This document shows positions 1-64,000 of a DNA stretch of 64,000 nt, piece after piece (within the stretch, counting starts at the first letter, position 1; every line of letters begins with the position of its first letter). This stretch comes from Muricea muricata. Lineage: Eukaryota; Cnidaria; Anthozoa; Malacalcyonacea; Plexauridae. A program made the position numbers and the translations under genes. The notes beneath the pieces are model-generated. The model did no database searches and had not been told where the DNA came from. It saw only the letters and a program-made list of their open reading frames with translations. Where the stretch lies: assembly GCA_963855995.1 (NCBI GenBank), contig OY979716.1:36581818-36645817 (forward strand), in the 5' to 3' direction.

Positions 1-980
1 CTGAAGATTTCGAATCTTTGGGTAAAATGCTTGTAAGAGGGACATATAAACAGATTGCAGTTGCTGCATGGAAGAATCTCAGGTTAAGAAAGGAATTTGA
101 GGTGTTGATGGCCAAAGAAATAAATAAGAAATGCAGCCAATTATGTTCAAGGAAAGAACCAAGCTGTTTAAGGCAGACAGGCAAGGACAGCATGCTCTCG
201 TTTATCATGGAAAAGTTTTCTAGAGAACTTGTCGAAAGAGCACCTTTGTTCCATTCCCTATTACTTGCAGCCAGTGTTTACCCTCAAAGCAGAGCAAAGA
301 CGCCTCATGATGATTTTCCAGCTGTGGCTATGGCAGGTGCAGTTTGCCTCTGCAATCGATCAAAGTATTTGATAGCAGTTCAGTTGCTGATAACCATATT
401 CCTATACCATTCCAGTTGGTTGGTAAGTATTTTTAATTATATTGGCACTAATCCAAAGTGCATAGCTACTGATTTAATAAATGGAATTGACAAAATTAAC
501 CCATTAAGCAGTATGTGCCTGACTTTATTTTCTAATTTTGTCTAATGTCAAATGATTTTATTTGTCAGGAATTTTGAAGCTTAATGGGGTTTATGTATCA
601 GGGCATAGTGGGGCATTAGCAGCCATTTACTTTGCTAATAACCTAATTTACCAATAAGGATAAATGCTGCTGTGCCCCAGCAATAGGGGTATGGAAACAT
701 AGTGAAATAATAGATAATAAAACTTTCATTTTCTTTTTAGAAAACATTAGCTAGATTGTCACATCTAAAGTTGACCACTAGCCACACTTATTTATACAAG
801 AAGCTTGATGAATTTGGAAAAGACCATGACAAAGAAATATTGGACAAAGTTAGTAACAATTCCTGTTTTTCTATAAAGTTAAGAAGCAGTTGTATTAACA
901 TCACTAATTCTGCCCTTTCCCAATCAGATACACATTAAAATTTTATTGACATCCTGTATATTCTTTAACATTATCCAGGG

Positions 981-1044
981 ATGTCAGATTAGCCTGCGTG
1001 CAGCCCAGGGTGAAAGTCGGGCTGCACGCAGGCTATGTCAGATT
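981..1044. repeat. 44-bp perfect hairpin flanked by 10-bp direct repeats
   Basis: Arms AGCCTGCGTGCAGCCC (991-1006) and its exact reverse complement (1019-1034) enclose a 12-base loop. The direct repeat ATGTCAGATT lies at 981-990 and 1035-1044. It sits in an intron of the DUF6589-like gene. It looks like a minimal foldback insertion with target duplication. One arm plus loop recurs at 6151-6177. Confidence 0.8.
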
Positions 1045-2855
1045 AACAATATAAAATATAACAATTTTTATTGCAATTTTAGGTTGCCTTAGAAGGACAT
1101 TACATGGCTGTTGCTTCAGGAGTTAAGCAAGCTCCTATGCATTTGTATACTGAAGATGGTATTATTACACCAGATTGTGGTAGAAAGATTACATTCGATA
1201 ACATTGATTATCATCAAAACGTTCACTACATGAGTGAAGATCATCAGAATATAGACAAACATTACGTGACATACACGAGTACAGAGAATCGTGTATCTGG
1301 AAACCACCTGAGCGATCAAACTCCACTTGGTGGGATTAAGGAAATGGAGAATGGAAAATGCCTTCCAACTACCGATGACAATGCCAAACAAAGGCAAAAT
1401 TACATTACTTTGGTGGAAAGAGTCATTACAACCAACATTCCATGCCTACATTTTCTTTCTGAGATATGTACTATTCATATACCCCACAAATATACTACAG
1501 AAATGAAACGGAAAACAACAAATGTAAGCTAAAGTCTTTTTTGAACTACATTTAAAATGTTTATATGTGGAAGTCTTTGTTTAACTTTGCTGATTGACTC
1601 TGTTTGGTTTTGCAAACTAACATAATTATGGTAGTAAAGGTACATATTTAAATTTAAATTTAAGAAGTAGAGATGCCTGAACTTGTGCTGTACAATAAGG
1701 CATGAATTTGTTTAAATATAAAATATTTTCTCACACTGCTGGGAATACCGTAAATCATGCAGAATATGTATAAATATACATGATTCTAACAACCTTATAA
1801 ACCAACATGGAACAGCTAGAGATTTAATGTAATTCTGTCTTTTGATGGGGTGAGCTGCTGTTCTGTCAAGCAAAGGTGAAAGTAACAACAAAATGTGCTT
1901 CCAACCTGCACTGCTCAATTGTTAAATTAGGCTAGTCCTAGCAGTGTGTGAGAAAACATTTTCAGTGTACATGTATATGTTTTGTTCCTCAAGTAGCAGA
2001 AAATTATATGTGTGTGATAATTTCTAAATTTTTTGTCTGTCTAACTTTTTATTTGTAGGTTTTTTTGGGAATGTTGTATGAAAATGAAAATGATGCAAAT
2101 GGGATTATTCAGATATTGAAGAAATTTCACAAGTTTGTTCCATGTGACAACAAACAAAATCAGAATAGAGAAGTGACTGAAAATGAGTTCAAAGAGCCGG
2201 TGTTTGGAGAGCAAGGAATTGTTGGAGACCAGTTAAGTGTCGAAAGAGGAATAAATGGTCACATGTCACTATCTAATGGTATGGATAGTGACTGACATGC
2301 GGGTAATAAGTTCTTGCAGGTATGTATTTCATGAATCAATAAGTGATGGTGGGGTCATCAGCTATTTAATGTAGGTGGGCTGCCTGAACACTCTGTTCAT
2401 TGGTAAAGAAAAAGCTACCTATTGTAATATTTAGTTGTATTTTTTAATTATAGGTTGCTTTTGATAATCTGTACTGTGTATCTTCTGCCGCAGACAAGTG
2501 CACTATGTATAGCGATCGCAATCTGATTAACAGACGTAATGTCAAGAGTGATGTGAGTGCAGCAGCCAATGCATGCCGGAGATTCTTTACAATCGAAGTG
2601 GAATCAAGAATTATTGCAGCCACAATGTCAGTTCTTGGAATAGAAAAACTGGATGACGAGGAATTTCCCTTGCCAATTAATGAGATGTCAACTAACGATG
2701 AGAAAAAAACATTCCTACAAAAAACAGCTGCCCTTGTTGTTGATAAGTTTGTTGTTGACGAACAGAGAATTGAGAAGATATTGAATTCAGTGCAAGTCAT
2801 TCAGGAATACACCGAAGCTAAGAAGCGTTCAGCTACAGCTCAAGAAAGGTATCCC

Positions 2856-2895
2856 TGCCGATATAAAGGTTGCCCTGCCGATATAAAGGTTGCCC
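2856..2895. repeat. 20-bp tandem duplication disrupting the zinc finger
   Basis: The unit TGCCGATATAAAGGTTGCCC occurs twice back to back. Since 20 is not a multiple of 3, the duplication shifts the frame. With only one unit, the C-x4-C part would run straight into a downstream H-x3-H pair. Confidence 0.85.
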
Positions 2896-3657
2896 TAAAA
2901 CATTCGCACATGACGGTAAACGCAGAAGGGATCATGAGTCACAGCATAACCCTTCCACCAACTGTTGATGATGTTGATATATCCAACCTTGTTTGTGATT
3001 TTGAAATTGATGAACAGGAAAGAGATGACATGTATGCATACCAGAAAGCATTACTAAATTATGGGATGCAATACAGGAGGGAGATGGAGAACGCATTCTC
3101 AGATGCTGGAAGTTTTTCCTGAAGTACCTAAAACATCAAGGAACATCTGCAAACAAGTATGCTCTCGAAGCACTATATTTAATGTTCCAAACCTATGCTC
3201 TACTAAGTCCCCGTGCATCTCATCACCTAATTTGGAACAGATCCGTTAAGAACAAATCTGGTCAATCTGCCAATATTCCTCTAGATTTGGATTTAGAACT
3301 TAAGAACAAAACAATAAAGCAAGGTATCAAGAACCTTGGCCCCAGTGCAAACCAGAAATCATTGGATCGAATAGGCCATTCATTGGAGTGACTACTGACC
3401 TGATGACTGTTTTTGACACCAACTTAAATGTTTACAGAAGATCAGGCAAGCATGTTAAGAAATCAACCAAGGGAGATCTTGCAAAAGTGGTCAAGGAGTT
3501 GGTTCATCACCAAGCATTTTCTCATACTCCTGGCAGAAAATACTTCTTTTACAAGAACATTAAGCCAAGCATCTTAAATGGATTTAATTTGCACAAAGCA
3601 TTTCTCTGGATCGAGGAACATAAGAAATATATGATTTTAAATAGAAACGCTCGTTAA

Positions 3658-4021
3658 AAATTAATTACACATTTAATACCATGGGTTGCATGTAAGGAGG
3701 AACAGTCCCAGATAAAAACTAACATTGCCTGCTTTTTCATTAAAATTTAATGTATGCCATGAGATTTTTAATTTTATTTCAAAAACTTTCATAATATTGG
3801 TTGTTCATAATAGTTGCAATGATGAACCCAGCTGTTAACGATATATTTATGTTTACAATGTCTTTGCACTGCATCTGTCATAAAAAAGTGACATTGTTTT
3901 ATCTAAAGAACATATCCTCCTTGGTGCATACAGTATCTACCTAGATACTCTAAATAGTTTTACTTTGAAACTTATACATAATATTGTTAATGGAATGAAA
4001 TAGTAATTAGTATATAACTTA
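3658..4021. other. AT-rich spacer between convergent genes
   Basis: Shared 3' region between the DUF6589-like gene and the RecQ-like gene. No gene, repeat or strong hairpin was seen; it presumably holds both 3' UTRs. Confidence 0.4.
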
Positions 4022-4032
4022 TTGATACTCCT

Positions 4033-5938
4033 TCAAATGTCCATGCTTGCATTCATGGATTCATCATGGCTTTCAGCAAAGGATGAAACAGAGTCCAATT
4101 CCTGGCTGTCCAAAAAAGGTAAAACGCCATCCCAATTTGACCTTGAGGTACTGCTGTTTAGACTTTCACCAAGACTGAGATTTCTGAGTTCATTAAGACC
4201 AATGTCATGGAACACAACATCAATTATCTTTAAGATTTCAGCAGCATAAGCATATCTCCATATTTCAACCTCTCTGATTATGTCAGAAAATGTGAATAGC
4301 TTATGGTATTTCTCAAGCACTTGCTTAATATGGAAATTGTTAAATTCTAGCAAGTTGTTTGGGCAAGAAACCATTGTTTGTGTGCAAACTTGATTCACAA
4401 CTTTCTGTTTCAGTTTAACCAATTCTGCATGCAAATGTGTTCCTTGCTCTTTTGGTACTGGCCTTTCAGTTTCATTTGGAGTATCTATTATTTCATCATC
4501 ATCCCCAAGTGGACTCCATACAGCACAGTTTTCTTGTTGGCATGCACATTTCTCAGCACAAATGTCACAACATGTGTGCATTACTTCACGTGGATTATCA
4601 AACTGATAACCAAAATTATCCATCAGCACTTTTCGGCGACATTCTTTGCTCTGTACATACATCCTCACGTCACTTCCACATAATCATTCGGCTGTCTTTT
4701 GGGAAAAGAGATTGTAACTCGCCCAGACATCCATACCATTTTCTAAATGGAACATTGTTGGTACCAGAGAGACCCCTGTTTGAAAGTATCAGACATATAT
4801 TTTATATGATATCATGATTTCTTGCTAGTTTCAATTCTGTGAAAACCAAATATGAAATTTTCACAAAATGTCTAACTAAACAGTTTCTTCGTCATAATTA
4901 TATGAAAGTAAGAAACAAATCTTTTAACAGGCTACAGATCTTTCATCGTGTCTTAACACTGTCAGATTGTTTGATATCATGTAATTGGAATTTCAACACT
5001 ATCATAATATACATTCAACCCCCAGCAGCATAGTGCATAATGATATAATAATATCAGGGGCAGATCTAGAGTGTTAATTGGGGGGGGGGTGCATATTCAT
5101 ACATTCAAGTTCTGCCTAATTTGTTTTAAATCAACCTTATTTCAAACGAAATTAGTCAGGCAGAACCTGAACATATGAATATGCACCCTCAATTAATGAT
5201 CTAGATCTGCCCCTATATAATCAAATGGGTGTCCCAAAAAAACGAAACCATAAAGAAATAATTATGCATTCTTTAGAAATTCTTTGTCATTTTGAATAGA
5301 ATATATTATTAATATGTTAATGTTACGCTTTTTTGGAACACCCTGTACTAAACAGGCAGTATAAACTAAAGCAATACAAAACTAGTCTATTATAGTCTAA
5401 GTATATTAAATATAACAGACAATTAACACAAAAATAATAATGTAGCCTACCAATGAACTATGCAATGAGCCTCATCAATAGCCACAGCAATCAGCATCTT
5501 TTTAAAGCTATCGCACTGAAATATTCCTCTCCATATTGGCACAGATAACAGACACTCGGGAGAACCATAAATAACATTGTAGACACCGTTGATAACTTGT
5601 TGAACAGTTTCGGGATCTTCTTCATCCGTAATTGCTATAGCTGGAATGCCCACACTGTGTAAATACTGTACTTGATCATTCATCAACGATCGCAAAGGAG
5701 AAATTACTACGATAACACTGGAACCACGAGGTTTTTTGTGTAGGACATCACCAACGATGGTAAGGCACTGATAAATTATCGACTTTCCGAATCCGGTTGG
5801 TAAATTCACAAACACGTTTTTATTCTGAAAGAACGCTTTTATTGCCTCCTTCTGTTCTGCTAAGAAATTTTCTATTTCAAATTGCGTTTTGGCTTCCTCG
5901 AAAGCCATTTGCCAAAGTGGTTCGGACTCGTCCGCCAT
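4033..5938 (-). pseudogene. RecQ-like ATP-dependent DNA helicase, module 1, internally deleted
   Basis: Starts at the Met codon at 5938. The first exon (5938-5447) carries helicase motifs of the RecQ family: a Walker A region NLPTGFGKSIIYQ, a motif ISPLRSLMNDQ and the DEAH box IDEAHCIVHW at its 3' end. After an intron, about 4810-4690 reads FRKWYGCLGELQSLFPKDS, the segment that normally follows the DEAH box. It then jumps straight to the C-terminal zinc-binding part (4668-4033: CRRKVLM, then CCDICAEKCAC), so the second helicase domain is missing. The C-terminal ~130 residues are acidic and Ser-rich with no recognised fold. The product would unwind DNA 3'-5' if intact; this copy cannot. The gene is convergent with the DUF6589-like gene, the same pairing as at 48.3-60.4 kb. 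Confidence 0.75.
5055..5214. mobile_element. 160-bp foldback MITE with hAT-type ends
   Basis: Ends CAGGGGCAGATCTAGA and TCTAGATCTGCCCCT are inverted repeats, and the inversion continues through most of the element (ATGAATATGCACC, GGCAGAAC and so on). The flanking 8-mers ATAATATC and ATATAATC match at 6 of 8 positions, a decayed target duplication. The CAGGGGCGGATC-like termini match those of the hAT-like element at 49784-52896. It lies in the RecQ-like gene's intron. Confidence 0.75.
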
Positions 5939-6150
5939 TGTTGAATTTCAACGCAAACAATAGCTAATCTATTTGTATTATTTTGAATAAATTTACGACA
6001 TTAATTTAGGCAGCAGTTGACTTAGCCAATCAAAATACAGATTACATTCGAAATACACAGAGCTAATCAGATGCGAGTACAGTAATCCATGTAATTCAAC
6101 GGTCGCGAGAACACGATTTCGTGCACTGATTCGCAGACCCACTTTCTGGG
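5939..6150. promoter_or_regulatory. Upstream region of the RecQ-like gene and module 1 edge
   Basis: Region between the divergent starts at 5938 (-) and 6294 (+). It should contain the promoter of the RecQ-like gene and the outer end of module 1. No TATA box or terminal repeat could be assigned with confidence. Confidence 0.25.
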
Positions 6151-6177
6151 GGGTGAAAGTCGGGCTGGACGCAGGCT
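6151..6177. repeat. Half copy of the 44-bp hairpin at the transposon edge
   Basis: These 27 bases match 1008-1034 (loop plus right arm of the small hairpin) with one mismatch, and both copies are followed by ATGTCA. Here the sequence abuts the left terminus of the Kolobok-like element and seems to have replaced its outermost bases and TTAA. Confidence 0.7.
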
Positions 6178-6293
6178 ATGTCATGGTGTACCTGGTTACT
6201 AAGCTAGCGAGTATTTGGCGCTAAAATTTCGTTTCAGCGAAAAAATATCGGCCGCTGATGCGTGTAATTTATTATGAATTTATGTAATTTGAT

Positions 6294-7693
6294 ATGGCAT
6301 CTGTTGAACTTGAAAGTCAATCGATTGAAGATCAGGATTCATATTATATCAAAGTGGTAAGCGTTCTGAATTATTCATAGCTCAGTAAGCGGACTTATAT
6401 TTTGATAACTGGCTGTTTCTGTTAGCCAGCACATGATATCTGCAAGTGCAAAAGCACCTGTTCAACGAAGAAGACGGTCAAAAGAAATGGTTGTCCGTGC
6501 AAGACTGAAGGGAGATTGTGTTCTCAGCACTGCAGATGTGGAAAGCCTTCCAAACCATGCAAAAACAAGGTACATTTAACAATATATTTCAATTGTTATT
6601 TACAACATGACACTCGAGTTATAAATTTGGTAACCCTTGATTTATATTTACAAATCAGAATTTTAAATAGTATAAGAATTTGTGAAAATGCTGTTAAAAG
6701 GTCTGTACCGTTTTATAGTTGAAGATACCTGCTCCCATTCCTCAGCAAGACAAGAGAAAGACAAGGAGAATTCTGACGTTGCGGTAAGTTTTCATGATAT
6801 CATTTTCAAGTGTCTAGAAACCAGGGGTGTCTAACTGTACTAAAACCATAGCACGGCTGGCAAGTATTCAACTACTCTAAATTTCTCATTTTGTCTCAGT
6901 GGGTTGATCAAACATCCATTCACTTGACCCTTTAATGCACACTGATGTGGCATAGTTTAGTATTACACCGGAAAATTTTACTCATCAAGTGGAGAATGAT
7001 GACAAAATGTAGTACAATGCATGCATATTACCACATTAGCAAATATAAAGACAGTGTATAATAAACTAAACATCGAGAGCAGGCTTAGAAGTTCAAGCTG
7101 ACCTCTATTTTTTTATTTGTTAATGATGGTCTCAGGCTTTTATTGAAACTCTGGATGAGGCTATGGTGAGGAAGCTGGCAACCCGAGCTTTGCAGCGAGA
7201 TATTGGCAGCATGGATTTTGTTCAAAGCCTGTTACTAATGGAGGATGAGGTACAGGATGGAGGAGAATCAGCTGGCCCAAGTCATCACAGTGGGAACTTG
7301 TCAATAGCTTCAGATTCACAGAGCCAGCCTCCATATTCAGAGCCCTCACCCCCATGGTGTAAGTGTGGTCGATGCAATGAAATGCCCAGATCTATTGAAA
7401 ACAAATGTTGCAAATGCAAAAAATGTGTTACCAGCCAAAGAAGGTTTCAAAAAATTTGTCTAGACCCAGAAGTGCTCGAATTATGCATCAAGAACAGGGC
7501 TGACATTAGAAATGACAGTGACAACTATAGTACAAGTGCCTTCAGGAAAGCAGCATACAGACAATTTATTTTGGACAAGTATGGACGTTTGGGAAAGGGT
7601 AATCGTAAGGTGGCATCATCTTGTGTTGTACTTACAGTTCGAACAGTTTACCCATCACCAACTGGTGTGTACATGGGTTTTAAAGAGCACTAA
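6294..7693 (+). CDS. CXC-domain protein with P2X7-like C-terminal domain, transposon-borne
   Basis: Probable multi-exon gene starting at ATG 6294 (MASVELESQSIED). The second exon, about 6424-6569, encodes a tesmin/TSO1-type CXC cysteine cluster (CKCKSTCSTKK, then CSQHCRCGKPSKPC), a DNA-binding fold. A short third exon lies near 6726-6783. The last exon, about 7135-7693, carries a domain like the cytoplasmic C-terminus of P2X7 receptors: WCKCGRCNEMP, a Cys-rich stretch, ICLDPEVLELC, FRKAAYRQFILDKYG, then SCVVLTVRTVYPS and GVYMGF. No transmembrane segments or ATP-binding ectodomain are present, so it is not an ion channel. It lies within the inverted termini of a Kolobok-like transposon, facing the transposase, and is therefore probably an element-encoded accessory DNA-binding protein. 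The phase across exons 2-4 is not fully consistent, so it may be broken. Confidence 0.7.
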
Positions 7694-7702
7694 AAAGAAA
7701 TT

Positions 7703-8400
7703 AGTCAGGGAGGCAGAGGTAACTTTACCTACCTTCTCGAGGGACAAATCAATTTTGCTCTTAAATTGTCCGTTGGATGCCTAATATCACAATTCTGAAT
7801 GTTGTTTGGCCGGATTTATCTTGTGGGCTTCGGTCGACACGTTTTTCTTCAGTTTTATTATAAAACTATTATGTGGTCAAAAATAGTAAACTCTCAAATT
7901 CGTTCATTTGAAAAATAACTTGTATGGTAAGAAAGCTTATAAAAAAACAACATATAAGACATCATTACGGGCACCCTTGTTTTTCAAGCCGTTTTTGAGT
8001 TATTGCTGCTTCAAAATGAGAAAATGAAAGTGTCCTAAAATGGTGCTAATTTCCTGGGCACTAGTCGGAAAATAAGTTTTCAAACGCTCATAACTCAACA
8101 AAAATGTCAAAAATAAAAGTAACCATAATAATGTGTTATATGTAATTTTTTATTACCTTTTTGATAACGTAAGTGGTTTTTCCTAGAAATAGATCTGAAA
8201 TTTCCCCTTTCTTGACAATAATATAGTTTTATAGAAAATTTCGGGGAAAAACGTGTTGGCTGGAGCCCACAAGGAATTTTATCGCATTCAACATGCAGAA
8301 ATATATTTTTTAGACCTAAAGGTACAATATAAACATAAAATGAAATTGTCCCTCAGTATGGTAAGCAAACACACACCTTTGTACCTCTGCTTCCTCGACT
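7703..8400. mobile_element. ~700-bp MITE between the two transposon genes
   Basis: Ends AGTCAGGGAGGCAGAGGTA and the reverse complement of TACCTCTGCTTCCTCGACT match, with a further shared GAGGGACAA inside each end. The element is flanked by the 5-bp direct repeat AAATT (7698-7702 and 8401-8405). It has no coding potential and sits in the shared 3' region of the two convergent genes. Confidence 0.7.
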
Positions 8401-8403
8401 AAA

Positions 8404-10253
8404 TTAGATGTCATGATTTACATTTGTTTCAAATCTGCTCTTCATTTTTTGAACAAGTTCACTCGTAGGAGGAGGAGGAATTGCCCCAATGGTGCTTTGT
8501 ATTTTTGTTGGATCAGCATCATCCAATGAAACATGCCTTGCTATACGACCATCATCCTTATCTCTTTGCTCGAAGATTTTTGCCAGAAACATAGGAATGT
8601 ACTCGTAGCCTTTCGTTTCTTTTAATGTTTTAACAGTCCATGTCTTTGTTCTCTTGTTATATTTTCTAGAATATCTACCTGTAGATTTTAGAGCTGCATG
8701 GAAATTCCAGTCTATTGCAGCGAGTAGTTTTCTTGCTTTATATACTTGGTAACTATTAATAGAACAAATTATGTTCACATGCATATTGTGTAGTTTCAGA
8801 AAATATCTATAACTTTACTTAGAAGATGTAAAATCCTTTACACATATAAACATGGCAGATAAGAATGATTTTACATGTCCTGATTTTACACAAATAACAT
8901 CAATAATACTTTGATACCATTTATGCCATACTTCAGTAGTATATGGTAAGCTGAAATACTTACGTATAAGCACACCGTTTAGGTGTGCACATCAGAGACA
9001 TTCCATTGACACATTCGAGAGCTCCTATATGCCTGTAAAGCAGTAAGTGAAAAAGAATGCAAAGATGAAGGTAGTAACCAGATTGCTTTCATTTTACAAA
9101 ACTTTACATAGAGTAAATTTACCTGAATCTTAAATAATATTTAAAACTCTGTAAAAGACCAGGATCTAAGATAACTTCCTGGAGAGCCTCAAAATCTTTG
9201 TCTCGTCTGTCAAACCAGGGTAAGGTATGCTCTTCACAAAGTTCTTCATGGTCGCACTTGCCATCCACCCATTCATGTTCATTACACACATGGTGCAGCA
9301 AGCCAATCCATTTGCTCTGGGTAGTAAAAAATTCAGCCATCTGAAGAGCCATATTTTGGAATTTTTAAAAAATGTTTTGATCAGCTCAAAGCCCCTCTCA
9401 TTTAGCCTTAGATATATCAGTGCTCCTTTCCCAGCCATTTTGGCTTGTATCGAAGTATTATTCAAAGCAAATGGGTTTCCAAACCTTCAAAACTTGAAGT
9501 GCATCTTTTTCATTATACTCTGATGCCACACTGCAACAGTACCAGAAATGCTTTATTATTTCATCAGCCCAATCTCCAATCTTTTTCATTGGTTTACATC
9601 GTGAAATGTTAAAAATAAAAAAACACGTTAAATATACCCAGTGCTACTCTGTAGACATTGTGTGCGCGTGCGCGTGTGTGTGCGCACACACACACACACA
9701 CAATGAAGCTATTTTTACATTGCAAATAATACAAAATATCTAAACAATCTTATCATTCACCCTTTTAGCGGCATTGGCATTGAAATCGATAGATTCATTT
9801 AGGGATAACGTTGATAACGTGGATATTGTTGTCGATGAATGTCTACTTAGACTGAGAATCTTTTTGTTTCCTTGCAATATAAAAAAACCTTGCTCAAAAC
9901 TTACATGGCAATTGCTCAAAACTTACATGCAACAAATGATACTACATTATAAAACCAAAAATACATTTACATAGACAGCATAGCTTTGTGCCCTGTATGT
10001 TAATTGGAGCATAAATTTCATACCTCTTTTTGTTCTTTATCTCGAGCGATAGCAAATAAGATGCAAATTTCATATCGTTTGAAAATTTTCCCGCTATTCG
10101 CAGTTCCTTCCAAGTTGCATGAACGATCTTCTTCAGGTAAATAGGTTTGTTATTGACGCGCCATAATGAAGTTGTCAGCCTTTTATTTAGGATACTATCG
10201 GCCAGTCTCGGCCTTCCAGCTTTTTCTCGTTTCTGAGCATGACTATACATCAA
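8404..10253 (-). pseudogene. Kolobok-like DDE transposase, copy 1, catalytic core lost
   Basis: Exon 1 (from Met 10253) encodes NKPIYLKKIVHATWKELR and FASYLLSLE, which align with the first exon of copy 2 near 14210-14340. About 9605-9490 reads IKHFWYCC, and 9352-9119 reads LLHHVCNEHEWVDGKCDHEE and ILDPGLLQSF, typical of the C-terminal half. A small exon at 9032-8964 (HIGALECVNGMSLMCTPKR) has clean splice sites. The last exon, 8784-8404, reads ARKLLAAIDWNFH, YNKRTKTWTVKT, KGYEYIPMFLAKIFEQR and ends ELVQKMKSRF. The segment that should hold the GDGQCDSPG-type aspartate is absent, and the 9.36-9.5 kb region is frame-disrupted. The protein would have catalysed excision and insertion at TTAA; this copy cannot. 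Confidence 0.75.
9660..9702. repeat. GT/GC alternating microsatellite
   Basis: Alternating purine-pyrimidine tract of GTGTGCGCGTGCGC type running into a CACACA run. It is palindromic overall and prone to Z-DNA. It lies in the degraded middle of the transposase gene. Confidence 0.9.
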
Positions 10254-10419
10254 ATTTCAAAGTTTACTTTCAAAATAACCCTCTTAAGTAGTCGAGTTTG
10301 AACCCAGTTCGCTTGGAAATAAACACGATTCGCTTCATTTTGATTTTGGGTTCGGAATCAAAAATCAAAAAGTACGCTTAGCTTGGTAACCAGGCAGCCC
10401 ATGACATAGCCCCTTTAAT

Positions 10420-10710
10420 AACAAGGCACCAGCAAATATTTCAAATTTGTTTACTCCTGTGCGTGAAGTGAACATGTATAATACAAGGTTTTCATCAACT
10501 AGTAATTTTTATGTGAGGAATTCCCATACAAACAATTTTAAAAATTCCTTCTCAAGAGCAGGGGTTAGGATATGGAATAGTATCCCTGATAACTTGCGTA
10601 ATATCAGTAAAAGAAGGTTTAGGAAAAAATTGCATGAAATTTTATTTTCCATATTTACTGAGGAAGATGGTTATGTTGATGTCCTCATAAGTGAAAAAAT
10701 TAAAAGATAA
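10420..10710 (+). pseudogene. LINE reverse transcriptase C-terminal fragment
   Basis: The open frame reads NKAPANISNLFTPVREVN, YNTRFSSTSNFYVR, FSRAGVRIWNSIPDNLR and RFRKKLHEILF before TAA at 10708-10710. The pattern YNTR...NFYV...F.R.GV.IWN.IP..LR is the conserved C-terminal tail of CR1/L2-like and related LINE proteins. No endonuclease or RT palm motifs remain in the window. Confidence 0.65.
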
Positions 10711-10876
10711 TGGGATCGGAATTGATGGATTAGCAAACCACATATCGTGTTTTTGTGTTTCTGCCTACTTAATTCTATATATAATTGTCTATGGTATCAT
10801 GTTTTCTCTAATTTATTAGTTGCTTGTAATGTTTTGTTTTTGATTGTCTTCTTTTTGTTTATATAATTGTACATAA

Positions 10877-10913
10877 CTGTCCGCCTCGATTAGCTTTAGC
10901 TATTTGCGGACAG
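10877..10913 (+). terminator. 3' UTR hairpin of the LINE
   Basis: CTGTCCGC ... GCGGACAG form an 8-bp stem around a loop with TAGCTTTAGCTA self-complementarity. Conserved 3' hairpins are recognised by LINE reverse transcriptases, so it is probably an RT recognition element rather than a terminator in the bacterial sense. Confidence 0.5.
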
Positions 10914-11301
10914 TGAAATTTGTTGTAAATATTTAATTTTATATTTAATAAACTGTATTTAAACTGTATATAAACTGTATTTAATAATAAGTATGAACTG
11001 TAATCATGGATACTCTATATGTGATGGTATAATCATTCATTTTAGTGATAAATCAAATTTAGGCAATATATAACTTATCTTCATTTGTTAGTAATATTTT
11101 GTTTTATCATTTATGTTTACCGAAGTTGTCGGCATAAAAATAACAGGAAAATGTAATTAGTTGGGGAAGGGATATACATCCATTGTCATGTGCTAGTTTG
11201 ATTGATATCGGTTTTTGTCATTATCTGTTATACATTGATTACGGGAGCCTAAGACATTTCAGGATCGCTTTAGACGACTCTTTTTCCGATAGTGTAAGAA
11301 A

Positions 11302-11700
11302 ATGGAAATTAAAGACTTCGTCTTCAACTGTTCAAAGCAGAAAATTTCTGAAAAGAGACGCGATTTACTGAAAATCATAAATGGAGACATGTTTTATTCC
11401 ATTTCTTTGTGGCCTCGGGATATTAAAAGGCTTTTCTGGAACAAACCCATCAGTGATAAAGACACTTTTAAATTACTAATTTTCTTTGTGGAAAATGGAT
11501 GCCCACCTTAGTTGGCTGAGGAATGGATACTAACATCTACATTTTGGGACAAAACTAAAGTCAAGACAAGGCAAAATCAAATAAGGTGGATTCTTGCAAA
11601 TCTCAAAAATAAAAGAAAATCTTGGTTTTACTTTGATTTGCATTTAAATAAATACGTATACCTGGATGGCAGTGATAGACATGTAACCAGAGACAGTTAA
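11302..11700 (+). pseudogene. Unrecognised conserved-looking ORF with one in-frame stop
   Basis: A continuous frame from Met 11302 to TAA 11698-11700 is interrupted only by TAG at 11509-11511. It would give ~131 residues with a basic N-terminal part (KQKISEKRRDLLKI), a hydrophobic-aromatic centre (ISLWPRDIKRLFWNKPIS) and a C-terminal WFYFDLHLNKYVYL motif. I do not recognise the family. The good frame around a single stop, and its position among mobile elements, suggest a decayed transposon-associated gene. Confidence 0.4.
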
Positions 11701-12430
11701 ATTTAACTTACAATGAGACAATACAATAGGCACAGGCATATTTTTGATGATTATTAAAATAGAGTTGTTTAAATTATAAAAGTTTTGGAGATAACACAGT
11801 ACGATTTTTAGATGGCTAAATTACGAATGAAACGATCAAGGACATTGAAATGCGAACATTTCTTCACACTTCAAAATAGCTGCGACCATTTTCCAACTCA
11901 AAGGCAAGACCTCTATAAAAACAATGATCCGACTTAATCAGCGCTCACTTTCCCTTTCTTTTGCCACAAAATTTTAGGTTAGAAGCCGAGATTCTTCATC
12001 CTAATGTATGAAATTCTAATTGCTAATGAGCAGTGAATTTGTCAGCAAAATAAGCTGTATGGAAGATTCAGCTGCATTATGTGGCTAGTTACCTTAAAGT
12101 TCAAGTTATTATTAATATGTGTATTTGATAAAAGCCAAAACCACACAAAAAATTAGATATTAAACTTAACGTCCGAATTAACCTGTGCCTGCGTACTTTA
12201 TTGTTAACTTTGTTTTTTCTATATATTTAAGAATTCTTGTGCCAAACACTTAGTCAATGCTATTCTTTAGGACTGTCAATTTTCAAATAAAAAGACATCA
12301 ATGTCACCCATTCATGTCACCCGATAATATTCAAATAAACCGACATCAATGTCACCCATTCATGTCACCAGAATATTTCCGTTACAATTGCGTCATTGCA
12401 CAGAACATAGCCCAATGAATAAGCGTACAT
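11701..12430. other. Non-coding stretch with a 48-bp tandem duplication
   Basis: No gene was seen. Two copies of a 48-bp unit starting TTCAAATAAA and containing GACATCAATGTCACC lie at 12282-12329 and 12330-12370, the second copy partial. Confidence 0.5.
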
Positions 12431-12517
12431 ATGTTCATTCTGACCATTGCCTTCTTCCACTACAAAACAGTCAGTGTTTCAATCTATATAAGCAAAGCGT
12501 TCTGCTCGTACTTTTTT

Positions 12518-12892
12518 CTATATAACGGCCAACCGTCTAGACTTGTTCGACAAGTCACTTCAAACGGGTTACGAGCAACATATCGATTGGTCTCTTTCCA
12601 CCAAATTTGCGACAGGTAAGTCAACCCTTGTCTATGTTTCAACATATTTTCATTCGTCATTTACACTATTCAAACTGTCGCGTTCGTATATTAGGATTAA
12701 ACGTTAACATTATTCTTTAATTACCTTCTAGATACTTCGTTTATATGATAAAGGGATGAAACAACAAGAAAGCACAGTTCTGATGTGTTTCTTGCTATTG
12801 ATATCTTTCTGCCAGGGTCACGCCGCTATCGAAGTGCAAGAGTTTTGGACCGAGCCCGTTATCGCCTGGTTAGTCATTGTGCTTCCAACAGG
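12518..12892 (+). pseudogene. Two exons of an unrecognised gene family, copy 1 (LPTG family)
   Basis: An exon ending VTSNGLRATYRLVSFHQICD at donor 12616 (GTAAGT) is followed by an exon from acceptor 12731 reading ILRLYDKGMKQQESTVLMCF and EVQEFWTEPVIAWLVIVLPT to the donor at 12893 (GTGAGT). The junction phase is off by one base, so it is probably broken. A homologous exon lies at 42143-42300 and ends at exactly the same CCAACAG^GT donor. The hydrophobic stretch after KQQEST could be read as a signal peptide, but the upstream exon argues for an internal segment. The LPTG at the exon end could begin a P-loop completed by a later exon; this is speculative. Confidence 0.45.
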
Positions 12893-13809
12893 TGAGTTTT
12901 ACTATTTTAAAAGCACAGTTGTCGCTTGTGTTCTAAAGATCACACCAAACTTCGCTTGATTGTACTTAGAAGCAGCGTTTTCTGAAACATGCACGCATTT
13001 AAAAAAACACAGTTTTCGCATGTACGTAATAACACCATTATACAACCAGGTTGAAGCACGCTCGGATTCAGAACTGACAGTTTACGCTCGCACTTTAGAG
13101 ACAAACTACATATATATTTCGCTTGATCACATTTACAACCAGGGTTTTCCGTCGCACTCATTTTAAAACGCATCTATATAGAAGCGTTTATGACCAAAAT
13201 TATACAGTTATTTTTGTTTCTATTAAAAAGCACAGTTTCCATGTTATTTCCGGCTTACATTTTTGGCGCAGTCTGAAGCATTAAAAAGCAAAGTTTTAAG
13301 CGTGTGCTGGTATTTATACGCACAAGTTTCGCTTCTGGGATTTTGAGTACGAACACAGTTTCTGCTATCTCATCTTCAGAATATCATTGTTTGCATTTTG
13401 CAAATTTAGTTACATTAATTAATCTATACACAAAGCCAAAGGAAATCCTAGCCGTTTGCAAAATTCCACTGAAGTCAATAGTGCAATTTCGCGAACTTGT
13501 GTCACATTCGTTCCCATTGTCTAATATAGTTGAAAATTACTGCTTTGCCCTTGACATACAAACATACAGTTTCCATACTAAGTTCTGTTGCTTTTAATAT
13601 TACGTGATATAATTAGTATGTTTGTGTAGTTTTATGTTTGTCTTTTTCCAATGCTGTTATTGTGTATATAAATACAAGTTCCTTGTAAGTTTGCGCGACT
13701 AATATATGAATCATTATCATTTTGTTGAACCACAACATAAAATTATGATTTAAAATCATTTTACGTGGTCTAATTCCACAAAATTGTAAAATATTAAACA
13801 TATTGTATA
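12893..13809. other. Non-coding, diverged A-rich repeats
   Basis: No gene was seen. Diverged versions of AAAAAGCACAGTTTTCGC recur near 12911, 13005, 13226 and 13281, suggesting an old short repeat. No third exon of the preceding fragment was found. Confidence 0.35.
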
Positions 13810-13835
13810 TTAAAGGAGCAGTGTCACTGCGCGCG
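13810..13835 (+). mobile_element. Left terminus of a second Kolobok-like element
   Basis: TTAA (13810-13813) is followed by AGGAGCAGTGTCACTG. This matches the terminus of the first element, AGGGGCTATGTCATGG after TTAA, at 11 of 16 positions. The transposase gene begins 300 bp inside. The matching right end was not found. Confidence 0.5.
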
Positions 13836-14114
13836 CATCCTGGCGAAACTTGAAAAAACAAGATGGCGGCGATTGCATCGAAGTTTAAAATTTAAGTTCG
13901 GAAATGCAAAAATATGGCCCTCAAGAAATCTAAAAATCCTAGGAAATCAGTGCCACAATGATTTTCTCTTATATGGTCGAGGTTGTAATTTGATATGGTT
14001 TTTATATCGCAGAAAGGACTGGGCAGAAGTTTGTAATATGATATGGCGTACCATGCATACGGCTGTATTTATAGCGCAAGCTACCATTGTCAGCCCTGTT
14101 TCAAAGTCCAGATT

Positions 14115-17100
14115 ATGGCAGCCACTAATCCGCTTGGCGTACATGGTGGTAAACGCGATAGTTCTGGCAGAAAAAAGAAGTTCGTAGGTTTTTCTAGCTC
14201 GCAAAAAGGTTGGAATAGTCAAAACAAGAGAATATACTTGACGATAAAGATATTCGACGCATGGAAAGAGGCTAAAATAGATGCTGGGTATAGCCAATAA
14301 AGTGACAGCGAATTTGCTGCTCCTCTGCTATTGCTAGAATACCGAAGAAGGTAAAGCGAAACTCCAAAATAATTTCATTCAGATATTAGTCAGGATGAAG
14401 CTATTTTTGGTTTAAAAATGCCTTTCTTTTTACTTCAAGGTCTGATATCAGTGCCAGTGCGTCGAGAAAAAGAAAGAGAAGCACGGTTGTTAGCCGATCA
14501 AATAAAGAGCGCAGCCAGCAACCTAAAACTTCATCTTCGTCAATTGTTTATCAAGGTAAAATAATTGCATTTCTTCAAATATCATAACATTTACATTTGG
14601 TTTTTGTTTATATAGTATAGACTGTATTTACAACAAAGAAAAAAATCACACGTGTTTCCTGAACAGATAAATGATGCCATAATGTCAATTGTAGTCTGTA
14701 GTAGTAATCTTGTAGTAATATAACATTTGAAATATGAATTTATACTGTATATCCTCTTTTAGGCCCCATTTTGTCAACTCCACAAAAAACGTAGAACTTC
14801 AAGACGATGAATATCAGCCAACAGAATCACCTATTCTGGGTGAGCAAGCCTATCATGACATATCAGGCAGTGGCTCGTTGCTTGAAGAAGTAAACATGTC
14901 GATGGTTGAAAGGTATTTTATTTAAAAGTCTGTGACGACTACTGAATTTTTAAATGTCTCTACAATAATTATATGATTTCATTTATTCCAGTGTTGATGC
15001 AAACAGACTGAACAGATCTAGCTTTACTGATGATGAAGAATCTAGTGAAGGTGAAAGCGATTCTGATGAAGATGCCAGGTACAACTTAAAACCCTTTAAC
15101 TTTTGGTTAAAAATTTGATTTTACAGTCATCTAAAAAGAAGCATCTGAAAAATTGTACATCAGTTCATCTTCCAACTTTGAGGAATGCCTGAGAATATAC
15201 CATCAATTTCTTACAGTTTTTACAACATTCAATTGTATTGAAATTAGCTTTAATGTGGGTGTTCAATAGAAATATATTGTCAAATATGATTGGTTAATTT
15301 AAACAACAGGAAACTGTAAAAACTATGAGGAACAATTTCAATATGAAGTTAGAGAATGTAGCTACTGATAAACATTTTTTGGAAACATGTCAATTGGCAC
15401 GACTGTAATTAAACATTGTTATTTTCTTTTTTCTGTAGTTTACACAATGTGACCATATCAGCCATACATGAACTTGACATTCAAAGGCAAAGGTAAAGTA
15501 ATCCTTTCAATTAATGATACAATTTAGCCATCATGTATCTGATCAGTTTGTCCTTTTTAGTCTCACACAAGGTGATACAGCCAGTGACAATGAAGAGCAT
15601 AGTGATGTTGTGGTCAACGAAACTGAAGATGATGAAACTGGTGATGATGAAACTGGTGATGAAGTCATCATTGAAAAAGAAGATGAGAGAGAAAGTGTTT
15701 CGGGGTCCGAGAGCGCAAACCCATATTTTGGTCCTTTCCGAAAGTTCAGCAGAGAAAACGAACTGAGTGGGTACCAACAGGGGTTAAAAATGGTGCAAGG
15801 AAAGAAAATTATTTGCTCCCTGGATTTACTACTTGCAGTTTTTAAAGCCAGATGCCAAACACCTGGGTGCACTGTTGTGCCAACTGTTCATCATTACTTT
15901 GTGGGTGTTGCCATAATCATCAAGTCATCATGCTCAGCAGGACATACACATAAATTCTGTTCCTCTCATGAAACCAATGAGGTGTATGCAAATAATTTAC
16001 AAGTCGTGACTTCCATAATGGTATCTGGAAATCAGTTTGCAAAGATTGAGCGGATGGCAAGATTTTTACATCTTCAATTTATATCAAAGTCAACCTATTA
16101 TAGATTCCAAAGGTTGTATGTGGTTCCTGGAATCAACGAGTGGTGGATGTGGATGAAACAAGAGCTTGTTGCAGAGTTTTCTGGCCAAGATGTTGTGGTA
16201 GGTGGTGATGGCCAATGTGATTCACCAGGCTTCAATGCCAAGAATATCTGCTATTTCATGATGGAGGCTACCTCAAATTATATTCTTGACATTGAAGTCT
16301 TGGATAAAAGACATGTTGGCCTCATCTCTACTAACATGAAAAAGGAAGCAGCTCAGCGAAGTCTTGATCACCTGAAACAGGAGCTGAAAATTGTTGAATT
16401 TGTTACTGATGCTTCTACATCTGTATTTAGAGCGCCTTCAAGATATTTTAAGAAGAAAATAAATAAATTCTGAAGTAAATGATTGTTTAGACTTATTTGT
16501 TTCACACAATATTTTGAACCAGATAGAAATATTAAACACTTAATAATTTCTATACAATTTTACTTGTGCTGCATACCAAGTATAATGTCAGTGTGCTCAA
16601 AGTCAAAGAAACTGATTATGTTTCAAGGAATACAGAAGAAGGTGTTTTGCTTATCAATCAAAATAATCTCATTACTACTACATTAACTACCAATGATGAC
16701 ATGCAAGTGAATGTATTTTTTTCATATGGGTGGGTTGCAACATGCATTTAGCTTGATTAATAAAAAAATGATTTGTTATCGCTGAGTTAGACAATATACA
16801 AATTATAAAAATAGTTAACATGCATAGGGTAACATTATTTTAACATTGCACTATTTTATAGGTCCTGGTAAAAGTAAAAAAAGAAAAAAATCAAGGAAAC
16901 AAAAAAATCCAAAAAAAAGAAGGGAATTTGAGGAAAATTTGTATGACTCTGAAAGCACTGATATCATTAGTGACACAGATATGCCACCATTGCCTTCAGC
17001 GCAGGAAGGCACATACAGAACTGACAGAAGCTATTTAGTACGACAAAATGGATTTGTTGGTGTCGATGGTTTCAATGCTGCAATGCAAAAACTAAGAAAT

Positions 17101-17145
17101 GAATGTGTTGACAACTTTCCTGACAACATGTATGACACATCTTGA
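14115..17145 (+). pseudogene. Kolobok-like DDE transposase, copy 2
   Basis: Spliced gene from ATG 14115 (MAATNPLGVHGGK). Exon 1 has NKRIYLTIKIFDAWKEAK and, after an in-frame TAA at 14298, FAAPLLLLEYRR. Later exons near 14440-14555, 14760-14910 and 14990-15080 are Ser/Asp/Glu-rich. The main exon (about 15560-16473) has an acidic linker, CQTPGC and H/C-rich residues, YRFQRLYVVPGINEWW, then GGDGQCDSPGFNAKN with a candidate catalytic Asp at 16207-16209 and FVTDASTSV with a second Asp at 16408-16410. After that the frame leaves the family pattern and stops at 16473, so the C-terminal half found in copy 1 is missing. A last exon, 16861-17145, is Lys-rich (KSKKRKKSRKQKNPKKRR, a likely nuclear signal). 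Its stop is 23 bp from the stop of the facing gene. Confidence 0.7.
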
Positions 17146-20099
17146 TTATAAATATTATATTACAATTTTATTCTAACATACAATCAATACGGTACTTTAA
17201 AACAACAAATATATCTTGTAAATTGTCACCAAATCCTGCGTGAAGTCCAAGAGGATGACTGTCGGCCATGTCTTCTTGCTTAACATAAGCAAATACATTT
17301 GAATGCTGTACTTTATATGCATTGAAATGATGGACGTAACTCAGCACACAAAGCTGTTCATAATAAAATATTACGGTGTTGCTATCAACGACAAAGACAT
17401 CCACAATTTCTCCAAAGGTTAATTGTCCACGAATTAAGGAGACAGCAATTACTGTTTTCTTTGTGTACATAGTCCCATATACCTTGACCCAAGATACCCT
17501 GTTAAAGTACAAAAAAATATGTGATGTAGATACTGTGAATATATAATGAACACATAGCATGTACACCAATATCTGTATGCACTAACAGATATAGCATCTA
17601 ACTTTGTTCCACACCTGTTTATGTTACTCTCCTCACTAACTTTATGGATGTCAATAGGAATCACATTCTCATTGATGTTTACTTTTTCACCTAAAATAGG
17701 TCATTGAGATAAAATAGCAAATTTAATTGCAATAGATGATAATTTTTTCATATAATATAATTGTATATATAATATAGTTAATATAATATATATAATATAA
17801 TATAATATACTGCACCTGGTCCAAATTCAAGTGATAAGCTGAAGAGATTCGTAGTTGTTTGCAGCAAGTAGGCTTGCAATGCCTGATGCCGTTTAGCCAA
17901 TGAATATTCAATATTCTTAAAATTGTTGACTGTGCCAACTATCTTCTTGAAGTAATGGTGTTTGGCTTCACATCTCATCGACCAATTGCGAACTAATGGG
18001 CGCCTCCTATAATACACAGAATAAACATATACTGCAACTCTATTCACACTGTAGAAATTAATAGATACATTGTGCAAAATTGTGTTCACAAATATCTTTA
18101 TAACCAATATATATCTGCATAACCAAATATCTGCATGTATACATTGCCTTTAGGAAAGGTGATGCAGCAGTCTATATAAATCCCCAGAGCTGGGACATAG
18201 CAGTCATTTGCTTTGCTCATGACCTAGATTTACCAATAATTAGGGAGAAAAACCTGCATATCCCCACCAACACCCTGCTAGCCCAGCCATGGGGTGATAG
18301 GATTTACATTGACTGCTGCACAAATTCAAATAACCATCTCAGCATGACAACAATTTGCAAATGACATCATCATACTGCAATTAGTTTTTTTTTGCTGAAA
18401 CTTAGGGAATTAAATCTTTTTGTCAAGGCACCTTGAAGATACAGGTAATGAAAGAATCAAAATGAATGACATCACTTTAGTGTGATAATAATTAAAAATC
18501 ATTAACAATGATAGAAAAAACTGATGGTGGCATAATCAATCAATTGCTAAACCAACTCCTTGCCAACAACACTGTAGCCAAAATATAATATCTTGCTACT
18601 TACTTGATAATTTGTTGTGGGCCATATGTGCACCATATAGTGCTGCTTTGGAGTAACTGGCTTTTCATACAGGTTTGTATATTCCCTTAAATAACTCTCA
18701 ACCAGAACACTAAGGTATGCTGCAAGCTGTACAGTGGTTCTTTGGGCAAAGACAATTTCTTCAGTTTCGAGAAGACACAGGAAATGTTCCCAATGTGGGT
18801 TATTGTCTGGAACTAAATCTCCAATAACTAATGGAAGCATACGAGCCAAACATCACATTTGCGAGGCTAAATTAAATAAAAATATAGAGTCATAAAGGAG
18901 TCTTCTAACTCAAACTGTTTGCGCGTACTAAAATGAGCTCGCATACACACCAACATGTCTTCTTTACACTGTAAAATACAGGATTTTAATAATTAACCAT
19001 TTCAGTGAACCCACTGTATTTAATGGGTAATAAAATAACTTTGTACCTTTCGTCTACATAACTGTTCGTAACTGAAATTCCTCTTCATGAAACTATAATG
19101 GACATAAAATAATAAATGTTACTTTGTAGTAATTAAATGCATCTTGGCTAATTGTGATCAATGTGCATGCATGAGTGGACTTTTTTTCATACCCTTTCAT
19201 GAAGCATGAAGAATGGCACATTGCATGGCATGCACCCACACCCCCCCCCCCCCAAACATTTTACACCTCTGCTGTGAAAAAATGAAAATCCACCCTTGGA
19301 AACACAGGGAAAGCTCAGTTTGCTCATTCATTGGCTTTTCATACCTTACACTGAATGTCCTCTTTCGTTGCCATACATATCCGACAAATTCTTAATGATG
19401 AAAAACTTTCCAAAAAACCACCAATTGTGTGTGCACCCAAATTATCAGCAGAAAATGGGCCAATAGGACCTCTGAAGACTAGATCTTTTTCTTCTACCTT
19501 TATCGACCAACCAGTTTCCTAATTTATTTATCAATTAAGCATACATCAATTAATAACAGGTTGACGGTCATGCATTGGAGTGGGGACTGAGTTTGTTCTG
19601 CACTAAAATGGTAAACATCACTCCAGGTAAATAAATTATCTTTTTAACCAACCACTCAGTTACCCAAGTAGTTCTAGACCTGCCCAAAAATTCCCCATAT
19701 ACTGTACAGTATTATATATTAATTATTAGTGCCATACTTACAGCTTCTAATTTCTTTATGTCATTCATAAATGGCTCCATAACTTTATTTGGATTAAACT
19801 TCTTTAAAATTGGCACTTTGCATAGGGCAAAAAGGAAGATCATATTTGTTGATGATCGGTGACATGTTTTCATATTACCAAGAGAGAAGTAAAATGCTCC
19901 AATAAAAATAGAGTTATAATAGTTATTATATTATTAGCATTTGTATAAATGTTATACTACAAAACACATGAAAAAATTATTACAATTTCATTGGTGAAGG
20001 GAAGTGCAATAAATAATATAATATCATAGTCACCTTGAAATCCTTTGTTTTACTAGTGACGATTAACAACTAAATAACCCGATGCATATACATTCGGTA

Positions 20100-20215
20100 G
20101 TATTAGTAACTAATCGTACCTAATATTTATGCATTAGGTACGATTACCAGCAATCGTACCTAATATTTATATATTATGTACGATTACTAGCTAATCGTAC
20201 CTAATGTTTATGCCA
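20100..20215. repeat. Cluster of short inverted repeats around AATCGTACCTAAT
   Basis: AATCGTACCTAAT and its reverse complement ATTAGGTACGATT (or a close variant) alternate several times, forming successive small hairpins in an intron of the zinc-finger gene. Confidence 0.7.
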
Positions 20216-20337
20216 AACACCTCTGCTTATTATTTATGCAAGACAGAAAGTTTACAACACACAAAGTTTTATTCCATGTCAGCTATAGTTAAATCCCCTA
20301 AAAGCGTTCCTATTGTCTCGGTGACAATAATATTACA

Positions 20338-20478
20338 AAGTAATAACATGGCTTTGCAGTTGCTTAGTGATTAATCACTAAGCAACCTCAAAGCCATGTT
20401 ATTACTTATAATAACATGGCTTTGCGGTTGCTTAGTGATTAATCACTAAGCAACCTCAAAGCCATGTTATTACTTATA
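20338..20478. repeat. Two tandem near-perfect palindromes, 68-bp period
   Basis: Each unit is a palindrome centred on GTGATTAATCAC (centres at 20372/20373 and 20440/20441). Arms run GTAATAACATGGCTTTG..GTTGCTTA against TAAGCAACCTCAAAGCCATG, about 32 bp each with a single position unpaired. The two units differ by one base (GCAGTTG against GCGGTTG). Confidence 0.9.
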
Positions 20479-21287
20479 ATAACATACTAAACATTTGCAT
20501 AACATACTAATCAAATTGCTAAGTTGCACTTGCCTAGCCGGCAGCTACAGGAGTATAAAAATATTACAAAAATTACCAAGTTTGTGTTTCTTTGTTTTTC
20601 ATCCAAGTGGGTTTGATGTTTCAAACTCGTCAAAATAGCAATGTGAGATCAGTGATGATGGGTTTTGAGAAAAAAGTCCATGTGATTTGTAGTCAGTACC
20701 ATCACAGAAATCCCTCATTGATCCATCAGTGGAATGATTGGGTGATCGAATCTAATAAAAAATAGTAGAAAATTCTATGAAGGAAAAACAATGTACTGTT
20801 GATTAAGAATAGATAGGTCCTAAACCTAGTACATTTAGCAATTTAAATTTGCAAGGATACAGACCTATGAAACTTCACTGCTCAGACAGTTATTATATAA
20901 ACAACCCACCTCTTCTAATACTTCTGGGTGTTGTAGTAAGGCCTTTAAGGTCTGTAGGATTGAAATGTACTGAAATGACTCTAACAATTTTGCTTTTACG
21001 GCAGCCTCTAACAATCTTTTCTTCAACACGATGACTTAGTACAACTTCTGTTGGTTCCTATACATTAAAATTTTTTTAAAAAAGGGTATTAAGACAATTA
21101 ACTAAACTGATTAACTTTACATATTGTAGTGCATGGTAGTGTTAAACATCAATTTGACGAGTGGCAACCCCACCCTCATATTATTGGCCACCCCTCCCTT
21201 CCCAAATATTTCTGCACCCTTCCTCTTGAAACAAAATTTGAATCAGTGAATTAAAGTCAATTTCAATGATATGGTAATACTGTAATC

Positions 21288-21478
21288 AGGGACTGGTCAT
21301 AAAGTATGGGGGGGGCTATGGAAATTGAGGGGTGGGTCATGAATTTTTCAAGTCACAAATAGGGGTGGGTCATGTATATTTTGTAGGAAAATCAGGGGTG
21401 GACCACACAAAATTAGCCTTTTAATAATTAAATTTTTATAGCCCACCCCCCCCCCCCTCTCCCTTATGACCAGTCTCT
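21288..21478. mobile_element. ~190-bp MITE with G-/C-tract ends
   Basis: The ends AGGGACTGGTCATAA and the reverse complement of TTATGACCAGTCTCT match at all but one position. Inside them lie a G-run (GGGGGGGG then CTAT) and a matching C-run (ATAGCCCACCCC). The element sits in an intron next to a coding exon of the zinc-finger gene. No clear target duplication was seen. Confidence 0.65.
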
Positions 21479-22550
21479 CATCATGATCGATACTTACAAT
21501 GAAATTAAATTTCTCTGCAAAATATTTCATCTGCAGATACTCAGTTGAAAGACGTTCGTTAGCCAGGCAAAAAGCACTCTTTCTCTCTAAAAGATTCTCA
21601 AGACCATTGACGGTGTTCACTGAAATTCCATTTTCATGGAGGCACTGCAGAATATCAGACTTTAATGTGTTCCAGCTAAATTTGACGAGCTCTGCTGTGT
21701 TAGATGTTATTGCATTTACTGCTTGTTGACTAAGGCTGTTAGTTTCTTTTGTTTTTAAAATGAACAAGGAAAGAAAACGGGTCAATTCTACACTATCATG
21801 TGCATTGTGTGGATCCATGTCAACCTCTCCATCCAACCCATCTTCCATATTTTCTGGCATCTCTGCTTCGTCACGATCGACATCGAGCTCTTCTGACAAG
21901 GTTAATATGTGTTGATTTCGGTGCTTTCTTCGTACATGGGATTCAAATTTCCTGAACGATTGACCACAGTCACCACATGAAATTGAAAAATTCGGCTCGT
22001 TACTATGGTGAAACTTTATGTGCTGTAAGTGTCGATTAAACTTAACACCCGTACAGTCTCCACAGCTAGTGCACAGATGAAATATTACTTTTGTTTTTTA
22101 TAATATCTTTTGTTAAAAAACAGCATTTTCCTGACTGTTTTCTATTCAGTCATTCACATTGGTATTCGTCTTGAAAATTCCTGTCGTTTTGATAGATTTG
22201 TAATACATAAAATAGTATTGTTACAGTTAATGCACGGATAAAGTATTACTCTTGTTTTGTGTGATATTATTTGTTAAAAAAACCAGCATTTTCGTTACTG
22301 TTTTTCATTCAATTTTAGTTATCAACACAAATTAGTAAAACCTGTTCTTGACATTATTGTTATCTGGGTTTGTGAACGTTCTACTTCATCCGTAAGGTAC
22401 GTTTGACAACCTCTTTATTATGCATAGGACATTTTACCTTGTGTTTGTCAATACTTAATCACTTTCACTGTTTCTTGCTGAGCTGCAATATTCATTTTGA
22501 AACGTTCTGGTACATATTTATTTTGTTTATACTCCATAACGTGTACTTAA

Positions 22551-25500
22551 ATGGCTGAGCAAAACTACAATGCTTTTTGGTCGCATAGACAATATCAAAT
22601 ATTAGGTTCTTATCCCATTAATGAATGGAAAGACAGAAAAGCTGTAGAACTGAGCACAAGGGCTCAAAGGGTGCAGGAATTACAAAACTCGTTCTTTAAT
22701 AGTGATATTGGTGATCAATTAACTGAGGTTGAGGAACGTCCTGCGAACACAGCTGAAGCGTTGCTCTAATGGGCAATTAACAAGTCTGGGTCCTATTGTG
22801 TGAAATGCAAACTCTTGCAATCGCCTTAGTAGGTCAGAAATATTAGCGCTGAGACCTTTGACGCTTCATAATGGCAACTATAAAGTACAACAACATGGGT
22901 ACAGGCAGAAAGATGGTTTGACTTGTGTGTCATGGTGTCAGGAGTCAGTGCTTGAAAAAATTGCGAAGCTGACCCACCAAGTAATGTTAAGTGCATATGT
23001 TGGCCTACAGATACTTGACAACCTCACCAACATCTTGATATAATAATTTTATTCAATTGCGAGAACAGCACATTAACACAAATAAACAACTCAATGTGTA
23101 TGATTATAGAGATAACAAAAGTATTGAATGTGCAGTTTGGCCACATTTGTACCCATTTCATGAGTGGTGCGAGACTAGGCTGTCGAGAAACACATCACGT
23201 CAGAGTGCCAAAGTGTCGTTTCATTTCAAAGTGCTCAGTGAGATTCTTGATTATTCCCTAGGCTATGACTCAGTACAGTTTGTTTATGATAGATGGCTTT
23301 TTAATACTGTTTCTGGTACTATATCATCAGCCAGGCAATTTGAAACCTCTGCTGCCACTTCTCTATCATCCAAAACCTTTTCTATTGAATTCTGGAGGTG
23401 GCGTCATTGATATCTCATGGATGCCGTACATCAGTATGGTTATCCAGATGTCTTTATAACCATAAGCCCATATGAATGGACATTTCCCACTCCTCTTTGG
23501 CTTCAAAATGCTGCCGAAATGTCAGGCAAGTTGCGTACCGAACTTGCAACTTTGGAAACATTAAATATTGTGCATGTTCTGGAACAAACTGTTCGTGCAT
23601 GGGTATCTTTGTGGCACTAACTGTTTACGTTAGACTGAACATCTGTTTAACTATGACAAACAAAGAAACAAAAGAAACGTGAAAAACTTTTTCTATCGTA
23701 TAGAATTCCAAGGCCGGGGAACGGTTCATATTAATTTACTTGTATGGCTTGAAGATCTCTCGAAATTTTCTTATACCGACATAAACGCTCATATACCTTG
23801 TGAAGATGATGAACTAGCCTTTGTCGTTCATGATTTGCAACAGTCAAATAAAAGTCCTTTTACCTTGCAATGAAAATGCCACACAAATAAGTACGGATCA
23901 AAATGGAAAGTAGTATTTGTCATTATATTATCCACAAAGTGCTTTTGCCTTGAAACTGAGAGCGTATATTTCTAGTGTAATTTCATTTCTAAAACGCTGC
24001 ATGGATGTCCAGTTTTCTGACCAGTGTGGTATGCTAATGAGATATGTCGCTAATTATGTCTCAAAGTTCAAAGATTCGCAAACTGAATCTCTTTACAGTG
24101 TACATTTAGTTCCTGCACAGGCAGCGTATCGTCACTTACGCGATATGAAGCCTTGTGAACCTGAAATGATGATGACACTTTCGTCCACTGAAATGGCGTG
24201 GTGTAATAACAGTACCAAGAGTTACGTCCCGCCTACCTCGTCTTCTGCTGCTTCAAACACAGTTTTACAAAAGTACTATCAAAGAAATAATGAGTGCAAC
24301 GTTTCATTCTTAGAATATCTTCGAACACAAGATACTGGAAAAGCAAATCCTCCATTGTATAAATGCCAGAGGTGCCTTGTTGGCATTAAGTATCTTTCGT
24401 ACTTTAATACAGAGTTTTTCTTCCAGTTTCTTTTAATGAATCTACCTCATCGTAACCTGGACGAATTGAAACATCCAAGCCATGACACATTACCAGATGA
24501 TTTAAAGTACTTTGCTTCATGTGTTGTAAAACTTCCTGAAATGTTTACACCAGGACACATTTGCGATATGCTGCAAAAGGAAGGGCATAAGACCTACTTC
24601 ATTAATAATGTAATGAACTTTTTTGAAAACCTACGTAATGTGTACCATCTGTGGCAAATCCAGGTTCTTCAAAAACAATGATTTTCTGCCCTTGCCAATA
24701 CAACGTCAGGATGCCGATCTTGACCCTATGCAAAACGTTGTTGTTGATGCATTTAAATCATTTCTTCAGTTACGTTCACAATACTATGAGGAGCACTTTT
24801 TCCTAGATATACACTCAAATTCAAGTGCTGACGGAATCAATGATTGGCTAAAAATAATCTCCATAACTGGAAAACCAGGCACCGGTAAAACAAAATGTCT
24901 TCACTGTTGTATTCAACATAGCATCAATCAAAAAATGCTTTGTTGCGACACCAACAGGATACCTTGCTTCACCATACAGTATAAGGCTTTGTTTTATTCG
25001 GATATAGACACTAACACGATCCACTCTTCATTTTACATTGCATTAGATGGATCGATGCCGGAAATTAATTGCTCACTTGCTATGTACAATGTCATAATCA
25101 TCGATTAGGTATCTATGATAACTGACACAATTTTTGACCACATGATGAGCACAATACAGCAGTTGCCATGCAGACCTATCTTGCTTATTTCCGGTGACAA
25201 ATTCCAATTACCACCAATAACTACTGTCAACAATCGGACGACCAGCGGCAGAAGTATTTATGAGGTTGATTTGTTAGCAAGAATATCAAGAAGTTTTAAC
25301 CTTACCCGAAATTTTCTGAAATATTGAACCATTTGCGTAATTGGAAACCAACGCCGGAAATTCTTAATAAACTGCAACATGAACGATTACTGTACGATAA
25401 AGCGTCGATCAATGATGCAGATCTTCTCAACATCATACGAAATAACGCATATTCTACGTTCTTAGCTGTAAGTCACAATGCGGTATTACGAATCAACAAC

Positions 25501-26029
25501 CTTGTTAAGCAAAACTTTTTTTCTGTCGACATGTGTGTTGGAACTGTGCAAATGGACAATGATGAGCCTCCTGTAAATATTTACAGGGGTATGCGTGTTG
25601 TGTTCAGTCAAAATAGGGACAAAAAGAATGGTGTTGTCAATGGACAACCAGCAATAGTCATCATGATGCAAGGTTTCACGGTTGTATTACAGCTTCGACA
25701 CTCCAAAAAGGTTTGTGTACCCTGTCACTACTACAAACCAATCGCAGTGTGACAATACTTCTACTACTCAACAGCATAGGTGTTATCCTTTTGTGCCTGC
25801 CTATGCAATGACGATTTGTAAAAGCCAGGGGCAAACACTGAATGACATCATTGTGTGGTTTGATACTGCTTGTCTTGGCCCTGGCGCTGCCCATGTAGCT
25901 TTATCTCGTGTTAAGGCACTCAACACCCTTAAATTCCTAACACCACTTCAAATGTCACATTTTGAACCAGTCACATTCTCATCTAGACTAAATGAGATGC
26001 AGAGAATACCTTGTTACAATTGTGTCTGA
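22551..26029 (+). pseudogene. Helitron-like Rep and Pif1-type helicase gene, broken
   Basis: Fragments in several frames follow the order expected of a RepHel protein. At 22551-22769 there is an unassigned N-terminal piece. At 23100-23620 there are Rep-like segments (YGYPDVFITISPYEWTFP). Near 23693 the two-histidine region reads FQGRGTVHINLLVWLEDL, with Asn in place of the second His. Near 24042 the tyrosine region reads RYVANYVSKFKD. The helicase follows: Walker A GKPGTGKTKCL near 24870; Walker B IIID then TAG (25106-25108) where Glu is expected; GDKFQLPPI near 25193; a late motif TICKSQGQTLND near 25812; and HVALSRVKAL near 25892. An intact protein would nick and unwind DNA for rolling-circle transposition. 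Multiple stops and shifts make this copy dead. Helitron ends (5' TC, 3' hairpin-CTRR) were not located. Confidence 0.7.
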
Positions 26030-26606
26030 TAATTTTAATGTGCCCATATTTTACTGATACCACAGCAATGCGCAAGTAATAGGTTGGTACGTTTGGAATT
26101 TAATGTTAATACTGTTGTTTTTTCGATGACATCTAATTCAGTGTATTTCCAGCCCACCAAAAGTGACTTTTTTCTAGCAATTTCCGCAGCACTTGTTCCG
26201 GCATTTTCAAGCCAGAAAGTTGCATAATATTGTCTAGTTTTATGCCATTGTAACAAATAGCGTAAAAAGGTAGAAAACACGAAAACAAATAATGACAAGG
26301 AAACTTATTGAAACTGCTGCATTATTGATTGCCAACTTACTAAACTAATTGTACTTTTTTGGAATTGGGATTTGCAACTGACAGTAAAATGCTATCCAGT
26401 GAGTTACTATATGATACTTGCATTCTTTAGATTGTTCGTTTGATGTTGTGTGGTATTCTTCCAACTATTCATTAGTATGATACACAGTCTAGCAAGTGAT
26501 TGTTTCATTTAATTGAGACCAATAACTGTGTAAGCAGGCAATTCGTGACATCGCGTTTTTGAAAGGAGGACAAATCAATGAATTCGTTTTTTATCTTTTT
26601 GTTTAG
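26030..26606. other. Spacer between Helitron-like gene and accessory ORF
   Basis: No gene was recognised. A + strand AT-rich leader precedes the ATG at 26607. Confidence 0.35.
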
Positions 26607-27720
26607 ATGTCATTCAAACCTAATCAAGTAAACAAGGTTATCTTTTTTAAGCACTTTCCACATTATTTTCTGCGGCCCTACGATGCGCAGTTACATTTTA
26701 ATCAGGAAGAGTTCCTGAAGAAACTAAGCGCCAAGAACTGTGAATGGATGACGCGACCAAACATCACCCTTAGCGAGGCTACCCAGGCTTTGCGTGAAAA
26801 CTGGGACCTTGTCAAAAGTGGCAATTTCCTCCACTCAACGGTTGCAGACCAAATGCACAATCTACTTGGCCCAATGGCACAGACCTTTGCCAACCTGGAC
26901 GGAAAGGACAAATGAAGTAGTACCACCAGTCAGGACGTGTACGATTTATTGCGATGCTGCTTCGAGCAGCCCGAATTAGACGGACTGCTCAGCACATGGA
27001 TGCAGCAATCGGCTGCATTCTTTGTGCTACTGTCACAAATGCGAGCTATGCGTGGCATAGTTACACATCCGCAAATCTACGCCAATAAGCTTGCAAGTGA
27101 TGGACCGGAAGCGGTTCAATTCAGAAAGGACAAGATAGTTGGGGCAATGCAGCAAATGCTTGCCGCCACTTGCGTTCCCACTACACCAGCAGCAGCTCCC
27201 TCCTCAAACGCCCCTGTGTGTATTGGCAGCCCAACTTGTCGATCCGCAACAACTCAGTGAACATAATGGCCTTTGCGCATCCACCTCAGGAGCTCATGGC
27301 TTGCAAGATCCTGCAACACCGCCTTCCGTTGCGAGCTCTTCTGGTCAAGATACTCAGTCGTCTGCTTTGACTAACCAACTCATGGATATGATCCTGTCCC
27401 CGCAAAACCAGATGCAGGAAATGCAGTGGGAGGCGGCCAGTCGGAGCCAGAGCCCTCTTTACGAGAAGTCTAAGCAGAGCAACAAAAGAGTTGCTGAAGA
27501 CACGAGTCCATCTACCTCCACTAGAAAAGACGGGAAGAAGCAGAAGAAAAGCAGAAAGGAACCTTCCCCGCAAAGCATGCTAGACCTACCCTACGAAGAA
27601 CCATTGTTGAGTTCTTATATCCTTCCTGTAGCAGTTCCCGATAACACGTGCCTGAATAAGGACATCACGGAAGGAAACGCGGAGGTGCAAAGTACAAATG
27701 ATGACGAGGAGCTTGCATGA
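26607..27720 (+). pseudogene. Helitron-adjacent ORF of unknown function (one stop, one frameshift)
   Basis: The frame opens at ATG 26607 (MSFKPNQVNKVIFFKHFPHY) and meets TGA at 26913-26915. It continues in the same frame (DVYDLLRCCFEQPELDGLLS, IVTHPQIYANKLASDGPEAV) to about 27200, then shifts one base into a Ser/Gln-rich and then basic tail (RKDGKKQKKSRKEPSPQS) ending at 27720. It would be ~370 residues: a helical N-terminal half and a disordered, lysine-rich C-terminal half with a probable nuclear signal. I do not recognise the family. Same strand and proximity suggest a second gene of the Helitron-like element. Confidence 0.45.
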
Positions 27721-29289
27721 AAGGAGAAAAAGAAACACAAGGAAAACAAGAAACAAAACAATGAATAAATAGACAATTTGAACGATAAGTTCCTTACTGG
27801 TGTGTAAACATTTTTTTGTTGGAAGATTTATTTCCCATATAGTTTATCCATTGGGTGTTCACTAGGAAAAAGTATTGTTATTTTGAAGTATACGGGTTCA
27901 GTTAAACGTACGTCGGTGAATAAACAAGATGTTATTTGATAAACCTGAATCATGCCAATTGTAAGATTTTGATCACATACTTAAATTTTAACCGGTGTTA
28001 ACTGAATGGTGTGTTGTTCATAAAAACCAGCTTTATACCTTTTGTAAAAGTATTCTGATTAAACAAATATATTAATAGCAACAACAAATAGTTCGTTCTT
28101 CTCATCGGTCTTAGCAAGGACCTTCTCTTTGAATAAATCGTTTAGACAATGTACCAAAAATCGATTGGCCCCACGGCGGAATGCTTTCCAACTTCATAAC
28201 GACGATGGACATCAAAGGCAAAGGGTTAGGGTCAGGGTAACAATTAGGTGTCTGATGTCGATAATCGATGTTCCAGTGCGTCTCGAAGCAAATTAGCAAT
28301 TCAGGAGTTTATTAAACAAAATTGTTGACATGTGCTGGTGTTTTCTGGGATGTTGTTCTCGTTTACAAGTGTGGTAACAGTAGTGGTCTATTGTTTACTG
28401 TAAATACATTTGTTATGTGCTGTATTAGTCAATGTGTGATTGAATGTACTCGGCGTTGACAAAAGAAAAGTGAACATATATCTTCTAATGTACTTGTGCG
28501 TCAAGGCGTTTTCACTTTTTTGCCTGGGCAGAATTTATTTTAAACACAATTGTGCTCGTGTTGGGTAACTATATGTTCGGAAAATCTGCTTCACCTTGTT
28601 TTCTTCACTTACAGGCGTAGGCATCATAGTGAAACATTGTTTCACTTAGTGGACTTGGTGTCTGTCTAACAAACTTCCATTGGCGCAACGACACATAATT
28701 TTTCATTGAACCACCTTGTATTTTTGTTAGACGTTACTGTCTTCGTGACTGGTTTTTAGCAGCATTTTAAACTTTAACCCTTGAAACACAAAGTCAGGCT
28801 GGAACCCAAATTTAGGTTCTTAAATAGAGGGCTTTTGCCTGTTCATGAAGCAACCAGCACTTAAAGATTAACCTTGTCTCAAACGTCATTTCTGTCGCTG
28901 CTACTTTTTATGATACTTCCTGCACGATATCCTTCGTCATGTTGGCCTGGGCGTCATCCTGGTGGTCGTTAGCGTTCACATTTTCCCATTAAATGCCAGT
29001 GTTGTTGTTAGCCTTCTTGTACACGGCAGGTCAATCGACTGCTGATGCCAGAGCGTTTAAGGGATCTTGGATGCCGAAACTTAAAGTGATTAAATGCATG
29101 CTGCAATATTGTTAGGTGTTTTCTCAGTGCATTCGTTCCAAAGATAAATCCATCTAACTTTGTCTTTCACCTATTCCCGGGAAGATCGACTTGCAAGGTT
29201 TTCTCAGAGCTCGAGAAGGTTGCTCAGAAGCACGAAATTTTTAAAACGTTTGCATATCATGTTATGCACAGGCAATGTCTTAGGAAGCT
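27721..29289. other. 1.5-kb stretch without recognisable genes
   Basis: Mixed-composition sequence downstream of the accessory ORF. No convincing coding segment, terminal repeat or tandem repeat was seen on either strand. It could contain the 3' end of the Helitron-like element. Confidence 0.35.
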
Positions 29290-30734
29290 TTAGAATGTGC
29301 ACCCTTGAAAGTGCGAAAATCTCTTCTTTCTGCAACCAAAATACTGTAATTCATTGAATTTGTTTTGTGTTATTTCTTTGCATTTTGACCCAAGAAAAGT
29401 CAACACTAATGCTTTGAGTGTCACTTTTTTGTTGATCTTCAACATGCCCTCAACACACTGAACTATGTTATTTGCTTCATTTGAGGCTTCAATAGATTCA
29501 TGGTGATTTGGATTCTTGCAATTATCACAGTTGGTTACATGCTTGAGTTTTCTCACCAAAGTATTGCAACAAAAGTTGTGTTCGGCAATTGCTGCTGTAT
29601 GCAATACATGGTCATAGCATTCAGGCTTTCATGTGCTAAGTTCTTGTGTTCATTATCATGTAAGGTGGATATCATTCTCAGGTTTTTTACTCTGTCCTCA
29701 AATTTAAAAAAAGATGATACATGATGCAGGAGCTCCATCCCTCCCTGCCCTGCCAGCTTCCTGGTAGTATTCTTCAGGTGACTTTGGTATTGTCAGGTGT
29801 ATAGCAAAATGGACATCACGTTTATCTATGCCCATACCAAAAGCTGATGTGGCACAAATGACAAGTGCTCTTCCTTCTAGCCAAGCAGAACTGTTTACTT
29901 TCTTTTCAAATGGATCTAGAGCACCATGGAAACAGGTTGCATTAATTCCTTTGGATTTTAAAGTATATGCCATGTCAATGGTGTCGTTGCGTTCACAGCA
30001 ATATACAATGCCGCACATTTCAGAAAATTCTTCTTTGATTAATTCAGTGATATCATTTTTGGCAGATGATTTCTGGTCTGAGAAAAGATTGTTCAATAAT
30101 AACAGGATTATCCATCTTCAACTGGCTCACAATGATATGCACTGTCCTCTTGGTAGCTGTCCCTGTCAAAGCTACAATAGGGACACTATATTCTTTTAAA
30201 GTTCCAAGACCACAATAGCTTGGACGGAAATTGAATCCCTATTGATCAATACAGTGTGCTTCATCTATCACAAATCGTGCTAATGCATGATTGAAAGGCA
30301 TTGTCTGTAATACATTTTCACCTCTGCAGTTAAAATAGTTTCTGGTGTTGTAAAAAGAAATTTGTAAGATGGACAGTCTACACTGAGTTCATGACATATA
30401 CCTGAACGCTGTTCATCACTCATGTCAGATGCTAAGTAAGTGCATTTATTCCAATAGAGTGCAGCCTTTGAACTTGGTCAAGTATAAGTGCAATCAAGGG
30501 ACTCACTACAATGGTAACACCTGTCAAAACCATGCCAGGGACTGCATAGCAAACAGTTTTGCCTCCAACGGTGGGCATCAGAACCACGCAATCCTTCTTC
30601 TGCGGTATAGTTTTGACAGCCTCTTCCTGCTTACCTCTAAACTGGTTATGCCCAAATACTGACCTTAAAATATCCAAGCTTACATCACCTGTTTCACTGA
30701 ATACCCTTTCACTATTATCTGTTGAGTGCTGCAT
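29290..30734 (-). pseudogene. RecQ-like helicase, third relic
   Basis: Starts near 30734 (MQHSTDNSERVFSETG). An N-terminal helicase segment follows: FGHNQFRGKQEEAVKTI, Walker A region MPTVGGKTVCY (Val where RecQ proteins have Gly) and VSPLIALILDQV. The middle (30430-30100) is frame-broken but still shows FVIDEAHCIDQ near 30265. The second helicase domain at 30096-29704 is nearly intact (GIVYCCERNDTIDMAYTLKS, CFHGALDPFEKK, FGMGIDKRDVHFAIH, EYYQEAGRAGRDG). The zinc-binding part is shifted near 29590, where CCNTLVRK..CDNCKN can be read. It resembles the module 1 and 2 helicases but is a distinct sequence. No DUF6589-like partner is seen next to it. Confidence 0.75.
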
Positions 30735-31039
30735 TAATTCAGAATGTGGTACTTCATTAACATGAGTGATATCATGAGGAACAAAAATAATTCCCCAGAT
30801 TCTATTAAAATTAAGGAAAGAAGTTTAATTTCAAAAATTCAAGGACGCATGGCATCAATGAATATTTGTTGGTGTGACTCTGTTGTATTCACAAATGTTT
30901 ATTTATTTATAGAATTGACTTACTAGAAAGGAAATGTTGTGCTAGAACTAAGTAGTTTTTACACTGACTATATGTTACCAGAACCTTAACAACTAATATA
31001 AAGTAGGCCATAAAAGGGTAAAACTAGCATTCATATAAC
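30735..31039. other. Spacer upstream of the RecQ-like relic
   Basis: AT-rich, with no gene seen. It would include the helicase promoter. Confidence 0.3.
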
Positions 31040-31446
31040 ATTTAATTTAAGGTTGTCTCCTTGATAATAGCAGGCAAAAATAATGTTAAATAGGAGCAAA
31101 CAGTGCAAATTTGTTCTAAGTTATCGGATAAAGTCAGTGGAATATTGCGCTGTAAGATTCGGTAGTTTTTACCACTTGCAATTGCACATTCCACATGCAC
31201 TTGGACCAAGGCAATCTTTCTTATTGTTGCTACATCTTCATGTAAAAGCTGAGGTTATTCATCAAGAAAGGATGGGATGTTTAATGAAACTCCATTGGGA
31301 ATGTCACTTTCAATATCAAAACCTCTGTCTGCCATTCGGTCATCACTTGGCTCCAACAAATTCAAAATTCCACAGTCATTTGTAATTTTCTTGTTGCCAA
31401 CTCGACGTGCATACAAACTGCATGGAAACAAAACTAGGTTAGCCAC
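31040..31446 (-). pseudogene. Harbinger-type DDE_Tnp_4 endonuclease C-terminal fragment
   Basis: On the minus strand an acceptor (TTTCCATGCAG near 31415) leads into LYARRVGNKKITNDCGILNL, then LLEPSDDRMADRGFDIE with the second catalytic Asp in the ADRGF motif, and GVSLNIPSFLDE. A TAA near 31253 interrupts the frame. It then continues HEDVATIRKIALVQVHVECA and KNYRILQRNIPLTLSDNLEQ to TVCSYLTLFLPAIIKET, the expected C-terminus of PIF/Harbinger transposases, where a VHVERAI-like Glu is catalytic and here reads VHVECAI. The N-terminal half is absent. The match to the family is strong by motif order. Confidence 0.75.
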
Positions 31447-32109
31447 TAAGTGATATTCCCATTAAACCTTTGACTGTGTTGCAATGTTTGTAACTAGAAA
31501 ATGTAATTGGTTGGCTACTGCATGAAGATGGTGTTTTCAATAAAACTTCAGTCAATTATAACTTGGGTTTTTGGACTTGCATGCAGGCAAGTTATCAGCC
31601 ACAAATTTGCAACTGGCTAAATTGGTAATGCACAGTGGCGCTGAGTAAAAAAAACTATCCAGGTCTTAAAAATGCATTAAACATGACTTGCTGAGGTGTT
31701 GAACTGGTGACCAATCTTAAACAAGTAATCCCAAACACAACCTTACAAGAGCAAGGAATAACTCAGCTCAAGGAATAACTCAGCTCAAGGAATAAATCTG
31801 TTAATCTCTGCTTCCACACTTAATCTGGTGCTCAGATGTTATAGGAGCAGTTGTGGTACCATGATAAGCAAGATGCTCACAAGCTGGGGATAGGCAATTA
31901 AAAAGTTTAAAAAGTTCTATGGAACTGTTATAATTGGGGGAGCCAGTGTAGAATCTGAAATCAGCATCACTTCCAATAAAACTTTCCTTTTGAAATAACC
32001 CACCCATGCATGGTTCAAGAGTATCTTTTTTTATAATTGTTAACATTAATTAGTCAAGATGAAATTTATTACAACAAAGTAACATTGATTATTTTATTGG
32101 TACTTATGT
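31447..32109. other. Spacer with a 17-bp tandem repeat
   Basis: No gene was seen. The 17-bp unit CAAGGAATAACTCAGCT is repeated about 2.5 times at 31752-31793. Confidence 0.4.
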
Positions 32110-32428
32110 CATTACAGTTTCTTGAAGAGGAATTTCAGTTACGAACAGTAAATGGTCATAATCGTCATTTTGAACTAGTTAAAAATGATCCTCTTTTGGC
32201 AACTGTATGTGGTGTCAAGAGGAGGTCTAACTTATGCTATTCATAGTTCTTTCATGTCATTGGTGGAATGGATCTTGATGTGATGCATGATCAACCTGAG
32301 CATGTGCTTCCCAAAGAAATAAAGTTACTGCTAAGTAAATATATTCATGGAAATGGCTACTCCAACCTAGATGTCCGAAGTAATCAATTGCAAGAATTCA
32401 ATTATGGAGCTGCCGATGTGGAGCTGTG
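32110..32428 (+). pseudogene. Fragment of the zinc-finger transposase-like family (MHD exon)
   Basis: After an acceptor-like TCATTACAG the frame reads FLEEEFQLRTVNGHNRHFEL and FELVKNDPLLATVCGVKR. It meets TAG at 32244-32246 and continues FFHVIGGMDLDVMHDQPEHV and LPKEIKLLLSKYIHGNGYSN to a TGA at 32426. FxEEEFQLRT matches the exon at about 19095-19030 in the minus-strand zinc-finger gene, and the FHV..MHD segment is the piece missing there. So two relics of one family lie 13 kb apart on opposite strands. Confidence 0.65.
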
Positions 32429-32913
32429 AATGGGAGAATGAAGATTTCATCACGATTGTACTATAATATAATTTTTTGTTAATTTATACCTGCTATTACT
32501 TCCATTTCATTAATTCTCGTTGTGTCCTGTTGTCACACAGTCTTCTTCTAACTTCGTGAAGACATTCATCCCCCCCTCCGGCACAGTCCTGCCACTTTGT
32601 CCGCGCGAGATTTTTATGGAACATTTTTAAAGACTCATGAGCAATATTGTAAAGGATGGTTTAATACTGCATGTTGTATCTTTTATTCATAATTTTAGTT
32701 TGAAGGGTTAAATTTGTCAATAGTGCAATTAAAATGGCTTGGATGGAATTATAACAAGGTCGAATTGTTGACAACTGATACGGGACAAAACAATGGCGCC
32801 GATTTTGGACAAAGTTGAGGTTTTACCCCGTAGATGGTTTGACAGCTATGATCTACTTAAAACTTAGTTAAAACCTGTTGGGAATGTGCCCAATACCATC
32901 ATATCTGAGCCGA
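32429..32913. other. Spacer without genes
   Basis: Nothing convincing was seen. It contains a CCCCCCTCC tract and AT-rich sequence. Confidence 0.35.
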
Positions 32914-32947
32914 CTTACAGTACTACTGCCTAGAAGTAACTTAACAC

Positions 32948-33053
32948 ACGCGGTTCGGTCGCGGTTCGTGCGGTTTGCGGTCGCGGTTGAGGTTCGTGCA
33001 GTTAGCGGTCGCGGTTCGTGCGGTTCGCGGTTGAGGTTCATGCGGTTCCTTAG
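32948..33053. repeat. GC-rich minisatellite, left block
   Basis: Degenerate repeats of GCGGTTCGTGCGGTT and GCGGTCGCGGTT type, strongly GC-rich against the local background. Confidence 0.8.
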
Positions 33054-35049
33054 CTGACTGTGCAAAAATCATTGCGACGTATTCTGACATTCTCCGAGCT
33101 TTACATTTTATTATGCGACGATCGTTCGGTGTTGAACGGTGTTGAATAATCAAACATACTATTTACAAAATTATAAAACAAATCGCAAAAATACCTGACA
33201 ATACTATTAATAGTATATTGCGATGTTTAATACGTAGCAATTTTGTATTTGAAAAGCTAAACTATGCAGGTTTATTAAAAAGAAAGATACTTTATAAACC
33301 TTTTATAAAACTTTTTTCCCACAAAAGCAAGAATATGCACATTCGTATACCCAGATTATTGAGAAATACAGTGATTTTGTTTAAGAGCTCACAATTTATC
33401 CGCATAAATAAATTAGTTTCTCTGTTTACATGTAGCGTGATTATGATAATTGACAGAATTAACAATCAGAATCCATCGCAAATATAACGGGCTAAAAATC
33501 ACTCATTTACGCATTGCCTTTGGCTTTTGCAATCACTGAAGCCTTGGCCAACGCTAATTTGGTGTCTAAACAATAACACCAAAAACTAATACATTATGAA
33601 TTCGTTCAGCACAAAACGTCATACTGGGTAGGCAATAACAACAACACGCTTCCACGCATTCCCTGTAGACAACAGCTATTTCATAAAAAAATGAACAAAC
33701 CAGTATCACAGAAACTACACCTGTACTTCCAAAACAATGTTAGACGTTAATTCTACTTAAAATTCAAAAATGTTGACGTTAGTCAAAAAGTATTTCGCAC
33801 CAAACAACTGCTAGTTTGAATACTCATTACAGTATACTATTACAATAATTATCACAATGTTTGAGTCAAACAAGCCGAGATACTGTATACTGATCGTGCT
33901 TTGAGTTCGCGTGGATAAAATATTCGTAACAACATAAGCTTAAATGTACTCACTCTCATGCGTCCAATATGTCCTACCCATTCCAAAGTCCTCCATATAA
34001 CACAGTAAGCCAGTGTATTTTAAGCGATTTTCACCTACACTGTGATTTTGTTTAAGAGCTCTGCAGTTAATCAGCATGTTTCCGACTATGAATAAATTAG
34101 CTCGGTATACATAAGTGCATCACTATACATATAACACATTAGAAAATGATATAAAAATTTAAAGGGGGAAATATGTTGCTAAACCGTTGTAAATACCGAC
34201 ATACCTCACATTATATTTAGTATTTGGTCATTAATTCAACATAATCATAAAAGTAAGTGACATATATGATGATAGTCAAAACGGCTTGCCCCAGGTCAAA
34301 ATGGCGAAATTTCCGATAATGAAACAGCCCCAACAATGTTAATCAGGATACATAGCTCAAATCGTGATTGTTCTCAGCCAGTTTCCAGAATCTGAACAGA
34401 AAATAGATCTATTGTCCAAGCGTGTGTTTTGTTGGCTAATCCTATTGTGACTGCACAGTTTGCGTTAATACTTTGAAACAAACAGCATAAATAGTTTGCA
34501 ACATAAGTTTGACTTAGGGCCGCTTGGACTGATACGTATATATATAGTACAAGAAGAGAATTTAGAAGATATAATATACTGAAATATAAAGCATTAACAA
34601 GTACTATAAGAGTTAAATAGAAACCTGAAAAGGGGAAAGAATTTTGTGACACACTATAGTGGGTATATTTGGGTCATTTGCATTACAGTGACACATTCTA
34701 CACTATGCAAAACTTCGCTCATTAAACACCTTAATTGATATCGATACGATAACACTTCATTATGTTAGCACGAAATCTACACAGTGGATAAAAAAATTGA
34801 TTGGAAAATGCTCGAAAGAGAAAATGCTTCGTAGAGGGAGAAACGGCGCGACTTCGAGCATATAACGATGGCTTTCCCATTATTGAATTAAAATATAAAC
34901 CAACTTAAGCAAAGAACAGCTTCTCAGACACGCACAGAAGAACAGAATACAAGGTATGGGTGTTTAGTGACAGAGCCGAAGCCGAAGTCGGTTTATTATC
35001 GTATTCTTCCGTAAATTGAGATCAATCTCAGTAACAGCAGGCAATACGC

Positions 35050-35174
35050 GGTCAACACGAGGGCGGCACGCGGGCGAACCGCGGTTGGCCCATAAGCGAG
35101 CCGCGGTTTGCCCACCAGCCGCCCTTGTGTCGACCGCGACGAGCACGCGGGCGAGCCGCGGTTGGCCGCGGTTT
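35050..35174. repeat. GC-rich minisatellite, right block
   Basis: Repeats of GCGGGCGAGCCGCGGTTGG type, with CGCGGTT cores like the left block. The open frames across it on both strands are a by-product of the composition. Confidence 0.75.
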
Positions 35175-35389
35175 TCTGTTAAGTTACTTCTAGGCACTAC
35201 TGTAAGTATTCGGATGGATTTCAACGAGCATCGGTGATACAGCCGATTCCGTTTTACCCTGAAACGACATGCGTTCACAACGCATGTTGGGCTATTAAAA
35301 CTTGACCGTTTCTAAGGTCAAATGACATTGTTTCTAAGGGGCGGGGTTTACGTTAGATAGAAGCCGTTTTTACTCGGCATTTTACATGT

Positions 35390-36507
35390 GCTTGGTTGAT
35401 AAAAAAAGCTATCGAGAAGACGAAAACCATGTCTATGATGTCTGTAGTGAAAGTTATTTACGACTATTATGCTACGAAGAGGGTAACGCTGATTTTTATG
35501 ATGAAAGAAGATCTAATGAATTTATCTTATGATGAATTCAAAACACGTCTTGAAGACGAGTTCATCTTTGAGACTGGTAATTTTGGAGGATGGTGCGGAA
35601 GTTGATTTGTCGTCGTCTTATTTTAATTTCCAAATAAAGGGATTGTTAGAAAAGGAGAAAAATATCATGATAAAGGCCTTTGCATTTGATTCTCCTGGCT
35701 TGCACATCACAAACAGTTCGTCGCTGTCAGGTGTGGAAAAGGCAAGTAGAGACGATATCCTTGGCAGAGCTACACGTGTTGAATTGACTGGTCGGTCATT
35801 GCGAGCAAAACGATCTATTTCTTTGCCTGCACCAACACCTTTGTTCGACGAATCAGATGACGAAGACGATGCAGAACAGCAACGAACAATAATGCTTCCT
35901 TTAGAAAGATATGAAAAAAACAACCAAAAGGCAGTGGAGATATCCAACGTTTGTTGAAAACCAAAAAACAAGAGCTCGCAAGTTGTGAGAGCAAAATTTG
36001 ACTGGCTTCGCAGCAGAATGCAGAAAATGAAACGGCTGTAAACCTAACAACATGCGGTAAATGCCACCTAAAACTAGGACATACTAAAAAGTGATGCAAT
36101 TTCAGTCCTTGTAAATCGGCGTACTCGTTTGGATATCTTTCAAAACATGTCAGTGAAAAAATTAAAATTTCCAATTTGCAAAGAGAAGTTGCTAAACTGG
36201 AAGGAAATCTTTCAACAGCTCAAAACGAAATCCAAAATGCAGAGATGCTATAAATAAAGTGACAACGTCCGTCCCAAAACAAATAGAAGATGTAATTGTT
36301 GCGGAATTACCATGCAGATACGCTCCGAACGGTCATAGAAACTGGACACTTTTAAACAAGGACGTTGCCATTCTGCAGAAAAATTTACATGGAAAACTTC
36401 CCTCAAGACAAAATGTACTCCAACTCCTTCACAGCGTGATCCTTGATTCTTCTATCCCACTAACCGATCACCGCATGAGTTCACAGAAACGTCTACTTTC
36501 ATATTAA
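35390..36507 (+). pseudogene. Zinc-knuckle protein gene of unknown function, broken
   Basis: The first frame (35396-35600) encodes a small basic domain followed by LSYDEFKTRLEDEFIFETGN. After a one-base shift near 35575 the next frame (to 35957) reads VILEDGAEVDLSSSYFNFQI. The order and spacing could suit a PB1/ubiquitin-like fold, but I am not sure. An acidic linker (DESDDEDDAEQQ) follows. Past another shift there is a heptad-like stretch and, near 36050, CGKCHLKLGHTKK, then CNFSPCKSAYSFGYLSKH, a Cys/His cluster of zinc-knuckle type that I associate with repetitive cnidarian proteins of unknown role. A C-terminal piece (36259-36507) reads PCRYAPNGHRNWTLLNKDVA. Several stops show that it is dead. 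Confidence 0.4.
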
Positions 36508-36830
36508 TATGGCATCGTTTTCCCCACAGATAATGACGGAGGAAACAGTATCATTGAGCGGTCAACTGTAGTCTCTTCAGCGTCAAAACCCGCAAATAGA
36601 TCGGGTTGCACGTTAAGCAAGGCAAGTTTGAGTTGTTTCCCTGCCCAATCGACTGCTGTATTAGTTGCAACGTTCAACTCGTGACATATGTCCTCTGGTT
36701 TCACATCGCGACACTACCAATACATGAACTTGAGAATTTCTTCTATCGTAATATTACTTTTCTCAAACCAACTACCTTGTCGTATCGACATCTCTATTTT
36801 GTGTTGTCGGAGACTAATATAAAGTGGGCT
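36504..36830 (-). pseudogene. Merlin/ISXO2-like transposase N-terminal fragment
   Basis: The minus-strand frame reads IRQGSWFEKSNITIEEILKF, then MYW, TAG (about 36716), and continues VKPEDICHELNVATNTAVDW. The pattern R.GSWFEKS.lt.eeil.f.YWW...TAVDW is typical of the N-terminal helix-turn-helix part of Merlin (IS1016/ISXO2-like) transposases. The DDE catalytic domain that should follow is not found; the frame drifts and stops at 36504. Confidence 0.65.
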
Positions 36831-36947
36831 ATGCATGTAAGACCATATTAGGAACTTTGATTGACATTCCAGCACAAGCATGTGAAAAATATATTCTGAG
36901 AGCGCCAGGGAGCGAGAGTGATATTGTGATATTATTTGTATCTTTAT

Positions 36948-37266
36948 CAATCTCGTACCCAGAGCAATGCCTGTTTGCGGGTTAGGCTGGCATTGGCTCT
37001 GGGGAAACGGAATGAACTGCGTATGATTTCATACGCGCTCACTTAATGCGCATGCTCTCCACTAATAGGCTGTGCTTTATTTATTCGGGCTCAACTGTTG
37101 TATTTATGATTATTTTGCTGGAAATAAAGCATAGCCTATTAAGTGAGCGCGTATGCGAGCATGCGCATTAAGTGAGCGCGTATGAAATCATACGCAGTTC
37201 ATTCCGTTTCCCCAGAGACAATGCCAGCCTAACCCGCGAACAGGCATTGCTCTGGGTACGAGATTG
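36948..37266. mobile_element. 319-bp foldback MITE with 9-bp target duplication
   Basis: The termini CAATCTCGTACCCAGAGCAA and the reverse complement of the right end are identical. The arms stay paired for about 109 bp with only two mismatches, then partly beyond (AATAGGCT.TGCTTTATTT). The flanks carry the perfect direct repeat TATCTTTAT at 36939-36947 and 37267-37275. A 9-bp duplication with long terminal repeats suggests a Mutator-like or Merlin-related non-autonomous element; a Merlin transposase fragment lies just upstream. Confidence 0.9.
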
Positions 37267-37352
37267 TATCTTTATTATTTGATCTTAAAATATATATTTC
37301 CTAAAATTAAATGATCTGCAGTCCCCTATTGCAAAGGGCAATTTGCAAAACG

Positions 37353-37370
37353 TGGCACCTATCCGACGGG
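37353..37370 (+). other. Candidate primer-binding site of the BEL/Pao element
   Basis: TGGCACCTATCCGACGGG begins with TGG (complement of a tRNA CCA end) and lies 20 bp before the gag start. It suits a tRNA primer site. The 5' LTR that should precede it is not recognisable; the MITE ends 87 bp upstream. Confidence 0.4.
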
Positions 37371-37389
37371 ATTTAAATTAAAGTGAGAA

Positions 37390-38637
37390 ATGACAACACA
37401 AAAGCCAGCGCTTGAGATCAAAACAAAACAACTGCAGATCACAGCGAAACGTACGACGAATATTTTAGACAAAGGCGATGAAGAGAGCATTGAACGGTAC
37501 CTGGCAACGTTAAGAACGATCATCAGCGATGTAGAGAAGTTACGACTAGCCGTCGAAATCGAGAAATTAGCGGCTGAAGAAGACACAAGCGAGTGGGAAA
37601 ACAATGTAAACGGGAAAATGCGGTTTGAGGTAGAATTACACGAAGAAAACTTAAACAGCAAGCAGAACTAGATCAAATGAACAAATGTCAAATCAAACGC
37701 CGAGTGAGCAAGATGACGGGAATATGCTGGGAATTCGAGCCAAATTACCAAAGTTAATTATTTCTAAGTTCAACGGCGAGTACACGGACTGGGTCAGATT
37801 TTGGGGACAATTTTCAGAGAACATAGATCAAACATCAATTGCCCCAATCTCAAAATTTTCCTATTTGAGAGAATTACTAGGCGAGAAAGTCAAGCATACA
37901 ATTGAAGCCTTGCCATTTACACCAGAAGGCTATAACAGAGCGAAAAGCATTTTACTCGACAAATATGCCAAACGTTCGGAAATTGCGAAAATCCACATCA
38001 GAGAAATTCTAGATTTGCCCACCATCTCCAGCACCAACATCAAGAAAATCCACGAATTCGCAGAGAAATTGAGCTATAACGTGCAAGCTCCAGAAACTAT
38101 GAAAAATCTCGAACAGGTCAACGGAGCGATGTCGATGACACTCGACAAACTGCCTACAATTCGAGGGGACCTGGTACGAACAGACCCCAAATGGAAGAAT
38201 TGGGATTTCTGCAAGCTTGTTGAAGCCCTCAGGCAATGGACTAAGCGAAACCCCCAGGACGATGCACATGGGGGCAAAACTCCGCCCGGAAGAGAGACAT
38301 CCTGTTTCACGCCTCACGGGGTATGAAACCCAGGGGTTGCATTTACTGTGATTCTAATGAGCATAAAGCAAATGATTGTTCAAAGGTGACGTCCGTGTCA
38401 GAGCGCAAACAAATATTGGCCAAACGAAGGCTATGCTTTAATTGTGCAAGCAAAATAGCTTGCAAAAAGTGTGGTAAACGCCATCACACGTCGATTTGTG
38501 ATACCAACGAAAAGCCGAACAACCGCGAGGTTGCCATGACGACCGGTGAGAAGAGCAAAGGAATTTTCCCGATCGTAGTTGTTGAAGTGAACGGCGTACG
38601 GTGTAGGGCCTTAATTGATTCAGGAGCAGGGAGCTAG
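37390..38637 (+). pseudogene. BEL/Pao retrotransposon gag and start of protease
   Basis: The first frame (37390-37671) encodes a charged coiled-coil-like N-terminus. After an in-frame TAG and a short shift, 37685-38326 encodes a gag core with KLPKLIISKFNGEYTDWVRF and FSYLRELLGEKVKHTIEALP, characteristic of the DUF1759 gag of BEL/Pao elements. The next frame (38323-38637) has two zinc knuckles (CIYCDSNEHKANDC and CFNCASKIACKKCGKRHHTS) and the aspartic protease start ALIDSGAGS, immediately followed by a TAG at 38638-38640. These parts normally package RNA and process the polyprotein. The breaks make this copy non-functional. Confidence 0.85.
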
Positions 38638-38640
38638 TAC

Positions 38641-40803
38641 GTGTCAGCCAAGTTAATCAATCTGTTAAAAGTGAAACCTGTTGATGTAGAGACAAAGAAT
38701 ATAGATATGCTTATAGCATCAAAAGCAGCGAGATTCGAAGTTTACAATCTAGAGTTCAACTCACTTGACCACCAGTTCAACCTTACCGCGAAGGTGACAA
38801 AAATCAACAAATCGGAACTGTTGACTGTCCCTAACCCCAACTATGTCCAGCTCTGCCAGAACCATCCCCACCTCAAGGGAGTAACCCTGAACAATGATAG
38901 CACCAAGCCCTCCCTTCCAGTCCACATTGTATTAGGAAGTGGCGATTACGCTAGAATAAAGACGGTGACGAAGCCACGAATTGGCAATGATGACGAGCCT
39001 ATTGCTGAACTGACCAAGTTCGGTTGGTTTCTAATGTCCCCGGGAAAGGAATTCGACCAAAAAACGTGATGATGCTGACGCAAACGACCCACGTGGATTA
39101 CGAAGAGTTGTGCCGGCTAGACGTGCTCGGGCTGGAGGATAGTTCGGACAACGACCAATCGTTTGTGTTTCAAGAGTTCAAGGAACAACTAACACGCTCC
39201 CTGGAGGGGTGGTACGAAACAGGGCTCCCCTGGAAGCCTAACCATCCCTCTCTACCCAACAACAAGCAGGGGGGTCTCAAACGGTTAACAAGTCTCCATC
39301 GAAAGTTGGAGAGAGACGGACTTTCTGAACAGTACGAGTCCATCATACGAGATCAATTAGCGTCCGGGATAATTGAAGAAGCACCAGTTGTTGCCCATGG
39401 AAAGGAATTCTACATTCCTCATAAATGCGTGATACGAAAATCGGCTGAAAGTTCGAAGATGAGAATTGTATATGACGCTTCTGCCCGAGATTCGTCCGAC
39501 CTACTATCACTTAACGACTGCCTTTACAAGGGCCCACCTTTACAAAATAAGTTGTGGGACATGCTCGTACAACAGAGATCGTTTCCCGTAATTATCTCCG
39601 GTGACATCAAGCAAGCCTTTCTGCAGATAAGAGTACGTGAAAGTGAACGGGACGCGCTCAGATTTCATTGGAGTTCCGCTCCTGATTTAGAAACAGTAAC
39701 ATATCGATTTACAAGAGTGCTCTTTGGTTTAGCACCATCGCCCTTTCTACTCGGGGGAGTACTGGAACACCACCTTAGTTCATGGTCAAAGAAGTATCCC
39801 GATGAAGTTGAGCGACTTCGCCACAGTCTTTATGTTGATGATATCCTAACTGGCGGCAAAGACGTCACCCAAGCACGACTACACAAGTCTACTGCCACAG
39901 AAATAATGAATGATGCAAAATTCGAGTTACATAAGTGGAACTCAAACGTTTCTTAGCTAGAGGATGAGCGCCGTACACCTGATGATGATCAATCCTTCGC
40001 GAAGCAGCAATTTACAAGTTCTACCAAACCAGTCGAAGTTACTCGGTCTCAAGTGGAACAAGTTCACCGATACCATCTCCGTGGAGTTCCCTGAATGTAC
40101 CTCTGCTACCACCAAACAAGATCTTCTAGCAACTCTAGCGAAGATATATGACCCCCTGGGGCTTGCATCGCTGATAACCTTGCGAGGCAAACTTATTTAC
40201 CGAGATGCATGCGACTCTAAAGTCAGCTGGGATGCTGACCTCCCACATAAACTCCAGCAACAATGGCAAAAATTCGCTAATTCCCTCCCAAAAACTGTAA
40301 GCACGCCAAGACCTGTATAGCACCATTTCGACAACCTGTGCAGTCGGTCCAACTGCACGCATTTGGGGATGCGTCTATGGACGGCGTCGGCGCAGTTGTC
40401 TACTCGGTGGTCCATCAAGAAGGCGGTGTCACGACATCCCTAGTAGCAGCAAAGTCTCGCCTTGCTAAAAAGAGTCTGACGGTTCCCAGGTTAGAGCTGG
40501 TAAGCGCCCATATGTCCACTAACCTCGTGATTAACGTGAAGAACGCCTTCGTCAAACTACCGAAGCCAGACATCTATGCTTGGTTACACGGCACGGTGGC
40601 GCTACACTGGCTCCTCGGCAACGGTGAATACAAACAGTTTGTGGCCAACCGAGTCGGCAAGATAAAAAGGCATGGTGAAATACAGTGGAGATATGTACCA
40701 ACCGAAGAGAACCCGGCCAACGTCGCCAGTCGTGGCAGTGCAACTGTCTCGGGATCGTGGTGGAGCGGCCCAGAATGGCTGCCAGATCCAGGTCAATATA
40801 TTT
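38641..40803 (+). pseudogene. BEL/Pao pol: protease, reverse transcriptase, RNase H (no integrase)
   Basis: After the TAG, 38641-39069 continues the protease domain. A frame change near 39050 enters the RT (39024-39956), with NVMMLTQTTHVDYEELCRL, KMRIVYDASA, the motif A segment GDIKQAFLQI with Asp, and the active-site box YVDD near 39834. A TAG at 39954 and a shift near 40000 lead into the Pao-specific connection domain (LGLKWN, TLAKIYDPLGLASLITLRGK). Another break at 40318 precedes RNase H (AFGDASMDGVGAVVYS, PRLELVSA, VPTEENPANVASRG). The coding sequence runs directly into satellite DNA at 40804, so integrase and the 3' LTR are missing. Confidence 0.85.
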
Positions 40804-41915
40804 TAGAAAATTAAGTAGGTAACGCTCGTACGCATTTGGCTCAATGATTGTAAATATCATATTACGATGGCTGACATTTAAGTTAGAAAAACGCATACAG
40901 AAAAGTTATTCCCCAGAACTTGTGATATATCGTTAGAAAGAGCATGAAAATCCATATCATATATGTGAAAATAAAAAGAAATTATGGAATAGGTGACTAG
41001 AAAATTAAGTAGGTAGCGCTCGTACGCATTTGGCTCAATGATTGTAAATGTCATATTAGGTTTGCTGACATTTAAGTCGCAAAAACGCATACAGAAAAGT
41101 TATTCCCCAGAACTTGTGATATATCGTTCGAAAGAGCATGAAAGTCCATATTATAAACGTGAAAATAAAAAAATTTATTGAATAGGTATGTAGAAAATTA
41201 GATTGGTAGCAATGATACGCAGTTGGCTCATTGATTGTACACTAAACATCATATTACAATGACTGATATTTACGATGCATAAACACATACAGAAAAGTTA
41301 TTCCCCAGAACTTGTGATATATTGTTAGAAAGAGCATAAAAATCTAAATCATATATGCGAAAATAAAAAAAATTTATGGAATAGGTAACTAGAAAATTGG
41401 ATTGGTATCACTGATACGCAGTTGGCTCATTGATTTTACGCTAAGTATCATACTGATCTACTGATATTTGCGATGCATAAACACATACAGAAAAGTTATT
41501 CCACAGAAATTGTGATATATTGTTAGAAAGACCATGAAAATTTTTGCCATGTGTGTGAAGATAAAAAAAAATCTATAGAATAGGTAAGTAGAAAATAAAG
41601 TTGATGTTACTCATGCTCAATTCGTCTTGCGCATTTAATACTGATATTGTTTCAAATTTACTGATATTTAAAATGCAAAAACACATAGACAAAAGTTATT
41701 CCCGGGAACTTGTGATATATGGCTGGAATGAGCATAAAAATCTGTATCATTTATGTGAAAATAAAAAAATTCTATAGAAGAAGTAACTAGAAAATTAAGT
41801 TGGTAGCACTCATACGCAGATGGCTCATTGATTGTACAGTTAATATCATATTACAATGACTGACATTTAAGTTGCAGAGAAACATGGAGAAAATTTGTTC
41901 CCCAGAAATGGTAAT
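40804..41915. repeat. Satellite array, about 5.6 units of 193-199 bp
   Basis: Units start with TAGAAAATT-like sequence at 40804, 40998, 41191, 41390, 41589 and 41788. Each contains CATACAGAAAAGTTATTCCC near its middle and ends in AATAGGTAAC. Divergence between units is moderate. The array begins exactly where the BEL/Pao coding sequence is cut. Confidence 0.9.
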
Positions 41916-42142
41916 TTTTTATTTTAACCCCCAAAGCATAAGTCGCAAGAGCTGTAATTATTATTGCTTCAGAGACGAAAATTGAAAGTATTTGGAATGC
42001 TTAAAGCTTGATATAAATGTAAAAGGTGTTCGAATGATTGGAAATAGTAAGCATACCGCAGGTGGTCTTAATCTGTTTATTTAATCTCATAATGAATGTG
42101 GGGTGAATTTAGAGAGGAATGTGAGGACGAATATGGGGACCA

Positions 42143-42300
42143 ATGTGGGGACAGTTTCAAAGTATTATGAAACAAACTGCGACAACAGTCCTGCTTGGAT
42201 TATTGTCGCTTATTTCATTTTCAATGGGTCACGCAAGCTCACATGTCCATGAATTTTGGTCAGAACCCAACGTGTTGTGGATTGTTTTCGTTCTGCCAAC
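42143..42300 (+). pseudogene. Single exon of the unrecognised LPTG family, copy 2
   Basis: MKQTATTVLLGLLSLISFSM, then HVHEFWSEPNVLWIVFVLPT up to the CCAACAG^GTAACT donor. It aligns residue by residue with the exon at 12756-12892 (KQ..TVL......ISF..GHA...V.EFW.EP...W.V.VLPTG) and ends at the same codon position. No other exons were found nearby. Confidence 0.5.
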
Positions 42301-42520
42301 AGGTAACTTAATCCAGATATTTGTAAAATCTTTGGTGAATTTTGTGTATGAATGATTACCGACAATGAGACATATCACAACTAGGCCTAATCGCATTAAC
42401 GCACTTTTTTAACGTAATAATGCCAGTAGAAGATTAATTGGTTAGAAGATTAATGAATTGCCTAAATCTGGTTTTCCAATGCATTTTTTGCTCGCAAAGG
42501 AGCATGAACTTAGTTCATGT

Positions 42521-44058
42521 CTGAAATGGTAATAATATAGACAATGTGAAATATTCCATTCCTCGAAAACAATCGCGAGTTGAAATATAGCTAGTTAAGG
42601 AATCAATTATACCCGAACAATTAAACGTCGTAAACTAACATTAATATTCCCTAAATTCCATTCAACATAGCCTAGGGTCACTAGCCGTCAATCGTTATCT
42701 GTCGCCTTGCTTTCATTGAATATTAAATTATTAGCACACAACAAGACTGGTCACACTCATAAGCATAAGCATATATAAAGCTGACATAGTCTAAGCATTA
42801 GAAACGTAAAGACAAAAGAAGAAAAAGGAAATAACTGAAATTGAGTCTTTTAAAGTCCCACAGGACAACGATCTCTTTGCTATTTTTACTAGCTTGTGCT
42901 ATATGTTTGCGTCGTAGTGAGGACCTGGCTTGCTGTTCATTTTTGGTTGTTTGAGACTTGGTCCGTTTGCATCTCAAGTTGTCATGTTGATGTTACATGT
43001 GGTGATTTTGAAGGACGATTTTCTGCACAATGGCCGGGCTGCACATAGCATTGTGAATCGCCGTTAAAAAATTGGGCCTGTTACATCGGCTTTGTGTTCA
43101 GTTTAAACAGAACTGGAAACAGCTTTGATGTCGGCAAACGCCTGTGAAAAGTGACATTTTTTTGTCAGCACTTCCTGTTTTTACAAAATCCCCACAGTTA
43201 CCGCGTAGAGTAGTGGAGTTGAAAGAGCATAAGATGACAGTCAAGTACTCATTAAAGGCTGTTTTCCACTAGGCAGAATTTTCTGCACGCAGCGCAATTT
43301 CTTCTTTGTTTGTGAGCTCTTAAATGTGTACTTGACTTTCATCTTATGCTCTTTCAACTCCACTACGCGGTAATTGTGGGGATTTTGTAAAAACAGGACG
43401 TGCTGACAAAAAAATGTCAATTTTCGCAGGCGTTTGCCGACATCAAAGCTGTTTGCAGTTCTGTTTAATAAACCGAACACAAAGCCGATGCAGCAGGCCC
43501 GATTTTTAACGGCGATTCACAATGCTATGCGCAGCCCGGTCATTGCGTGCAGAAAATCGTCGTTGAAAATCACTTCACGTCACATCAACATGACAACTTG
43601 AGACACTAACGGACCAAGTCTCAAACAACCAAAAATGAGCAGCAAGCCAGGTCCTCACTACGACGCAAACATATAGCGCAAACTAGTAAAAATAGCAAAG
43701 AGATCGTTGTTCTGTGGGACTTAGAGTTTTAAAACTCAGTTTCAGTTATTTTCTTTTTCTTCTTTTGTTTTTACTTTTCTAATGCTTAGACTATGTCAGC
43801 CTTATATATGCTTATGATTATGATAGTGACCAGTCTTGTTGTGTGCTAGTAATTTAATATTAAATGAAAGCAAGGCGACAGATAACGATTGACGGCTAGT
43901 GACCCTAGGCTATGTTGAATGGAATTTAGGGAATATTAATGTTAGTTTACGGCGTTTAATTGTTCGGGTAATTGATTCCTTAACAAGATATATATCAACT
44001 CGCGATTTTTTTCGAGGAAATGGAATATTTCACATTGTCTATATTATTACCATTTCAG
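42521..44058. repeat. Giant 1.54-kb inverted repeat (arms about 720 bp)
   Basis: The outer ends are CTGAAATGGTAATAATATAG at 42521 and its reverse complement ending at 44058. The arms can be matched continuously: CCATTCAACATAGCCTAGGG against CCCTAGGCTATGTTGAATGG, and CATCTTATGCTCTTTCAACT against AGTTGAAAGAGCATAAGATG. Small substitutions and indels occur. The stem closes near 43243/43325 around an ~80-base loop. No coding sequence is evident. It is a foldback element or an inverted duplication. Confidence 0.9.
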
Positions 44059-44464
44059 AATGCGATAAACTGGTAAAGTCCATTCAAATTGGCTTTTAAA
44101 AAAATTCATGTCAGATATTCTTTTATATTTCATTGCTGTACAGAATACAGAGTATACATGACTGTTTTATATCACGTAGATATTTAAATACGGGTAAATT
44201 GGAGAAAAAATCATCATAGTGGTTTGTTTGTTACATTTAAGAAGGAAATTTTTGCTTAACTGATAAGGTTTTCCGGTTAGTTGTTTAAGCACTAATGTCA
44301 ATCGTTTATAAAGTAGGCCCTTCAGCAGATAGAGTGTTGAGGCGTTCAATTCATAACAATAGGTTACTTAATCGTTTTTAGTGCAAAGTTTGAAAGAAAC
44401 TTTGCAGTATTTTGATGAGTGGTGAAAGTTTACATCTGTCATTCACCTGGCATCTTTTTTCAGT
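44059..44464. other. AT-rich spacer between foldback and module 2 copy A
   Basis: No gene was seen. Confidence 0.35.
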
Positions 44465-44476
44465 GGCCTATTCCAG

Positions 44477-45177
44477 GAAAGGTCGGTCACAATTATCTGC
44501 AAATGTGATAAGAGGCCAAAAAAGACTTCTGAAGCAATCATAAAACACATAGAAAGGTGACATAAGGATGAAAATGGAAGAATCACCCTAAACTCCAGGC
44601 ATTTGGAAGTGCTCGAAGGTATTACTTGGGATCAGCCGCCACTAATTTTGCCTGACAAACAAGAGGATAAAGAATTGTTTTTACTTAAGCAGTTATATGG
44701 ATTTGACTCATTTAGAGAAGGGCAGCTAGAAGCCATAGGTTCCATCACAGATGGTAATGATACACTTGTTATAATACCAACTGGAGGTGGAAAAAGTCTA
44801 ATTTATTCTGTGGCTGCTGTTATTATGCAAGGTCTTACTGTAATTATACAACCATTAAAATTTATTATGGAAGAACAAACAGAGAAACTTCGAGCAAAAC
44901 AGATTCCTGCATTCTACTACAATTCGTCCCTTACAGATACTGAGATGGACTATGTTGTAAACACCTTGTGTAGGCAAGATTTACCTTATGCTGTTCTGTT
45001 TACTAGTCCTGAATGCATTTCTTCTCCAAAGCTACAGCATGTACTTAAAACAGGAATGATTTGGGGAAATTGAGCTTCATTGCAGTTGATGAGGCTCACT
45101 GCATTGATGCATGGGGTCATGGTGTTCGGCCAGATTTCCTAAAACTTGGACACCTGAAAGATTTTAATGTGCCTATG
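44477..45177 (+). pseudogene. RecQ-like helicase N-terminal half, copy A
   Basis: Contains the LILPDKQEDKELFLLKQLYG leader, Walker A IPTGGGKSLIYS and the region up to LFTSPECISSP. A one-base deletion near 45054 (copy B has ACATGGAATG, copy A ACAGGAATG) then shifts the frame before the DEAH box, which is still visible at about 45080 ([13 protein letters not shown]). It breaks off at 45177. It shares with copy B the TGA upstream of the conserved HKDENGRITLN segment, so that stop predates the duplication. Confidence 0.85.
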
Positions 45178-45238
45178 TATTATCAAATTCCTGATAACTA
45201 TTTTTTCCATTTTTAAAGTTTTACATTGTACAGCATAC

Positions 45239-45500
45239 TGTATTTCCTCTATTTAGCCCTCTGACCTCTGGAACTTACTTCTTTTTACCATCTTTCAAGT
45301 GGGGGCTTTTTGGAAGGGAGGCTGAATATGAGGTGTTAATAAATTTCATCCAAAGTTGGTTACAAACAGCATATTCCTCAAAATCGATTTTTTTTTTTAC
45401 AAAGCTAATTTCACATACACAGATGGTGGCTAGCTTTTGGGCAGGGGCTTATTAAAAAGGGGGCTAGAAAGAGTCAGGGGCTAAATAGAGGAAATACATG
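45239..45500. mobile_element. ~260-bp MITE, copy in module 2 A
   Basis: TGTATTTCCTCTATTTAGCC at the left end is inverted at the right (GGCTAAATAGAGGAAATACA), with G-rich/C-rich inner parts. Possible TA flanks suggest a mariner-like type. The same insertion is present in copy B at 54517-54780, so it predates the duplication. Confidence 0.7.
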
Positions 45501-45557
45501 TATATAGTACAGTACTCAGAGCTTTATTCAGTCTAACAATAACTGGTATCTCAAATC

Positions 45558-46950
45558 TTGAAAACACTCATACAGCTTGTTTTCAAAATTGTCTGTTATT
45601 TTCTTGCAACCTTTTTCTTGAACTTCCAAAAAGCACTTGGACACTTTGCCCTCTTTACCTCCCTTTCAAAAGTACATCATCTTCAGCTTCACTTGGTAAA
45701 AGTAACTCCTTTTGCAAACAAAACCATGCACCTTTCAACTGATCTCTGAAACAGTCAGGAACTGAATGTCTGGAGGTGGAATGCACATCAAATGCCTCTT
45801 TCGCTGTATATGCAGCCCGCGTCATTTTTAAAAGGTCAATTGATCCCATTAGCCTCTGGCACATCTTGACTGATGTGCGACCTACAATTTTAAATTTCAT
45901 ATCACACTGAATAAGATTGTGTTGTTATTTCCTACATACATATTGATCAGTTTAAATAATATTACTGTACTATAAAATTTAGGTACAGTATGTATAATTG
46001 AAATTTAATAAACTAACAGATGTACAGTAAGGCATCAAACTGAAATGTGTTGTTCCAGAAAAACTACATACAGTACCACCCTTTCCACAGAGGAAATTTT
46101 TGCCATTCAGGAAGCCGTGAGAAATGTGTTAATATGTGTTGTTGGATAACTTGGATGTTTGAAAAAAGGGGAAAATTATTTCCTCCATGCAGTATGGATT
46201 TTTTTCTGGGGTTTTTTTTTAAATTACTAGTACCAATAAATAATATATGGTACAAGTACATGTATTAACCATACTATACTGTACCTGATACATATTTCTT
46301 CAATGGCTGTACAATTTCAGCTTCCACGAAAGCATCCATTTCTATTCCACTACCAGCTTTGCCAGTAATATTCACACTGCAATTTTGTCCAACAATTTTC
46401 CTGAAAGCAAGTGGCCATTTCCCAAGTAAGTTAACAGCACGACTAAAACATTCGGTATAGTAATTAGGAAAATTAAGCTGTGCATATGTTGGCAGTTGTT
46501 GTAGAAATACAGTCGCTGGCAATGACTAGTTGCTAGATTATATAGTTCTAACAATGGACCATAATATGCAAACATTCGGCTTCTGTATTTGAAGGATGGA
46601 CTGGCCATGGAAGATTTTTCCATCTACAATTTGAATTGTTTAAGAAGAACTTCAGTGTGGCTACCTGTTGCACAATAAAAATTTGAAAGCATGTCAGTAT
46701 CAGGATAAAGTTCGGACTTCTTAAATAGCATCACAGCAGCCAGACTGTAAGCTCTAGTCCCATCTTGTACAGCTTCCTTTATCCTGTCCAAGTTTCCTTC
46801 TGCAAATTTTTTTTTCTTAAATGCTTCCTTTGTGAGTTTTGGTCGTTTCATCACTTTTTGAACCAGGTGATGGAAACCGCCACAACCCTGCTCTTTAAAA
46901 CAAGCTTCAGCTAAATATCCCTTTGTATGCATATCACCAGGAATAATGTA
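45558..46950 (-). pseudogene. DUF6589-like C-terminal part, copy A
   Basis: Minus-strand exons equivalent to the last exons of the copy B gene: 46950-46624 ([40 protein letters not shown]), 46620-46290 (FAYYGPLLELYNLATSH, LLGKWPLAFRKIVGQNCSV) and 45900-45558 (KIVGRTSVKMCQRLMGSIDL). A small deletion near 45655 relative to copy B removes a stretch of the last exon. Confidence 0.7.
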
Positions 46951-48301
46951 CATGTAACTCGTAGTACCGTCGCCCTTGGACTTCAGCGAAACGCACGTTA
47001 TACTAATTCATACGCAGATGATAAAAGGAACGTTCAAATAAGAATCTCCTCAATATAAATCGAAATATATTCACCGTGGTTTCTAAACAACGAATTTACA
47101 AAACATACAATTACTAAACTATACAAACTATTACAAATTGACAAAACAACGTAGGACAAATACCTGACTGTTAATCCTCCTGACTACTAAATAATACGCT
47201 ACACCTTTCTACTCCGTCCAAATTTAAATATCAACGAATTACAAATATATATGACGCGAGTTCACTCTTCGAAAAGACAAAACATGTGTTCTCACTCGCC
47301 CGTGTTTGCGGGTTAATCCCTAAATTCAGGCTTCGTCCAACTAGATCCTACAGTACACGTGATTTCAAACACGTTCTAATTATATGCAAACATAGTTAAC
47401 TGAATTATACCAAAAGTTATGCTAAAAAATTGTGTTTTTGTCTCCAACAAGTGAACTGAATTTAATTGTCTTAAAACAACTACTTCACGTTTTACCTACA
47501 TTACTCTTTGTTTACTATGTGACTTTCCTTTAGATAACGATGTTATTTCGTTCAATATGTTACAAGTACAGTCATACAATTAAGTGCTTTGGTATCGTTC
47601 AAAGTTTCACTGCATCGCGCTTGCAATGACAAAATAATCAGCCATACAAACAAGCTGTGGATTTATACTTAAACTATGGTGTTATTCAAACCTGGTTCAC
47701 ATATATCGTAATTCATCGGGGATACCCTTCTGGTGTTATTGTTGGTGAACCATCGTTCATAAAATCATTTGTGTTTCTGAAATCATTTTCTCCTTCAGAG
47801 ACATTGCACTTTATATCGGCGATGAATTGCCATGAATTATGTATAAAAAAACCCAGGCCTATATACAGTCCAACTCCTGTTTATGGTTTTGTATGCGTTT
47901 CATTTGCCAGAGATGGTAAAGAGAGATAACGAAGAATTTTCGTGACGGTAAGTGAAACACATTGCCTTATATTTCAACAAAACAATGTCAATCCTTGTGA
48001 AATCTGCAATAATTGAATTCAATTCAACATAGTTTTTCATACTATAGCAATTTGTTTGGAAATATAAAAATCTAAATTCTGCCACTGATTTTATGCATAA
48101 TTAACTTCCGACCTGGCATGTTGCATGGTGATTTTCTTGGAATATATTATAGTTAGGCAATGTTTTGCTTCTAATAACCACCCCTATAGGCAACCCTTCT
48201 AAACACTATAGGCACCTCAGAAAGGCTGTTGCTTTTATTTTCAGAAGTTAGAGCTATGTCGACACTGCCGTTTTAACGCAGGGTCATTTTGACTCTTTCA
48301 G
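46951..48301. other. Spacer between module 2 copies A and B
   Basis: No gene or repeat was recognised on either strand. It is AT-rich and would include the copy B 5' end and helicase promoter. Confidence 0.35.
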
Positions 48302-50396
48302 ATGCACCAAAATGAGATGACGACAGAAAATTTTGAAAAACTTTTTTCAGTGGCCCTCTCCATGTCCCAAACTCCGGGGCAGCATCAAAATGGAAAGTCA
48401 GGGACTTTTCAAAGCAAAAAACTCTCCGAGCTCTCGTGGGGAGGACTGCTGAGAAAGCTATTCCAGGAAAGGTCGGTCACAATTATCTGCAAGTGTGATA
48501 AAAAGAGGCCAAAGAAGACTGCTGAAGCAATCATAAAACACACAGAAAGGTGACATAAGGATGAAAATGGAAGAATCACCCTAAACTCCAGGCATTTGGA
48601 AGTGCTCGAAGGTATTACTTGGGATCAGCCGCCACTAATTTTGCCTGACAAACAAGAGGATAAAGAATTGTTTTTACTTAAGCAGTTATATGGATTTGAC
48701 TCATTTAGAGAAGGGCAGCTAGAAGCCATACGTTCCATCACAGATGGTAATGATACACTTGTTATAATACCAACTGGAGGTGGAAAAAGTCTAATTTATT
48801 CTGTGGCTGCTGTTATTATGCAAGGTCTTACTGTAATTATAGAACCATTAACATTTATTATGGAAGAACAAGCAGAGAAACTTCGAGCAAAACAGATTCC
48901 TGCATTCTACTACAATTCGTCCCTTACAGATACTGAGATGGACTATGTTGTAAACACCTTGTGTAGGCAAGATTTACCTTATGCTGTTCTGTTTACTAGT
49001 CCTGAATGCATTTCTTCTCCAAAGCTACAGCATGTACTTAAAACATGGAATGATTTGGGGAAATTGAGCTTCATTGCAGTTGATGAGGCTCACTGCATTG
49101 ATGCATGGGGTCATGGTTTTCGGCCAGATTTCCCAAAACTTGGACACCTGAAAGATTTTAATGTGCCTATGGTTGCCCTTACTGGGACAGCAACAGAAAG
49201 AGTAACAAAAACTATACTGTCTACACTTCACATGAATTCAACAACAGTTATTGAACTTAATTGTTCAAGAGAAAACTTATTCATACATATCAATCAGAAA
49301 AGTGATAAGCCATTTCAACAAATAGCTTTTATTAAGTCAAGCTATTTAGGGAAAAGAGGAATAGTATACTGTCCAAAACGAAAAGATACAGTTGATCTTG
49401 CACACTACTTAAAATCAAATGACATTGTTTCGGTTTTTGTGCATGGTGGTTTGTCAGATCCAGATAGGAAGGTCTATGAACATGCGTGGTCCACTGGCAG
49501 TGCAAATGTTATTTGTGCAACCAAATCCTTCAGGATGGGGATTGACCACAAAGATGTCAGATTTGTTGTACATTTATCATTTCCCGAGAGCATTGAGGAT
49601 TATATAGAAGAAATTGGTAGAGCTGGTAGAGATGGTAATCCTGCAGGATGTGTGCTATTTTTTAGTCACCAGGACAGGTCCTTCCATTTACATAATATAA
49701 TGGGTATTGAGGAAGAACAACACAGATCATATAAGCATGAGATCATGAATGAAATGGTAAGGTATTGTGTTCAAAGTACATGTCAGGGGTGGATCCAGGG
49801 GGTATCGAGCGTATCTGCTGATACGGTCAGATTTTTCAAATATAGTATATGGTAATGTCATTGTATATATTTACAACGTCTGGCATCTGTGCTATATATA
49901 TTATTAAACATTCGTAATAACTTGCACCAATACGACATTAAACTGTCCTTTTTCGCTGCAAACAATAATATGTAGGAAATAGTTTCCATAATTGTGTTTA
50001 CAGACTGAAAATTGCCGATTATCTGCATGGAAATCGCCAGGAAAACCCCGCTTTGATATCAAATGACTGCTTCACCGACAGTTCACCGAGAACTCGCCGA
50101 AGATTCAGTTGTATTTTCGGAAAATCTTCGTATAAAATGGCGTCCGCGATCAGCCAATTAGTTGATACGGTCCGCGGTTCGATGTTACTAAATATAGTAA
50201 CTTTTGGATACACTGAAGTGTATCCAGCCAATCAAATGGCTGGATCTTGTGACTTCGGATACACTCTGAAACAGTGGCCTTGATTTTGTTGCGCAATCGT
50301 GTATCAACCATGGTATCAACGAAGGCTGGCCGGGAATTCGGGAAAAGCTCGGAAAATCGGGGGTCATATACATTACCCTTGTTCTTCTTGTTCGAG

Positions 50397-50603
50397 ATGG
50401 CGTCTAGTTCGAACTTCAACAATGTGCTAAAGCAGCTTACTGCTATTTCCCGTCAATTAAACTCAGGAGAGGATGCTTTGAGCGAATCACATGTGTTAAA
50501 AGAACATTGGGATTGCGGCCGTGTTTTGGTCGAAGGTGAAGCTTGTGTTGAGCAGCAGTGCCAACAGAGAGAAAGTGCGAAGTTCGAATTCTCAAAGCTG
50601 TAA
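50397..50603 (+). CDS. Small ORF inside the hAT-like element
   Basis: 68 codons from ATG 50397 (MASSSNFNNVLKQLTAISRQ) to TAA. It is polar with a helical N-terminus and matches no family I recognise. It is preceded by a stretch that could serve as a promoter, and followed, 1.3 kb on, by an OTU-like domain on the same strand, so it could be the first exon of that gene. It may instead be chance. Confidence 0.35.
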   Translation: MASSSNFNNVLKQLTAISRQLNSGEDALSESHVLKEHWDCGRVLVEGEACVEQQCQQRESAKFEFSKL

Positions 50604-51899
50604 TTTCCTAAGAGCCAGAAATATCGTTCAGGATGATGTGAACCTGTAAGGTGAGGCTGGCGAGCACTTTATTAATGAAAGTATTTAACATTCAAAACGT
50701 TATTCGAATCGGTAATTATGTAAATTTCTTGTTATTTCTATGTAAATGTTATGAATATTCAAATCAAACGAGATTTCACAGCGTTGTGGTTGTATTCAAA
50801 CATGAATTTATCAGCCCCAAGGCTGTACCATTTCAACCTGTATGACAGGTTGATTAAGAAATGTGTTTATTTTATATTGCTGAATTGTGTGAAAGATTTT
50901 AAGTGTAATTTACAAAATACAGGTTATACAGCCTCAAATAATTGCATAAGATAATCATAGTAAAACATTCCGTGATAAATTGATAATGATTGATTTAAAT
51001 TTATGGCAAAAAGACCACTGAATGTATTTGATAATTTTGTCCAAAGGTCATATTTAGCACGTAAAAAATTTGCAGTTTACTGTATTAAGACTTCACAAGC
51101 ACAAATTGGAGTTTTTATTCATGAGATTATTACAGCAGTTGGGATTCTCTGAGCATCCTAATTGTTCCTGGTCATTACTCATTAGCAAATACTTCTACAC
51201 TCACTGCTATATAACTTACCAGTAGTTAAATTTATATTATAGCCAAACCAACATTTCTTTTGCAAGCAATTGTTCAACACAGCATCGCAATGTTGTTTGC
51301 ACAAGAACAACTGGTTTCAATGTAGTTCAGACCTCCAAAGTAATTTTAAGCAACAAATTTACTATTTCCCATTTAGTATTGAGTACACTGATTATGTATT
51401 ACAGTAATGAAATGTAGGACATTGTGTCTATGCTGAATATGTGCCAGAATAATTGCAAGGGTATGTCAACCCTGCCAAATTTTAATGTATTAGCTTTTTG
51501 GGGTTGGGGTTAATAGAAAATGGCATGGGTCAGTTTTTATGCTCCACTTTGTGTTGCCAAATTCCAAGTTAAAAGTGTGTTAAGATTTCCATTAGACTAT
51601 TAATGTAATACCATGCTAAATATATTCCCATTTGACTAAACCAAATGCACCCTGGATTTCATTTAGTAAATTATATACAATGCTAACTTCTATGTGCTTG
51701 AGTTTTTACAACAATAATTCTATTCGGAATTAATTTTAAGACATATGTATTTTAAAGGGCATCATAATATTTTTCCAGAAAAAAATTATTAGGGGTAAAT
51801 ACTTTATTAAAAATGGTATCTAGTGACATGATAATGCATGATTTCTCATATACTAGTTATTTGCACTTGGAATATGAATGATCAAAGCTCCTTCATAAT

Positions 51900-52323
51900 A
51901 ATTGTTCTGTATAAAATCAATATAGCACCTTGGCTGATGGGAACTGCCTCTACAATGCTTGCTCCATGGCACTTACCGAGATTCACATGTGTCAGCTGTT
52001 TTATGATGCCTATCAAGTATTGAGTTGTATGAAAATGCTCAATACTATGGCAGTCATCCAACAATTAAATTGATGCATAAAAAAGGAGCATTCACTTCAA
52101 TTAGAAATGCTTTTGCTATCTCTGTTTGTCTGATTCTGCCCTTCCCATTTTTGAATCACAAGGCCTTGTTGCAGCAGTTATTGAAGAAGCACAGCTTAAT
52201 GCACAGAATTTTACTTTTTCATCTATGATTTTTCATCTGAGTCATACTACCATGCCAGCAAAGATTCGTCACCAAGAGAGGAGTGGGATTCTTTGGAAAA
52301 AATGTTTAATTGCGCTGTGGTAA
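51900..52323 (+). pseudogene. OTU-type cysteine protease domain fragment carried by the hAT-like element
   Basis: Near 51924 one frame reads YSTLADGNCLYNACSMALTE, the D-G-N-C catalytic cysteine loop of OTU deubiquitinases (ADGNCLYNA). After a frame change near 52000 another frame reads ELYENAQYYGSHPTIKLMHK and KKGAFTSIRNAFAIS. A third gives DSALPIFESQGLVAAVIEEA and AQLNAQNFTFSS to 52323. The order of these segments fits the OTU family variants seen in invertebrate repeats. An intact protein would cleave ubiquitin-like chains; here at least two frameshifts break it. Confidence 0.6.
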
Positions 52324-53351
52324 AGTGAGCCAATGATTAAATTTTAATTATTTTGATGCATCGAATGTAGTGAAAAGAAATTATTTTTGGTCATTCCACA
52401 CAAAATTTTAGACTTTGTGTATAGTATTATACATTGTATTATTGTTTGCAGCGTTTCCATGTCAGTAAATTTCGGCTCAAACCGTTAAAGTCAGCACAGA
52501 AAGTTGACTGTAGTTGTCAAATTTTAAAAAAAAACGTTGGCAGGCTTACATTATCCGGTTAGACTTGTCACTCGTGAAAAATCCAACACTCACCACGCGC
52601 AAAGGGTTTGGCATGCTGAGTAAATGAGTTGTATATGGAATTTGATGCCTGACATAAGAAAGTAGTGTGAATAAATAGCTAATTTTTCTATCTTTTTGGA
52701 CATTTTGGCAGTCGATTTTTGTTTAAAATTGACACGCCAAAACGCAGGAAATAGCATTTGCGGGGTTCTAGTTTTCAAAATTTTCTGGGGGAGCATGCCC
52801 CCAGACCCCCCTAGAGGCTCGTGGCTACGCCACTCGCGGACGCCTTCGGCGTCCAAATTTTTGATACGGTCAGATTTTATGCTAGATCCGCCCCTGGTAC
52901 ATGTCGACACAAATTCCTCATGTCCTACTTCGGCAAAGATTTGTTGGAGTGTGAAGAGCATTGTGACAATTGTATGTCAAACATTGTTACTGTACCTCAA
53001 GATGCTACCTCCATATCATGCATAGTTGTGAGAGGTCTCCGATGATTACAAGATACACATGATAAGGTTACCGTTCTATTGCTGACACAGTTTTTAATGG
53101 GTTCAGCAACTATTGTGTTAAAAGGATTGGCCCTTGATAAAGTTCCAGAATTTGGCTCGGCAAAAAGTTTTTATAAAACAAGGACAGGAAGGAAAGATTT
53201 GCAAGCATTAATATATCACCTTATTGTTAAAGGGATTATTGGTGAAGTTTCAGCAGGTACTCCAGAAAGGCCAAGTATTGTGATACGTACAGGTGATGTG
53301 ACTGATCTTTTACAAGGTGGCAAAGTTTTGTTTTGTCCATTTAAATATTAA

Positions 53352-54044
53352 ATGAGAATTTGTACATTTCCTTTACATGCAATTCCAAATAGATATTATA
53401 CAAAATTATCACCATAGATATTGTGCATAATGATATCATTTTGTGGTTACATCAACATGTGCTGTAAATGTCAGCTTTGTATTTAAAACGATGCCTGTAA
53501 AGTAATTTCGAAAAATTTGACAAATTGTTGACAACAATGTGATGCCACTATGCACCATTGATATTTCCTCAGTTATTACTTGCTTAATTATACTGATCAC
53601 TTTGTTAAGTACATATTTGCAGTATTACAACGTATTTACTGTACAAATAACTTAAAAACTTTCAATATAAGTGCTATACTTCATAAAATTACTTTGGATG
53701 ACTGAACTTTTACTGTATATAAATTTTAGATGAAAAGTAACTCTTATATAACTGTTCTTGTTATACTTACTTTGTATAAATAGGTATACAATAGTGTTAA
53801 TTATTATTTAGAATAGTTTGTACAGTTAAGTATGAGCAGAGAAGAAATTTTATTACAATTTCATGTAAATCACAAAAACTTGCTCTGAGTAGGGCTGAAG
53901 CTAGAGTGAGAATTGAGTGTGCATATTGGTGGAGATGCCTGACAAATCTATTGAAATGGAATTTATATTTATGATATCCAATTATATTGCAAAAGCAAAT
54001 TGGCAGAAATGTCCTGAAGACACAGTATCTGTATTCAATTCACC
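53352..54044. other. AT-rich spacer between convergent genes of module 2 B
   Basis: No gene was seen; this is the 3' region of the RecQ-like gene. Confidence 0.35.
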
Positions 54045-54231
54045 ATAGCAAAAAAGATGGCGGATGTTGATTTTACCAGAATGCGTTGCAGTCTGTGGTT
54101 ATTTTCTAACTTGTGTAAGTTGTGTTGAAATTTCATTCCATTAGCTTAATTTCTTTTTTGTCAGCTATTTTTACTTGATCCCACAATGCATTGTAATAAA
54201 ATTGACATATAACTGCCATCTTTTTTGCTAT
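54045..54231. mobile_element. 187-bp MITE-like inverted repeat
   Basis: ATAGCAAAAAAGATGGC at the left is inverted at the right (GCCATCTTTTTTGCTAT), with further imperfect pairing (GAATGCGTTGCAG against CAATGCATTGT). No clear target duplication was seen. Confidence 0.65.
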
Positions 54232-54516
54232 CAATAATGGTCAATTGTTGCTATAGTTTTGGCCTGAGTATGTTTCATTTGTAAACCATACCATGAATAA
54301 ACATATTTGAAAACTTTAGTTCACGTTTCCACATATGTATGTACATACAAACACATGCACATACATGCACAGTATGTACATACAGAGGATGCATTTTTAA
54401 ATTTCCTTTGTGTAAAGAGGGGGAGGGGTGTTTTGGATCTTTTCTGAGATGAACCATTTATCAAATTCCTGATAACTATTTTTTCCATTTTTAAAGTTTT
54501 ACATTGTACAGCATAC

Positions 54517-54780
54517 TGTATTTCCTCTATTTAGCCCTCTGACCTCTGGAACTTACTTCTTTTTACCATCTTTCAAGTGGGGGCTTTTTGGAAGGGAGGC
54601 TAGATATGAGGTGTTAATAAATTTCATCCAAAGTTGGTTACAAACAGCATATTCCTCAAAATCGATTTTTGTTTGTAACAAAGCTAATTTCACATACACA
54701 GATTGTGGGGAGCTTATATACTTTGGCTAACTTTTGGGTAGGGGCTTATTAAAAACAGGCCTAGATAGAGGAAATACATG
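54517..54780. mobile_element. ~260-bp MITE, copy in module 2 B
   Basis: Same element and same position relative to the gene as 45239-45500. The right end is slightly decayed (CTAGATAGAGGAAATACATG). Confidence 0.7.
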
Positions 54781-57780
54781 TATATAGTACAGTACTCAGA
54801 GCTTTATTTAGTCTAACAATAACTGGTATCTCAAATCTGGAAAACACTCATACAGCTTGTTTTCAAAATTGTCTGTTATTTTCTTGCAACCTTTTTCTTG
54901 AACTTCCAAAAAGCACTTGGACACTTTACCCTCTTTACCTCCCTTTCCATCTACAAGAAGACACTTTGGTACATTATCTTCAGCTTCGCTTGGTAAAAGT
55001 AACTCCTTTTGCAAACAAAACCATGCACCTTTCAACTGATCTCTGAAACAGTCAGGAACTGAATGTCTGGAGGTGGAATGCACATCAAATGCCTCTTTCG
55101 CTGTATATGCAGCCCGCGTCATTTTGAAAAGGTCAATTGACCCCATTAGCCTCTGGCACATCTTGACTGATGTGTGACCTACAATTTTAAATTTCATATC
55201 ACACTGAATAAGATTGTGTTGTTATTTCCTACATACATATTGATCAGTTTAAATAATATTACTGTACTATAAAATTTAGGTACAATATGTATAATTGAAA
55301 TTTAATAAACTAACAGATGTACAGTAAGGCATCAAACTGAAATGTGTTGTTCCAGAAAAACTACATACTGTACCACCCTTTCCACAGAGGAAATTTTTGC
55401 CATTCAGGAAGCCGTGAGAAATGTGTTAATATGTGTTGCTGGATAACTTGGATGTTTGAAAAAAGAGGAAAATTATTTCCTGCATGCAGTATGGATTTTT
55501 TTCTGGGTTTTTTTTAAAATTACTAGTACCAATAAATAATACATGGTACAAGTACATGTATTAACCATACTATACTGTACCTGATACATATTTCTTCAAT
55601 GGCTGTACAATTTCAGCTTCCACGAAAGCATCCATTTCTATTCCACTACCAGCTTTGCCAGTAATATTCACACTGCAATTTTGTCCAACAATTTTCCTGA
55701 AAGCAAGTGGCCATTTCCCAACTAGGTAACAGCATGAATAAAACATTCGGTATAGTAATTAGGAAAATTAAGCTGTGTATATGTTGGCAGTTGTTGTAGA
55801 AATACAGTCTCCCTTGCTTGCCCCCGGCAATGACTAGTTGCTAGATTATATAGTTCTAACAATGGACCATAATATGCAAACATCCGGCTTCTGTATTTGA
55901 AGGATGCACTGGCCATGGAAGATTTTTCCATCTACAATTTGAATTGTTTAAGAAGAACTTCAGTGTGGCTACCTGTTGCACGATAACAATTTGAAAGCAT
56001 GTCAGTATCAGGATAAAGTTCGGACTTCTTAAATAGCATCACAGCAGCCAGACCGTAAGCTCTAGCCCCATCTTGTACAGCTTCCTTTATCCTGTCCAAG
56101 TTTCCTTCTGCAAATTTTTTTTCTTAAATGCTTCCTTTGTGAGTTTTGGTCGTTTCATCACTTTTTGAACCAGGTGATGGAAACCGCCACAACCTTGCTC
56201 TTTAAAACAAGCTTCAGCTAAATATCCCTTTGTATGCATATCACCAGGAATAATACCAACCCACTGATGACTTGCAGATCTGGACATAACACCTCTATTG
56301 GTTTTACATGTCCCTATGTCACCAACAACACCAGTAAGGAAACCAGGAAATGACCTCTTGCAAGTTCCACTTGTTTCCTCAGTGGTATGCAAATTCATAT
56401 CTGAATTAGAACATGAGAAGATGGGATCATAAAGCTGCAAATCAGCATCTTCTTCATCTGATCTTGTTGGTTGAAGGATATCCAAAATTTCTGCAAGGTC
56501 CATATTTTTTGGCAATAGAAACAGGACTAGGAACATTAGTAAACAAGGGACCCCTCACACTAGCTCTTGCATTTACCAAAAGTTGACAAATCTCTTTACT
56601 TTTTTGTATTATTGCAATAATAAGGGGAGTGGCACCACATTTCTCCTTGACGTTTGGATTAAAGCCGGTGTGAAGCAAACATTGTACAAAATTTAAATCT
56701 GATTGCTCCACAGCAACATGCAAAAATGTCCTTCCCAAATGATCTTTCATGGTTTTAATATGAGGTTTTTCTTTGATTTCTTTTACAATCCGGTCAAGTT
56801 TATTACCCTTCACAGCATCATCAATTTTATGTTTTACAGAGTCTTAAGTACTTTTAAACAATCTGTCTTAGATGTCAAAGATCCTTTGGATGCTACTTAA
56901 AGTTGTCTCGACTGTGTGATCATTTTCCGTCTGAACATGCAAATCAGCAGTGTCATTTTCATCGCAATTGTCAACATTAGGTGTACTTATTCCAGACGTT
57001 AACAAATCTTCATTTTCTTCTGCTGATGACAACTCTAGTTGGTACTCACTCCTTCCTTGGCCATGGTAGTGCATCATTATCATAAATTCTTCATGCTCTC
57101 TTGCTTCCTTAAGTGAAAATGTTTTGGTATTTTTGTCAAATGGAAGTCTTTCTGATTGCTCTGTGTTTGGAAGTGAAAACTCTTTACAAAACTGATCCAA
57201 AATAGCACAAGTACCGGTTAAGGTGCTGTTATTCTCCAACGATATAGGCAATATAATAGTGTCAGTCTTTCGTGATGATTGTGAAAAATCAATGTAAGAG
57301 TAATCAGCCGACACTTTAACTTCTGTTGATTCAGAATATGATTGTGTGGATAAGCAACGATCACATTCCTTTTCAGACATTTCACTTGATGGTTTTTCTG
57401 TTGAAATATTTAAACCATCCTTTAGTAAGTTAGTAAAATAGCAATCAAGATGCTTATTCCACAGTTCATTGTGTGCTTTATTCTTTTCCAAGCTAACATC
57501 TTCATACACAAAGTTTGTGACATCACATTGACTTTGGCACACAGTCTCTTTTGACACCAGAAACTCTTCAATTCCATCTAGATTTGGAATTAACATTCCT
57601 CTTACAGTAAAGTTCCACATGTTACAGCCATAGGCTTTGAACAGTCGATGATGCCGCTTATTTCCACGGTACATGCTCACATTATCTATAAGCAATAACA
57701 ATGGCATTTCTTGTGGTGTGCTGGCTGAACCATGCTTTACTTTATCTTCTAACTGCTGGTCAACAATCAGTGACAAAACT

Positions 57781-58008
57781 GTTTTGGACAGTTGGTTCTC
57801 AACCTACAAGTAACACAATTTTTAGAGAGTTGCTTAGATAAAGCAGCTCCCTCCCTCCCCCCCACCCTAAACAATGTTGTTGGTGTTGTATACAACATTT
57901 TGTGTCATAATTGTTCGCTTCAACATTGAAAGGGGGGCACGGGGGGTCAAATATACAGCAGTGTAGTGTTATTTGATATTTTGTCCAGAGTGTTTTGTCA
58001 CTGATTGT
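57781..58008. repeat. ~225-bp direct repeat, first copy
   Basis: Matches 58856-59082 almost base for base (from GTTTTGGACAGTTG to TTTTGTCACTGATTG). It spans the intron between two exons of the DUF6589/ankyrin gene plus both exon edges. Confidence 0.9.
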
Positions 58009-58855
58009 CTGTGAGGTTCATTTATATTAATGAATTAAAATTTAGTTCTGAAGTTAAAAATGCGTGTATTTGAGAGTATTTTTGACAGTATTCGCAAATG
58101 ACTAAGTTGACGGACGTTTTAAAGCGCAGAGATGTTCAACACATACAATTAGCACGGATTTTTCTTTACATGTATGCGTCAGTCATTTTGTGACTGGATA
58201 CTACAACTGATCGGACATTGGTGATTTTGCTTTTCGCCAACGCAAGGAAGACATCTCGATTTATCTGGATTTTAAAATACGTAAACGTATTTAGGACAAA
58301 ATGCAATTATCATTGGGTGTTTATCATTTGATACTTATGCAAACTATGCGTCATGTTGTGTATCCACCCTGGCATTGAAGTGGTAGTATTATAAAAGGCG
58401 CGTCATTCATAATGAATTACAGCTAGTTCTTTCCCCCAGCGAACAATTATGAAGTATAATGTACGGATTTACGATATGACGCGAGCATATGTTCTTTTCC
58501 TTGGCCGAGAAAAAAGTATTCATGCAGAGTGATTGCTAAAAAGGCGAATATATCCAAACCACCTGTTTCGCTTATTCTCAGCGACAGTGTCCAGGAAAAA
58601 CGCAGCATAATTAAACCCAAAAATATTGGTAGGCCGAAGAAGCTGACAGACAGAGATCGAAGAAAACTAATAAGAACAATTAATACTATTCGAAATGAAG
58701 ACCCAAACTTTACTGTTCAGCGTTTGGTTGCCCAAAGTGGCCTATTATCACGCGAAATATCATACCGTACCATTTATCGAGAGGTGAAAGCGACTGGTTT
58801 TAACTTTCTACCAGCACGTAAAAAAGGGAGTTGTAATATGTTATATTATAAAACT
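58009..58855 (+). mobile_element. Tc1/mariner-like fragment between the direct repeats
   Basis: 847 bp present only once, flanked by the ~225-bp repeats. It carries the start of a Tc1-like transposase but no catalytic domain, and its ends are not classical terminal repeats. Confidence 0.6.
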
Positions 58856-58888
58856 GTTTTGGACAGTTGCTTCTCAACCTACAAGTAA
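58529..58888 (+). pseudogene. Tc1-like transposase DNA-binding domain, truncated
   Basis: Open frame with a helix-turn-helix region (MIAKKANISKPPVSLILSDS), the GRPKKLTDRDRRKLIR linker (a GRPR-type motif) and a second helix-turn-helix (ISYRTIYREVKATGFNF) ending PARKKG. This is the bipartite paired-like DNA-binding N-terminus of Tc1-family transposases. The frame then runs into the duplicated intron sequence and stops at 58888, so the DDE/D catalytic part is missing. Confidence 0.75.
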
Positions 58889-60369
58889 CACAATTTTTAG
58901 AGAGTTGCTTAGATAAAGCAGCTCCCTCCCTCCCCCCACCCTAAACAATGTTGTTGGTGTTGTATACAACATTTTGTGTCATAATTGTTCGCTTCAACAT
59001 TGAAAGGGGGGCACGGGGGGTCAAATATACAGCAGTGTAGTGTTATTTGATATTTTGTCCAGAGTGTTTTGTCACTGATTGAAGATAATTCATTAGTGTG
59101 TTCCAATGAATAGTAAGACCACACTTATTGAGCATATTAATCATGCGGCAACCAGCACCATATGAAACAAGCAAGATTGTAAAAATTAGTGTTACATCGT
59201 TTCTGCAGTGTCGATTTCGCAAGCTTGCCAATAATGATAAAGCATGTATTGCACATTTTGGCTTCCAATCTGAAATTTCACTTTCAGGAAATAAACTTTG
59301 AATGACACTTGTTAGCATTGGGCAATCATTTATAAAATTAAATTTCAAATCATTGAAAATTTCACTTGATATTGTTTCTTCAAGTGATGCTGCACCACGC
59401 CTTATACCAAGATCAACTAGTCTAGACAACCCACCACACTTGGATGTCATGATTGATGTTTCTGTGGCTGAAAGTGTATTATCCGAGCTTCTTTGCAACA
59501 AAAGTTTGGTTTCTCTTTCATAAATCTGATCAACACAGTTTGTTAATTCAGTAATTTTTTCCATTTCTAATGCTACATACTGACCACAGAACGTAAGTAG
59601 ACACTTGCCTTGAACATCAGAATTAGACTTTATCGTGTCCATTATCTCCTTTGCATGGTTCCTACAAGCTGATATCTCTTCTTGTAGTAGCAGAATTTCA
59701 GTGTTTTGGCTACCTTCCAAATCTGGCGTTTCATTCGAGAATTCAAAGGAAATAGACTTTCTTATATTTCTGTAGTGTTTCCTTCGTTTGTCATATGTAA
59801 CAGTGGGGAATGCAGCCTTTACCGCTCTCGTGGTCAAACTCTTACTTTCAATTTTAAGGAAATCCATAACTTCAGCCTGATCTGTTGTTTTTCCAGGGCT
59901 TTCAACAAATTTTTCTTGAAGGTGAGACTGCAATACATTCTGCCTTTTTTTGCAAGCATCGCCATGTAACCATTTTGGTGGGGGTTCATATTTGTTTTGG
60001 TCGAGTTCCACTTCAGCTTTTCCTCATTTACTTTTCACTGGTGAGTGGAAGGTGCTGGTGAGTGGAAGGTGTTCATGATCAGAGAGTTCACGATCACACT
60101 GCTCAGGTGCTTTTAAGGGAAAAATGCGTTTTATTACTTTCGGTACACAAGAACATTTACATAAATAACAATGATATTCATATTAAGTCTGAAATTTTTA
60201 AGGAATATAAGGAATAAGGTTTACATCCGCGGATGTTATAAAATGATAAAAGGCAATTTAACACATTCAAGACGTTAAACAAAGCAAAAAATAATATTTT
60301 ACCTTCCAAAGATAAATTATGTAGGGATTCATTCAAAACGTCAACATCGTCATTCAAATCATCCTCCAT

Positions 60370-60745
60370 ATTTACATATTTTGCACCAGGAACAACAAAA
60401 AAATTAAAAATATACAGTTAGATGACATCATTGGTTGACGACAGATCGCCAGATTTCTCGTTAATGAACAAAATAGTTCGGATTGCAATAAAAAATTAGG
60501 ACGTACCACTTTTCGAGCTTTTGTCCCAGAAATCGAACTAAATGTAACAGAGGCTTCCTTCCCCTCTTTTCCTTCCTGCGCCTTTCCACTTTTTTTTTAT
60601 TTTTCCTTTTTTCGTCGTCTGTGTTTCAATTTCCAGTGCCTATTCTTTACACCGTTACACTCTAGCGCACTGCTGTAATATATGAATATTATTACCGACG
60701 TACATAGAGCTGACATAGAGCAACGAAAAAAAGCCTCTGCCGAGG
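60370..60745. other. Upstream region of the DUF6589/ankyrin gene
   Basis: AT-rich with a pyrimidine tract (about 60556-60630). It should contain the minus-strand promoter and the outer edge of module 2 B. No terminal repeat was identified. Confidence 0.35.
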
Positions 60746-61520
60746 AGAGGGGTACAAATTTATTTTGACCTTGATTGATTATGCTACTAGATATCCAGAA
60801 GCAATTCCGTTAAAAACAACACATTCTCGTGTTATCGCTGAAGCGCAAATTAGTTTATTCTCACGAGTGGGCCTACCAAATGAAATAGTCTCTGATCAAG
60901 GTTCTAATTTAATTGGACAACTGATGACACAGTTGTATGAGTTATTGGGTATTTCACATATCAAAACGTTGGTTTATCACCCAGAGGCTAACGGTCTGGT
61001 TGAGAGATTTAACCGCACTTTAAAACGTATGCTTAAGTTTGTAAAGAATCAAACTGATAATTGGGATAAATATTTACCGTACGTGCTATTTGCCTATCGC
61101 AAAGTTCCATGTCAGTCGACTGGTTACTCGCCGTTTGAATTGTTGTACGGGAGGAGTATACGGGGGCCTTTCTCACTAATTATAGAAACTTGGGTTGGTA
61201 AAGACTCTTTACCCAAAGACGTGTTAAGTTATGTGTTAGAAGCGCGACGACGTTTGAGTCAAATGCAAAATATTGTCGTGAAAATATCCAAAAGAGTCAA
61301 GCCAAACAGAAGAGGTTTTATGACCAGAAAAGTTCGCATAGGAAATTTCAGATTGGCGATAAAGTATTAGTATTGCTACCGACGCCTGGGAGTAAACTGG
61401 AAAGTAAATGGCAGGGTGCCTATACTGTCACTAATGTTTTTTACAACGGTTTGAATTATGAATTAGACAGAGAAAAGGGGCGAAAGCAAAAGCAAACTTA
61501 TCATATAAATCTATTAAAGC
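60746..61520 (+). pseudogene. Gmr1-like retrotransposon integrase (5'-truncated)
   Basis: Starts abruptly in the catalytic core: LIDYATRYPEAIPLKTTHS (first Asp), EIVSDQGSNLIGQ (second Asp), YHPEANGLVERFNRTLKRM (Glu), then YRKVPCQSTGYSPFELLYGR. A one-base frame break near 61300-61370 leads into a second frame with the C-terminal part (SKLESKWQGAYTVTNVF, YHINLLKLW). The N-terminal HHCC zinc finger is missing. The same open frame runs on into reverse transcriptase without an LTR, so integrase lies upstream of RT. Confidence 0.85.
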
Positions 61521-62591
61521 TTTGGAAAACTAGAGAGGAAATAAGTAGTTTTGCTTCCTCTGGACTTCTCTCTGAACATTTATGGTGTCAGCATAGTTTC
61601 CCATCTGTTGATAAAGAGGAAACATGGAGAGATGTCGAAATTTCATCAGAATTAGGTAAGATACAAAAAGAAAAAGTTCAGAAATTACTCAAGGAATTTT
61701 CAGATGTTTTTTCCAATATTCCTAGTCGGACTTATATAGCCGTTCATAGCATTGACACGGGTCAAGCTACTCCAATACGTTCCAGTCCATATCGGATTCC
61801 TCAAAGTTTAATTGACGCGGTTGATAAAGAATTGGACCAGATGTTAGAAATGGGGATAGTTAGACCCTCAACTAGCCCTTGGGTTTCGCTTGTAGTAATA
61901 GTCCCAAAACCAGATGGAAATATTAGATTTTGTGTTGACTATCGTAACTTAAATTGTGTAACTAAAATGGATGCATATCCTATACCACGCACAGATCAAA
62001 TGCTTGAAAAAATTGCTAAAGCTAAGTTTATTTCCACTATTGATTTAACCAAGGGATACTGGCAAATTCCTCCGTCCTTCCGTCCTTTCTGAAACTAAGA
62101 AACAAGTTCGTTCATTTTTGGGACTTACAGGGTATTACCGTAGGTTTAAAAAAAACTACGCTGATATTGCGATTCCTTTAACTAATTTGACAAAGAAAAC
62201 TGAGCCTACAGGTGTACGATGAACGGATGTTTGTGAGAGGGCATTTAATGAATTAAAGTCCTTGTTGAAGTTCCCTCCAATTCTAAGACCCCCTCATTGG
62301 GATGAATTGTTTATCTTGCAAGTAGATGCTTCAGATTTTGGGGTAGGGGCCATACCTTGCCAGGTGGATAATGAAGGGCAGGAACACCCTGTTGTGTTTG
62401 CCAGTAGGAAGCTACAGCCTCGAGAAATAAAATTGTCTACAACTGAAAAAGAGTGCTTAGCGATAGTTTGGACAGTGGAGACATTTCGGTATTATCTGTT
62501 TGGAAGAAAATTTATTCTTCAAACGGATCACAACCCTTTAGTTTGGTTGAATGAGATTGCACTTTCACCAGCAGAAAGAGATCCAAGTTGA
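61521..62591 (+). pseudogene. Gmr1-like reverse transcriptase and RNase H, RT core deleted
   Basis: In frame with the integrase C-terminus come DVFSNIPSRTYIAVHSIDTG, RSSPYRIPQ, VPKPDGNIRFCVDYRNLN and motif [16 protein letters not shown]. The sequence then breaks at 62085 and resumes with [20 protein letters not shown]. The stretch with the YxDD active site is therefore missing. A TGA at 62220 follows. RNase H is visible from 62262: LFILQVDASDFGVGA (Asp), LSTTEKECLAIVWTVE (Glu), LQTDHNPLVWLNE (Asp). The ORF ends at 62591. The element cannot replicate on its own. Confidence 0.85.
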
Positions 62592-62604
62592 AAGAAAACT
62601 GTCA

Positions 62605-62795
62605 CACATAATGGAATCGAAACCTGTTGGACGTAGCGAACCTGAATGCTGTCACACGTAACAGAATTGAACGCTGTCGTACGTAGTAGACTTGAAGCTG
62701 TCGCACGTAACGGAATCGAAAGCTGTTCTAGGTAGCGAACTTGAAAGCTGTCGCACCTAACGGAATCGAAAGCCTTAGGAAATTTAATTGGAGCT
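62605..62795. repeat. Degenerate ~50-bp tandem repeat after RNase H
   Basis: About four copies of a unit containing CTGTCGCACGTAACGGAATC and GTAGCGAACTTGAAAG with variants. It probably lies in the 3' UTR or polypurine/LTR region of the Gmr1-like element. Confidence 0.75.
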
Positions 62796-63019
62796 CTGAC
62801 TTGAAATGGTATATGGCTAGCCGAAGACACAGCGGAGAGGAATAACTCGCCACGGGATGCAAGTATCGCAGCTTGTTAGACATTAAATTAGAATATAGGA
62901 TAGGATTTACCCTGTGTAGCTCTAGATTTAGTTATTATTTTAGAATTATATATTTGAACCTTTTGCTATTCGAAGTATTGTTTGCCGGCACCCACACAAG
63001 CGGATTGAACTCCGTCACA
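62796..63019 (+). other. Probable end of an LTR
   Basis: This stretch lies between RNase H/tandem repeats and a primer-binding site, and ends in CACA. A second LTR copy is not available in the window, so the limits are inferred from position only. Confidence 0.4.
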
Positions 63020-63021
63020 AT

Positions 63022-63033
63022 TGGTGGCAGCGG
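63022..63033 (+). other. Primer-binding site, TGGTGGCAGCGG
   Basis: TGG-initial sequence directly after the presumed LTR end, ~85 bp upstream of a gag start. It has the form expected of a tRNA 3'-end complement in gypsy-like elements. Confidence 0.6.
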
Positions 63034-63119
63034 TAAGATTAATTATAGTCGGCTAATGGGAAATACTGGTATTATTACTGAACAATTATTTTGAAATACA
63101 TAATAATTAGATTATATCA

Positions 63120-64000
63120 TGAGCGAATACGACGATTGGGATTTAGAACGATTAAGGGAAGAATGTGCTTGCCGTGAAATTGTAGTTAATGCAAAAGATG
63201 GTGTTAAAACACTGGCTTGGAGGTTACGAGTAAGCGATAAAGCTGTACAAAAAGTATAGGAAGCGAACGAGACTGTAGAATTGGAAACTGAACGGGGGGT
63301 ATTTGAGCCCTCAAAAACACAAAAAATAAAAGCTGTTAGAAGACCAGGGAAATTTCAATATTGACCATGACTATGGTAAAAAGGGTAAAATTCTCTCGGG
63401 TCCCACAATTTATGAAAGTACTCGCGAGCCCCAGGGGTCTTTAAGTTTTGAAGAACAAATGCGCCTTTTGCAATTTGAAAGAGATATGACATTAGCGCGC
63501 GATGAGTTGGAAAGAAGAAGCAAAGAGCGAAAAAGGAGGGCTGAAAGGGAAGATAAGGCATTTGAATTAGAATGACAGAAATTCCAGATCTATCTGGCTG
63601 AGCAGAAAGTACCAAATTCGTTGAAGGTGCGAGAAATGAGAGAAAACTAGGATATAGATGATTATTTTCGAATTTTTGAGATGACTGCAAAGGCTCAGTT
63701 AATTCCGCAAGAAGAGTGGCTGGGTAGTTTAATTGCCCGTTTAAGCGAAAAAGCTAAGTCTATATACTTCGAAATTGTGGGTCCAGGTGCTCAGAATTAT
63801 AATAAAAGTAAGGCTATTATATTGAAAGCGTATCAGCTTAATGTTGACCATTTTAGATATCGATTTCACCATTCAGAAAAAAAGGCAGGTGAAGACTTTG
63901 GTCAATGGGCTCATCGAACCCGTAGATATTTGAATCGATGGATGACTGTGGCAGAGGCCATAGAAGACCGAGAAAAGATATTAGAACAAATTGTTATTGA
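63120..64000 (+). pseudogene. gag of a gypsy-like retrotransposon (runs off the window)
   Basis: ATG 63120 opens MSEYDDWDLERLREECACRE, a short SAP-like N-terminal helix pair seen in gypsy gags of this type. Stops follow near 63258 and 63361. Later frames show an Arg/Glu-rich coiled coil (63460-63570) and then the capsid-like region DYFRIFEMTAKAQLIPQEEW, LIARLSEKAKSIYFEIVG and EDFGQWAHRTRRYLNRWM. This region is SCAN/retrotransposon-gag-like. It lies just downstream of an LTR and primer site, so it begins a new element unit rather than ending the previous one. Confidence 0.7.

Follow-up and report, generated by a model that had tools for sequence, protein, structure and literature searches.

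In the stretch of Muricea muricata DNA analysed here (the window, 64,000 nucleotides of contig OY979716.1), we found a RecQ helicase gene and a gene for a DUF6589 protein with ankyrin repeats that point tail to tail, that is, in convergent orientation (copy B). The helicase gene lies on the forward strand at 48302-53351 and has DEAD, Helicase_C, RecQ zinc-binding and RQC domains by Pfam. The DUF6589 gene, the presumed transposase gene, occupies 54808-60369 on the reverse strand. On exon translations joined with X, it matched PF20231 at 28.2 bits (cut-off 27, E = 1e-6) and Ank_2 with E = 1e-10. The convergent pair named in a preliminary description of this DNA was thus borne out by its Pfam domains.

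Copy B is dead: its RecQ gene has in-frame stops and a hAT-like insertion, and its DUF6589 gene a second insertion. The hAT-like insertion (49784-52896, 3,113 bp) has the termini CAGGGGTGGATCCA and CAGGGGCGGATCTA (CAGGGG) and the 8-bp duplication GTACATGT on either side (49776-49783 and 52897-52904). The RecQ frame is also broken by two in-frame TGA codons, the first at 48551 and the second after the insertion. The TGA at 48551 is common to copies A (below) and B, and either is older than their split or marks a misread intron. The second insertion, ~1.3 kb at 57764-59081 between two DUF6589 coding stretches, has a 16/16 terminal inverted repeat (CAATCAGTGACAAAAC). Inside it are a direct duplication of 233 bp and, as judged by eye, the remnant of a Tc1-like element; no open frame joined across the insertion came out of a scripted frame search. 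The predicted protein P0064, from a 22-member cluster, is 99% identical to the RecQ of copy B and runs into the same hAT-like junction, so its origin is this genome, a sister genome or a further copy with the insertion.

The right terminus of copy B was placed at 60732-60751 (reverse strand) by an 18/20 match to the terminus of a relative at C1:103221205-103229527, and the end at 60751 was located only through that relative. For the ends of copy B, listing inverted repeats and duplications exhaustively yielded nothing better than the control, and the left terminus was found neither in this way nor by searching with the relative's terminus. A candidate target duplication, GTACAAATT, stands at 60752-60760; its exact left partner was not found. 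Retroelement reading frames begin directly right of the terminus (60752-64000), with a reverse transcriptase and an integrase core below its cut-off, and by eye the retroelement is Ty3-type. Because the terminus stands directly against these frames, copy B probably sits inside the retroelement. Elsewhere in the window, a Pao/BEL-type retroelement (37655-40814; DUF1759, reverse transcriptase, Pao peptidase) is followed by a tandem repeat with a unit of ~194-200 bp at 40804-41923.

A fragment and a second, diverged pair

Copy A (44454-46953) is a RecQ piece (+) joined to the 3' part of a DUF6589 gene (-), with neither element end present. It matches copy B in two blocks, 44468-45177 with 48458-49171 (98%) and 45180-46947 with 54458-56254 (95%). 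Near its left edge it lacks 102 bp of copy B, homology beginning at a 15-bp stretch common to both, and it ends deep within the DUF6589 gene, at about position 56254 of copy B, with everything 5' of there absent. The preliminary description had taken copy A for a non-autonomous derivative with a clean 5.3-kb internal deletion. The two-block match stood, but 3,113 bp of the apparent deletion, more than half, are the hAT-like insertion of copy B; both ends are also missing, and copy A gives no support to a neat derivative. Of 2,458 aligned sites, 52 differ between the two copies, and the changes in the counted reading frames (8 silent, 21 replacement) indicate neutral change in both, as one would expect of dead copies. 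Immediately left of copy A lies an imperfect palindrome of ~1.5 kb (42520-44059, arms 90-100% complementary) that looks like a foldback element.

At the left edge of the window, locus 1 (1-6177) holds a DUF6589 gene of a lineage without ankyrin repeats (the plain lineage; 1-3654, +, 5' end outside the window at about -504) and a RecQ gene (4036-5938, -). They converge as in copy B. The proposal that the same pair recurs here in diverged form was upheld, the pair spanning 1-5947, with Pfam matches to DUF6589 (E = 1.2e-16), DEAD (E = 2e-18) and RecQ_Zn_bind (E = 3e-4, below the curated cut-off) and no significant DNA similarity to copy B (best E 0.11). Locus 1 is broken: its RecQ gene lacks 578 bp at 4680/4681 relative to its sibling at C1:42566681 (C1:42.57 Mb), presumably the part where Helicase_C is expected, and upstream of the window a 7.8-kb stretch separates positions -553 and -8338. 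By eye, an open frame inside that interruption (L025 about 1270-1500, window about -7730 to -7500) is protein kinase N-lobe-like.

The right terminus of locus 1 is a ~250-bp terminal inverted repeat on the reverse strand (5928-6177) that ends AGCCTGCGTCCAGCCC at 6177. An inverted copy of it, 99.2% identical, lies at -8613, and the L053 sibling shows this to be the other terminal repeat of locus 1; no matching target duplications were found at the two termini, -8613 and 6177. A palindromic mini-element of 44 bp (991-1034), composed of terminal sequences of the element, lies between exact 10-bp repeats ATGTCAGATT (981-990 and 1035-1044) and is also present in the L053 sibling. Exact 10-bp repeats at that spacing occur five times in the window, its own included, and the repeat alone would be weak evidence. 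An open reading frame at 7127-7693 matched the P2X7 intracellular domain family (PF20478, E 6e-24).

Pairing, ends and near-identical copies across the genome

The host genome (453 Mb, 74 contigs) contains dozens of relatives of the window's gene pair. Among the clusters listed, a RecQ lay within 15 kb of 33 of 37 ankyrin-lineage DUF6589 clusters and within 16 kb of 31 of 42 plain-lineage clusters, and every pair of both lineages together was convergent (64/64). Uniform placement would give about 0.2 pairs for the ankyrin lineage and 0.4 for the plain lineage. Adjacency beyond chance, on which the preliminary description had let the idea of a mobile unit depend, was thus observed, at 64 pairs against under one expected. 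A single 124-Mb contig carries 30 of the 37 ankyrin-lineage clusters. The uniform model therefore puts chance too low, but with all 64 pairs in the same orientation the shortfall is immaterial.

The ankyrin-lineage count used all 67 and 88 listed rows and the plain-lineage count all 60 and 150; the genome searches scored the best 47 of 235, 79 of 637, 53 of 851 and 150 of 585 candidates; the counts are samples of larger families. A partial plain-lineage count of 29/40 (43/60 DUF6589 rows, 75/150 RecQ rows, three by eye) was superseded by 31/42. The 33 ankyrin-lineage pairs include copies A and B, and locus 1 is absent from the plain-lineage rows. The unpaired clusters (4 ankyrin-lineage, 11 plain-lineage) may be fragments or may have RecQs left unscored; at one of them, the plain-lineage locus at C1:52.62 Mb, only a likely left end (14/17 bases) was seen, with no RecQ match in 16 kb.

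Common boundaries among copies, the other point on which the earlier proposal was to stand or fall, were found at 7 of the 11 ankyrin-lineage loci fetched, where both termini are present as inverted repeats; 2 loci show one end and 2 none. Five of the seven have 9/9 target duplications: C1:27175993-27186647 (CATACGTTG), C1:28253993-28264618 (GTTGTGAAT), C1:71749104-71760759 (AAAGAAATA), C1:103221205-103229527 (ATCTAATCC) and C1:28166177-28177412 (CTGCAACAC). The other two, C1:73287409-73298157 and C1:54851244-54857299, have 8/9, and in a control of 56 comparisons the flanks of different elements agreed in at most 7 of 9 positions. One end each was present at C1:108.82 Mb and C1:13.16 Mb, and none at C3:30.69 Mb or at C1:63.13 Mb, where there is a weak inverted match without duplication. 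In C1:28.17 and C1:73.29 only 17 of 24 terminal bases are alike; the ends of C1:73.29 were missed by an automated test requiring 13/16 and were placed via its near-identical partner C1:28.17.

Among plain-lineage loci away from the window, two of the three fetched had both termini and 9-10-bp duplications. The element at C20:20682-31459 showed 22/24 terminal identity and a 9/10 duplication; here the automated end test favoured a palindromic site lying 13-14 bp closer to the middle. At L053 (C1:42566440-42574131) the termini match, and we read its flanks as the duplication GCTAACATTC, 10/10 provided that the left terminal T is assigned to the element; terminal bases of this sort decide between a length of 9 and one of 10 bp. 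Where both ends were found, the elements measure 6.1-11.7 kb, with RecQ towards one end and DUF6589 towards the other.

Two copies (C1:28.17 Mb and C1:73.29 Mb) share 99.97% identity along 6,817 bp and 99.5% along 3,960 bp, occupy different sites with different duplications, and have DUF6589 and RecQ matches free of internal stops. On this sequence comparison, the element appears to have moved recently. A fixed convergent unit, inverted repeats, 9-10-bp duplications and many diverged plus two near-identical copies were all directly seen, and the mobility suspected earlier is strongly supported by the genome pairs, termini, duplications and near-identical copies.

Outside the host genome, a DUF6589-ankyrin protein (P0005) and a RecQ (P0070) both derive from a contig of 7,065 bp in one and the same source, a coincidence of length that suggests, but does not prove, a linked pair there. 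DUF6589 alignment and protein scans of viral_contigs and genome_contigs returned no relative, and two terminus patterns gave 0 and 16 matches in viral_contigs.

The DUF6589 and RecQ proteins

The best PDB matches of the copy B RecQ were BLM and bacterial RecQ. In its protein search (best 120 of 7,975), the first 28 rows (P0063-P0090) stood above the rows named bacterial RecQ. Among proteins sampled from this search of copy B only, the RecQ of locus 1 was not closer to copy B's relatives than to bacterial RecQs.

Relatives of DUF6589 were found in the cnidarians Paramuricea, Dendronephthya, Oculina, Porites and Rhopilema, among others. The two DUF6589 lineages barely align to each other (hhalign probability 1.3%), and members of both match PF20231. 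Among database proteins, the full set of candidate catalytic D, D and E residues was present in 6 of the 43 from the ankyrin lineage and in 8 of the 17 from the plain lineage, many of the remaining proteins being incomplete. The first two candidate acids are 428-487 residues apart in six complete ankyrin-lineage proteins versus 152-155 in most plain-lineage proteins, and in the ankyrin lineage the ankyrin array is placed between them. AlphaFold models of both lineages were of low confidence (mean pLDDT 53 and 52), too low to support an RNase-H-like fold.

DUF6589 is likely a transposase. On balance, we lean towards reading this domain, which has no function in Pfam, as the catalytic domain of AcademH-type transposases, one cnidarian lineage of which carries an ankyrin array between the first two catalytic acids, perhaps as a partner- or target-recognition module.

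Class assignment and comparison with known transposons

The window very probably holds two dead copies and one fragment of autonomous cut-and-paste DNA transposons of AcademH type, a known class. This assignment is based on the length of the duplications, the type of helicase and the range of hosts, and not on transposase homology. The AcademH features present here are a RecQ-type helicase, 9-10-bp target duplications and terminal inverted repeats. AcademH is reportedly, by the title of a 2020 paper of Kojima (Mob DNA 11:15), a helicase-encoding DNA transposon in animals and fungi. The preliminary description had held that DNA transposons bearing RecQ are no standard class, and this view has to be given up, as passages of two papers place a RecQ helicase in Academ transposons (PMC3627910) and in KolobokH (PMC9587614). 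The new element type that it envisaged very probably gives way to the helicase-carrying class AcademH, already described.

A new eukaryotic superfamily unrelated to Academ, in which a DUF6589 transposase and a RecQ were combined independently, is unlikely. It would agree with the basis of the Academ link in features other than transposase homology, with the great divergence of the two DUF6589 lineages, and with the literature searched, where DUF6589 is unnamed. Against it, RecQ and 9/10-bp duplications are already in print for Academ and AcademH, the part of PMC10045372 concerned giving target duplications of 9 or 10 bp for AcademH and of 3 or 4 bp for AcademX. Far less probable is KolobokH or another RecQ-bearing Kolobok lineage. 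Excerpts of PMC9587614 describe, besides the RecQ of KolobokH, a RecQ on the complementary strand in Kolobok-1_CCri, but they also state that Kolobok duplicates TTAA and that KolobokH is known from fungi only; the duplications found here are 9-10 bp long and varied in sequence, and the 4-bp TTAA duplication is absent. Host genes adjacent by chance and copied through segmental duplication, suggested by the closeness and long common stretches of A and B, can practically be dismissed given dozens of dispersed convergent pairs, ends defined by inverted repeats and target duplications at the fetched loci, and the neutral change of A and B.

For an AcademH-type element, we infer the transposition chemistry and the roles of both proteins as follows. 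The DUF6589 protein, as a DDD/E transposase, would bind the inverted repeats, cut the element out there and join it to target cuts staggered by 9-10 bp. RecQ might open, unwind or process DNA at the element ends, or help in replication or gap repair; that it accompanies DUF6589 in two deep lineages speaks for a required role. This would give a probable function to an uncharacterised Pfam domain, and helicase-carrying copies with exact ends, two of them near-identical, make a role of RecQ in cut-and-paste transposition testable.

A literature search on such transposons in cnidarians found nothing on point among the matches listed, and the portions of PMC12210899, PMC10294476, PMC12730594, PMC8290104 and PMC12220804 searched held nothing further on AcademH. 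AcademH and KolobokH helicases in fungi are mentioned in part of PMC10799480. Going by papers that cite the work of Kojima, AcademH resembles the window elements in having a RecQ-type helicase besides the transposase, and its 9- or 10-bp duplications are those seen at the relatives of the window element. AcademX belongs to the same superfamily but differs by its 3-4-bp duplications and by a nuclease instead of the helicase. KolobokH, in the excerpts cited above, likewise joins RecQ to a DDD/E transposon, as here, and unlike the elements of this genome it has TTAA duplications and fungal hosts.
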